Below are positions 1-64,000 of a DNA stretch of 64,000 bases, piece by piece (position 1 is the first letter of the stretch; each line of letters begins with the position of its first letter). The stretch covers positions 1-64,000 of the forward strand of contig JADFUC010001841.1 of NCBI GenBank assembly GCA_019722365.1, read 5' to 3'. Origin of the DNA: Lithospermum erythrorhizon (taxonomy: Eukaryota; Streptophyta; Magnoliopsida; Boraginales; Boraginaceae). A program made the translations under genes and the position numbers. The notes under the pieces are model-generated. The model was not told the origin of the DNA. It saw only the letters and a program-made list of their open reading frames with translations, and searched no databases.

Positions 1-1987
1 ATCATTGCTTCGTTCAGTTACATATTGCTTAATTACAATTTATTTAAATTATGATCTTTGGCTCCTAGATTGGTCGTTGTCGATGGAAATAATTGAGTTT
101 TGTTAATTTAACAATTTATTTTGAAATTATATAATTAATTAAAGATTCGATTTTTATGTTAGATATGTTTAGATTTAAGATGTTTATGATTATAGATATA
201 ATAATAGTGTTTTTCGAAATATATTCATGAGCAAATAGTTATTTTTTGGGTTTTATTCTAATTTTATAATATAATTTCGGATTTTAATCTGAGAATAAGA
301 AATAAATTTGTTTATGTTTATGAACTAATAAAGTTTTGTTTTATAAATCTTGGTAGATGATTATAGATATGATTTGTTAAAAAAAACCTATTTTGGGTAT
401 TATAGACAACTATTTTCTAATTTTGTATAATTATTTATCAAAACCGAAATTAAAAACAGAAATAAATTATAGTTTTAACTTTAAAATAAACTCAATTTTA
501 TAGTATTTATTCACTTTAGTTTCAACCAACATATAATAATCTTGGAATTTTTGAAATTTTACTATTTTTGTTTATTTATTAACTATAATGGAGATTTTTA
601 ATAAAAGGTCAAGTTTTTATGATTGTAATTTAGGGCGAATTTTTATATTTTTATATGCGGTATGGTTGGTTATAAATAAAATATTTAGAATTTTTGGAGT
701 TAAGTTTGATATTTATTTTGAATTATTGATAAGTAAATAACTAGTTTTGGGAGTTAGTGGAATAAATCATATTTTATACATACAAATATTTAACTGATTT
801 TATTAAGTGTATAGTACATTTTGGGCGTATGATAAAAATATTAGAATTTCGGACCTATTATGATATTTACTTGATTTTATAAAGTATTGAAGATTCCGCT
901 TTTAAATAGTTAACTAGGATAGTTCACAGAATAATTACTAACATACATTTAAAAAGTAAAGGAACACTAAGTTTTGATTAAGTAGATCGCAATATAATTG
1001 AAGTATGACTCTACAAGAAGTATTGATGAAAAATATGTCTATTACATATTAGTTAGGAGTTGAACTTTGGACCCGGAGGAAGTTGTTTTTGACTAGTTGT
1101 GTTAGTAACTTTTGAGCTAGTGGTACTTAGCACAAGTGGGGATTTATCTCCTTTTGTTATTGTTGGTTTCTGCCATTTGCATGTTACTGGATTGTAGATG
1201 CACATATGTGTTCTTCCTTTATTTGTGGTAGCCAACATGCTAGTAGTTATTATTTGTTAAATTATTTGGTAGATGACATCGTGTTAGGGACTAATATATC
1301 GTGATGATACTAGTGATGACTCTAAAATGTTTTTGAATTATAATATGTAAGACCGTGTAACATGGTATGTGATTTATTATTGTTGAGGCGTCTTTGTGGT
1401 TAATTGTGACATGTGAAGCGTAGCTTTGAGCTTTTGGTGGAGTCATGTGGTCTCATGTAGTGGGTCTTGAATGGTGTGATAGGGTTGAGAATTAGAGTCG
1501 TAGCAGGGGAGCGATGCGATCCATTATGACGATTGGGAGTAATGCGCATGGGCGATGGATACTTTATGTTATGGATGATTGGGATATTTTATATGTGTGA
1601 CCTATGGAATTAGGTTATAGCATTTGTGGGCATATGTGACCTTTTGGGTTGTTATAGCATATGTCCGACCATTGCGTTTGTATGTGGGCATTGTTGTGGT
1701 ACATGTTGGGATATTCGAATGTGTTTTTGAAGTACATTATTACTTGTGTTGATTTTGTGGACCTTCGAGGTAGGGCTTGTGTAATATGAAAGGATAGCTT
1801 AGAGATTTTTACTTTTGCCATATTGATGGCTCATTGGACTTACATGTTACATTCAAATCACAGCGTTTTACTATATTTTTGAGTATACGTTGCACAGGAT
1901 ATTTAATATAAATAAAGATGATCTAATACTTGAGTAGGGTAAGTTGTGAAAATGTTTAGTGTTTTTACTTATTGACCAAAGCTGCTA

Positions 1988-1991
<4 letters not shown>
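1..1991. other. AT-rich non-coding stretch
   Basis: This stretch is strongly AT-rich, particularly the first 1 kb. All reading frames are short, with no recognisable protein motif. A minus-strand frame of 61 codons at 1053-1238 matched no family I recognise. From about 1,400 onward the base composition becomes more G/T-rich, resembling the plus strands of the LTRs later in the window, so it may be an old retrotransposon remnant. I could not match it to a specific copy. Confidence 0.5.

Positions 1992-2056
<65 letters not shown>
1992..2056. repeat. (AT)n microsatellite
   Basis: An uninterrupted run of about 32 alternating TA/AT dinucleotides. It is a simple repeat, prone to length variation between individuals and to sequencing slippage. 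Confidence 0.98.
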
Positions 2057-2058
<2 letters not shown>

Positions 2059-2763
2059 CTAGGTGAGTTCTACCCTTCAACCGTTCGGGTGTAATGGGTC
2101 ACCACTTTCGTAGATAGGTTTATGCGGCCGTCGGCCCCTTAAACTTCCGGGTTGAGTAGTTTGTTGTAGAGGAGTTGTTGACCTTCTTGTGCTAAGTTGT
2201 TTATCCTTTAGATGAGTGGCGTGGTAGCTGGGGATCCTCAACGGTCATTTATTTTACGTCTTATCGGTTTTAATTTACTCGGTTGTGGGTGATTTATATT
2301 ATAGATGTATTATTGAACACTCTGTTTTTATGTCACTCTTGTATTATCCCGAATGCTCCGCGTCTTTGGGTTAGGTTTCGTCGTTGTGCATGGAACTATT
2401 TCTAATTTTCTTTATGCATTTGTTTTAAATCCATTCTTTTATTTTTTTATATATCATCGTTGGGCGACTCGGGTACCCGTTTCACTACTTGAAGGTCTAA
2501 CCTCGGTACAACGGACTTCGGGCGAATTAGATTACACGAACAAAACAATTACTACTTACTATAATAACTCAATTCCCAATTCAATTTCCCTAACTTTGGC
2601 CATTTAGTAACAAATTGTTAAATTTAGGTAATAGATGCTTAATTGTGTTTACATGACAATTAAAGACAATTTAATCATTATACCCCAATCCCAATCATTT
2701 CCGCAACTTTAAACAACTTCTATACAACCCCAAAATCTAACTTTTAAACTAATATACCCATCA
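2057..2763. other. Non-coding stretch, no gene recognised
   Basis: An 84-codon plus-strand frame at 2353-2607 is low complexity and hydrophobic, with no recognisable domain. I regard it as chance. The segment at 2200-2340 resembles LTR-type DNA, but no pair was found for it. Confidence 0.4.
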
Positions 2764-2960
2764 TTAACTGTGTAAATTATGACCAACGACGTCGGCATAT
2801 TTCAACCTGTACATCTTTGACCGTTCTGAGATGTTAATTTGTATCAACTCTCTTCGCGATCCTTCATTTAACTTTCGGGCAAGTAGACTTTCCCTTTCTC
2901 CCACTTCATTCCAACAAAGCTGAGTCCGACACTTCAGCCCATACAACGCTCAAATGGTGC
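2764..2960 (-). pseudogene. Ty3/Gypsy integrase fragment
   Basis: The minus-strand translation shows MYGLKCRTQLCWNEVGERE followed by a KMYRLKYADV-like tail. This is the C-terminal part of a Gypsy chromovirus integrase, where the family usually reads ALYGRKCRTPLCWNEVGE and then a QKSYAD segment. Only about 60 codons survive; no core catalytic region is attached. It lies directly outside the 5' LTR that starts at 2971 and points the other way, so it belongs to a different, older element into which the next element probably inserted. Confidence 0.75.
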
Positions 2961-2970
2961 CATATGGATA

Positions 2971-5398
2971 TGAAATAACCGTTACGCCTAATCGATTTAA
3001 TTATTACATATATAGTTGTAATTCGTGAGACGAAAGATAGTATAAATAAGTGGGAAGACGATCGATATACCGAGACTAGTATTATATGACTAAGTAATTT
3101 ATGTTAGATAAATTTACATTTAGAATCGGTTTCATAATTATTTAAAGTGGAGATATAATACCGTTACCAAGCAGGGGCCTTAAACCATTCTATTATCTTC
3201 CTACCCTTCCCGAAGTCACCGTCCACACTGTCGTCGTATGTCTACTCAAACAAAATCTCATCTTTCCTCAGGTGGCGAACCTACCCATCCCCCTTTCCCT
3301 TGATTTTTCACATTTTTCTTGTTTAATCTTGTGGAATATAGCTTCATAATCTTGTTTTACATCTCTACGTTAATGAAAGGTATAGTTTTTAATCTTTAAA
3401 TCTGTTTTGAGGCTATAATTTGACTATTTTGTTAGTTTGACTTTTGAGTTGACTTGGGTATAAAGGGCTTTATTATGGTATTATAGTATCATCTAGGCTT
3501 AGATTAGGTGAAGTTTAGAACTTGTGATGGTTGATATTTGGGGTTGTAATGTGTTGGATGTTGAGGTTAATTTTGTTGACTTTTCCTGAACCACGCTTCA
3601 AGTTATATGATATTTGGGGATTATAATATAGTTGTTTTGGAGTTAAAATTTTGATGTTTAGTTGATTGGAAGAAATTGTTGAGTAGTTTGTGTAAAGTTG
3701 AAAAAAATAGTTTGGGGAAAATTGATTTTGATGTATTAAATTTGATTAAAGAGATGTTATTATAAATGAGGGTGATGACGAAAATGGAGAATTTGGTAGA
3801 GGTTGAAGTTTTGTCGTTTATTAGTAGATTAGAGCTTGTAGCGTAGTAGTCTTTCCACTTTTAGAGTTGTTAAGTTGATAACTAGAATCTTTATTATGAT
3901 GGAAATTTTAGAAATTGTTTACTAGTTTTGGTGTTTTAATGATTTAATGGTATTCATTTTGAATTATGAGATGTTAGCATGTAATAATCGGGATTTAAAG
4001 TGGAGAAAATTATATTCTTATAGTATATCAATAATCGGATAGTTTTTGTTGGACTAGGATCCTTATACGAGTGTCGGATAACATTTGATCTTTTATTTTA
4101 AGGATTTAATAAATGTAAGGGGATGTTATTAGTGGGAAGTAAAATAATTTATATAATTCCTTTGGAGAGGAGTTGAGCTGGACTGTACGTGATGGACCAC
4201 ACAGAGATATTCTAGTTGCTTTGACTTGAGGTGAGTACAAATCTCGCGATGGGGAAGTTTCCTTATATACTATGATTATATATTCGATTATGTGTTTGTT
4301 ATGTGACTATATTGGTATGTATAGTGATGTTATGAGATTGTTGTTGTGAAGTTGATGTTGTAGGATTGTTGTTATTGGGAGGCCGATGTTATGAGATTAC
4401 AGTAGTTGTTGTGATTATACCACGTATGTTGTATGTGATTGTGTTGCGTGTGGTTGTGTGTATTGTTGGATGTGGTTAGTGTGTGTATTTTTTGCGGGTT
4501 GATTTTGGGTGGAATGATATGTGTATATATACATTATGTGAAGGTAGCCTCGGCACGGAGGTTTGGCGTGATATGCATATTGTGTGGAAGTAGCCCCGAG
4601 GTGATTTGGGAGGTTTAGTGTGATATGCATATTGTGTGGTGGCCTCGGTCGGGAGGATTATGATCTATATATATGTGTTTAAGGGTAGAATGTTATCTTT
4701 GGTGGATGTGGTGGGGAGTGGATGTATGGATGGAGGTTTTGATATTGTACATTTTACGGACTAACCTTTATTGTTTGCGTTGCTCATTTGAATGAATGTT
4801 GGTCGTGTGATGTTGATGGCTATGAATAGTACGTTTTTAATGATATGCATATGCTTTTTATATATAATTATGATTATATGTGGTTGGATACCGTTTGTAG
4901 GCATTTACATTCACACTAAGCTTAGCGACTTGCGCACACTATTCTCTTTGGGCGGGCGTTTATCCCTAGGTTTCTAGGTGTTGATTATCGAGGTTCTTTG
5001 AGGAGCTACGTTGACCGAGGCTGCGGATTAAGATGCGTAGGCGGGTGGTGGTGGCATAGGGAGTCCTCGGCGATCTTTCTAGCCTCTTTTCCTCTTGTTA
5101 TGTATACAAGACTTTTTATATTGTATATTCTGAGGGGTCGTGTGCTGACCATATTATTATTATGATGTATTATAGAGACTAAGTTAGGTTAGGATTTGGT
5201 TTGTATATTTCATATGTGGCATGTTTGCGTTGTTGATATGTTATTTTTAGGTTGTGTGTTGGTTCACACTTAATGGACTAAAAGTATTTGTTATTAATAT
5301 TCAAATGAAGTCATTTATGTTGTCATATTTGACTACGGTGTCTGAGGTTGTTGATGATGTAAACACCAGGCTGATCGACACAGGGGTGGAGTCGTTAC
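2971..5398 (+). repeat. 5' LTR of the chromovirus (about 2.4 kb)
   Basis: It starts with TGAAATAACC and ends with GTTACA immediately before a primer-binding site, giving the TG...CA LTR signature. The start resembles that of the solo LTR at 26,718 (TAAAATAACC). Both share LTR-internal features: a GTTGACTTTT-rich zone, a GAGTACAAATCTC motif (4233 here, 27,936 there), and G-rich repeats near their middles. The length is within the range for Tekay-type LTRs. The start was chosen from similarity to the solo LTR and is inferred. Confidence 0.7.
4540..4645 (+). repeat. Short tandem repeat inside the 5' LTR, period 52 bp
   Basis: GTGATATGCATATTGTGTGG occurs exactly at 4568-4587 and 4620-4639, each flanked by GCCTCGG/GGGAGG-type sequence. 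The related solo LTR at 26.7-29.25 kb has an expanded repeat zone at the corresponding place. Confidence 0.85.
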
Positions 5399-5401
5399 AA
5401 T

Positions 5402-5421
5402 TTTAGTATCAAAGCTAGGTT
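5402..5421 (+). other. Primer-binding site (tRNA-Met type)
   Basis: TTTAGTATCAAAGCTAGGTT resembles the plant retrotransposon consensus TTTGGTATCAGAGC, which pairs with the 3' end of initiator tRNA-Met. It lies 3 bases after the LTR end CA, which fixes the LTR/internal boundary. Confidence 0.75.
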
Positions 5422-5499
5422 CGAGTCTTTATGATTGTCTTGTGTGGTTATGTGCTAGGTTTATATAGTTGTTGGGAAGGCTGGCTATATTTAAAATTC

Positions 5500-6745
5500 T
5501 TCTAGTGGAGCCTAATCTTTACTTCTCTTGTTACATTGTAGACTCTTGAGGATGCGCTTCCATGGAGTACGTTCGTTTGGGTCTTTGAGAGGTGCGACGG
5601 AGGAGGCTGCCGAGAGAGGTGCCGGAAAGAGGTAGAGGTGCCGAGAGATGTAGCAGAAAATGTGGATAGCATTGTAGAGCGTTGATGAGCCTAGTGTGGG
5701 GACCCGCGAGGGATTACGGGAGTAAATGTTGGTGGACATCGAGGGCCGTGGTACACATCGCGGAGGCCGGGAAGTGGAGTTGAGAATAAGTTATTTGACA
5801 CGTTTCTGACGGGACCCGCCAAAGAAGTTCAGGAGCGATTCTCCTATTCGGAGCATTAGAGTTCATTCGAAGAGACTTGGAGAGCATATTTGAGCCTATG
5901 GGAGTTAATGGGAGTTGAGACCACATTCGCGACTTCACAGTTACATGGTAGAGCTCGAGATTGGTGGGTAAATATTACCTGAATCTTTGGTGTCATTTGG
6001 GCGGTTACGGTGGTATAGATGGGTTGTGACCTTTTGAGGAAGGCTTTTGTGTTAGAGTGCACATGTCAGCTTTGGAAAGAGACTTGATCCAGTTTACTCA
6101 AGGGGATAGAAATGTAAATGACTATGAGAAACGATTCAGTGATCTATGCCGTCTACTTCCAGAGCTAAATGCTAGCGAGAGGAAAGGGATCGAGAGATTT
6201 AGGGACGGAATGAATTAGGAGATCCATACCAGAGTAGTCACTCAAAAATTATGCAACTTTCATGAATTATTGAATGATGCCTTCTGAATTAGAGGTGAGT
6301 TGGCGGAGTGCCAGAGTTGAGTGGGAGAAAAGAAGAGGAAGACCGGATGCTTCTAGGATGAGTGGTCAATCCAAGTTACGGGTTCCAGGGCGTCCATTCA
6401 GTAGCCGACCATTACAACCAGTCAGTCCCACGCTACTAATTACCGATTTGCTTCTTTGTTTACGTACCCAGTCTTTGTGATGCAGGATCTGGAGAGGGTG
6501 CTCGAGGCGGACTCACATTAGGTGTTTCCGTTGTGGTAGACCGGGTCATAAAGATGTGGGCACTTTGAATAGAGTTGCGATGCATTGTCGATGTCGCCGG
6601 GGAAGGGCACATTGCTGTTAATTGTCGAGACAAAGTGTTAGTGGAAGTACTAGCGTATTTGCCGGTGCGGCCAGTAGAGGAGGCTTCAAGAAAGGAAGTC
6701 GTGGAGAATTCGATTCGGTAAGAGTGCAGACGTGGTGTTGGAAAT
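5500..6745 (+). pseudogene. Gypsy gag polyprotein remnant with zinc knuckle
   Basis: The best preserved part is in frame at about 6064-6300: a retrotransposon gag core with FTQGDRNVNDYEKRFSDLCR, then LLPELNASERKGIERFRDGM, an in-frame stop, and a TRVVTQKLCNFHELL segment. This corresponds to the plant gag domain that forms the virus-like particle. Downstream at about 6520-6640 are nucleocapsid zinc-knuckle remains: CFRCGRPGHKD, then a second CxC...GHIAVNC unit readable only after a one-base frameshift. Several stops upstream (5512-5940) break the N-terminal half. Not functional. Confidence 0.75.
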
Positions 6746-6757
6746 AGTCGGGGTAAT

Positions 6758-7036
6758 GTGTATTCTTTGAGACTAGATCGAGTGGTGCTCGGGCGGGTAG
6801 GTAGTCGGATATTTGTAGTAACCAGCGGGGAAGCTCAGGATTCTCCCAGAGTGGTAACAGGTACTCTAAATTTATGTGGGTTGGAAGCAAAAGTCTTGTT
6901 TGATTCTGGAGCTACTCATTCTTTCATATCTCTGAAATTTTCCCAACGTATTCCTATAACTCGAGAGATTTTTGCTATACCACTTCGAATTCTAACTCTG
7001 GTAGGGAAATGCATTACGATTGATGAAATTACTTAG
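6758..7036 (+). pseudogene. Gypsy aspartic protease remnant
   Basis: An open frame of 92 codons contains LFDSGATHSFIS (DSGA at 6902-6913), the active-site signature of retropepsin-type proteases that process gag-pol. The preceding GTLNLCGLEAKV matches the usual protease N-terminus. The frame ends at a stop at 7034-7036, well short of the RT. Further pieces of the protease/RT linker follow at 7279-7440, where KEYVDVFPEEL is the usual sequence just before RT. Confidence 0.8.
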
Positions 7037-7278
7037 AAATTGCCCTTAAGTATTGAAAATCAATGTTTGGAATAGATTTACTTCCTTTTGGGGAATGAAT
7101 AATTTTTTGATCTTGTGCAGGGGATGGATTGGTTGAGAGACATCATGCGGTGATAGATTGTCATCTTAAGAAGATTGAAATATTGATCTGGGAAAATCTA
7201 AGATTTTCTAGGTGATAGAAAATTCTTTTCCTCTTGCCTCATTTATGATTTAGTTGCCTAGAAGATGTTGAGATCGGG

Positions 7279-8700
7279 ATGTATTGGTTATCTTGTCATG
7301 TTGTTCATACAAATGGGGAGGAGATCGACCTAAGAGAGAGGTGCGTATTTGTGAAAGAGTATGTTGATGTATTTCCGGAAGAGTTGCGAGAACTTCCTCT
7401 TTGTCTGAGAGGTGGAGTTCTCCATAGAATTACTTCCTTCTGGTACTACTCCCGATTTTCTATGGCTCCTTCTAGAATGGTTCTTGCATAGTTGGAAGGA
7501 GTTGACGCAATTGCAAGAATTGTTGGATAAAGGGATTCGTTCGACCCAGTAGTTACTTTGGGGTGCTCACATGTTGTTATTTGTCGAAAAGAGGATGGAT
7601 CTACGAGGTTGTGTATCGATTATAGGCGGTGAATAAAGTGACAATTAAGAATCGTGTCCGTTGCCTAGGATTGATGATACATTTGATCAATTGAGGGATG
7701 CCGGGTATTTTCTAAGATTGAATTGATCAGATTTTTAAATCGGTTAAGGAAGATGATATATCGAGATTTGGCATTTAGAACAAGATATGGGCACTGAGTT
7801 CTTGGTGATGCCGTTTGGGTTGACGAATACTGCGGTTTATGGACCTTATGAATCGGGTGTTCATTTGCTGATAAATTTGTGGTGGTGTTAGGTTGTTAAC
7901 ATTCGATATATTCTAGTAGTGAGGAGAGAATGAGAGCATTTGAAATTGTGTTAGAACCTTAAGGAGAAATGAATTGTATGAAAAAATTTCAAGTGTGAAT
8001 TTTGTTGGGAAAGATGCAGTTTCGATAAATGTGATTTCGAGGAGAGGAGTATAAGTGGTGATCCTCAAAAGTTGAACCTATGATGAATTGAGAGCGACCC
8101 ACAAGTGTTACTAAAATAAAGTTTTTGGGCCTAGCGAGGATATTATCGGAGTTATAAAGACTTCTCGGTGTCGCCCGTATTGAGTTGACTAGGAAGGGAG
8201 TTCCATTTGTTTGGAGTGAGGATTGTGAATGGTGTTTCAATGAGTTGAAAGGAGAAAAGCCGACTCTTTGCTTTCAGTGTTGACTCTTCCCGTCGGGATA
8301 GGATGGTATGTGGGTGTATAGTGATGCTTCATATAGGGGAGTTGCGTGTGTACTAATGTAACATGTGGTAAGGTAGTAGCTTATGCGTCACTTGTGATTG
8401 AAAATCGTAATGGGAAGAATTACCCGGCCTTGCGATTTGGAACTAGCGCTACAATTGTGTTCGCAAGATTTGGAGGCATTATTTGTATGGTGTGACTTGT
8501 CAAATTTTCTTACGATCACAGGATTTGAAATACCTCAGAGCCTTGAGAGATGCGAATTTGAGGCAGAGATGGATGGGTTTATTAGAGATTATGATGTTTC
8601 CAGTGGTATCATCCACAGGCGAATGTGGTAGGCTGATTGCGTTAAGTCGTATGGGAAAGGTTAAGGAGCGGATTGAATGAAATGAAGCTGACATGGTGTT
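7279..8700 (+). pseudogene. Gypsy reverse transcriptase / RNase H remnant
   Basis: The pre-RT motif YVDVFPEEL is at about 7363-7390. RT motifs are recognisable in pieces: a degraded LCIDYRRxNKVTIKNR at about 7610-7660 with an internal stop, and an FGLT motif near 7815. The place where FIDDILVYS should lie (about 7900-7925) reads as NIRYILVV, so the catalytic aspartate pair is gone. RNase H remains extend to about 8690, ending in LSRMGKVKE. Frameshifts occur throughout. Non-functional. Confidence 0.7.
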
Positions 8701-9655
8701 AATTTTGGAGTAAGTTTGATGGCGATTTGTTGGCGCAAATAAGGATTCGACGGTTTTCTTGATCGAATACTCGAGGTGGAAACGGAGAAAGATGAAAGAT
8801 AAATTGAAGAGTGGCGAGTAGATCGAATTTTGTGGTGAGAGAGGGCCAGAGCTCTTCTGATGCATGGTAGATTATTAGGTACCTTACTCGCAAAGAGTTA
8901 AAAAGGAGATTTTGGGCCGAAGCTCATAATGCCCCCATATAATATGCATCTTGGTAGTGCAGATGTATAGAGACTTAAGAGCAGTGTATTGGTAGCCTAC
9001 GAGAAGGGAAATTGTTGAGTTGTCTAAAATATGCTTTCTTGTCAGCAGTGAAGATAGAACACCGGCGTCAGTAGGGCTATTGGAACCCGCTATATTCAGT
9101 GGACTTAGGGAGCATATTCACGATGGACTTTGTTTTCGGACTCCAAGGACATTGAAAAAGAATGATCGCATTTGGGTGATAGTGAACAGGAGGCGCCAAT
9201 GGGTTTCATTTCATACCAATTAAAATGACTCAGTCTGGCGATTACTTGAGTTGCTAGTGATCAAATTGTGCGATTGCATGGGGTGCCGGTATCCATTGTG
9301 TCGGATCGAGATGCTAAATTGCCTCGGGTTTTGGAAAGGATTTCAAGAAGCGATGGGGTCGAAGGTTAATTTGAGTACATCATTTCATCCACAGTCAGAT
9401 GGGCAATCAGAGAGAACAATTCAAACATTGGAGGATATGTTGCGGGCTTGTGTGTTGAACTTCTCTAAGAATTGGGATGATGAGTTGCCTAAGATGGAGT
9501 TTGCGTATAATAATAGCTTCCATGCCAGTATTGAGATGGCACCATTTGAGGCGTTGTACGGCAGGAAATGTAGGACTCCAGTTTGTTGGAATGAAGTAGG
9601 AGATAGAAAAATATATGGTTCGGAGTTGGTGGAAAGGTCGATTGGAAAAGAATAA
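8700..9655 (+). pseudogene. Gypsy integrase remnant, core partly intact
   Basis: The zinc-binding N-terminal region is present but broken (8880-9060; HNAPI, YRDLR-like pieces). The core is best preserved at 9251-9655, an open frame of 134 codons with NLSTSFHPQSDGQSERTIQ and NSFHASIEMAPFEALYGRKC, typical of plant chromovirus integrases. Q-S-E-R-T contains the third catalytic glutamate of the D,D35E triad; part of the upstream aspartate region lies across frameshifts (8980-9250). The frame ends at 9655 with a stop inside the region linking to the C-terminal domain. Confidence 0.85.
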
Positions 9656-9699
9656 AATTATTTAGCGGCTTTTTGAAAGTGGCCTGAAGATAAGAAAGA

Positions 9700-10160
9700 T
9701 GTATCTGGTCGTCACCGAGTAGATTTAACGTTTGAAATTGGTGACAAAGTCTTCTTGAAAATATCCCCGTGGAAAAGTTGTATTGAGATTCGGGAAGAGA
9801 GGGAAGTTGAGTCCACGATATATCGATCCGTATGAGATTTTGGGCGAGGGGGTGGTCGATGGCCTATCGTTTAGCGTTGCCTCGAGTGGGGCGAATTCCT
9901 TATCATCTTCCGTGTGTCATGTTACGAGAAGTATATCCCCAGGAGACGAATCCCATATCTTGGAGTCACAACCAATGAAGCTTGGAAGGGACCTTCGTGT
10001 GAAGACAAACCGGTAAAAATTCTTGATCGAAAGGAAAAAGTGTTGAAATAAGGTTGTGGCTTTAAAAGTAAAGGAGTGTTGTCGTAACTCCAACGAATGG
10101 AGGAAGCTAGTGGAAATCAAGGAGGAAGATGTCGAAATCGACCTCATCTTTTGAAAGAAG
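9700..10160 (+). pseudogene. Integrase C-terminal and chromodomain-like tail
   Basis: At 9783 a frame reads RFGKRGKLSPRYIDPYEIL, the conserved integrase C-terminal motif of Gypsy elements. After frameshifts, pieces matching RYIPRR, KPVKILDRKEKVL and LVEIKEEDVEI follow at 9930-10,140. They correspond to the linker and CHDCR-type chromodomain that plant chromoviruses carry at the end of pol and that is thought to guide insertion into heterochromatin. The assembly from several frames is my reading, so the chromodomain call is tentative. Confidence 0.65.
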
Positions 10161-10410
10161 GTTAGTTTTTAAAATTGGTGCTATAATGTGTGTTATATGT
10201 GAATTACTATGAGGATGAGTAAGTGATGAGTATAGTCTTAATTTTGAACCACATAATCTTCGGAGTCTTCATTTTGAACCCGTGGTTTCAAGAATATTCA
10301 TTTTGAGCCACGTGGCTTCTAGGAGGAAATGCTCACTTATGGCGATTTTGATCAATAAAATTGGAGATTTTTTAGCCACAATTTTAATTAAATTTATCTT
10401 GAGTTGTTTT

Positions 10411-10537
10411 TCCAGGGGCTTGATTTTCGGGAACCCTTATGTTTGACTTTGATTAATTCCAGGGGCTTGATATACGGGAACCCTTGTTCCATCGAGGGTT
10501 TGGTTTGAATATAGGGTTTGATCGGGAACCCTAATTA
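10411..10537 (+). repeat. Direct repeat, period about 47-57 bp
   Basis: CCAGGGGCTTGATTTTCGGG (from 10,412) recurs as CCAGGGGCTTGATATACGGG (from 10,459), each followed by AACCCTTRT. A shorter third copy (GGTTTGATCGGGAACCCT) is at 10,516-10,533. Confidence 0.85.
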
Positions 10538-11090
10538 GCCACGTGGAATCTTTTAGTGGCTCGACTTTTAATTAATTTAATTAATTCATCTTAATCAATT
10601 TAATTATTATTTTGATAAATTTTTCATGTCTACAGATTACACCTTCGAACCTGGTACATATGCAGTAGGTGTCGGGTTCGACCCAGACAATATCCATTTT
10701 CAACGTGTTGGTTTTTCATGGGTCTTTATTTTCAGCACGCGTTGTTCTCTTTATGGATGGCATCCGGTCTCTTGTTTGACTTGTTGGATGAGCAGTTGTA
10801 TATTGGACTTGCTTCCGATGTGAATTTAGTACACATCTTGGTCTGGTTAACACTTCTTCCCTCTGCAGGAGGTCAGAGTTTGTGATTAGCATTTGGGACT
10901 TCTTGCAACTTGCATTTGAAATTTCTTTGCGGTCTGGCAGTCATCATCCGTATCACGATCCTTAATTAAGTCTTTGGTCGAATTGACTTGGTGAGGACTT
11001 AATTTATGTGAAGTTTAATACCCAATCCATATTTGGGATCGATTTAATTCTCAATTAAATCGAGAGAATTAAATTACTTGAGGGAGTAGT

Positions 11091-11290
11091 GTTAACATGA
11101 ATGTAGTACATGTTAAAACCCATTAATTCGGATCCATAAGTTTAATAGGAATTAGTTTGTTTGGAATTTAATGTTAACATGAATTTGGTACATGTTAAGA
11201 TCCTATTTTAATTCTCGATCCATAGAGGATTTAATGAGAATTAATTTTCTAGAGTTTTACTACTAACATAAATACATTAATAGCGGTAGT
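11091..11290 (+). repeat. Degenerate tandem repeat, period about 82-88 bp
   Basis: GTTAACATGAATGTAGTACATGTTAA at 11,091 recurs at 11,173 as GTTAACATGAATTTGGTACATGTTAA. A weaker third copy (CTAACATAAATACATTAA) begins near 11,263. Each unit contains a short inverted core (GTTAACATG / CATGTTAA). Confidence 0.75.
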
Positions 11291-12462
11291 ACTCTAATTA
11301 TTGCATTTATATTAATGTTTTTATACTAACATCGGGATATTTTTTTCTTCGGGATATTTTTTTTCTTCTTCTTTTCTTGCATAGCAGTACACTTTAATGT
11401 TTTTTTATATGATTGCGTAATTATACAAACATCTTTTCATGCTTTTTGCAAGATTAAAGTTGAATTTCAATCGAAGTTTAACCTTTTGAAGAATCTTGAG
11501 TTTCATCAATAAGCAATGACTTCATACTTTTCTCATACTTTAATTGCTTGATTGTGTATCTTGATAACATAGTACATGCTTCAGCAGTACAATCTTCAAC
11601 GCTTTGATTCATCATAAAAATCAAAATTTTATATATTTTGATGATAAATGAATGTTTGACTCTTGAACTTGGCCTTTTTGTGCTTGTGATCATCAATTGA
11701 TTCCATGTACTAATTTTGAAGATAAAAATCTTATCTTTGGCTTTACTGTATTCTAAAAATATAGAAATAATTTTCGCAAAAATTCAGATTTCGGTTCGTC
11801 AAAGCTGCCTTTGTTTCCTTTGTAAGGCCGTCACTTTTTTGTTTATTTATCTATTTCAAATTTCTTTATATTCCTGCGAATCTTGTTAAGAGATGGTCGT
11901 TTTTGATAGGTGCAGAAAGGTCTTCGATTCGTTGTCGAATTCGATATATGAGCCGTTGAAGTTTCGACTTTGGGGTTTCGGAACTTCGATTAAATATGAC
12001 TTTGGGAATTGTTTACGCTAGCTCGAGTCCGATTGGGGTGATTCTTTTTTCCAAGTACTCGTCTCGAGTTGAGTTTCTATTTTTTTCGGAATTTTTTGAG
12101 ATAGTTTAGGCCTCCCGTTTTATTCAGGAACGCCTACATTTTGATTTCTCGGCCCATTGTTAGCTTTTTGACTCCTTTTTTTGTTCGGCTTCTGCACTTG
12201 TGTGCTCCTTGCATTCATGTAGTGTAGAGTTGGAACTTGCATGTAGAATGGACTTTAGAAAGTCATTTGGTGCATTCCCTTTCCCTTTTCCTACTACTTA
12301 CTTGCTTTATTTTCTTTCTTTTGTGGGTTGACGTTATGACTTGGTATGTTGGGCATATGCTTTTAACATTCCCCTCCCCCTTGTCGAGTTATATTTAGAG
12401 GCTTACATTGAATTGTAAGGATAATACTTACAGGGACAATATGGTAATTGCACCCTATTTTG

Positions 12463-12555
12463 TAATATAGATCTTTCATTAAATGCTAATATCAATCCTC
12501 CTATTAATTAGTTTTCTTTTTGTAATAAATATCTTTCATTGAATGCCAATACCAA
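12463..12555 (+). repeat. Short direct repeat, period about 60 bp
   Basis: TAATATAGATCTTTCATTAAATGC and TAATAAATATCTTTCATTGAATGC lie about 60 bp apart, followed by similar TAATATCAA/CAATACCAA ends. Confidence 0.65.
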
Positions 12556-13069
12556 CATTAAAACTTTCTAAACCCAAAAAAACTCTAAAAAATTCTAGAA
12601 AATCTGTAAGAATAAAACTCCATTGTAGCAAATTCGAAGTTAAGGAACAATAATCCAATCCAAATATCGTAAAAAAAATGAATAAAAATGGTGAAAAATA
12701 GCAAAACAGAAGCATGTACTTTTTTTGAGTCATTAGAATACTAATTCAGTTAAATTTTTTCCAATTTAAAGTAAAATACCATGTTGAAATTGAAAAAACA
12801 TGGTTCAATTGCTTTGGATTGTGCTGCATTTCGTTTGATGGAGTATTAAATGTGTGATATTATTGTTATCATCTGAAATTGTTTTTTGAAGTTTATTTGT
12901 TAAAATAATTTATTATAGTTTTTTATGATGATGCTAAGATGCTTGAAACCTAGGGTGTGAATTTGTGAATCAAGCGTTGTGTTTTTCTAATGTATGAGTG
13001 TTGTAGATTTGGAGATGACTTGATTTGATTATTCTAAGAATTACTTAGTATTCAAAGTGATACGATATA

Positions 13070-14830
13070 CCACGAATAGCAACCAACATAACATAACTCC
13101 CGAAGTACAAAATATCAACATACGAAACATTAAAAATCCTAAAATGACAACTATCTAGAACAACGAACTACAATCCAAACAAAACAATGAGGCTGTGAGG
13201 ATCAAGCGCACGCCCATTTACTTTTAGCTACAAGCACAATCACCGAACAACCAGAATCTGAAGCATTTTGTCCCAGCCTAGCAATGAAATTGCCGCCCAT
13301 AGCGAATAGGGTGTAAGGCTGCAAATCTTAGTAGTATATATCTCAAGAATGAAATTAACCTCAATCACGCCCAATAGTGTACCAAAGTAAGATGATATTA
13401 CTTCGATAGATAAGTAGTACATAATATTATTCAACTTAAGATCTTAATCTGAGTCATTAGTAATTTCATTATCATTTACGTATGTTCATAAATTCATCAC
13501 TAGCGGAACATTCCAAGATGATGGCAATCGACAATAACATATGTACATTTCAGAAAACACACTTGATAACTGCATAACAAATCACTCGACACTCTGTCAG
13601 TGACAATGGCGACATACTTGCTCAGAAGCAACTCCTTTCGGCATAGCTATCACCGGGCTATTAGCAGTGCAGAGCAAAAACGCACTTATACCGGTACATA
13701 AGGCAAATAGGAATTGTACAACTCAACAAACACCATCAACTCATATCACATTTTCTTCCTAATACGACCCAAAGCATCACACCAATACACCTACTCACGA
13801 CTCTGAGACCCGCAGACACAACTCATCCCACAATGCACGCTGTATTCAACATATAATTTAGCACAAAATCACATATATACACATACATATCCGTAATCAA
13901 ATAGTTAATCAACACCACGTGGGAATAGATACTCACCTCTGACTAGCTACATCAAACTCCGCGCAATCACGACAAACGGACCTTTTAATATACAACTAGT
14001 AATATAACATTCTACTTATACTTCATCTACATTATCTATACTCCCAAAATAACCTTGAAAGTTATTATAACCTTATTCCAACTAAGTTACTTAGCTGCAT
14101 TTTATGAATTGAGTTCAATTACTAGTTTCCCAAAACCCATAAAAGTTCGATAACAACTAATCATCCGTTTAACCATCTTTAATCCTGAAACCAATTAAGC
14201 GCTCAAACTTACAAAATTCATTTTTATCTAATATTCTCTAATCACATTTAAATCACAACCTACACCTCAACACAACTATAATAAAAGTCAGAATTGCACT
14301 TGTACCATATTAAAACCATTTTGGAAAAGTCAATAAATTCAACAAAAAGTCAGCCTCAATTACCGACATATTTACGACCCCATAAATTGATTATTATCAC
14401 CTCTTGCTCACGATAATCTAAGCTTAGATGAAGGTTTCCATACCAAGTATCCACAATATCAAAACTCAAGGTCAACTCGAAAGTAACAAAAAAAGTCAAC
14501 ATCCTCCAAGATTTATGAAATACTCCAAAATTTGAGCTTTCTTACACTTGGCTTCGTAGAGGATTTCAAAGAGCTACCAGAAATTTTTAGGATAAAAGCT
14601 TGTAAGATGAGGAAGAAAATGGAAGAAAAAATTCAGAGAAAATGGGGGAGGGGGTTCGGCCTAGCTTTTGAGGAAAGAAGAAGATGATGATTAATCACTT
14701 GGATAGAGTTGAAATGATAACATGAGAGTTAGAATGCGAGGTATATTTAAAGAGAGTTGTGCAAAGGTCTAGATTCGGTTTTTCGGTTTAGTTTCGTCTC
14801 GGTTTAACAACACCAGCTACGTAAACTTCT
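13070..14830 (-). repeat. LTR family alpha, copy 1 (minus, truncated at both ends)
   Basis: On the minus strand this matches the copies at 15,260-17,495 (plus) and 19,152-21,250 (minus). Shared landmarks on the plus strand include AATGAAATTGCCG..ATAGGGTGTAAGGC (13,283 here, 19,555 in copy 3), GATAATCTAAGCTTAGAT (about 14,413), and AGATGAGGAAGAAAATGGAAG (about 14,607). The 3' tail present in copy 3 (19,152-19,330) is absent here. The 5' end stops near 14,830, where a pol fragment begins. Confidence 0.8.
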
Positions 14831-14859
14831 GCTTTGGGAGCCATTCTATATGGCCTTAG

Positions 14860-15180
14860 TAGAGATCGGTGCGTTACCGGAACTACCTGTCCTTTGAGCT
14901 CACTTCTGCGGTGCTAAGCTTACTTGACTCCGCCGGAAAAACATCGACATACTCATAGACGACTGTGGCATCCTCTAACACAATTTCTCCTCTCTCTCCA
15001 AGTCGCGACCCACATGCAGATACCCAGCCCTTTCTTGTCAACTTCACGGCCTCAGTAGAAATAAAACTTGATGGCAGAATCTTCCTATCTCCCTCAAACA
15101 CAACATCAGGTCTACCCGGACTCGCAAAAACAATCTCCTTGCGGTGGCAGTCAATTTTGGCGTGATGTCTCCTGCCAGTC
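14860..15180 (-). pseudogene. Gypsy pol fragment (protease-RT linker)
   Basis: The minus-strand frame at 14,883-15,101 contains VVYEYVDVFPAESSKL. This is the conserved linker just before Gypsy reverse transcriptase, with LTRKGWVSACGS-type sequence before it. Only about 100 codons remain, wedged between two oppositely oriented LTR copies. It is not itself mirrored about the inverted-repeat centre near 15,065, so it forms the spacer of that repeat. Confidence 0.7.
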
Positions 15181-15259
15181 CATTTGAATTAGATCAAAAT
15201 CTGCCAATTCAAGCGAAGTAGATCCACAACTATGATTGATTACTCTTGTGATAGCCGTT

Positions 15260-17495
15260 TCGTATGAGTATTATTGTAATATTATTTAGGGGTTTAGAAA
15301 TTTAACTTGTGTTAAGAGTGGTGTTGTTAAACCGAGGCGAAACTAAACCGAGAACGAGCAGTAGAAAGTCTTGAAATATTTTAAGCGCGGACCGAGACCT
15401 TTTTATCTTATCATATAGTTTAGTCATCATCATCAAATCCTCTTTCTTTCTTAACTTTCCCATCTTAATGGCGAAATTCCGCTTAAGTTTCCCCTTAAAA
15501 AATTTCTTCCACTTTCTTTACCTCATTTTGCGAGCTGGTCCTAAAGTACTACGGAGAGATTCCAGTCGTTACGTTTTGAAATTGCATGAGGATTGAATCT
15601 TTAGATTATTTCTTGAGTTTGAGGATGTTGACTTTTTGGGAATTTGAGTTGACTTTGAGATTTAATGTTTATTATGTTATAGAATTGCCATTTAAGCTTA
15701 GATTATCGTATAACAGTTGATAATTATCGATTTATGGGGTTGAAAATATTGAGGATTATAGTTGACTTTTGTTGACTTTTGTTGACTTTTTCTAAATGGT
15801 GTTTAAATGATAGAAATGTACTCTTGGACTTTATTTAGGATTGTTTTTGAGGTGTAAAATTAAGTGATTTTAGGTGATTAGAAGAGCGTTAGGATATTAT
15901 GAGTTTGCTTAAATTGAATAGTGAATTGATTTGTGATTAAAGATGGTTAGAAATATGATGATTAAATTGTTAATATCGGAGCGTTAGGACCTTTGAAGGC
16001 GAAGTAATTGGAACTTCGATCATTAATAGGAAAGGTTGCGAGAACTCAAGTTGGAATGGGTGATAGGAGGAACTTTGTTGGGTTATTCGGAGGCGTATCG
16101 ATATGAGATTTATATGTATATAGAGAGCGTTATATTATTAGTTGTGTTATGTGTAGTAATTATAATCTTGAATGTGTTTAGGCGTTGATCGAGGGAAGGA
16201 TCCGCTGTTGTGATTTCGCGGAGTTTTCATTTAGTTAGCCGAGGTGAGTATCTATCTCACGGGTGTTGATTAACTATTTGATTACGAATATGTGTATGTG
16301 TATATATGTGATTTGAGTTGAATTATATGTTGATTGTGCGTTGTGGGTTGCGTCGTTGAGTTGTATTTGCGGTCTTATGAGTTGTACAGGTGTTTTTGAG
16401 GAGTTGTTGAGTCGTATTAGGAAGAGTTGTATATGAGTTGATGTTGTCAGTTGAGTTGTTTGTCCGGTATCTTGCTTCGTTCTAAATGCGATTTGGTGAG
16501 TTGCCTCGTGCCCAATGGTCGGTGTTAGCCGTACCTCGTTACGATTCGGTGATAGCTTTTTGTCGACGGGCAAGTTTCTCCCTACGGGTTGAGGTTGATT
16601 ATATCTTGGCGTTAGTTGTAGAAATCCCAGGACTTATATTGAGTTGTTGAATTTTGATATTGTGGTTGAGGTTGATGCCTGTTGAGTCGTATGAGTTGAT
16701 ACAAATGTTGAGTTGGTTGTGTTGGCGGGATTGCTAGTCGTTGGAAATTTGTGGTGTAAGTTGTTATGCGGGGATAGAGTAGTGTCGATTATCGTGGATG
16801 TTATTCTGATTTTTCTTGATATTGGCGTATATTTATTGTTGATTGCCATCATTTTGGATAATCCTGCTAGTAATAATTTATGACCATATGAAATGATAAT
16901 GAAACTAGTAGTGACTTTATGTTAAGACCTAAGTTGAATAAAATCATATACCACACTGCGTCAAATTGTGTAATAATGTAATTCATGTGGTACACTATTG
17001 CGTAATTGGAAGTTGATTTCATTCTTGAGATATGTATATTCACTAAGCTTCGCAGCTTACACCCTATTCGCTATGGGCGGCATTTTTATTGCTAGGTTGT
17101 GGGTGGTCTTTGTTAGCCTGAGTCGTCAGGGCTTTTAACTTGGTGTTTGTGTTGTAGAACTTAGGTGAGCGGCGGGTGGCAGTTGATCCTCACAGTCTCT
17201 TCATTTTGTTGGATTGTGCTTGTTGTCTGTATAGTTGTTATTTCGGAATATTTGTTGTTGTAGGTTGTTGTATTGGTACTCTGGGTTATGTTGTATACTG
17301 GTTGTTGTTATGTGGTTAGGAATACCACGATGGATTGTTTAAGTAAAAAGTGTTGTTGTCGATTGTATATTATTTTGTTGAGTTGTTTCAAAGGCAGGTC
17401 TCTTTTAAAAATTGAGTATCCATGATTGGTGACTGCGGTGTCGAGGATTTGGGGCCGATTCTAACCTCGAGGGGGCGTGCGACACACAGGGGCGG
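15260..17495 (+). repeat. LTR family alpha, copy 2 (plus)
   Basis: Forward copy of the family. It shows the repeated TTGACTTTTGTTGACTTTTG zone (about 15,762-15,790), AAGCTTAGATTATCG (15,697), GGGTGTTGATTAACTATTTGATTACG (about 16,261), and the conserved tail with ACACCCTATTCGCTATGGGC (about 17,060). It ends near CGACACACAGGGGCGGAGTTA (about 17,475-17,495), the same tail that precedes primer-binding sites elsewhere. Here it is followed by minus-strand protease and not by a primer-binding site, so the junction is rearranged. Confidence 0.8.
16360..16760 (+). repeat. GTTGAG-rich low-complexity zone in LTR alpha
   Basis: Frequent irregular repeats of GTTGAGTTG/GAGTTGTTGAG. The same zone recurs at 55,490-55,690 in the copy of this LTR in the right arm of the large palindrome. 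It is low-complexity LTR sequence and not a gene; minus-strand frames of 70-100 codons here are threonine/asparagine-rich by-products. Confidence 0.7.
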
Positions 17496-17499
17496 AGTT

Positions 17500-19130
17500 A
17501 CGTACTCACTCTTAAGGGACAATCCTATATGCATGTAACCTCAACCGACCTCCCAACTGGTGTCATAATATTAAGGGGAACAAGTAAAGACTCCCGACAT
17601 AAAGGTAAAATATCCACAAAACTCCGGGAAATAAAAGAATGAGTAGCTCCAGAATCAAAAAGTACCCTAGCCTCTGTATCATATAACAACAAGGTACTTG
17701 TCACGCCCTCGAAGCATCCAGTGCCTCTGGCGGCGGCGGCATTGATCTGGCCTCTGTCAGCACCGCTGCTACCATTAACGCTCCCATGGGTACTCCAACA
17801 AAGAGCCTAACCTCCATCGGCCTCCAAATCGTCCTCCTGCTCCCCAGTACCACTCCTCACCACTTGAGGCTATGCTTTGGTAGAAGATATCTTGGCTCTA
17901 CCCACTCTCGAATCTGAGAACAATCTCTCATTATATGTGTCAGGGCTAGCGACATCGAAATCCAGTCATCTCTCTCTCCGAAAATCCCATTCTATGGCCC
18001 ATCTTCCCTAGCGGAAACATCGAGATATCGCCGGACCACAGTGGCCGCTCGAGAGATCCACGGATCACGAGGAAATACCAGTCACGGAAGAAACTGTGAA
18101 TAACTCGGCCGAGCCGGGGAGCAGAAACGACTCTAGGTTAGGCGAGTCTCTTTGAAGGTCCTCCTCACGGAACCTAAGACTGAATGATCCACATCTTGAC
18201 TACCTCTGTCGTACCCTCTTCGACCCTCTGGCCTCAGGCTCAGCCAATTCCATCTCTACTTTCAATGCAGCGTTCCTCAACTCGTGGAAACTGGTGAAAG
18301 TCATCAAGGATATATGGTGGCGAATCTCCCATATCAACCCATCTCGGAATCTGTGAATCCTCTACTCCACCAGGTGGTGTCTGACTGGAAGCGGCGACAT
18401 AACTCCAGCTAAACCGCCTGCCATTGCTCCTCGGCGGTCCAGTGCAGTCATCAAATCAATTCCTCTCTAGCGGCCATGTGGGTATTCATACAATAATTCT
18501 CTCTAAACACCGCTTCTCGCTCCCAAATCCTGGTCCTCCTCTAGCGGTTAGAGATAGTCGTAGGATTTACCCACTTGTCCTTGGCCGCTTCATGCGGTCG
18601 TAAGTGGTGAAGTTGACCTCGGCTCGCTTCAGTACACATTGGCTCAAAAATGGTCTCCCAATCTCTAATAGCTTCGATGGCATCAATTGAATTGACCCAC
18701 CCCAAGGAACTTTGGGGGATCTCTCTCTTCGAGGAAGCAGGTCAAAACTTACTCTGCAGACTCGGCCTCCCATTTGGGCGCCATGTAATAGTATTACGGA
18801 ATCCTCCTCGGCATGTAACTTCGTACCCGGCAGTCAAGCCCAGAAATCGAGGTGTACTCGGAACTGTTGCTCCACACAGCAGGCTCACTCAAGCCCACAA
18901 CTCCACCCGGCTGCGTCGGCCTACAAGCTCTACCTCTGTTGCCCCTCGGTCTACTACGGGCACCTCACGCGGGGAGGCCGCTCTGCAGCGTCTCCGCTCT
19001 TGTTGGCATCTCGGCCGATCTCTGAAAGCGAAAAGAAAGACTTAGACTCGAGGGAAAAGACCAGCAGGACAACTCAAAAACCACGGCCCAGATAGACCAC
19101 GTAACCTCCACGGGCCACCAAACAATGAAA
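17500..19130 (-). pseudogene. Gypsy gag-protease remnant
   Basis: On the minus strand the order is primer-binding site (19,131-19,150), gag, then protease. Gag pieces at about 18,400-18,800 include KVPWGGSIQLM..AIRDWE..FEPMC..EVNFTTY, typical of the plant retrotransposon gag N-terminal core, spread over two or three frames. The protease signature LFDSGATHSFISRSFVDIL is readable near 17,600-17,665 (DSGATHSF at 17,633-17,656). RT and integrase are absent: the fragment is cut off by the plus-oriented LTR ending at 17,495. Base composition is more GC-rich than the flanking LTRs. Multiple stops and shifts; not functional. Confidence 0.75.
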
Positions 19131-19150
19131 CCTACGCTCACGATACCAAA
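19131..19150 (-). other. Primer-binding site (minus strand)
   Basis: The reverse complement reads TTTGGTATCGTGAGCG, close to the plant tRNA-Met site TTTGGTATCAGAGC. It lies directly inside an LTR end (GGCTACAA), confirming that the LTR at 19,152-21,250 is the 5' LTR of the minus-strand element. Confidence 0.75.
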
Positions 19151-19151
19151 T

Positions 19152-21250
19152 TGTAGCCAATGACCACTTGGTCCTGCGCTCTGAGGTTAGAATCGTCCCA
19201 ATCCACGGACACGAGTTAGCAATCGATAGTTGACTCAAATTTAAAAAGACAAGCTGTCTTGAAACAACTCAACAAATAATATACAACGGATAAAAATAAT
19301 TTTAAGAAAAACAATCATCATGGTATTCCTAAGCACAAAATAGTAACCAATACAACATAACTCCCAAGTACAAAATATCAACATACAACGACAAAAATCC
19401 CAAAACCATGAAGCAACTATACGAGACAACGAACTACAATCTAAACAAAATAATGTGGGGTGTGAGGATCAAAACACCCGCCCGTTCACCTAAGCTCTAA
19501 AGCACAAACACTGAACAAGCCCGAAGCGTAACGGCACCACTGTCAACTTTAGCAATGAAATTGCCGTCCATGAATAGGGTGTAAGGCTGCGAGAAACTTA
19601 GTGAATATATATCTCGAGAATGAAATTAACTCAATCACGCAATGGTGTACCAAAGTAGATGATATTTTCGATAGATAAAAGTACATAATATTATTCAACT
19701 TCAAAGGTCTTAATACGAAGTCATTAGCAATTTCATTATCATTTACGTATGTTCATAAATTCATCGCTGCAGACATTCAAGATGATAGCAATCGACAATA
19801 ACATATGTACATTTCAAGAAGGAAGCTGTATAACCACATGACAATCACTCGACCTTACTCTATCAAGCAGCGGTAGCGACATCACAGCTCAACAACTAAC
19901 CAGCTTCAATGACACAATCAACTCAACAACTCTATGACTCATGACTCTACGGCTTCGACAGCTTCGATATAAGTCCGGTTCTAGAACTAATGCGCATATA
20001 ATCAGCCTCAACTTTGCGTGGAGAAACATATGCCCGTCGACATAAGCTATCAAGATTGTGTAAGTGCGAAGCAAAAACACCGCACTTATACCGAGGTATA
20101 AGGCAAATACCGGACAATACAACTCATGGCTTACCATCAACTCATATACAACTGCCCTGTCTGACTCGGCGTGGCAAGATATACCTATCGACTCCATGAG
20201 ACCCACAGGGCCTGACGGCAACTCAGCCCCACAGCGCATATTGACATATAATTTAACACAAAATACATATATACACATACACATATACGTAATCAAATAG
20301 TTAATCGACACCCGTGAGGTCAGATACTACTTTCGGCTAAGCTATATAAAACTCCCTTAATCGCAACAACGGACGCTTTCCACGATCAACGCTGAAAGCA
20401 AACATTCCAAAATTATAATTACTACTTATAATATAAAACTAGTAATATAACATTCTACTTATATACTTCATCTCGTATCTATACTCCCCAAGAAATAACT
20501 TAACAGATTCCATTATAACCTTATTCCAACTTTAAGTTCGCCTTCCCATTTAAGGATTGGAAGGTTCAATTACTAGTTCCAAAAGCCTTAAAATTCATTA
20601 TTAACAACTAACCATCCTAGCTACAACCATCTTTAATCTCGAGCCGATTAATACTCAAACTTACAAAACTCATTTATCCTAATATTCTCTAATCACATTT
20701 TAAATCATAACCTACACCGGAAACAACTATAATAAAGTCAAAAGTGCATATACCATATTAAAACCATTTGAAAAAGTCAACAAAAATCCTTATAATTCTC
20801 GACATATTTCAACCCCATAAATCAATTATTATCCTCTTATACTATAATCTAAGCTTAGATAGGCGGTTACACATGCAAATTATCGATATCAAAACTCGAG
20901 GTCAACTCAAGTTACCGAAGTCAGCATCCTCGAAGATTTTATGGGGAAATCACAAAGGTTTGAAACTCTTTGCAGCTCAAGCGTGGGGATGACTCGGAAA
21001 ACTTCTCGAAATTTTAGGACCAAAGCTTGCAAGATGAGGAAGAAAATGGAAGAAAAAATTCAAGGGAAATGGGGGAGGGGGTTCGGCCCTAGCTTTGGGG
21101 AAAGAAGAAGATGATGATTAATCACATGGATAAGGATGAAATGATAAGATGGGAGTTCGTGCAAGATATTTCAAGAGTTGTGCAAGGTCTCGTTCGGTTT
21201 CGGTTTGGTTTTAGATATAGGTCTAACGACACAACGAACATAAACTTACC
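19152..21250 (-). repeat. LTR family alpha, copy 3 (minus; 5' LTR of the gag-protease fragment)
   Basis: Direct repeat of copy 1 (13,070-14,830), with frequent small indels between them. It adds the 3' tail to the primer-binding site that copy 1 lacks. Landmarks on the plus strand: AATGAAATTGCCG (19,555), CACTTATACCGAGGTATAAGGC (about 20,084-20,105), AATCTAAGCTTAGAT (about 20,846), and AGATGAGGAAGAAAATGG (about 21,032). It ends near 21,250, just short of the PMD pseudogene. Confidence 0.8.
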
Positions 21251-21539
21251 TTCATCGATTCTCATCAGTTGTGCATTTAGCAGACAATTATTGCGTTTGT
21301 GCAATAATTCTTGATTTTAGGGGACTATTTTGGCCACCTGGAGATGTTTTCCACCCACTACGTGGTGTTTTGCTTTCGGTTTAAAAGATTTAACTTAGAG
21401 AGATCTCAGAAATTTTTCTTTGTATTTTCTTAGGGCTTTTTTGGATGTGAATGAGATGTGTTATGTATTTTTTGTGATGGGTACCGGCCAAATGAGGCGT
21501 ATTTATAGTCTTCTTCTCTTCAAATGCTCGCTTTTGATT
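21251..21539. other. Junction DNA before the PMD pseudogene
   Basis: No family-alpha similarity and no coding motif was recognised. It may hold the lost 5' end or leader of the PMD gene that begins at about 21,540. Confidence 0.4.
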
Positions 21540-22708
21540 GGCTTGTTTGATTTCAAGTGGATCATGATCTTGGCCAGTTGAATTTTGGGGGGCAAGATGG
21601 ACGTGGGATTTTGAGGCAAGATGCGGACCGTTGGATTTTTTTTGTGATACTTGATGTCAGTATCAAAAGGCTTGATTCCTATACCTTTGATGTCCAAAGG
21701 ATTTTAGGGCTATGTGTGTTTGTACTTCCTGCTGAGCCCTTGGGTTTTCTTCAAGCAAGCGTATTCATGATGGCTAGCGTTATGGCCAAAGGGTCAAAGG
21801 TCAGTCTGGCTCCCTCAGTCCTTGCTTGTATCTATAGAAGTTTATCCCAGATATCACTTTCGATGATAATTTAAGCCAATGCTTCTGCTCATTATCTCTT
21901 TGGTTGGATGGGGGCTTATTTACATGCTCTGAACACGGCCACTAATAGACCGGACGGTCCTTTGATGGTGAGGTATCATGGTAAAGGTAGAGGTAAAGTT
22001 TATTCCCTCAGTGATGCTCGCACAGTACTTCTTTCATGCTCGGTGACTTGGAAGGCTACTCTCCCTGATCGGGTAGGAATTTACTTCTTTGATGACAAAG
22101 TGAGCCATACAGTGCCTGATCGTTCCTTCTTTGTTTGCGTTCGAATGGGTCGAGTGTGCCATAGAATTGGCTCAGAATTCATAGTAGAACCCTACAATCC
22201 CTACCGCTTTTCTAGGCAGTTAGGCTACACACAATTTGTACCCAGTCTTGCCAGCAGTACCCGAGAGATGCAAATTTGTTCATGGACCTCAAATTCTAGC
22301 GCTTGTGCGTCTTATCTAAATGAGCAAAAATAGTAACATTTCTGAGTGATGCCAACTTTAAATAACCCGGCCTTTGTTGGTTATAAATCGTGGCTTAGCA
22401 AGTTCTTTTCATCCGATGTTCCTCTTTGTATGCGCACAAACTTTTATAGTAAAGGAAGAGTCTTCTTGCGGGCAGCCCAGCGTCCTTCTCCTTTTGGTTT
22501 TTCAGTCGGCCGGGTTCTGAGGAGACACTCTGCAGACAGTGCAGGAGAGGATAGAGACCCAAAGCAAGCTAGAGGTGCTCGGAAGGAGGCTTCTTCATCT
22601 CATGGTTCCAGAGTGGTCCCCTTGGCTTATCCTATTCCGGAGAGAGTTTTGATTCCTATACCTTTGGTGATTCCCAACAACGCTGTCGAGGAACAAGTAT
22701 TTTACTAG
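21540..22708 (+). pseudogene. Plant mobile domain (PMD) protein, broken by in-frame stops
   Basis: Three consecutive open segments (21,557-21,874, 21,908-22,333, 22,346-22,708) share one reading frame, separated only by stop codons. Diagnostic pieces are FMMASVMAKGSKVSLAPSVL, then YLFGWMGAYLHAL, then RVGIYFFDD, then RIGSEFIVEPYNPYRFSRQL, followed by GYTQFVP. This order and spacing match the aminotransferase-like plant mobile domain (PF10536) found in MAIN/MAIL proteins and in many transposon-borne copies. The family acts in nuclear genome-maintenance or silencing when domesticated; transposon copies have unknown roles. The frame is preserved but has at least four stops (21,872; 22,331-22,345), so it is a recent pseudogene or a transposon-derived relic. 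No transposase was seen nearby. Confidence 0.75.
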
Positions 22709-22869
22709 TTTCTTTGTCCTTTTGTGTTGTCTTCTTTTTTATTCTTTTAGTTGATTCGCTCCTTTTCCATGAATTCCCTTGAGTAGCGGAAGTCTCTTAG
22801 ATCTACTAATTGAGTCGGACGTACTAAACTTGTTGACACCGGGGAATCTCCCGAGTGTTTTGCCACGGA

Positions 22870-23470
22870 GGTAATTTGAGTCGTCTCCTATTCTTTTTTT
22901 TTGGCTCAAGGCGGATAATATTTTTCCATCTTTGGGCTTCTTACATTTGGTCTCGAATATGTACTAGGATCGAGGGAAAATCACGTGATAAGGTGTTGAA
23001 GGAAGAGGGAGATGTCATGAGCACCTTTTAGGTTCTCGCAAGGTTGGGGTCGGAGGTCTTCCCTGATCTTCATGGCAAGTTACAAGACTTCTTTCGATGG
23101 TGAGGGAAGCGGTTTCAACATCAGCAGTCACTTTCCAGAGTGGTATTTCCGACATTTCCTGCTTGAGTGGCGCCGATGATGTCTTACGAAGATGCGGCCT
23201 TGAACGTCGTTGTGAGGATTCGGGGAGGTGCAGGGAGGCACGGATCGGGGAGGCAGCCATCTTTGGAGAGCTCGTTCGAGACTTATGGATTCGGGCTCAG
23301 GAGTGGAGGTCCGTTGTTACTCAGCTTGATCTTGACGCAGCAGGTACATCTCGGTAGATTCATACCTTGGAGGAGAAGATTCGAGCAGAGCCGGCTAAGC
23401 ATTTGGGATCTTTCTCTACAGAGTTAGAAGCTGCTAGATTAGGCCTCGTAGGACTATTGTAGTAGCTTGA
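22870..23470 (+). pseudogene. Probable C-terminal coiled-coil remnant of the PMD gene
   Basis: In frame with the segment at 23,097-23,357 and past one stop, the translation gives LWIRAQEWRSVVTQLDLDAA, then IHTLEEKIRAEPAKHLGSF, then STELEAARLGLVGLL. This is a charged, heptad-like stretch ending in stops near 23,460. Transposon-borne PMD proteins commonly end in such coiled coils, so I assign it to the upstream gene. The intervening 22,709-22,870 is T-rich and could have been an intron. The assignment is inference. Confidence 0.4.
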
Positions 23471-24790
23471 CCTTTAGACCATTTCTTGTCCTTTTCTATA
23501 TTTGATGTAGTGGATCCTTTTCTTCGTTACGTTTATTCCACTTAATGCACTTCCTTTCTGATTGTTATTTTATTGCTGCTACTTTCCATTCTTTTATTGC
23601 ATGCTTTCAATTTAATCCGACCCTTGTAGGACAACATGAGTTATGTTTTAGATTGTAAACATGATATGTAAAGAGGCGCCTACGTGCCTCGCGGAATCAC
23701 TTCTTGAGGATCGAGTCAAGCGTAGTTCAAAGGGGTTTGATCTTTTGGCTTACCGTACCAAGGAGAGTCGGGCGGGTTTATCACCGTGCTCGGGGAGGTT
23801 GTGGGCATTTTATCCTCATGCTCGAGGAGTTGTGGAGCCAATCTATCCTCGTACTCGGGGTCTTGAGTGTGCTTTATAAGTATTTGAACCTCGGGTTTAG
23901 GTGCCCACAGTATATTACCACTTTGTTTGTTGGTTTCTTATTTTGCTTGGAATGCAAACACATGGCTTTCATGAGTATAGGGTATTGTTGAATTGTATAC
24001 ATAAGGTATTAGTCTTCGAGCGGGCATTTATTCCATAATATACGCTCTTGGATATATTATGTATAGAATTCGTTCCGTACCCAGCAGGAACTCATCCAAA
24101 ATGCTATTTGGTTTGTACAGAGATAGCTAGTCCCGTAGGGTTTGTTTGTAGATATAACATTGGATCCTTATTTCCTCTAATTCTTCTAGAAAACAATCGC
24201 GTCTGAGACTGGAAGTGTCCCAGTTAAATGCGTCAAGCGATATCACTGTCTCGTTATTCTTCTCAGTATACTGGAAGGTAGACATGAATTTTGCCTTCCT
24301 AAATTTCCCATGGATAGAGAGGCTTTTTATTTGTTTATTGGGCTAGGAAGGCAGCCTTATAAAGTATGTCTTACTGCGTTCTTGAGGTTTACGACCCACC
24401 AGTGAATGGTGATCTTCATACACGGGCACTCCTTTATGAGGCGGACGGTGAATACTCGTGGATGGATTTGTATATCGAATTCGTCCCGATTGTTCGAGGA
24501 ACTTATTGAGGCGCCCCCACCCAGTTTAGGCGATGAGTGAGTCTTACGATATGGTCAACTCCTTGAACTTATCATTGGGTCTGCATTCTCTATAACTACC
24601 AGAGTTTCCATGCTTGGGGTATCGTCTTTGAATTCACACTCCATTCGTCCGTTTAGCGTCTTTCTTCTTGATATGCATGGGAGTTGGTCATGAATCTTTC
24701 CTTCATTGCTTCCAATGAGTAAATATACGGACTAGAAGGTACTCCTTTAAGTAATCTCATCTTGTTCCTTTAATGTTGAAAGATTTGGCA
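23471..24790. other. Non-coding DNA, unassigned
   Basis: T-rich DNA follows the coiled-coil remnant (23,471-23,640). A segment at about 23,760-23,870 then repeats CTCGGGGAGGTTGTGG / CTCGAGGAGTTGTGG-type units with TATCCTC(A/G)T(A/G)CTCG, a weak tandem repeat. Two open frames there (72 and 95 codons) overlap this repeat and show no domain. The remainder (24,000-24,790) has no recognised motif. Confidence 0.45.
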
Positions 24791-24799
24791 AATCAATTG

Positions 24800-26717
24800 C
24801 AGATTCATTCTTGATATGAAAAGAGTAACAAAGTCACATGTACCAGCTATTAATACTCCTGCTCGGATTGAAATTCCGAAACAAAATGATGTAGCAAGTA
24901 CATCTAAGGCACGCCTAAAGTATGGCCGACCTGTGGGTTCCAAAGATAAAAATTCTCGAAAATGTCAAGGGGCACAAAAGATTGATAAGAATGAAAGTGA
25001 TCTTGATAAGACACTAAATGATAATGATAACCCCGTAATAGAAAAAATGTGCTCTTGAAGAAATACAAGATGATGAAAATGAGATCATTGAAAATGATAT
25101 TAAAAATAAGAGTGATCTCGAGATTTCTATCAATTATGTTAATATAGAAAATCTTTGGAACCGGAAAAATGAGGATATTGATGAAATATTTACATTCTCC
25201 ATTGCATATGAAATTATGAATGAAAAGGGATAGATGCGAACCCGGATTATATGGTTGAATGTCAAGGTCAACTTGATTGGCCAAAATGAAGATTCAATAG
25301 ATATTGAATTAAAATCTCTTAAAAATCAAAAGTATTTGGGCCCTATTATGATTATCCTAAGTATGAAACACATATAAGTGGGTGGTCTTCTTGAAATTGA
25401 AACAATAAAAAGCAGAGATTGTAAGATACAAGGCTCGTCTTTTTTGTCTACAAGATTTTTCTCAAAAGATTTAGAATTGATTATGAGGTAACTTATTCTC
25501 CTAATGTGGATGCCATTACTTTTAATTCTTTAATTGATGCATGGAGTGTCTAATAATCTACATATGCATCTTATGGATATTTGTTCTTTGCATCTTATAT
25601 GGAACAACTTCATACTAAAATATACATGAAAATACCAGAAGGATTTAAGATGCATGAGACATCGAAATCTAGAGAAATGTATGCAATTAAGTTGCAAAGA
25701 TCATTATACGTGTTAAAGCAATTCGTACGCATGTGGTATAATAGGTTAAGTGAATATTTACTTAAAGAATGCTAGATGAATAATCCTATTTGCCCTTGTA
25801 TTTTGATAAGAAAAAGAACATCTGATTTTGTAATCATTGTTGTCTATGTTGACAGAGCTTAAATATCATTTGGAACTAATAAAGAAATCGGAGAAAGCGA
25901 TAGATTATTTAAAAGAAAGAATTTGAAATGAAAGATTTGGAAAAAGCTAAGTTACGCGCTTGATTTATAAATTGGTATACTAAAAATGGTATACTAGTAG
26001 TGCCAATCAAATTATCACGAGAAAAGAGTGCTCAAAAGGTTTAACATGGATAAAACTAATCCTTTGTGCACATCAATGATGGGTAGACCACTTAATGTTG
26101 AAAAGGATTCCTTCCGTCCTAAGAAGAAAAATGAAAAGGTCTTGGTACCAGTACCGTACAGCAAACGTTAATGTATCTTGCTAATTGTACAAGATCTGAT
26201 ATAGCTTTTGGAGTGAATTTAGTAGCAAGATTTAGTTCTTGTCCTACAAAGAGACATTGGAAAGGGATAAAATATATATTTCGATCTTCGAGGTACGTCT
26301 AATCTTAATTTGTTTTATCCTAACAATACAAAACACGTTTTGCTTGGTTATGCAAATGCAGGTTATTTGTCAGATCCACATAATGGTAAATCACAAACAG
26401 GATATGTGTTTACATATGGAACTCTTTATATCTTGGAAATCTAGAGCAGACACTGTGGCTACTTCTTCAAATCGTCGAAGTTATTGGCCTCCATTAAGGA
26501 AGTAAATAGTGTCGTAATTTGAGATCGTTGACCTGATATATATACAAGCGTCGGCCTATCAGGCGGTAAGAGTCGATAATATTATTGTATGAAGATAATG
26601 ATACATGTGTTACTCAGATGAAAGAAGGTTATATCAAAAGTGACAAAACCAAACACATTTCCCCAAAGTTCTTCTCATTCACTCAGGAGCTCGAAAGAAA
26701 CAGAGAGGTAGATATCC
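24800..26717 (+). pseudogene. Ty1/Copia pol remnant: RT and RNase H
   Basis: Starts within the region before RT: HVPAINTPARIEIPKQ and ARLKYGRPVGSKDKNSRK are typical Copia linker sequences. RT follows with KARLF.QDFSQ near 25,430, then IYMKIPEGFKMHET, REMYAIKLQRSLYVLKQF and MWYNRLSEYL at 25,620-25,765. The catalytic YVDD is lost: at 25,845-25,862 the sequence reads VYVDRA then stop. RNase H remains run to HISPKFFSFTQELERNREVDI at about 26,655-26,715, where a solo LTR interrupts it. No 5' LTR, gag or integrase is present, so the element is 5'-truncated. Confidence 0.85.
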
Positions 26718-29253
26718 TAAAATAACCCGTTCACTTTAATATTATAGTGATAGTATATAGGTTTCTCGATTGGAGTATTTCGAGACTGAAATTAAAAATT
26801 TGAAGTTGAGTAGTAGAGGAATTAACAAATCGGTCGGTTAATTGAGTATATTTGGTTTGTGGTGGGACAGGAGATAGTATAAATAATTTTTGGAATAATA
26901 TCGATATATCGAGATGAGTATGAGATGAGTAGTAATATATGCCAGGGGAATAACACAATGGAAATCGGTTCGTTGAGATTTAAGTCACGGAAGGTGTAAA
27001 ATTAACGAGGGAAACCAAAAGCGGAACTTAGAATTTCTTCCCCTCTAAATATCCCACCTACACTTCTTATCTCCATCACAAGTAAACCATGCTGCCACAC
27101 TCATGGCGAGAAATGCTCTCAATCCCCCGCTTTGAATTTTTTTTCCATTTCTATAAAATCGATTGTAAGCTAAATCAAGAACAAAGTTGTGGATTTTCTT
27201 CTCCTCATCATCCTCATCACATCTAGGTAAGAAAAGATCAAATCTTTTTTGAGATATTTATTGAGTTTTTGAAGAGTTGACTTTTTAGAATTTTGTTGAC
27301 TTTTAGATTTTGAATTTATTATGGTATAGAAATGTTATCTAAGTATAAGTATAGGGGGTTAAGCGGTGATTTTGAGTGATTATTAGGCGTTAGAAAGTGG
27401 TGTAAGTTGAGGTTGACTTTTATTGGCTTTTCTTAAATTAACTTTAAATTGTAATATGATGTTAGAAGACTTTTAATATAGTTGTTTTAGACATAAATTA
27501 TTGGTTTTGGATATGAATGCGTAGGGTGGAGTTGAAAGTTTGGAAAAGTTAGGTATGTCATTTAGTGTTTGAATTGGAGGTTTATGTTTGTGGATTAATT
27601 AATTGTCGATTGATTATTGGATTGATTAGAATGTCTTCCAAATATTTATTGTTGGGGTAATAAAGGCGATGACGAATATTGATATTTTCTGAAGTTGGCG
27701 ATTAAAGAATGTAGTTATGTTGGAATAATTAAAAGTGTATACCAATCTTGGGGATAGGATGATTGCTAGGGTTGTAAATTTGGAATGGGTAGGGCGTGGA
27801 ATAACACTCGGGGTTATATAGATGCTAAGAGGGTTATTCTACAAAATGTGTTATAATAATATAATTTCTTAAGATAGGAGTTGAGCACGGATCTATACGG
27901 TGCCTAGAGTGGAGGTGCGCTTTTGGGCTCAAGGTGAGTACAAATCTCACGATTGGGACCTTTAATATATTATGTTATATATTTTGCATGTGTTATCTTG
28001 GGATTATTCGATATGTGTATTGTGTGATTATAGTACTATGTGTAGCTTTGGTTATGATTCACATACATTAAAATAATTGAGTTTTTGGGTTATATTATGA
28101 GATAATTGAGATTATGATTCATATCATGAGATATTAGTGATTATGATTTATATCATGGATAGTTGTGAATATGATTCATGTTATGAGATTTTGTGTGGTA
28201 TTTGTGTAATGTTGTGTGGTGTGTCTTGATGTGTTTGATTGCTTTTGTGTGTTACTTGCGGGCCGGTGGTGACCTTGCGACAGGAGGTTTGGTGTGGTGT
28301 GCATATTGTGTGGGTAGCCCCGTGGATTCGGGAGGTTTGGTGTGATATATGCGCATTGAGGGAATGTAACCTCGATTCGGGAGGATGGAGGTGGAGGCCT
28401 CGTCGATTATGTGGAGGTGGATTCACCGTATGTGTATTATTTTGGAGGTGGATTCCTCGTATGTATTATTTGGACGTGGATTTCTCGTATGTGTGTATTA
28501 TTTGGAATTAGTTCCTCATGTGTGTATTATTTGGAGGTGGATTCATGTGTGTGTGATATTTGGAGATTGGATTCCTCATTTGATGCCTTTATTGTCTTTG
28601 GCTTGTTTCCCTTGAATGAATATCGTTAATTATGATTATAAGCTCGTATTAATATAGTATTATATAGTATAAGAGGATTCTATGTGAGTTGTGATTTGTT
28701 ATGCATTGTGTAGCTTTGGTTGATGTACTTATTTCTCTTATTTATATAAGTATGAATATGTATATGTGGGATCAAGTTTAATGGTATTTGTATTCACTCG
28801 GCTTATGTGACTCCACGATACCATGGGCGTTTATCTTAGGTTACAGGGTTGATCGTGAGGTTGTTGGCTGCATTGATAAGTGAGATTAAAGATCGTATAT
28901 GAAGCGGTGGTGGCATAGGAAATCCTCATCAGTCATTTCCCTTGTGTTGTAAATTTGTATATTGTTAGACTTGTGTATTGTATTTCATTGAAATTACAGT
29001 TTGTCATACTTTGCTATGTTGTATTTTGGATTTGTGTATCTTTGAGTTGTATAAGTATGGTGAATTTGTATCATGTTGTTCGTTGTTTTATTGTATATGT
29101 TGTTAGTCCCTGCGATGGACAAAAGGGTATTTTTATTATTATTAATGTCAAATGAAGTCTTTTATGTTGTCATCAGTAGGTGGTGAAGCTACGGTGTCTG
29201 AGTTGTTGATGACCTTAACCTCAGGCGACCGACACAGAGGCGAATAGATTACA
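26718..29253 (+). mobile_element. Solo Ty3/Gypsy LTR (2.5 kb) inserted in the Copia element
   Basis: It begins TAAAATAACCCG (a degraded TG start) and ends GATTACA. It is related in organisation to the LTR at 2971-5398: GTTGACTTTT zones at 27,270-27,430, GAGTACAAATCTCAC at 27,936, and a GGACCGACACAG-like tail. No internal domain follows; Copia sequence resumes on both sides. The 5 bases before the start (TATCC) and after the end (TATCG) match at 4 of 5 positions, consistent with a target-site duplication. A solo LTR forms by recombination between the two LTRs of a full element. Confidence 0.75.
28412..28590 (+). repeat. Minisatellite inside the solo LTR, 6 units of about 30 bp
   Basis: Units begin TGGAGGTGGATTCCTCGTATG or variants at 28,412, 28,443, 28,471, 28,503, 28,532 and 28,561 (spacing 28-32 bp), each ending in a GTATTATT-like tail. 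The plus-strand frames across it encode repeated cysteine/tyrosine-rich peptides and are artefacts of the repeat. Confidence 0.9.
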
Positions 29254-29435
29254 TATCGGTATATCGTTTGAGATATTTGAAGACCTACCCCGTTTGATTG
29301 AAAGGGAAGCATCTGCTGTTGTACTCTTTTTCGCCCATGAGGGTTTTACATGCCATTTGGATTTTTTCTTTGTAAGATTTTAACGAGGCAACATATGCCT
29401 CAGAAATGCTTGATGAAAGATATTTCAAGAGGAGG
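29254..29435 (+). pseudogene. Copia 3' end continued after the solo LTR
   Basis: The sequence GCTGTTGTACTCTTTTTCGCC, then GGGTTTTACATGCCATTTGG, then TTTAACGAGGCAACATATGCC is typical of the region just upstream of and around the end of plant Copia elements. It ends in a purine-rich tract, AAGAGGAGG, at 29,427-29,435, the expected polypurine tract for plus-strand priming. Some RNase H codons between 26,717 and here are missing, so there is a deletion in addition to the LTR insertion. Confidence 0.6.
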
Positions 29436-29680
29436 TGTTATAGAATTCAACATATAAATAGTAGTGTTGAAATATGGGAAAAGTAATAGTGTTTTGCCGG
29501 ATGAATTTTGCACTGTAAATACCCCATCCCTGTAAATAAAAATGTATCCTGAGACAAAGCATTTTTTTCTCCATTATGCACTTTCGATTTTGATTCTCTG
29601 TGTTTTTAGTAATAGATAATAGATATAATATAGTAATAATAACAACAGTTTGAACTATTAAATATCCGATTTTTATAACA
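29436..29680 (+). repeat. 3' LTR of the Copia element (245 bp)
   Basis: Starts TGTTATAG directly after the purine-rich tract and ends TTATAACA, giving a 7-base terminal inverted repeat TGTTATA...TATAACA with TG...CA ends. Inside is TGTAAATACCCC-like leader sequence. The motif GAGACA, the reverse of the auxin-response core TGTCTC, lies at 29,551-29,556. The LTR ends 455 bp upstream of the kinase start codon. Confidence 0.8.
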
Positions 29681-30135
29681 CAAAATGAGTTATTCATAGA
29701 TATTCAACTAATAACCCGTATGATTGAATGCTCGAATGATATCCAAATCTTGTCCAATCATTTGCATCGATCAATATTGCAAGTTCGAATAATCAAATTA
29801 TTACCGACTCAATAAGTTGTTTACCCATCAAGTAAACCATACTCAAGCTAGCTAGCTCTTCTCGTGCACCAACCTATAACAACTCAGCCACACATATTGA
29901 AAAGCCTGTAAACCCCATTTATTAAAAAAGCTGTAAAAACTTAAATTATTAGTACTAACAAGTAATTTCTTACATACCCTCCCCCAACTACCATTTCTCT
30001 GCCCCCCACTCTATCTCTCTCGGGTAATCCATAAAATACTCTCTTTAAGCAAGCAATAAGTTCCCTACTTCTACTTTCCTCTGTTTTTATTACAAATATT
30101 TGTTTAGGGCATATTAATGTTAGTTGGTGTTGAAT
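29681..30135 (+). promoter_or_regulatory. Promoter / 5' leader region of the PINOID-like gene
   Basis: Non-coding. It contains a pyrimidine-rich stretch with CCCTCCCCCAAC and CTCTATCTCTCTC (about 29,975-30,020), typical of plant core promoters or leaders. CCATAAAATAC near 30,028 is a possible TATA-like element about 105 bp before the start codon. A short upstream ORF (ATG at 30,117, stop ending 30,149; 10 codons) overlaps the main ATG in another frame. The transcription start is not known. Confidence 0.45.
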
Positions 30136-33100
30136 ATGCTAGATTATAATTCATCGTACCGAAACGTAGAAGAGTCATCATTCACATCTTCAAGCAAAAA
30201 CTCAATGATTAGTAGCAATGATGCACACAGCCATTGTACAAGTTTCGGCAGATTATCATTCGAGTTACCATTTGTCCCAAATAGTTGTTCATTATCTCCT
30301 GATAAAAACTTAAAACCACACCGTTCCTCGGACTCATCTTTCCAGGCATTTGATGGAAAAAATTTGTTGGGGGGTCTGAATTTGAGGGACTTCAGCCTTG
30401 TTCGACAGATCGGAAGTGGAGATATTGGGAGAGTTTACTTGTGTAAGCTGAGGAAAAAGGAGGAGGGAGGGGGCAAGATGTATGCCATGAAGGTTGTTGA
30501 TAAAGTAGTGTTGGCAATGAAGAAGAAGGTCCAAAGAGCTGAAACTGAAAGGAAGATTATGAGAATGTTGAATCATCCATTCTTGCCTACTCTCTTTGCT
30601 GAGTTTGAAGCTTCCCAGTTCTGTTGTGTGGTTATGGAGTTTTGTGAAAATGGTGATTTACATTCTCTTAGAAACAAACAACCCCATAAACGCTTCCCTC
30701 TCACTTCTGCCAGGTAAGTTTATTTTTCACCTTTTTATATATATTTTTATATGTTATACTCTATCCGTCCATTTTTCTCTTATGGAAGTTGTGTTTTTTT
30801 TTTTTAGTAACAACTCTAAAATTGGTTTTTATTTTAATTTGATGGAGGGAAAAACAACTTGGTAAGATTAAAAACGCATGTTTCCTGTTCTTCAACCATC
30901 CAAAAAAATGACATAAAATTCTTTCGCCCGATTGAAAATATATGATTTTAGATTTTTTAGAGTGTTCGAAACTTTTAATTATCGATATGGAATTAATTAT
31001 ATTATAAAAAAATTATAATAAATTATTTTTGAAAATATTTTTAAAAACAAAGTTATTGATATAATTTTGTATTACAGCACAATTAATAAAATTAATTGAT
31101 AATCAAAGTTGGGCCGTATAAAAACTAAAATATATCAATTTGAATTACAGCTAGTATACATTAACGGTCCATTATATTTTTTGTTAAACTCTAACCATAA
31201 CTATGACTTATGTCTATTATAGTATAATCTCTTGGGTGAGATATATTTGAATTCATCTAAAACATACGGATAAAAAAAAATCTAAAACATATTGCCAAAA
31301 GTAAATATTCCTTAAAAAAATTAGGCTAAAATTCATATAAGCACATGAACTTTTAATAGATACTTAAACCTTTCAAATAAATTTCTAGGTTTCTTTTGAC
31401 ACCTGAACTATTAAAAACTTTGACATTCAGAATTTTTTTTTCACCAAATTAATTTTTATGATTTGTAATTTCATCAAGCAAATATCATTACCCCTCATAA
31501 TAATTAATTTGGTGGAAAAATAGTTTGAACACCACATATTTTAAAAGTTCAAGTATCAAAAGAATTCACAAGTGTTTATTTAACATATTAAAATATTTCA
31601 AATAGTCAGATGCATATATGAAATTTAGCCTAAAAATTATACCATAGTAACTAGTAAGTGAAAGGTGTACTTTTACCATTTTTGGGGGTGTAATTGGCAT
31701 AAAATTTTAGATAAATTTAAATTTATATCACATATTCAAATTTCTCTCCACTATAACTTTCTAATTTTGGTAAAAAGAAAACATAATTTGGGATTTCTAA
31801 ATATAAAAAATGTGATTAAGAATAAAGGATGAAAGGAGTAGATCATATATAAAAGTAAATTTCATACAGGCACATGGATGAAGGAAAATATTTTTTTAAA
31901 TAGGCAACACGAGCGGCTTTCAGCATTTGAATAAGCGTCGGCTTTGATATTTGTTTGCACAGGCTTTAAAAAAAATGCTTTTGATGCGAGGCTACTGCTT
32001 TAATAGGTAGCTTGTGTGAAATAGAAAAATTATATATATTACGAGCTTTTATGGTTATTTTTTAAAATATGAAAATTTAGTGGATAAATTTTAATAATCG
32101 ATTTTAAATTTGATCGAAAGTAAAGGGTGTAATATATATATATAATGTTTATTTTGTCTTTGAATGACCCAGTAGAGTTCTCCAAATTTTTTTTAACTGA
32201 AGTCGTGTGCAAAAATAATCATAATTATCTATTTAAAAAATTAAAAATTTCAAGTATCTATTTAAAATATTTTTCTTTCATTCAAATGCATCTATAAAAT
32301 GAAACACAGATGTCAAAGCATCTATGAATGATTCTGAGAAAGATCTCTTTGTTTGTATGTGCTAACAAAGACTGCTCAAATCACACAAGTTGTTATCTTG
32401 TGTAGTTGTGTTTCCTTGAGAAGCCCAAAATTTTAAACAATAGTACTTTTTGGTCAATGACATATCCCTATTTTCCGTTTCTTAAATTTTATATTTTTGG
32501 TAGTTTGTCTTTTGTAAAAGTGTGAAATCATCATTTTAACGGTCTCTTAAGGTTACTATTCTAAAATATTATGGAGGATTTAATTACGAGATGCGCCTTA
32601 ATTGATTAGGAGACAAGAGATTTCATTTTAACCACTTCAGTTGAAAAAACGAGGGTAATGTTACTTAACATCTTTATCAACTGAGCTATATGCTGGAAGC
32701 ATCGTTTGCCTTTTGTCTTCCTACTTATGGTAGTCAAGTTCAACTTTTGCATTGCCCTTTTTACCAAATCTAAAATATGTTGATCTAATTGAGTATAATA
32801 ATTGAAGGCATGAAAAGAAAACTGCACTACTATAAAATACGTAGTATAACATTGTAGAAATATATGACAATAAGATAACGTAGTCATCAAACTACATGTC
32901 CAGTCATTGTTAACAGAATAGCCCTCTATCTTTATATTAAATAGGTGGTATTTTGTTAATTAGTAATAAGTGACGGGATGTTTTGATGATGTTTTTTTTA
33001 TAAAAAAAAAATTGGGGGGTTATATTGATGATGTTAATCTTGAAACCAAACCAAAAAGTGAAATTAATTTTTAGATGATTAAAACAAGTGTAGTTGATAT

Positions 33101-33934
33101 GTTGATTTTGGCTGTAATCTTGTTCAATTGTTTGACATTATTTGCAGATTCTATGCAGCTGAGGTGTTGGTGGCATTGGAGTACTTGCACATGTTAGGAA
33201 TAATTTATAGGGACCTTAAACCAGAAAATGTGTTAGTTAGATCCGATGGCCACATTATGCTCACAGATTTTGATCTATCACTATGCTCAGACTCGATCGT
33301 AGCTGTTGAATCATCCGATTTTTCTCATGATTTATCATTTTCATCATCAAACCAGAGCCGTACCAGAAGCTCATATCCTCCAACCTCATTCTCCTGCATC
33401 TCCGCCCGCCTCTTCCGGTCCAAGAAAGTCCAGACACTCTCAAATAACCGGCTCTTCGTGGCTGAGCCGGTCTCTGCCAGGTCATGCTCATTCGTCGGGA
33501 CCCATGAGTACGTGGCACCTGAGGTGGCATCCGGCAGCTCCCACGGAAATGCAGTAGATTGGTGGGCCCTTGGTATATTTATCTACGAGATGATTTATGG
33601 ACGCACCCCGTTTGCTGGTCCATCAAATGAAGTTACCTTGGGCAACATAATAAAAAAGCCTCTAGCATTTCCTACTCATTCACCAATAAACTCTACTGAA
33701 GCAAATGCCAGGGATTTGATATCCGGGCTGTTGAACAAGGACCCAACCCGGAGATTCGGGTGGAAGCGTGGGGCCGCGGATGTGAAGACCCACCCGTTTT
33801 TTAAAGGGTTGAATTTCGCGCTTATTCGGACAGTAACACCGCCAGGGGTTCCAGTAATCAGGAGGCAGAAAACAACACCGTTGCTGCAGTTTAAGAAAAG
33901 GCAACCGAAGCATACGGACTACGGAGTCATTTGA
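30136..33934 (+). CDS. PID: PINOID-like AGC VIII serine/threonine protein kinase, two exons
   Basis: Exons 30,136-30,713 and 33,148-33,934 (AG/GTAAGT donor, TTTGCAG acceptor) join in frame as ..TSA-R-FYAAEV.. to give 454 residues. The N-terminal tail is serine-rich, with CTSFGRLSFELP and LKPHRSSD, features of PINOID rather than WAG kinases. Kinase motifs: glycine loop GSGDIGRV (93-100), lysine in AMKV (K119), C-helix E138, YRDLKPEN (213-220), and DFD (233-235) in place of DFG, the AGC VIII hallmark. A serine-rich insertion (about 241-303) precedes the activation loop SCSFVGTHEYVAPE (305-318). Family members phosphorylate PIN auxin-efflux carriers at the plasma membrane to control their polarity and organ formation. 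The C-terminus (..KHTDYGVI) has no FxxF motif. The ATG at 30,136 is chosen because upstream in-frame codons lack another ATG. All catalytic residues are intact. The WAG alternative is unlikely because of the intron and N-terminus. Confidence 0.9.
31321..31633. mobile_element. MITE-like element 1 in the kinase intron
   Basis: The left end TTAGGCTAAAATTCATATAAGC is mirrored at the right end, whose reverse complement reads TTAGGCTAAATTTCATATATGC, giving a terminal inverted repeat of about 22-30 bp with few mismatches. Inner parts are also partly self-complementary (TTTTGACACCTGAACT and the reverse of AAGTTCAAGTATCAAAAG). Length is about 313 bp with no coding capacity. The superfamily and target-site duplication are not established. 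Confidence 0.7.
31859..32303. mobile_element. MITE-like element 2 in the kinase intron
   Basis: The left end (31,859-31,905) reads TTTCATACAGGCACATGGATG, then AAGGAAAATATTTTTTTAAA. The right end (32,255-32,303), when reverse complemented, reads TTTCATTTTATAGATGCATT, then AAAGAAAAATATTTTAAATA. This is an imperfect inverted repeat of about 48 bp. The element is about 445 bp with no coding frame, and its ends resemble those of element 1, suggesting a related family. Confidence 0.65.
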
Positions 33935-34200
33935 TTTTTTTTAATTGGACATGGTTAGTGGGATTAAACATGTTACAATGTTTAGGAAAAACAACAGATG
34001 TACATATGTGATGCTTATTCTAGATGAGTCGACGTTGATAACTCAAAAGTATTGTCATTGTTGACAAATTTGGCCAGCTATGTAGACAATATAATTGATC
34101 TTATTATAAGTTATAATTAGCCAACCTATCAATTAAACCTCCTAGGTGGGGAGTACGTGGTCCTGTTGAATTTTCACAATAAATTTATTTTCGTTTGTTT
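33935..34200 (+). terminator. 3' untranslated region with polyadenylation signal candidate
   Basis: AT-rich sequence follows the stop codon. AATAAA occurs at 34,178-34,183, about 245 nt after the stop, followed by T-rich DNA. This is the most plausible near-upstream polyadenylation element, but plant signals are loose, so the exact end is uncertain. Confidence 0.5.
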
Positions 34201-35559
34201 TTCTTTCTCGTACTACTAAAAATTGACTTCCTGTTTCAAACTTTTAATAATCTGAGGATGTCATTAAATTTAATAAGAATTTAAAATTAATTAATTTAAT
34301 ATTATTTTTTATTAAATTTATTTGCTTTGATAATTAATTATTTTAAAAATTGAATACAATAACATCTTATCAAAATTCTTAAATTATTTTTAAGTTAAAT
34401 TCTTAATTTAATTTTATCCTCTTAATCAAATCAAAAGGGCAAGGAATATTATGCATAAGTAAGTAACTTAATAACTTATGCATGGTGCATAAGTAAATCT
34501 CGCTTGGGTCCCATTACACGTGTTGGTCGTCAATGGCTCTTATCTGGCAATGCAATAGCAATGACAAAGTAGATCAATTTCTCGCCGTCAACCTTAGTGA
34601 CAATCGACGAAACTACTTCGCGTTATTCCCATTTTCTTAAATGACTTTCTCCTTGATAAATAAATGCCATGCGTCTTTCTCTTGATTGTTGTTTAGACTT
34701 AAATAGCATCGATTTTGTCGGTAATCGGCTACATCTCTTGATCATGATTACGCCCCAAAATTTAATTAGGATTTAATCTTTTATTTTACTATTGATCCAT
34801 TCTCCTAATATCACTCAATTTCTTCCATATTTGAATTTATTAATTTCAATGTTCAATGGTTTATATGTAATTTTAGTAATTAAAACTGAAATCATTCTTT
34901 TGGATATTGTAACTACTTTCTTTCTGATTTATTTGTATTTGTTATATTGTTTCTTTTGATCTTTCCATATTTGTGGGATTCTTTTTTTTTTGTAAGAGTA
35001 ATGAATTGGATCTTGATGCGAATTTAAGAGTTTGGGTTCTTTATTTATAATAAAGTTGACCTTTTTTTTTTTATCTATTTCAGTATTGCTTTTGATCTTT
35101 CTATAGCTTAGGTGGTCTTTTTGTATGAGAGTTGAATTGGATTGTTGATGAAAATTAAAGAATTTGGGTTCTTTGTTAATTGAGTTGTTGTCTCTTGTTT
35201 AGGTTATAGTTAAAAATTATTTGAACTTTTGAGTTTGAAATTCAAATCTTTAATGTTATTAATCTGTTTAGCTGATCTAGTGATCTGTTAATAAACTTGT
35301 AATATCGGATTCTGGTTGTATGTTAATTCTTTGTTCAGTTAAGGAAGAGTTTTGCTACTAAAAAAGTTGAATTTTTTGAAGTTCCATGATGATCAAGTAA
35401 TTTTTTTTTATTTTTTTTTTATTGAATGTCTTGTAATTTGAAGTGAAATGGTGTTGTATCTTGTAAGTTTGGTCACTGCGAGCTACTCCAAGGTTATGGC
35501 AGCTCCAATATTTTCTACTATTTTTTGTTTGTTAACGCGTTCTCGTCTTTGCTCGAGCA
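34201..35559. other. Intergenic DNA, possibly an orphan 5' leader
   Basis: AT-rich without long frames. Between 34,500 and 34,760 the composition changes: a gene-leader-like segment (TCTCGCCGTCAACC, CTTTCTCCTTGATAAATAAATGCC) ends near TTTTGTCG/GTAATC. T-rich, intron-like DNA follows (34,800-35,450). This looks like a promoter, untranslated exon and start of a 5' intron, but no coding exon follows in the window. The reading is speculative. Confidence 0.25.
34953..35182 (+). repeat. Tandem duplication, period 136 bp
   Basis: CTTTTGATCTTTCCATATTTG (34,953) recurs as CTTTTGATCTTTCTATAGCTT (35,089). Both are followed by a GAATTGGATCTTGATG / GAATTGGATTGTTGATG segment and then AGAGTTTGGGTTCTTT / AGAATTTGGGTTCTTT. 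Confidence 0.8.
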
Positions 35560-36090
35560 ATAAAACCATTAAACACATGTATTGGTGATTTTCACATATA
35601 CTATTAGGCTATATAAGAGATTTTGAATGGTTTGAGATGATTATATAGTCGTAATTCTTGAAAACAAATTAAGCAACTGTCCCAATGATTTTCACATATA
35701 TATTCTAGAAACCATTAGGCTATACAAAAGGTTTTGAATGGTTTGAGATCATTATATAGACATAATTTACTAAAAACCATTAAACATGTGTATTGGTTTT
35801 CACATATATATTTCAGCCAGATTAGAGGTATCTGAGGTTTTGAATGGTTTGAGATGATTATATAGACATAATTTACTAAAAACCATTAAACACATCCAAT
35901 GGTTTTCACATATATATTTTAGAAACCATTAGGCTATCCAAGAGGTTTTGAATGGTTTGAGATGATTATATAGGCATAATTTACTAAAAATCTAATGGTT
36001 TTGACATATATATATTTCATAAACCATTGAAATTTATCTAAGAAGGTTTTGAATGGTTTGAGATGATTATATAGTCATAATTTCTTGAAA
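35560..36090 (+). repeat. Tandem array, 5 units of about 106 bp
   Basis: The core TTTTGAATGGTTTGAGATGA (with one ATCA variant) occurs at 35,621, 35,732, 35,838, 35,946 and 36,047 (spacings 111, 106, 108, 101), followed each time by TTATATAG. Units also share AAACCATTA, TGGTTTTCACATATATAT and TTAGGCTAT segments. Plus-strand frames are closed by stops, so it is non-coding. It lies about 1.6 kb downstream of the kinase stop codon. Confidence 0.92.
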
Positions 36091-38289
36091 AATTGTAAAT
36101 AATACCATTAATTCTTTCCCGAGTTTGTAATCATAACAATTATTAAACAAATTAAACTAATTAACTTCATTAAATGATTTTACACCCATGCGCTTTCACA
36201 TGAAACCATTACCCCGGAAATCGTGGAGCATAATTTAGTTCAAGAGCTTGCAAAACCTAGAGGCAATCAACGAAGGTATAAATTACAACAAAAATCCTTT
36301 AAGTAGTAAATTAATCAAACCACAAGAACAATTTTGAATATTTGGACTTTGGAGCTTTTTAATTAGTTGAAACAAAAAATTTAGTTCAAAATTACATACT
36401 GCGCCATTAATTGCCCATGGGATTCAATCATACAAAACAATTACCAAAACAATTAGGCATAATTTTACTTTAAAATTACGTACTAACACCATTCTATTCA
36501 CTTCCTAAAGTTTTAATCATGTAACACGTACAAACAAAAATAAAAAATTTGATAAATTCAAAATATAATTCTAGGGAACTAGTACCTTGAGTAAGTAAAT
36601 TTCTAGTGTCGAGCTGGTGAAGTTGAGCTAGCAAAATTAGGTAAAATTCCAGAGAATCAAACAGATATTAGTGAGAAAATTAAGGAATGTGAACGAAAAT
36701 GGTTTACAATTTTTTGGTAAGCAATACGGTGATATTTTTTATTAAAAATTGGGGCTTGTGATCGGCCTGCTTGATGGCCCCGAAAACTAAACACTACGCG
36801 ACTGCTGCGTAAGCAATAAGAATGCAAGTAACCACTTAGTTTCCTTGGCATCCAAACCGATATGCTTCCTTCTATTACTTTAACAAAATCAAATAAAAGA
36901 CCTATTTATGGTTTGTTGTAAATTATTTTTTCAATAGGTATCAATTTGTCATTTTATGGATTAGGTTGGATGTGTTGTTATTAGGACTATTTGCTAATAG
37001 ACTCTGGTATGTGATTTATGTGATGGGCTAGTTTCGTTAATGGAGCATGCTTATGTCGGACCAATCGGAAGTGATTAAATCTACTTTTAAATATTTTCCC
37101 CCATAATTCTCCGAACATTTTATTCCGTAATGTTACTTAATGACTTTTTATAATTTATTTAATAATATGTATTATTTATTTGTCTATTGTAGTATTATTT
37201 TTGTTTAATACTATTTATCTAATAAGACTCCAGATAAAAATACAAAAGACTTGTGTCAAGTTAGGTGTATGAAGGAAGAAGAATGAAACATATTAGTAAG
37301 AGAAAATGACTCAATGACCGTTGGAAGACATACTTTCTTAGTTTTTAGCTTCTTTTATTTGGAAGTACGCTTTGGATTACTTGACTTAGTAGGAATGAAG
37401 CAATTTTCAATCATGAAAGATCCTTGACTAGCTGGTTTGGGGCGTATTCCTGAAGCTTATACGGAATGTGCCGTCAGCCTTGAAATGAATTAAATCTTGT
37501 CGCTCTTAGAGGTAGAAACTTACCTCGAAACGAAGCCGGAGCTTTGATGCATCCCGCTTTCCTTTTCGATTCACCCTCCCAATTGATCATGAATCGGTGT
37601 ATCGTAGAAGTTGCGAAAGAATGCGAGATATCGCTTGACATATCAAATATGATAAACGAAATGGCTCATGGCTCACTTTTTCCTCACGAAGGGGAATTGG
37701 ACAATTATAGAAGAGACTATCTTATTGCTTGTGATGATAATATTTAATGTGAATGACTTAAACATATTTTTAACTTTTCATCGCTTCGGAGTAAAATTTA
37801 TTCTGTTATCATACTTAATACCAAGACTTCAGATTATCGTATAGTTTTTTATTCTTACCCGATTTTTTGTTTTCTCGTGTTTATGTAAGAGCATTATCGA
37901 GTTATCAAAAATGTAAGAAGAGAATGAGATGCGAACCTTCACGAGGGATCTCGAAATTGCGAAGTTTTTTGGCGGCTCCTGCCCAGTGTTGAATGTTTGC
38001 GAAATTTGGCAGATACATTATTATTAGTGACTTTAATATTATTTCTTTTGATTATGAATATGTAATAGGTGGAAAGGCTCCACACATTTATTTTCTGGTT
38101 AATATATGACATTATTTATAAAAAATAATAATAATTGGTTAAGCTAGTAACCGTGTACTTTTTCTTCCAACCTTGTATCTTAACTACAAGTAATAGTAAT
38201 CCGTTTATTTCAAATAATAAATATTTTTTAACACAAATATTTTGTCAAGGAACTATAAATTTCCTTAAGAGGTATAATTAATTATGTAA
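36091..38289. other. Intergenic DNA, no certain gene
   Basis: Mostly AT-rich. A weak repeated theme (AAATTACATACTGCGCCATTA at about 36,390, AAATTACGTACTAACACCATT at about 36,473) suggests degenerate repeats. A GC-richer block at about 36,740-36,860 has short frames without domains. One open frame at 37,500-37,747 is listed separately. Confidence 0.4.
37499..37747 (+). CDS. Unrecognised open frame, possible gene fragment
   Basis: From about 37,499 the frame reads LVALRGRNLPRNEAGALMHP, then AFLFDSPSQLIMNRCIVEVA, then KECEISLDISNMINEMAHGS, ending ..YLIACDDNI at a TAA. An internal ATG is at 37,547. It has balanced amino-acid composition and GC content above its surroundings, unlike chance frames nearby. 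The upstream frame has stops, and no family comes to mind. It could be the last exon of a degraded gene or a transposon fragment. I assign no function. Confidence 0.2.
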   Translation, partial: VALRGRNLPRNEAGALMHPAFLFDSPSQLIMNRCIVEVAKECEISLDISNMINEMAHGSLFPHEGELDNYRRDYLIACDDNI

Positions 38290-38470
38290 TAACTTGGATT
38301 CGTACTAATATTATTGTAAGAGTATACTAGTTGCTCGATTGGATTATTTTGAGGAGAAATCAAAATTTCGAGAAGTTGAATAATTGTCAACACGAATCGA
38401 AGAAAAAAATTAAGGGGAGAAATGGAATCGTAGAATGTTGGGGGAAAAGGTTGAGTACGCTATTTTCCTG
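38290..38470 (+). repeat. LTR 5'-end fragment (plus)
   Basis: GTAATAACTTGGATTCGTAC, then GAGTATACTAGTTGCTCGATTGG, then GAGGAGAAATCAAAATTTCGAG is the same sequence that starts the LTR at 43,809. About 180 bp is present; it then stops and is followed, after about 170 bp, by an inverted copy of the same LTR start. Confidence 0.75.
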
Positions 38471-38639
38471 GGCCTTGGTTGAGGTACATTTGAGGGTAGT
38501 GGATTGGCCCGATGGTATGGGGCGTCTTACCGTTTTAATTGTCGATCTTACCGTTACAACTGCACTTAAACCAATGAAACTTTCAAATATCCAGCATTCA
38601 CACTCAAAATTATATTACCCGTTAATATCGTTACGTTCA

Positions 38640-38812
38640 TTCTGACTTTAAAATTCTAAATACCGAAATGTAGTACCCAGGCAGGTCGTTGTATTTTATT
38701 TATTTCAACTTCGAATTTTATTTTATTTTATTTTTCCTCGAAATAATCCACCGAGCAACTAGTGTACTATTCACAGTAATATTATTAGTATGGAAACGGA
38801 TTATTACAATCT
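38640..38812 (-). repeat. LTR 5'-end fragment (minus)
   Basis: The reverse complement matches the LTR start at 43,809-43,970 (TATTTAGAATTTTAAAGT, CTAGTTGCTCGGTGG). It faces the plus fragment at 38,290-38,470, forming a small hairpin-like inverted repeat with a spacer of about 170 bp. Confidence 0.75.
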
Positions 38813-40320
38813 ACCCACCTTATAAAGAATTTCATCCTCGAAATTTAGTCAAACTAAACGCATTGCTTGTCTCCCCCTGATATTTTCTTATTATCTAATA
38901 TCGTAATACTTTATCTTAGATAGTCCATCCATATTTACCGCTGACTTTACACACTTTCCTTGCTTTATATGACCTCAATTATTGCCCGATCTCACAAATA
39001 CTACTAAGGCTACATGACAGCGACATCAAATTTCCTTATCGCGCTTTTGTTAATAATTTCGCCTTGAATCACTAGCTAACGTTAACTTGTTGATTTATGT
39101 CCTTATGACTTTTATACCTCCACGAGAAATCTTATGGTTTCTTGACATTACAGCTGCGTAACCTTTAATTTAATCTTATCGGCTGATAGATCGGTGCTGC
39201 ATGTACCCCAGTCGTAACCTTTAATATACTTATGCAGCTCGTGACCCCACTTGATCAACATTACTTCGATTCTAGCTCCCATGAGGTCTATAAGTCCCTC
39301 TTTGTTTAATTCTCCTTTATTATAAGTCATTTATTCACTCTGAGCTCGTTATTAATGTATTCTCTTTCCGTACTCTTATTACATTATCCACTAAATTAAC
39401 TTTAAATATTCCACCTCGACCCAATCGCGTCTCCTTTATCGTTCGCTTAGAAGTTTAAACTTCATTTTCATCTTATTCTGACAGCAACTTGCTCATACCA
39501 CACCCAATAAATACCGAGTCCATGTTCACGCGGCAGAATGATGCGATTATTACTTATCCTGATTACTCACAGTATCTGAAACGATTCATAATTGTTTTAA
39601 GTTCCAACATCTTACACAGCGATCAAATGCTAATCCGTAAGTACATGTCACTAAAATCCTCCTCAGTAACCTTTTAATACCCTTAAGTTCATCTGATTGC
39701 ACCAGCTTTATCACCAGAAACTTTAAATTCAACACCCGAAGTCCGCTTTCGATAACTTCCCGATGCCGTCGGTCTACTCGTAAATTCTCAAACATATTGT
39801 CCACATTTCATCTAAATAGGTTTCAGCCAGGAGTTTAAATCCTCGAGAATAACCGTTGAATTATCCGCAGATAAACTCCAACCGCTGAACTCTTCTTAAA
39901 CATTATTAACGGATGAGCTATTTCTTTTCTTATTCGGCTTTCGATTTGTATCCGCTGCACTTGCTCACCGTTTAAATTCGAACGCCGTTACACGTTTTCT
40001 TGTAATCAGCATCTTATTTGGCCGGTAACCTTGCTTATAACCCATTGATATTCTTTACAATTGACCTCGGTATATCTTATGGTAATTATACGTAACTGCA
40101 TTCTAAATTTTACTCCGCCCGTAAGAGTGCAATTTATCATTTCTGCCGCGGCGTCGATTATTGAGCGCTCCCGATATCTATATAATTATTTAAATATCTC
40201 ATAATATTTACGATATCATACATCATATTCTAAACCACCAACATGTCTTTGTTTCAATATAACCGGTTATATACGTATAAGCAACCCATTACGTCACGTT
40301 ATCGGTGTTCTTCGATGAAT
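38813..40320 (-). mobile_element. Non-coding internal 3' region of a Gypsy-like element (minus)
   Basis: Read on the minus strand it begins with the terminal gene end and polypurine region (GAGGATGAAATTC...AAGGTGGGTAGATTGTAATA, near 38,810-38,850). It is the inverted counterpart of 42,390-43,808: shared landmarks include GGTTATATTGAAACAA..GACATG (40,250 here, 42,390 there) and GGTTTAGAATATGATGTATGATATCG. No domain is readable in either copy, as in a large non-autonomous (LARD-type) retrotransposon or one with a long non-coding 3' part. Confidence 0.65.
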
Positions 40321-40329
40321 TATTAAATA

Positions 40330-42029
40330 TCTTGAATTGCAGTGAGATATTATCGCTTTGCTATATTTGTTATCGGTGTTGGCCTTATACTTCGGTATAT
40401 GCGGTGAGATCTATTATAACTTTGCTATGTGCGTTGGCCGATTGTTGGCGCGTAAGCATTGCATAAGTGCGGTGAGATCTATTATCAACAACATTGTGCA
40501 TTATTGGTGTTGGCCTTATACTACCGGTATATGGCGGTGTTTATCGGCGATTGGTCAAATGTCACTGCCAGTAGACGGATTGGCGTATGCGCGATAGAGA
40601 TTGGTATAGTTGTGGAGATATGAGTGATAGATGGTTTTGATGACTAGAGTTATAGTCGTTGTTGATGCAATGATTTTAATGCAGGTGATGGTGTGCTTAT
40701 TGAGACTTTGTATTATATCTTGACATGTTGTTTAAATTTTCTATAGTGTTGTATGATCCGTTTTATGACTCGTTTATTGGTTATATGGATATTGTGTGAC
40801 TATATTAGATGTTGCCATGATGAAATTATGTCGAATTAGGTTTTCGGTTGGGTTATTGATAATATTAGCAGATTTTTCTTGTGGATCCCCAGGTTGGGTA
40901 TAAATCGTTATACATCCTTTAAGGTTAAAAGTTGAGTTGGTTAATGGTGAGAGAGATAACTTTTGAATGAAGCAATGAAATGCATAAATTATAAAGCAGT
41001 TAAATGGCAATCTATATATGATGTTGATGATATTTTATATATAGTGGAAAGTTGGATTCAAAAGTGTTAGTATATAAGTTGTATGATATAACCCTGACGT
41101 TGGTACATTTGAGGTAGATAAGTTCCGTATATTAAATGAAGAATTTGGGGAGATAATTGATATTTAAGCTATCATGATTTAAGATATCGTTGCTCGGTTG
41201 ATAATGCGATTTGGAGGTTAGCATAATAAGCGTTTAGATGTCGCCCAGGAGGTGTATGACTATAGTGGGAAGTAGCGGCTTTTAAGGTGAGCCCAAAGAT
41301 AAGTGGATTTGAGTTGTGTATGCTTGAGTTATGAGATATTGAGATATATGTTTGAGTTGTTGTATGTTTGGAGAGTTGTATATTATGTCGGAAGTGGTTA
41401 TACTCGAAAGATAACAAATAGAGAGATGTCTCTAACTTGTGATTAAAGGTGTATGCTTGTGAGTAAGTTGTTGGCGTGGTGTGGATTTGTCGGTGTTAAT
41501 CGGAGGCGGCTGGGAAAGATTTATCTTTGTCGAAAGGAGCATAAAATATAACTTCTTGAGGTGGATAGTCGTTGAATTATCACTTTGTTTGTATGAGTGG
41601 TAGGTTAAGCTTACGTAATATTTGTATTATTAAACTTCCTAGGCGACTCCTATTTCCACATGGGCGGGCGTTTATGCCTGAGTTGTTGCGAGATGACCCG
41701 AGATGCGTTGGCCAGTGGCTAGCGTGCCGCGGAAGTGGCGATGGTGGTTTGAAGACCTCAGCTTGATCGTACTTTTATATTCTTTGGAGTTTTTTGTGCG
41801 TAATAATTATTGTTGTCTTGAGTTGTAAAGCAAAGTTGTTTTGATGTTGTATTTATATTATTACTTTTTCGGTTGTTGTAGTGTTGGTTAGTTAAGCGAT
41901 GGACGAGTTGGATTATTTTATTATCACGATTAAATGAAATCATTGTTTTTATCGTTGGTGACTGCGATTATTCGGGTTGATGTGATTACACGACCTGGGG
42001 GGGCCACTTTGGGGCGGAGTAAAGACACA
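40330..42029 (+). repeat. LTR family alpha, 3' part (plus)
   Basis: Matches the 3' part of the LTR at 55,700-56,985: CTTGTGGATCCCCAGGTTGG (about 40,878 and 55,860), AATTTGGGGGAGATAATT-like sequence (about 41,140 and 56,107), GGGCGGGCGTTTATGCCT (about 41,662 and 56,628), and the final GGGGCGGAGT tail. It ends at ..GACACA directly before a primer-binding site. The 5' half of the LTR is missing; the copy starts next to inverted internal sequence. Confidence 0.8.
40339..40560 (+). repeat. Tandem repeat in LTR alpha, about 65 bp x 3-4
   Basis: GC(A/G)GTGAGAT(A/C)TATTAT-type units begin at 40,339, 40,401 and 40,469, with a decayed unit near 40,534. The phrase TTGGCCTTATACT(T/A)C(C)GGTATATG occurs at 40,379 and 40,511. 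Other alpha LTR copies have a single unit (20,050-20,110 on the minus strand), so this copy is expanded. Confidence 0.7.
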
Positions 42030-42031
42030 AT

Positions 42032-42053
42032 TTTGGTATTAGAGCCTAGGTTT
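42032..42053 (+). other. Primer-binding site
   Basis: TTTGGTATTAGAGCCTAGGTTT follows the LTR end by two bases and matches the plant tRNA-Met-type primer-binding site with one mismatch in the core (GTATTAGAGC for GTATCAGAGC). It is the best preserved primer-binding site in the window. Confidence 0.85.
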
Positions 42054-43808
42054 ATGTTTTTTGCTTGGTGTGCTTTGTGTGGTTGTATTACTGCAGGTTT
42101 GAGTTGTAAGTGTGTTGTTGGCCTTGAGTCGTTCTCTGGTTTTGAGTCCATTTCTTTTACGAATCCGTTGGCGTGAGGGGGCGCCTTAGAAGATTTCGTT
42201 GACTCGCGTACGAGGGTCTTACGAGACTACTTTGAATTTTGTGTTCTTGTGGTGTTAATTGATTGAGATGTGTTATACTATGAGATGTGTGAACTGATTA
42301 TGTTAATATGATGTACGTTGAGCTATATGTATATATTGAGATGCGTAACTGGGTATAATATGGAGATCAGCACGATGGGTTGTTATATATATATGATGGG
42401 TTATATTGAAACAAGACATGTTATGGTTTAGAATATGATGTATGATATCGGAAATATTATGAGATATTTGGGGTGAAGTATATATTTTGGGAAGTGTATG
42501 CTTAATAGTAAGATGGGTGATAGAGTGATAATGAGACTTTTTATAGCGGGAGGTTATTAAGGATGAGTTGCGATAGGTAATATACGATATACTCGAGTGG
42601 AGTTATAAAGAATATCGATAGGTTTATAAGTAAGGATACCGGTTAAATAAGATGTGTGATTATGAAAATGTGAAGCGTAGGTTTGATCGAGAAATGGTAA
42701 AACAAGTCGGGGTGGATAATCGAAATTTGAATAAGAAAAAAGAGTTTAGAGTTCATCCAGTTAATAATGTTTAAATAAAATTCGATTGGTTGAGTGGAGT
42801 TTATCTTTGTGATAGTAATGATTATTCTTAGGATGTAAACTGCAGGTGAAGCACTGGAATGAAGATGTAGATGAATATGTTTGAGAATCTACGGGAGAAT
42901 AATTTATGTAGGAAGTTATTAAAGGGATTCCACTAGTGGAATTTGAAGTTGTTGATAAGTTGGTGCAATTGGGTGAACTTAAGGGTATTAAAAGGTTAGT
43001 TGAGGAGGATTTTGGTGACATGTACTTATGGGATTAGCATTTGACCGTGGTGTAAGATGTTGATCTTTAAAATAATTAAGAATTGGTCTTGTATACTTGG
43101 AGTAATTGGGGATAAGTAATACTGCGTTGTCTGTTGTGGAATATGGACGTGAGAGGATAGGGAAGGAGTAAGTCAGCGTTGTAATAAGATGAAAATGGAA
43201 GCTTAATCGTGTGGTGATAAAGATTGTGATTTGGGTTGAGGTGAATATTTGGGTGATGAGTTGATAATGCACATTTAGTACTACGGAAAGAAGATACATC
43301 TTTGCTAAATAATGAGTTAAGTAGTGAATAAATGGACTTATAATGGTGGAGAATTAAACAAAGCGGACTTATGAGTTATAAACGCATGGAGCTTAGTAAT
43401 TGATAATGTTGATTGTGATTGAAGGAGTTGAATAGAAGTTTGGCCCATAGGTTCGGTGGGGTATTATATAGGAGGGCTGGCGAATAGGCCGATAAGACTA
43501 AATTAGGGTGTGAAGTGTTCACCCCTTAGTGCATGTTGAATAAAGCCATAAGATTTCGTGGTATAAAAGTCATAAGGGCATAAACTCAGCGAGTTAATGT
43601 TAATTTGTGGATTCGAGGTGAAATTGTTAACAACGTGTGATAGTGAAGTGGGTGTTGGGGTTGTGAGTCTTAGTAGTGAGGGGATTAGCGTGTTTGAGGT
43701 GATATATAAAGTATGATGCTAGATAATAAGAAGTATTTGAAGGGGAGAGTTGTGGCGACAAAGAGTTTTTGAGTAAATTTTGAGGACGAAATTTTTATGG
43801 TGGGTAGA
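42054..43808 (+). mobile_element. Non-coding internal region between primer-binding site and LTR (LARD-like)
   Basis: About 1.75 kb lies between a primer-binding site and a polypurine tract/LTR start, yet no gag, protease, RT or integrase motif is readable on either strand. The last bases (TTTTGAGGACGAAATTTTTATGGTGGGTAG, 43,773-43,802) are the usual end of a Gypsy coding region plus polypurine tract. The middle is rich in GAGATGTG/TATATG words. It fits a non-autonomous deletion derivative. Confidence 0.6.
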
Positions 43809-45060
43809 TTGTAATAGCAGATTCGTACTAATGTGCTTGTAAGAGTGTACTAGATTGCTCGGTGGTTATTTTGAGGAGAAATCAAAATTTCGAGATTGAA
43901 TAATTGTCAGCCAGCGAATCGTCGGTTGGTAGTACGTTTGGTATTTAGAATTTTAAAGTTGTAATGGATGGAAGCTAAGTATTAGTTAGGTGGTAATATA
44001 ATTTGAGGATAGGAATGTTGATGTTGGAAGTTAGTTGTCGAGATAAGTTAAGCAGTATCGATTGACTTAAAGCGATCGGGTTCGCCCGTATAAAACTAAT
44101 GGAGCCCGACCAGCAACCCATGTAACCAACCCCGAGGGGCCCGAAAAGACAAAGGATGGAAACCTTGCTACTGCGTGATACCTTGATGAGCTCCCACGCT
44201 GATTTTTAATAGCGATTTCTCTTCCGTCTCATGACTTTGGACTGGAGATTTCTTGGAGAGTTTACCATGGCCGTTATAACTTTGATTCGAGTAAAAGGTC
44301 GGATCTTTTTTGTGAGTATTTAGAGTGAGTTCTTATGAGTTGACTTTTGTTGAGCATGGTCCCAATGCTACAATGGATTAGCAGGTTAAATTAGATTGTG
44401 CTTGAGTTGAAAATTCGTGTTTGATGTGGAATTTCGGATGTTTTAGAGACCATTGACTTTTTAGATTTTAGGTTGAGCTTGTTTTTATGAGATGTGTGAA
44501 TATAATTATTATCTAGGCTTAGATTATAGTATAGGAGATAATGATAATCGATATTTGGGAGTAGAAAATGTTATTATAGTTTGAGTTGACTTTGTGAGAG
44601 TTGATTTTGGGTTGACTTTTCTAAAATGTTGTTGAGAGGTATAAATATGTTATTGGACGCTTTATTGTGATTGTTTTGAGGTGGAAATTATGATTTATAA
44701 GTTGTTGGAGGAATATATGTTGAAATTAAAACATTAGATTTTGAGTAATGCTTGAGAACTTTTTGGGATTTGAGGTTGTTAGAAATGGGTTTGATTACTT
44801 GGAAAAGTTGATATTTTGGGTTGATTGAAATTGGTAGAAAATGTTAGTATTTTGGTTAAGGTGTTGACTGATTATGGGATTTACTGGGATAGTTGAAGTC
44901 GTCATTTTAATAGTCTTTGAAACATAAGTAGCAATCTATATTGAGTTGTTAATTTGTAACTAAAATGGGTTGAAAAATCGGGGAATTTAATTAAGATAAG
45001 GGGTTAAAATTGTTATGAGTAGTAATTGTATTCCAGGGTGTTTTGATTAGACGTGTGTGA
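43809..45060 (+). repeat. LTR family beta, 5' part (plus; left arm)
   Basis: Begins TGTAATAGCAGATTCGTACT right after a polypurine tract. It includes the GTTGACTTTT zone (44,340-44,640) and CTAGGCTTAGATTATAG (44,513). Its inverted counterpart is 62,640-63,856. It breaks off near 45,060, where inverted LTR sequence begins. Confidence 0.75.
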
Positions 45061-45550
45061 GGGAAAGGCAGATGGAACGCTTGAACTGGGCACCGTCTGC
45101 GAAATTGTAACTTGGCCGTAGCCAGCACGAGGTTAAGATCGTTAACAGCCTTGTCACCCAGCAAAGTCGGCGTCGATGGATCTGATAACAAAATATGACA
45201 CAAGCGACATCGTGAGAAACAAACTACTACTCTTCCGTGGTGGTGTTCTGACAGCCGCGTCAACCAAAATAATGAGCAACCAGAATCTGAAATCGCGAAT
45301 AATACGACGATGATATACTAGAAATCCAAAATACAATATAGGAAAAGTATGACTACCGGACGAAATCGATATAATACCCACTTAGCGCGGTCTACAGAAA
45401 TATACAAAAGCGACAACAAAGAAATGGTGATGAGGACTTCACATGCAGCGCGCTCGCCTATGATATCAGCGCGGCTATTGAAAGCAGGATCTCGGCCACC
45501 TCGGCGATCTCGATTTAGCAAGGTGGATGGAGTTTATCGGCCGATTATGA
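45060..45550 (-). repeat. LTR beta 3' end with primer-binding-site remnant (minus; left arm)
   Basis: The minus strand matches 62,150-62,610, which is an LTR tail with a primer-binding site. Shared words are CTAGTATATCATYGK (reverse of 45,310-45,325), GGATTTCTAGTATATC, and the AACCTCG tail. The 62.58-kb copy gives the boundary; here the site is badly decayed (about 45,075-45,110). Confidence 0.65.
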
Positions 45551-45589
45551 TGTTTTCCGTTGAGTATAAATCACGGGAATGCGAATGTG

Positions 45590-46290
45590 GTGGGCGTCGT
45601 TAGTCGTGAGGGAAGATTAAGGAGCCATTAATGAAATGAAGCAACTTGGTGTTAATTTTGTAATTAAGTCGATGGCGGTTTGTAAGCGCGAATAAGGACC
45701 GGCCAGGTTGTTTTTTGATCAAATACTTGAGGGGCAAACAAAAAGATGAAAATTACTTGAAAAATAATTTGGAGAGTGAAAGCGGAAGCGGTCGGACTTT
45801 GTGGTGAGAGATGAGTGGAGCCACTACAGTACATGGTAGATTATTCGTCTGTATTCTCGGGGAGTTAAAGGAGATTTTGGACCGAAGCTCGTAATGCTAC
45901 ATATAGTATGCATCCGGGTGTACAAAGATGTGTATAGAGACTTAAAAGAAGCGATGTATTGGTGGCCCCAGTGACATGAAGAAATTCTTTGAATTGTATC
46001 AAAATGTCGACTTGTCGGCGGTGAAAATGAGAACAGAGCGTCAGCGGGGCTATTGCGACCCACTTACGTGCAGGTGGACTTGGGAGCATATTACGATGGA
46101 CTTTGTTTTTGGACTCGAAGGGCGTTGATAAAGAATAATGATGACATTTGGGTGATAGTGGATAGGCCAATCATTTCATTCTTTACAGTCATCGACTAGA
46201 GTCTGGCTTGATTAGCGAGGTTGTATGTGAATCAAATTGTGCGATTACATGGAGTGCCGGTATCGACTCCGTCAGCGCCGTTGATTACAA
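45590..46290 (+). pseudogene. Gypsy RNase H end / integrase fragment (plus; left arm)
   Basis: The plus strand holds the H2C2-type integrase N-terminal region and start of the core: HPG.TKMYRDLKEAMYWWPQ at about 45,912-45,965, then SAGLLRPTYVQVDLG at about 46,040-46,085, FVFGLEG-like and NDDIWVIVD near 46,138-46,165. The second half of the core is missing. Homologous to 8640-9300 in the first chromovirus. Contains stops and shifts. Its inverted counterpart is at 61,420-62,150. Confidence 0.75.
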
Positions 46291-49200
46291 TCGACTCTGA
46301 TTTAACAAATGTAGTTTAATTTCATACATGAAATATAATCAGCGTCGGTATATGTGTGTGGCCCACAGGCTCGAATAATAGTAAGTTGTATAATAATAAT
46401 AATAATTGACCAATTACTATTATAGCGATTAATGAATAAGATCTAGCAATCGCTCATAACCCGCCCAAATTATCCTTGAAACCCGAACTAGTAATACCAC
46501 AATTACTAAAGGTGAACACTAAGTTCGATAATCACATTTAATAACTTGATAAATGAATTGATCTATGATTGTCGCCAGCCGGGCATAATAAAAAGGGGAA
46601 TCGATTCGTTGATTTCGAAGCATGTTTGCCGCGGGCCGGTGCATCTGATTCCTTTATCAGCGATCTGCAGTCGTAGGCTAACCATAAGAAGTGTGTCATG
46701 AAAGCGCTACAACTTTCTTTACTCGGTAGGAAGCGAATCGTTTATGGCGCCCGTAAACGTCGATTACCCAGTATCACAAGAAGGCACGAGGTCTTTCGCT
46801 TATCAAAGGACGGATAATCCACCTCCCGATATATCAACATCTATCGTTATACTCCTTTGTGTGATGACATAATAAAATTTATAATCCCCGGCTTAAGGCG
46901 GAGCGTTTGGTCGTAGTCAAAATCTGAGCTCGTATAACGAGATAGTTATATATAAGTAGGTCTAAGAATTGTCGAACCTAAAATTCTAAACAAATATCAT
47001 GAGACACGAATATACATACTTCTATGAATTCGTTTCGGTCATTACCCGACTCCACTAGTCACCGGACCGGCGGCCCACGGTATTGATCTAGTGCGAGGCT
47101 AGCATTGATCGATATTGATGTTAATCAAAATATAATGCTTGTCGCGCTTAACTATCGACATCGACCCGAGGCATTTGGGTATCTATGTTTGAGGCAGAGG
47201 TGTAATCAACAATTCATATTTCCCTACATAAAGCATAGACCTAGGATTTAACTTTTCACTCGCATCGAGGATCTGATACATGTATATTATATATTTCGGC
47301 GGCATGTGAAATAAATAATGGGTAACTATATGAATGAATAGCATTCATGTAGTTTAGTTAACAATCGAGATTAAAAATATAAAGGAACTTTTTGTTTAAT
47401 TGATTATAACTTATTCGAGAGAAAGTAGGAATGAACTAGCTCATTTGAACTTTGCATGTTCGGTTAAGCCCGTTAAGCTCCTGAAAGCAAACTTGGTTGG
47501 GTGCTTGAGGAAGATCTTAACTTTCAAGATGCGTATAAATCCATACATGGATCCTTTAAAACCTGCCGCGACTTCTTAGATCGTTTCTGTGATATGTAAA
47601 GCAAGAGGATAGTGATTGCAATCCGTCGCTGCAATACTGAGCGGTCTTTACATTACGTCGGCCCGGTCTACCGACCAAGGGAATCGTTGATGACTAAGAT
47701 TATCTGACGTAGTCATCTTGCGACTATATGATCAAATGGGTTTCAACCATTTCTCGGGGTTCCACGTCGGGTAGGTTCTTGACTCGAAGTGTGTTAAAAG
47801 CAACGTCATCTTTATTAAATACATATTGTTTTATGACATTACCAACAAAGCAGTTAGTAGTCAAGGATTGTATCTTGAGTTCAAGTTTCACTTTTAGTTT
47901 ACTCGCTGAGCATACTAGACTCGGTCAGCCCATGAAATTCTTGGCTAATAGCTTTTTCATATGGTACAAATGTCCGTAATGCTACTATCGCGTTAGATTC
48001 TAGTGAAGATCCTTGGCCGATCCATTCCGTCTTAACTATATTTACCTACGATACCTGCTTAAAGTTACTACAGCGTATTCGAGAATCGGCGTGAATACCT
48101 TTAGTAAAACTTCACTGATTCAATCACGGGGGTCGTACTCTACGTCATGGTTGTAGTGTGACACATGACCTTGACCTGGCATCTGTTGAATCGTAGTACT
48201 ATGTAATAGACTTGACACAGCTCCACCGTTAATGCATGAGGTCGCACTAGTGGGATTAGACCTCACAATGAAGAGTTGCCTTGTTAATAAGAGAATACGT
48301 CTGTTGCCAAGAGATTTAATCTATTATAGATTTCAATCACATATATAATGTGGTGATCATAACATGTGTCGCATATGTAGTTGGGCTCCGCAATGTACAG
48401 AATCTAATTCTTTCTTATACCACTTTAAGGTTGTAGGAAGATTTCTTCAACATTTAGTGTGCTTAAAACTTTATTTATCTTGATTCACGCTCAGCCCCAA
48501 CCTTTAAAGGCTCGAGGTTAGCGTAGAAAAACTCTTGATTCTTATTGATTTTCATCAGTATCAAAGTGAAGAATTTAACTCCGTTATACTCGATCTTAAG
48601 TTTACAACTTTAGATTCTAGTAGTATAAAACTTTCTTTTTACATTCTCGGCTTTGAGATGTTGAGTTCCAATAACAATGAAGTATCCGTAAATTCGTGAT
48701 CATTACTTAGGAACATTCTTTGGATAAGCTTTGCTTGAACCACATGTTACAACTTAGCTGGAATAGCAATAAGAAAGTTTGAAATAAGCATGGCCTTGAC
48801 AGTGACCCGATGAATATGTTTAATATTCGGTTTACCGACCCGAATGTATGATTAATGACCGTTAAGCTGACGATTGCTCATTGTAAGGAGCTCATTTATT
48901 ACTTGATGATTCGCCATCGAGAAAGTAATATAATGTAGACCACCTACTCACGATGAATCGCTGAAATCCAGGAAAGATAAAATAGGCTTTATCTTTCAGC
49001 TAAATATTCGAGATCTTATTTCACTTAAATGACCTCGAAGTCGTTTATTAAGTATTATTTATTCATATTTGTCATTTGTATCATTGCGTTTAGCTTTAAA
49101 TGCATCAAGAGTGGATACTCTTGATATAGCAGAAGGGTTAATCTGCAGTTTGGTATCACATGGAGCGGCTTGAATGCGTTAGTCACGTTTATTTCCACTA

Positions 49201-50759
49201 TTTGTGCCATAATGAAGACTCATGTACAATAAATTGAAACGCATAGTGGATGGAAATAAAAATCTGGAACCGTACGGTTATGTACAAAATATTGAATATC
49301 AACTTTAATCACGAGTTAAATTATGTATCTACGGTGGCGTAATACTAAGCACCCCTCTTTTATACGAGACATTTCAAAGTTTGTTTATCAGCGCGCTTCT
49401 TGTTGTCTCGCGATTGAATATGAATAAATTAATTTAAAGGTAAGGTGTGACAATATGTGAAGTATTTACTTCTTTGTTATTGACCACGTTAAGCGATCAT
49501 ACTTGTATCGCTCAATTAATGACACATCTAAGGTTACAATGAAACTATCTTGGTATGTAGGTGAAAGATGCCGTCGTTTGTGTTTAACTTCATTAAACAC
49601 AATTCCTGATGCGATATCTTAGCAATGCGTTTTAAGATTAGAATGATGTACCATTCTTCGGATGATATCTTCTTTATATCGATGATACTTAGACTAAGAG
49701 CTTGATAGTATTCATATGGTCCTTTCCGTACCCTTATCAGCTACGATGTATCGTTCGATAACTCGAAATCTTATTTGATTAAGCTTTGTATGTAAACATA
49801 CGGACTTAATTTAGACTAGGGAACCTCCAGCTAAGTCTAGTAAGAGTCGACTTAGTTCATCTTTTTCAAGATTATATTCCAAAGTCTTACATTCTCTTGT
49901 TAACTTGTATGTAAACATACAAACATAATTTAGACTAGTGAGCATCATAGAATACAGTAAGGGATTGTTTAGTTAAATGCTTTTTAAGATTATACTAGTC
50001 TCGTTAGTCATTATCCGTAGAAGTAGTATTCAATCGTTTGTTGTTCGAGAACTGTTTTAAAAGAAAGAGTAGAGTAATGTTTAAGCTTGTCGGAATCACG
50101 TGTAGGCGTGTAAATCAAAACATGACATTCCACTTTTTTACTGCTACGAGTCTGAAAGAAAATAGTTTTAGAATCGACCTCTTGCATTGGAGGATTTAAG
50201 CGTGTGCTCTTATAATGTAGTCGCCTCATTCTGCAGAGGTACCGATAACTTTCTTTGTATCTTGTCTTCCGACTATTCTTATACTTGGCTCATATTCATG
50301 ATTAAATCATGTGAGTCAAAACTAGTGTTCTAGAGCGATAGCCAGCTTGAGCATTCTGGCTTGTGACAAAATTATTTGAGATGAGATTTAATCAAATCTC
50401 TCTTTCCAGTCTAAATATTCTTAAAATCGTACTACATGCTTTAAAGTTCGGAAATATTAAGTGAATCGTTAAGCTTATTTATAGTTAAGTATTCTACCAG
50501 AAACATCTGAAGTCTTTGTGAGAGCAGAATAGATAACTTCTTATTTGTTCTGTGCCGTAAGCTTTTGTTTTCACTTCAGCGATTCGTGAGCAATGTTAAA
50601 TCGTGTTAAAAGCTAAATATAAGAAATCGCGTAATCTTGAAATGTAGATACCTGACGTTTCAAGATCATTCAATAGTTTTCTCAATCGAGTTATAAAAAG
50701 AGATGTTATTTATCATTTAAGACTTGTTTGGTGGCTAAGAGACAATATGATATTATGCT
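46290..50759 (-). mobile_element. Decayed Copia-like DNA (left arm)
   Basis: No long frame survives. The reverse complement of about 47,460-47,600 resembles the Copia RT segment that usually reads VCKL..SIYGLKQAS (a TATGGATTT..GCATCT stretch), more readable in the other arm at 60,120-60,180. Near 49,789 and 49,911 a unit of about 122 bp containing GTATGTAAACATAC and TTTAGACTAG is tandemly duplicated; the right arm has the matching pair. The strand is inferred from the RT-like segment. The remainder is unassigned. Confidence 0.4.
49785..50030. repeat. Tandem duplication, period about 122 bp (left arm)
   Basis: TTGTATGTAAACATACGGAC at about 49,786 recurs as TTGTATGTAAACATACAAAC at about 49,906. 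Each is followed by TAATTTAGACTAG, then CTTTTT(C/A)AAGATTATA. The mirrored pair in the right arm is at about 57,725-57,950. Confidence 0.8.
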
Positions 50760-53700
50760 GACCATGAGATTAAATTTTCACGAGGAGTTAGGACAGTAAA
50801 TGGCCTGAATAATCGAGTCGCATGCGGCGATGGATATGATAGAAAAATGACTTCATTTAACATGATAAATAAAACTATCTGAAACACAATAAAATTGAAG
50901 CCAATATTCTGACAAGCTGAAAAGCAGCAATGCTCATCTGACATCCGAACAACGGGTTTACAAGAACAACGATTATGTACAACAAAAACTCTAAAAAGAG
51001 ATAAAAGTATATTTGTTGAGGTCTTGGCCATCGCCATAGCGGGTACCACGGTACTCGGCAAAAGCATCTCGGGCATCCATGACAACCCCTAGGCATAAGC
51101 GCCCGCCCGTGAGAATCTGAGATCGGCTATGAAGGCAGTGAATACAAATATCACGAGTAATCCACCGCGCGCCACACAAGGATAACTCGAGTTCTGCATT
51201 ACCTATCCCCAACAACTATACGCCTGAAGTATTATATATTTTCTATGCTACTACCGACATGATAATCTTTTAATGCCTTTCCAATTGCTTAACTGAATAA
51301 AACCCTTTCGCGTCAAACGGCTTGCACTTTTCCTTGATGCGACTTAATCATAGGAAATATCTAATATACAACTCAACAGCTTATTTCGGCAACTCAATGT
51401 TCATAACTTGGGATACCCTTGTCTGATCTCGCGCTGAAAACCTCGCCTTCCGTTAACTATGCGTAGTTACTTAAAGTGTTACTCGAATCATAGTCATAGC
51501 GCTTTATTTGTTATCGGAATATTTATAATAGGAATCTCGGCGTTGTTTCATTATCTTATCTGACTAAAAGCGACATATGTCTTAAATCGAGATAACTTTA
51601 AGCATCGAATTATCTCCCGGAATTCTACCGTTTAGTATATTGAGCACATTACTTTAATGGTATCAGCGTCGTGATTGGATCATAACTATACCCAGCGCAT
51701 TTGAATCTAATTTTCCACCGTATATAAAATATATCATCGGTATGCGTCTATAGATGAGCATAAACTTCGGTTTATAATGTTAACGTACCTCTTGTTCTCA
51801 TTCGAAATGTTATCTCGGCAATTTCGGCTTTTAACCTTGAAGAATGTACAACGATGAATACCTGACCTAGGATCCGCAAGGAAATGCGATAATATGAACC
51901 ATAATCGGCCCAATCTTAATTCGACATCGATTCGTAGCGACCTCTAACGTAATCAATGCTGATATCCATGCTTGATAAATGAGTCATAAAACATATAAAT
52001 GAATCATAAAACATATCCACCTGACACGAAAAGTCTAAGCGACATATAATACTGACCAAAATGGCTTCAATAGCAGCGACCCGGCCAGCGTGACTACCCA
52101 GTATGCAACTTGACCACATTTCCAGCGGCTGCTTGACTCCATCCAGCTGATCAATAGTATCAACTCGACAACTTTCAGCAATGGTCGTTCGACTTCGGCA
52201 ATAGTATCCAGGCTGTGACTCAGCCAAGGTGTATTTCAGCTGACCTACCGACTCGATATAAGTGGGTTTACGCAGGCCCAATGCGGCGTATAATCGGCCT
52301 GACTGCGGAGAGGAAACTTATGTCGTCGACGCAAGCTATCACCCGAATAAATAGCAGTGCGAAGCAATCGCGAATGGTTACTAAGTGCGAGGGCACAGCT
52401 CACCCCGAATCGTACTAGGAGCGAAGCAAGATACCGAGACGAAATCAACTTTCAATGACGACATCAGCTCGGCCGACAACGTCGGCTAGCCTCTGACTCT
52501 TCCTGTCATTTCAGCGCCACCTTAAAAACATCTATCATTTCGTAGAGACCACTACCTTGAGCAATGCTTGAGGAAATAACAACTTTCATCCAAAATACCA
52601 AAAATCATACGTTACGAGGAGGCAAATACAACTGAGCAAGCCTTTTGATGACTATATATATAACGACACGTACGCATCATTAAATTTATAGTGGAATAAC
52701 GGTGAACATATCCTGAACAGCAGCAAGTACAACAACATATACTTATATATCGATAAGTAAAACTTCACGTGAGATTAGTACTACTTGGTAGCTAAATAAA
52801 ACTGCTTGTCCTTGGCCAGACGTTTACCCATGATCGCCTAAAAACATTCAAAATTATAATTACTACTTATAAACGCAGCTAATAATATAACATTAAACTA
52901 TATATAATCTCGTACCGATACCCAAAGGAAATAACCCAGCAAAGTTTCCTCTGACCTTATTCGAGAGTTAAGTTCGCAGCACTTTCTATTAATGATCGAG
53001 TTCTAATTACTAGTTTCAATAACACAACTGTTCGATATTAACAACTAATAATCACGTTTCTAATAAATGCTTTAATCACCGAATCGATTCATTTATCGAC
53101 TTCTGAGCTTCGTAATATCCGAACATTCTGTCGCTGAAATGCATAGCTTACGCTCAGAAACAATCTAAATAAAGTCAAGAATGCAGCACATCATTTAAAC
53201 ACCGTTTAAAACTGCAAAGTCAACAAAAGTCAACTATATTCTTGACATTTTTTCGACCCGTGTCGATAATTATTTGTTATCACGATAATCTAAGCTTATA
53301 TAGCGATTATAACGTAATAAACATCAGCTCAAAGTCGGCTTCAATTATTAAAAAGTCAACATCCTACAACTTTCGAAATACTCCAAAAGATTTGAACTTT
53401 AGCACCTCAGCGTAGAGAATGTAGAGGAGAATCTCTCGAGAAAATTTGAGGACAGCGCTCGCCCGAATGAGGAAGAAAATTGAAAAAAAATTTGAGGGTG
53501 ATCTTCTAAGAATTTCGGCCATCCTAGAAGAAAAAGGAAAGAAGATGATAATGATGATGATGAAAGAGGTTAAGGATAAGTATAAAAGTCGCGGGGTCAG
53601 CATAATAAAATATCTCGAAGACTTCTTTCGACTTTGTCGTTCGGTTTTAAGTTTAGTTTACCGTCTCGGTTTAACAACATCGCTTCAGCATAGAATTTTA

Positions 53701-53887
53701 ACCCAACCCAAATAATATCATCGCGTTCATTCGCTTTAAAATCTTAAATACCGAAATGTACTACCAACCGACCGATTAAGTTGTATGTCCGACTATTCAA
53801 CCCGAAATTTGATTTCTCCTGAAATATTCAACGAGCAACTAGTATCTTGTTCGTAATATTAGTATGGAGCGAGTTATTCTGGATATA
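50760..53887 (-). repeat. LTR family alpha, copy 4 (minus; left arm, at palindrome centre)
   Basis: Minus-oriented and the longest alpha copy. Landmarks on the plus strand: AGGCATAAGCGCCCGCCCG (51,089), GATAATCTAAGCTTATAT (53,284), AATGAGGAAGAAAATTG (53,465), and ACCGAAATGTACTACC (53,749). The 5' end near 53,887 is head-to-head with copy 5. CG-rich interruptions (52,060-52,450) replace the (TCAAC)n-like zone of other copies. Confidence 0.75.
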
Positions 53888-53889
53888 TT

Positions 53890-56800
53890 GAATTAGCCGT
53901 AAGCATTCATCACCTTTGATTGAATCAAAATTAATTATCCGCTTGTCATATCGTGTGACTTTGTTCACTTGAACCAAAGTTATCTGACGAATCGACGATT
54001 GAATCAAGTCTTAAATGTTTGTGAGTATTTAAAGTTTAAAGTTGTAATCGAATGGTGATGATATTATTTGGGGAGTTAGGGTTAAAATTTATGTTAGAGT
54101 TATGTTAATTAAACGAAGGCAGCTAAGCCAAGCAGAGCGACAAGCGAGCAGAATCTTGAGATATTTTATGCGAGATACCGTGAAACTTTATCTTATCATA
54201 CTTATCTTTAAATACGTCGTCGTTGTCTTAACCACTTTTCTTGGGATGGCGAGAAATTCCTTGGGTCGCCTCAAATTTTTTTCAATTTTCTTTTCCCTCG
54301 TTTGGCGAGGCTTTTTGGTCTGTTTTGGAGAGATTAGCAAGACATTCTCTGCGGCTTTGAGGTAAGAAGTTCAAATCTTTTGGAGTATTTGCTTGAGTTA
54401 GAGGATGTTGACTTTTTGACAATTTGAGTTGACTTTGAGCTTTGATGTTTATTATGTTATAGGAGTACCATATAAGCAGATTGTCGTATAACGATTGATA
54501 ATTATCGTGCCGGGGTTGAAAATGTTGAGGATTATAGTTGACTTTTGTTGACTTTTGTAGACTTTTTCTAAATGATGTTTAAATGATAGAAGTGTACTCT
54601 TGGACTTTATTTAGGATTGTTTTGAGGGTGTAAGTTTTGAGGTGATTAAGAGAATGTTAGGATATTACGAGTTTTTGTAAAGTTGGATAGTGAATTGATT
54701 TAAAAGTGATTAGAAATGTGATTATTAGTTGTATCTCGGAATGTTAGGGTTATTGAAACTGAAGTAATTAAATTTCGATCGTGTAGGAAAGGTTGCGGAG
54801 CAACTTGGAATAAGGTTGTAGAGAGGCTTTGTTAGATTGACTGAGGGGTATCGGTATGATTGCTATATATAAATTAAGAATGTTATATTATTAGTTGTGT
54901 TATAAGTAATGATATAATTTTGAATGTTTTAGGCGGTACGTCAATGAATTAAATGTCATTGTTATTGATTCTTGTGATTTTATTTAAATAGCGAGGTGAG
55001 TCTTGTCTCGCGTGAGTTTTTACTTATCGCATATATAAGGGTATATGTTGTTGTACTTGTTGGTTGTCTTGAGGATATGTTCAACTGTTATTCCACTATA
55101 CCCGGTTGATGCGTGGGTGTGTTGATTATATATATGATTGATTGTGTGCTGGCAGGGTTGTATTTGCCTCACGTAATGTATGATTTTTTGGTATTTTGGA
55201 TGAAAGTTGTTATTTCTGTGTTGGTTTGTGTAGGTGGTCTCGTGAGTCGTATAGATGTTTTGTGAGTCTTTGGTCATATTAGGAAAGAGTTGTATATGAG
55301 TTGTTGTCGATTGAGTTGATATTTTGTTGGGATTGATTTGTCGATATCTTCTTAGTTCCTAGCTCTTGAGTGCGATTCGATGATTGCTTAGATACACTAA
55401 GATTACGATTAGGTGATAGGCATGGCGACGGACATAAAGTTTCTGCGGGTTGAGGTTGATTATATGCGCGTGGTTGTAGAAATCCGGACTTATATTGAGT
55501 TGTAGGGTTGTTGAGTTGGCAGCTCTTGTTGAGTTGTTGAGTTGATACTATTGTTGAGTTGACACTGTGTTGATTGTTGAGTTGATACTATTGATTAGTT
55601 GATGGAGTCGTTGAGTTGTTAGTCGATTGAGTGGAGTTGGTTATATAGTTGGAGTAGTCATGTTGTCGAGTCGTTGTGTTGAGTCTGACCCCAGTTGTGA
55701 TATATGTTGTTGGAGCTTTTTGGTGTTGTGATATGTTTTATGATTCATTTATATGTTTTTTATGACTTCGTTCTTGTTTATGGATGTGCATTGATTCGAT
55801 TAGAGGTTAGCGATGGTCGAATTAAGATTGGGGTTGATTATGGTTCATATTATCGATTTCCTTGTGGATCCCCAGGTTGGTGACCGTCGTTGTACATTCT
55901 TCGAGGTTAAAAGTTGATTGGTTGAATAACACGAAAGGCCGATAGATGCAAAGAACATTATAAACCCGAGGATTTATGCTCGTCACATAGATGATGTTGA
56001 TATTTTATATGGTGGAAAATTAGATTCAAGTGTGTTGGTCTATAAGTTATGATCGATCACGGCGTTGATACCGTGCAAAATTGAATAAGTTCAATATACT
56101 AAATGAGGAATTTGGGGGAGATAATTCGGTGCTTAGGTTATCTTGATTTAAGACATATGTTGCTTAGTTAGCAGTAAGATAATGAAACGTGAGAGTTCCT
56201 ATTATAAATATTCCGATAACGTATAGGTATGTGACTATGATTTGGGTAACAACTTTTAAGGTGAACTCACAGAATAGTTAATTGAGTTGTGTAGGTTTGG
56301 TGTGAGATTGGCAATGGCATAGTGGGTATCCCACCCCAAGTTATGAACATTGAGTTATCTTGAGTTGTTGTGTGTTAGAGTTGTATATTAGATATTTAGG
56401 TAATTAAGTCGTCTTCTTGATGAAGTGGTTGCTGTGATGTGGGTTTATCGGTGTTAGTTGAGAGGGCATTAAGAAAAGATTTATCCTGTTGAGAGTAGCA
56501 TACAAAATATAACACTTGTGGTGTATAGTTGTCAGATAGGTAATGGACTTAAGCTTCCTTGTGTGTATGTGTGGTGGATGCCCGTGATATTTGTATTCAC
56601 TCGAACATGGCGACTCCGTATTCCGATGGGGCGGGCGTTTATGCCTAATTTGTTCTTGGGATGCCGAGATGCTTTGCGGTAGGCGTATGCCCGTGAAGGT
56701 GGCGATGGTGGCTTGAACCTCAGCGATCATACTTTATCTTCTTTAGAGTTTTGTTGTACATAATGGTTGTTCTTGTAAAACCCGTTGTTTGATGTTGTAT

Positions 56801-56985
56801 TTATATTGTTCTTTTCGATTGTTGTAGTGTTAGCTGAATTCGCCCGATGGACAAGTTAATATAGTTTTATTATCATGTTAAATGAAGTCATTTTTATTGT
56901 ATCATCGTTGGTGACTACGATTATTGAGTTGATGGCGGTCCCAACCTCGAGAGCCCGCTTTGGGGCGGGAGTCGTTGATATAAAT
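53890..56985 (+). repeat. LTR family alpha, copy 5 (plus; right arm, at palindrome centre)
   Basis: Plus-oriented mirror of copy 4. Landmarks: GAGGATGTTGACTTTTTGAC (54,402), TTGACTTTTGTTGACTTTTG (54,538), CTTGTGGATCCCCAGGTTGG (55,860), and GGGCGGGCGTTTATGCCT (56,628). The tail ends near GGGGCGGGAGTCGTTGATA (about 56,970-56,987). A GTTGAGTTG-rich low-complexity zone spans 55,490-55,690. An 87-codon frame at 54,102-54,365 lies in LTR sequence and is not regarded as a gene. Confidence 0.78.
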
Positions 56986-59900
56986 ATTGTCTACTTAGCC
57001 AGCAAACAAGTCTTAAATGATAAATAGTTTGATCTCTTTTATAACTTCGATTCAGAGAAAAACTATTGAATGATCTTGTAGATGTTGTGTATACACATTT
57101 CGGGACATGTGATGGAGTATTTAGTTCTTTTAACGTGATGAGCATGGTTGTGAATTGTGAAACAAAAGCTTATGGTATGTAACCAATAAGCAAAGTTACA
57201 TACATTAGGTTCATGACACTTATGCGGTTGAGAGAAGCATTGGAGCCCCTTTAAGTTGAAGTTAATGATTAAGCCGTTATTTCGAACTTTAAAGCATAGA
57301 AGAAAGGATTTTTAAGTAACGTTTAGGAATTGAAGAGATTTGATTAAAATCTCGTATCTCGAAATAATTTTGTTGTGAAAATTTTGTAATGTCTTGGTAG
57401 GCTATCGATGTCGAACACTAGTTTTGACTCGCGTAGTTTGTCATGAATATGAGCCAAGTAACAATAGGCGGAAGCAGATACAAAAGTTATCGAGCTCTTG
57501 TGTAATGAGAAGCGACTACGTTATAAGAGCACAGGTTTTAAATCCTCCGTGAAGATGGTTGGGATTCTAACTATTTTCTTTGCACTTGTAAGAGTAAAGG
57601 GAATGTCATGTTTGAGCTGGCGTTTCATGCTCGGTGATTACGATTAAGAAAGCGTGCTACTGCTAACTTAACTTTTAAAGGCGCTGACAGCAAGCGATTG
57701 AATCACTACTTTATGGATAATGACTGAAACGAGACTTGAGTATAATCTTAAAAAGATGAGAACTAAAAGTCGACTCTTTTACTAGACTTGAGTGGGAGGT
57801 TCAACTTAGTCTAAATTATGTTTGTATGTTTACATAAGGATTAGAATTAAAGAGAACAAGACTTGAATATAATCTTGAAAAGATGAACTAAGTGGAAGCT
57901 TCTTTACTAGACTTAGTGGGAGGTTGAGTCTAAATTAAGTGCATGTTTGCATCTGAGTTAATTGAAGATTTGAGTTATTGAATGATACGTCGAGTTGATA
58001 AGGGTATGGAAAAGGACCATATGAATACTATCAAGTTCTTAGTCAGTATCGTGATATAAGTAGTATAAATCCAGAAAGAATGAGGCGTCATTAAATTCTT
58101 AAGCGTCACTTGTTAAGATGCGTAATTGAGGTGTGTTTAATGAAGTTAAAACACAAATGGATAGAGATATCTTTCAATTTCATATACCAAGGTAGTTTCA
58201 TTGTAACAGATGTGTCATTAATTGAGTGATACAAGTAAGGATTGTGTTGCGTGGGTGAGACACAAGAATGAAATAATTTCACATATTAAGATTCTTACGC
58301 CTACCTTTAAATTAATTTATTCATATTATTTATTGAGACAACTCCAAAGAGTTGTGTTTGATAAACAAACTTTGGAAATATGCAAATTATAGGATAAGTT
58401 AGTATTATGTCCTTTGTAGTAGACATAATTTAACTTCAATTCAAAGTTGATATTCGGTCGTTTTGTACATAGGAGAAGGAGGCGGTATTTATTTCCGTCA
58501 ACATAGTGTTGCAATTTATTGTACATATAGAGTCTTAATTTATGAGTACAAAATAGTGGAAATAAATGTGACTTGAAAATTGCATTCAAGTGGCTCGTAG
58601 GAGATACGAGCCGATTATTAGAACCACCGGTTATATCCAAGGAGTATCAGCTCTTGATGCGTTTAAAAAGCTAAATGCGATTGATACAAATGACAACATG
58701 AATAAATAATGCTCTAATAAATGACTTGAGGTCATTTAAGTGAAATAAAAGATACGAATAGATGAGTTGAGTATAAAGCTACATTTATCTTACGGATGGT
58801 GATTCATCGAGAGTAAGGGCCCATACTATATTACTTTACGGATGGTGAATGCGTGAGTAATAAATAATATTCTCTCGTTAAATGGCTTGTCAGTCATGAA
58901 TAGCTAATCATACATTTAGTTGGCTCAATATTAAACATATTAAATTTATTGGTTATGCATGCTCGTACTTATTTCAAACTTTCTTATTCTTTATTCCACA
59001 AGTTGTAACATGTGGGTCTAAGCAAGTTATCAAAGAATGTTCCTAATGGCGTGATGATGGATACTTGACATTGTTATTGGAACTTCAGCATCTGGCGAAA
59101 TGTAAAAAGAAAGTTTCTATACTCTTAGAATCTAAAGTTGCCAAACTTAAGATTGAGTATAATGGAGATTAAATTCTTCACTTTGATGCTTGATGAAAAT
59201 CAATAAGAATCAAAAGAGTGATGAAGAACATGAGTTCCTTAAAGGTTAGTGGGGCGTAAGCTTGCATAAATAAAGTTTTATACACTAAATGTTGAAGAAA
59301 TCTTCCTGCAAACTTAAAAGGGTATAGTAGCAATTTAGATTCTTGTACATTTGTGAGCCCAACTACATATATGTGACACATGTTATGATGAATCATTATA
59401 TATGTGATTGAAATCTATAATAGATTAAATTCATAAATAGGCAATTCTCTTATTAAACGAAATGACTCTTAGATTTTAAGGGGAATTAATCCAGCTGGTA
59501 AGGACCTCGCGTTGTGAGTGGTCGAGAATCTGTTCGCCAATACTATGATTCGCGTATGCGTGTCGGTGTGTTGTGTACCACAACTATGGCGTAGCATGAT
59601 TCCGTGGTGGAATTGTGAAGTTTTACTAAAGGTATTCGGATTACGAGATACGCTTGGTAGTAACTTTAGAATAGAGGTAAATATAGTTACATGGAATGGA
59701 TCGGGTTGTTGATCTTCAGCATGGCCCGAGATGTGATAGTAGCATTGGACATTTGTACCATATGAAAGCTATTAGCCAAAATTTCCATAATAGGGTAATT
59801 AAAGTATGCTCGATGAGTAAACTAAAAACTTGAACTCGGTATTAAACGACGGTCAATGTTTTTGTTGGTAATGTTGTTAAAAGCGATATGCATTTAATAA

Positions 59901-61420
59901 GGCAGATGTGTTTTAACACACTTGATTTGTGTTGTAAACCTACCCGATGGAACCCGAGAAGCCCATTTTGATCATAGTCGTGCGTGACTATGTAGGGATA
60001 ATCTAGTCATCAATGATTCGCGAGATTTGAGAGGCAGGGCCGATGAATGAAGCTGGCACATGAAAGTGGTATTCGTGGATGTGATTGTAATCAACATCCT
60101 GCTTGCTTTTACATATCATGAAATGATCTAAGAAGTCGTGCAAAGCTTAAAAGGATCGTGTATGGATTTAAGCATGCATCTGAATTATCCTTCCCACATT
60201 GATTCAGCAGTTTGGTTTTCGGAGCTTAATGAAGGAACCCGAACATGGCAAAGTTCGGTGGGGCCCCAGTTCATTCACTACGGAATAAGTTAAGTAATCA
60301 ATTAAAACAAAGATTCCTTTTATGTTTTTAATGGAGTTGTTAACTAAACTTCGTGAATGCGTGATTCGTTCATATGAATTACCCGTTATTTATTTAAGCG
60401 TGCCGTTGAAATATATAATACATGTATTGTATCTCGATGAGTGAAAAGTTAAATCCCCAGGTTAGTCTGTGTTTTATGGGAGGGAACATGAATTGTTGAT
60501 TGCAATATTGACTTTAGAAACATAGGATAGTAAAATGCCTTGGTCGGAATCTTTGATAGTTAAGAGCGACAAGCATTATATTTTTGATTAGTGATCGATA
60601 TTGATCACGTTAACTGCTGAGAACTAGATCAATACCGTAGGTGCCAGATGCAGTGACTAGGGAGGCTGGCATGACGAAAGCAGAATTCATAGAATGTGGC
60701 ATATACGTGATGCATGATATTTGTTTAGTAGGTGCGGCTTGATTCTTGAACTGATATATAACTATACGTATTTATATGAGCTGCATGCTTTGACTATGAC
60801 CAAATGCACTTAAGCGGGGGATTATAACGGCATATGTTGGGTCACACGGTGGTATATAACGATGAATATTCAGAAAATATATTAGGGGGATTTATCCGTC
60901 ACCGATATACAAGGGAATGCGGGCCTCTTAGATAGTTGGTGATTGGTTTATGGGCGCCATAAATCTTTGATTCGATTCACTGCTCGGAAAAAGTTGTGGG
61001 TGTTTCATGACACACTTAGCATGGTTAGCCTACGACTAGAGATCGCGTGATAAAGGAATTGTATGGTAATGGAGTCAGGGCAAGTGGGGTGTTGAAATCC
61101 AATGAGAATTGATTCACTTTTTATTATGCCGTTGCGACGGTGTGTATCGATTCATTTACGGGTTGGTTAAATGTGATTACTTTGGAACTTAATTGTTCAC
61201 CTTAGTAATTGTATTACTAGTTTGGGTTCATGATAATTTAAGGGGTTATGAGCGATTCTTCTTAGATCTTATTGTTAATCGTTATAATAATAGTAATTGA
61301 GTCGATTATTATTATTATCTGACTTCTTATTATACATTTTAGAAAGGTATGCTTGTCATTGGCGTTGGATTATATTTCATGTATGAAATTAAACTACATT
61401 GCTAAATTGAGAGTTGATTG
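56986..61420 (+). mobile_element. Decayed Copia-like DNA (right arm)
   Basis: Inverted counterpart of 46,290-50,759. At about 60,130-60,180 the plus strand reads KLKRIVYGFKHASEL, resembling the Copia RT motif KLxKxIYGLKQASR. At 60,480-60,560 a weak GREH..LLIAI..LET stretch resembles the RNase H region (GREHWIAVKNIL..). No frame stays open. The 64-codon frame at 59,518-59,712 has no recognised domain. The remainder is unassigned. Confidence 0.4.
57725..57950. repeat. Tandem duplication, period about 122 bp (right arm)
   Basis: TACTAGACTT(GA)AGTGGGAGGTT followed by TCTAAATTA occurs at about 57,780 and 57,906, preceded by CTTGA(G/A)TATAATCTT(A/G)AAAAGATGA in both. This is the mirror of the pair at 49,785-50,030, so the duplication predates the inverted duplication. 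Confidence 0.8.
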
Positions 61421-62150
61421 TAATCAACGAAGGTGGATGGAGTTGATGCAGCTGGTAGCAATCGCATATTGATCCGCTGACACTGCTTATTTGCTCGGAC
61501 AGAGTAGTGGGTTGGTGGTAGAAATGGTGATTTCGACGATTAAATCACTATCGCCCCGAATGTCGTCATTCTTTATCAACGTCCTCGGGAGTCAAAACAA
61601 AAGGTCCATCGTAATGTGCTCCCGAGTCGCTCCAGGAATAGGAAGGGGTTGCGATAGCTTGGCCCCGGATAGCCGATGTTCTATTTTCACTGTTGACAAG
61701 TCAGACATTTTGATACAAATTCGGCCAATTTCCCTCTTCGTGTTGGGCCGCGTACATTGCTCTTGAAGTCTACATACATCTTTGTACCGCTTTGGGATGC
61801 ATACTATAGGCGTTATGAGCCGTCCAAAATCTCCTTTTTAACTCGAGAATAAGGCACGAATAATCTACCATGCGTTGTAAGGGCACCAGTAAATACCGCA
61901 CTTGAAGTCCGAATCTGGCACCATTTTTCAACTACTCGATTATTTTTACTTAATTTCGTCTTTTTGTTGTCCTCAGTATTTGATCCAAAAACAACCGGTC
62001 GAACTCTTATTTGCTTCTGAGCCGCCATCGACTCCCGAGCACAAAATTAACACCCGAGTTCTTCGTTTGTTAATGGCTCTTGTCTTCCCGCTTCTGACTC
62101 GTCACATCCCGGCCGCGTTCGCATTCGAGGATGATACTCAATGAAACATC
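61420..62150 (-). pseudogene. Gypsy RNase H end / integrase fragment (minus; right arm)
   Basis: Mirror of 45,590-46,290. The reverse complement gives MYVDFKSNVRGPTRRENWPN-like, then YQNV..LVNSEN and YDGPFVLTPEDVDKE pieces, corresponding to YRDLK..YWWP and ITMDFVFGLPRTLKKN of an integrase. Frameshifts are at different places from the left arm, so the two arms decayed (or were mis-sequenced) separately. Confidence 0.65.
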
Positions 62151-62584
62151 ATAATCGATAAACTCCATCCACGCACTAAATTGAGAATCGTTGAGGTAGG
62201 CGAGGATCTGTTTTCTTGGCTAACGTGGATATCATAGGTGAGAAGCGGTGAGTAAGCGTAAAGTCTCGCTCCAGTCATTTCACTTTTGTTGTCGTTTTGT
62301 ATATTTCTAGGCGGTGTGGTATTATATTGGCCAGATGCAGTAGTCATACTTTTCTTTATATTGTATTTTGGATTTCTAGTATATCATTGGGTTGTATTAT
62401 TCGGGTGTGATACGTTGTCTATTATTTTTTGTTGGATGTGTTGGAGCGATGGAAAGAGAGAGTTTTGTTTTGATGATGTCGGTAGTCATGTTGTTATTGT
62501 ATCCGTCGATTGGTGGCTAAATTGTCTGAGTTGTTAATGATCTTAACCTCGGGGTGGCGGAGACTTAGCGTGGAGTCGTTACAC
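62150..62584 (+). repeat. LTR beta 3' end (plus; right arm)
   Basis: LTR tail with ATTTTGGATTTCTAGTATATC (62,362) and TTAACCTCGGGG (62,542), ending GTCGTTACACA directly before a primer-binding site. Mirrors 45,060-45,550. Confidence 0.7.
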
Positions 62585-62586
62585 AA

Positions 62587-62609
62587 TTTTGGTAGCGAGC
62601 CTAGGTTCA
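62587..62609 (+). other. Primer-binding site (decayed)
   Basis: TTTGGTAGCGAGCCTAGGTTC resembles TTTGGTATCAGAGCCTAGGTTC with a short deletion. It follows the LTR end by two bases. A few tens of bases later the sequence switches to inverted LTR beta. Confidence 0.7.
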
Positions 62610-62639
62610 AGGTCGATCAAGTGCACTTTCCCGTCGCGT

Positions 62640-63856
62640 GTCTAATCAAACACCGGAAATACAATTACTACTCATAACAATTTTAACCACTTATCTTAAT
62701 TAAATTCGACTTTTGACCATTTTTTAGTTACAAATTAACAACTTATTATAGATTGCTAATTATGTTTCAAAGACTATTAAAATAGCTAATTTAGTATCGA
62801 GTAAATCCATGTCGGTCAGCGCATAACAAAAATACTAACATTTTTCGACGATTTGATCAACCCAAAATATCCAACTTTTCTAACTAATCAAACCCGTTTC
62901 TATGACCTCAAATCAGAAGCCGTTCTTACTCAAAATCTAATAAGCTAATTTGACATATATTCCTCCGACAACATAAATCATAATTTCCACCTCAGAAACA
63001 ATCACGATAAAAGGTCGATAACATATTTATACTCTGACAACATTTTTGAAAAAAGTCTTGAAATCCTTTCGAAAGTCAACTCAACTATAACAACATTTTT
63101 CTACCCCGAATATCGATTATTGTAAATCTCACATACTAATCTAAGCCTAGATAATAATTATATTCAATAATATCTCATAAAAACCGAAGTGACCCAAAAT
63201 TCCAAAAAGTCATTAGCCCAAAACATCCGAGAATTCCATCCAAACACGAAATTTCAACTCAAGAATAACTAATTTAGAACCCCGAGAATCCGTTGTAGCG
63301 ATAAAAATCGAAAATTACAAAAGTCAACAAAAGTCGGCCATGAAACTCGCGAAATACTTTCGAAAGATCCGACCTTTTTTGAATCGAAGAATGATGAGGC
63401 TTCAAGAAATTTGAGGTCCAAAGCTTGCGAGATGGAAGAGAAATCGAAGAAAGAAATCAAAGGGGAGAACACATCGGCGTGTATCACGTGAGTAAGAAGA
63501 AGCCGATCCTTGTCTTTTGGGCCTTGGGTTGGTTATGGGTTAATGGGTTGGCCCATTAGCTTTATATGGTGAAACCCGATCGTTTTAAGTCGTCGATGTA
63601 CCAGTTTTAACTTATACGACCTTCAACTTCAGCATCCAACGTTCACATCCTCCCGAGGTATATTTACCGCCCCAACTAATATCATTTCCGTCCGATTCAC
63701 AACTTTAAAATTTCTAAATCACAGAAATGCTATAAGCCAGATCGATTCGTTGTGTTTGACAATTATTCAACTTGAGAATTTGATTTCTCCTGGAAATAAT
63801 CACGACAACTAGTACACTCTTTACGGTAATATTGATGCGGAGCGGGTTATTCTGAT
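62640..63856 (-). repeat. LTR family beta, 5' part (minus; right arm)
   Basis: Mirror of 43,809-45,060. Landmarks on the plus strand: ATTACTACTCATAACAATTTTAACC (62,663; complement of 45,004-45,028), CTAATCTAAGCCTAGATAATAATTATATTC (63,139; complement of 44,508-44,532) and CAACTAGTACACTCTT (63,805). It ends at GGGTTATTCTGATACC, the complement of an LTR start. Confidence 0.78.
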
Positions 63857-64000
63857 ACCGCTATAAAATTTAGGTCCTCGAAATTTACTGAAACTACGCG
63901 CTTGTTACTTGTATTTCTCCCCTTGAATACTTATACATTATCACAGTATCATACTTTATATCACCTCAAATATTGCCAATCCCATAATACTACTGTTCAT
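63857..64000 (-). mobile_element. End of Gypsy-like internal region, continues past the window
   Basis: The reverse complement reads TTTCGAGGACCTAAATTTTA just before the LTR start, the usual 3' end of Gypsy internal DNA. It is the mirror of 43,740-43,808 and also matches 38,880-39,000 (TATCACCTCAAATATTGCC against TATGACCTCAATTATTGCC). Confidence 0.7.

Follow-up and report, generated by a model that had tools for sequence, protein, structure and literature searches.

According to the accessible parts of the Breakinator paper (PMC12870357), fold-back artefact reads of nanopore genomic DNA consist of two near-mirror halves with the fold near the midpoint, where extra sequence may sit; they make up 0.55-0.6% of nanopore genomic reads, and library preparation is argued as their cause. 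The locus analysed here resembles them in its layout, although those were single reads mapped to a reference, whereas ours is known from an assembled contig alone, with the read ends unseen. In nanopore reads over inverted duplications (PMC7229812), base calls are likewise poor and the inverted repeat is large, but in the part of that work available the arm after the junction was worse than the arm before, while here both arms are about equally noisy. The artificial inverted halves that whole-genome amplification leaves in long reads, for which Pacasus was described (PMC6218980), are also similar, unlike in that the accessible sections of PMC7261806 mention no amplification for the nanopore library of Lithospermum erythrorhizon. 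Among the matches listed in the literature on palindromes, chimeric reads or foldback, L. erythrorhizon was not named. As discussed below, the 20-kb fold-back of this species is most likely an assembly artefact and not a feature of the genome.

The window, by which we mean the whole stretch of DNA that was analysed (64,000 nucleotides), was compared with itself by blastn, and a left arm at 43,671-53,751 was found to mirror a right arm running from 63,992 to 54,025, with about 71% identity. The mirror is made of one inverted match of 8,814 columns (43,671-52,017 against 63,992-55,730; 71.1% identity, 1,018 gap bases) and another of 1,258 columns (52,573-53,751 against 55,216-54,025; 71.1%), and under lenient scoring 43,671-63,992 forms a single self-inverted match of 21,499 columns at 70.1%. 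The features of the window are as follows.

4..29, + strand: nanopore Y-adapter remnant at the window start, 24 of 27 columns identical
30136..33931, + strand: clean two-exon AGC-type kinase gene in the polished part of the window; relatives named PINOID
43671..53751, + strand: left arm, uncorrected nanopore-like sequence; its left limit is fixed only by the window end opposite
45521..46264, + strand: piece related to 8,567-9,293 (72.3%, blastn), mirrored in the right arm
49786..49994, + strand: short direct duplication of the left arm (49,786-49,876/49,905-49,994)
52018..52572, + strand: left half of the strictly non-aligning stretch (z 1.1)
53752..54024, no strand: centre, in which no mirror similarity was detected; an LTR-like 5' part in minus orientation occupies the left half and ends near 53,880
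54025..63992, - strand: right arm, mirroring the left one and reaching the window end
55217..55729, - strand: right half of the strictly non-aligning stretch, containing a short tandem array (55,508-55,603)
57728..57968, - strand: short direct duplication of the right arm (57,728-57,853/57,855-57,968)

The giant imperfect palindrome that the original prediction placed from 43,740 to the window end is thus present as letters, both in blastn and in the lenient self-match, and since the match reaches the window edge, which sets its right limit, its true extent may be longer. Between the arms there are 29 exact inverted matches of at least 20 bases and not one same-orientation 20-mer, which excludes a chance origin of the mirror. 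For the 15 longest exact matches, the centre shifts from 53,894.5 close to the fold to 53,831.5 at the outside, a range that brackets the centres of 53,854-53,872 given earlier, and in the first match the aligned right arm (8,263 bases) is only 1% shorter than the left (8,347 bases). In blastn, lenient scoring and exact matches alike the halves are collinear about one centre, and the same junctions recur in mirrored order in both arms, as had been claimed. Two stretches of the block gave no alignment under strict scoring, namely the central 53,752-54,024 and the pair 52,018-52,572 and 55,217-55,729, whose halves have similar lengths (555 and 513 bases). The short duplication foreseen for each arm was found, and the independent insertion of two similar elements, already considered inadequate as an explanation, is ruled out by some 10 kb of collinearity together with this duplication common to both arms.

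Concerning the content of the arms, the LTR-like and Ty3/Gypsy-like pieces were recognised by their DNA similarity to copies elsewhere in the window, under labels that we presume to be correct and that come partly from motifs. The window segment at 8,567-9,293, to which one of these pieces is related, sits within a Ty3/Gypsy-like stretch, just upstream of a frame whose motif at 9,386 we take to be integrase-like. Beyond base 42,300 there are 86 stop-to-stop frames of at least 55 aa; of the 30 frames submitted to Pfam, 24 came from this region, including 22 from within the palindrome, and no frame of the 24 reached the cut-off, a result that does not confirm the "Copia-like" label proposed earlier for part of the arms. 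The nearest match in the palindrome was a weak RVT_3 at 55,023-55,358, with 13.8 bits against a cut-off of 21.6. Elsewhere, frames for the retroviral-type aspartyl protease RVP_2 belonging to Ty3/Gypsy-like elements were found by Pfam at 6,722-7,033 and 17,528-17,806, and scanning all 64,000 nucleotides for Rfam families and tRNAs gave no matches.

Inverted copies that mutate in the genome acquire changes without a common direction along the contig; when both arms are called from single-stranded reads, errors follow the reading direction in both. Ordered along the + strand, the mismatches between the arms number 653 against 240 for C to T (p = 8e-45) and 320 against 50 for C to G (p = 3e-49), with 288 against 163 for C to A (p = 4e-9) and 242 against 188 for A to T (p = 0.01), and the C-to-T counts of the two arms are alike (317 and 336). 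Such directional mismatches along the contig indicate that the differences between the arms are not the product of old evolution. Control pairs of at least 500 columns were taken from the window, with the palindrome's own two matches excluded: three of five inverted pairs have the same lean (p < 0.01) and two are without direction; the six direct pairs should show no direction, and for C to T none does, with one pair at p = 0.02 for C/G. In addition, a palindrome is expected to hold C and G in equal number, and 43,671-64,000 holds 3,260 C against 4,300 G; in each of the ten mirrored 1-kb blocks the ln(C/G) bias lies between -0.22 and -0.38. C is scarce on the + strand of the whole window (1-64,000) as well (10,055 C against 13,352 G), unevenly, with C exceeding G at 12-14 kb; as a guess, cytosine methylation might be the cause of the C loss. 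The two blastn matches have transition/transversion ratios of 1.03 and 1.19, and the observed/expected ratio of CpG exceeds 1 in the block (1.16), against 0.76 at 30-38 kb. When 300-base tiles from 1-43.6 kb, which are not independent of each other, were compared with both arms as third copies, the arm in the same orientation matched better for 12 of the 17 mirrored pairs (p = 0.14) and was the one hit in 23 of the 33 cases with a hit to one arm only (p = 0.035), which weakly favours a read-error origin of the arm differences.

The arm-to-arm alignment, suggested earlier as a check, gave 71.1% identity and no gap longer than 11 bases. In the 8,909 aligned bases of the two main matches, a count that leaves out 52,018-52,572 and the centre because they do not align, 630 gaps of mean length 1.85 were found. 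A geometric law fits their lengths better than a power law, which expects 19.9 gaps above 11 bases. Other repeat pairs of the window contain six such gaps in 7,645 aligned bases, all in three of eight matches and all at 13-21 kb, a rate that predicts 7.0 for the arms, where none was seen. Long A/T runs are also few in the block (12 seen, 27.2 expected) and numerous at 30-38 kb, the region of the clean gene (37 against 17.8); seen and expected counts are 12 and 20.0 at 1-12 kb, 12 and 3.3 at 12-14 kb, 9 and 9.3 at 14-24 kb, 7 and 10.4 at 24-30 kb, and 6 and 9.7 at 38-43.7 kb. A simulation of two passes with 18% error each, under an error model of our own choice, gave 72.2% identity, 16.8% mismatch and 11.0% gaps, against 71.1%, 17.3% and 11.5% observed, with a weaker direction (347 against 203, compared with 565 against 209 observed).

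At the window start, the adapter match at 4-29 scored 21, the maximum being 17 in 5,000 shuffles of the first 60 bases and 19 in 60 shuffles of the whole window; the letters used for comparison are those that we take to belong to the nanopore Y-adapter. Because the remnant lies at the very start, the window start is probably that of a contig opening with an untrimmed read. As for the clean gene, its frame at 33,098-33,931 has an L. erythrorhizon protein as best match (99% over 94% of the query, among the best 120 of 4,717), and that protein, the kinase LIER_09900, matches the two window exons with 96.9% and 98.9% identity and no gap. According to the accessible parts of PMC7261806, the L. erythrorhizon genome was sequenced with R9 MinION reads called by Guppy 2.3.5 (about 20-fold, read N50 15 kb), from which reads under quality 7 were dropped, was assembled with DBG2OLC with chimera removal on, and was polished with Pilon using short reads only (Illumina genomic and RNA); Illumina genomic support is absent for 46% of the assembly and present for 89.6% of coding regions. 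In a word search of the main text of that paper, Sparc, consensus, adapter and Porechop did not occur. DBG2OLC is described as chaining reads by anchor contigs and laying uncompressed long reads consecutively before the consensus step (PMC5004134). We infer that the window derives from this published assembly, which agrees with the adapter remnant.

Given the directional differences, the C/G imbalance and the lack of any gap longer than 11 bases, an artefact fits the data, and we consider it probable that the block is unpolished Oxford Nanopore sequence in which a locus of about 10 kb was read once per strand in one fold-back read. A nested LTR-retrotransposon stretch of this length would have been read first on one strand and next, without splitting, on the opposite one, and the resulting read would have been laid into the contig, so that each arm would bear its own basecalling errors and the arms would not have evolved apart. 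We likewise infer that the fold stems from a single read and not from two. Of the two options left by the original prediction, the noisy fold-back sequencing artefact agrees with the strand direction, the C/G imbalance and the gap spectrum, and the old event is contradicted by the same results; the hairpin instability and siRNA production proposed as consequences lose their support, since the artefact fits.

Several observations count against a fold-back read. The arms are equally noisy, unlike the quality drop reported in the available part of PMC7229812, and the chimera removal of the assembler was on, as stated in PMC7261806. The simulated direction is weaker than the observed one, and two of the five other inverted pairs have no direction. 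At the centre, where an adapter was searched for, nothing stands out. The core itself was tested separately: its 273 bases have no mirror similarity by strict scoring (z -0.5), and eight of ten lenient comparisons stay at z 1.1 or below, with one at z 3.0 (4 of 300 shuffles as good); the remaining one, with z 14.1, is high only through overlap of its two test pieces. By DNA folding, 12 of 100 shuffles fold as well as the core does. A further point against a fold-back read is that, within 53,700-54,025, the fold lies at most about 15 bases from the LTR-like boundary near 53,880, which was placed by eye, a proximity that would be rare for a random fragment end and that a simple fold-back read leaves unexplained.

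This last point fits better with a misjoin, in which two raw opposite-strand reads of one locus would have been chained head to head at an inverted LTR-like anchor, leaving the non-mirroring core at the boundary. Copies of the LTR-like repeat occur in both orientations (38.3, 38.7, 43.85, 53.8 and 63.75 kb), the assembler chains reads by anchor contigs (PMC5004134), and equally noisy arms would be natural for two reads. However, both arms must then chance to lie in their own reading direction, and two long reads plus a false overlap are required in place of one faulty read. We therefore regard a misjoin as unlikely and as less likely than the fold-back read, both being artefacts. A real palindrome is quite unlikely in our opinion: a very young 20-kb one of nested retrotransposons, made by template switching, with a spacer of about 270 bases, the fold within about 15 bases of an LTR-like end and nearly identical arms, would show the same directional errors if seen through raw nanopore reads, which would mask the identity, and its spacer and fold position would suit template switching; nevertheless, the structure would be a rare one, and fold-back reads are common (PMC12870357). 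If true, small RNAs would have a natural long-hairpin source in such a palindrome. An old inverted duplication with arms diverged by mutation would account for the many substitutions and small gaps, but it is very improbable, as it fails on both the direction of the differences (mutation has no reading direction, yet p = 8e-45 and 3e-49) and the gap lengths, which lack a long tail (no gap above 11 bases where 7.0 are expected), and CpG is in excess (1.16), not depleted. Finally, a missed PacBio adapter was also considered, and the nanopore adapter and the substitution-rich differences speak against it.

Other repeats of the window deserve mention. A second inverted pair, 38,582-40,289 and 42,375-44,029, has its centre at about 41,305 and some 2.1 kb between its copies; its mismatches too are directional, with 103 against 41 for C to T (p = 2e-7), and no gap in it is longer than 11 bases. 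This pair may represent a further artefact or else the ends of two elements that face each other. At 13,000-21,250 there are three related copies in alternating orientation, which look truly separate because of gaps of up to 28 bases between them in the alignments. At 35,603-36,083 lies a tandem array of 4.5 copies, in which the unit is about 106 bases long.

To return to the fold-back read as the preferred explanation, this case shows how nanopore sequence left unpolished in the assembly of a plant genome can mimic an ancient palindrome. The mismatch-direction test on inverted copies needs no reads and could be used to screen assemblies for uncorrected blocks, and the retrotransposon ages, CpG decay and inverted repeats drawn from such blocks would be wrong.
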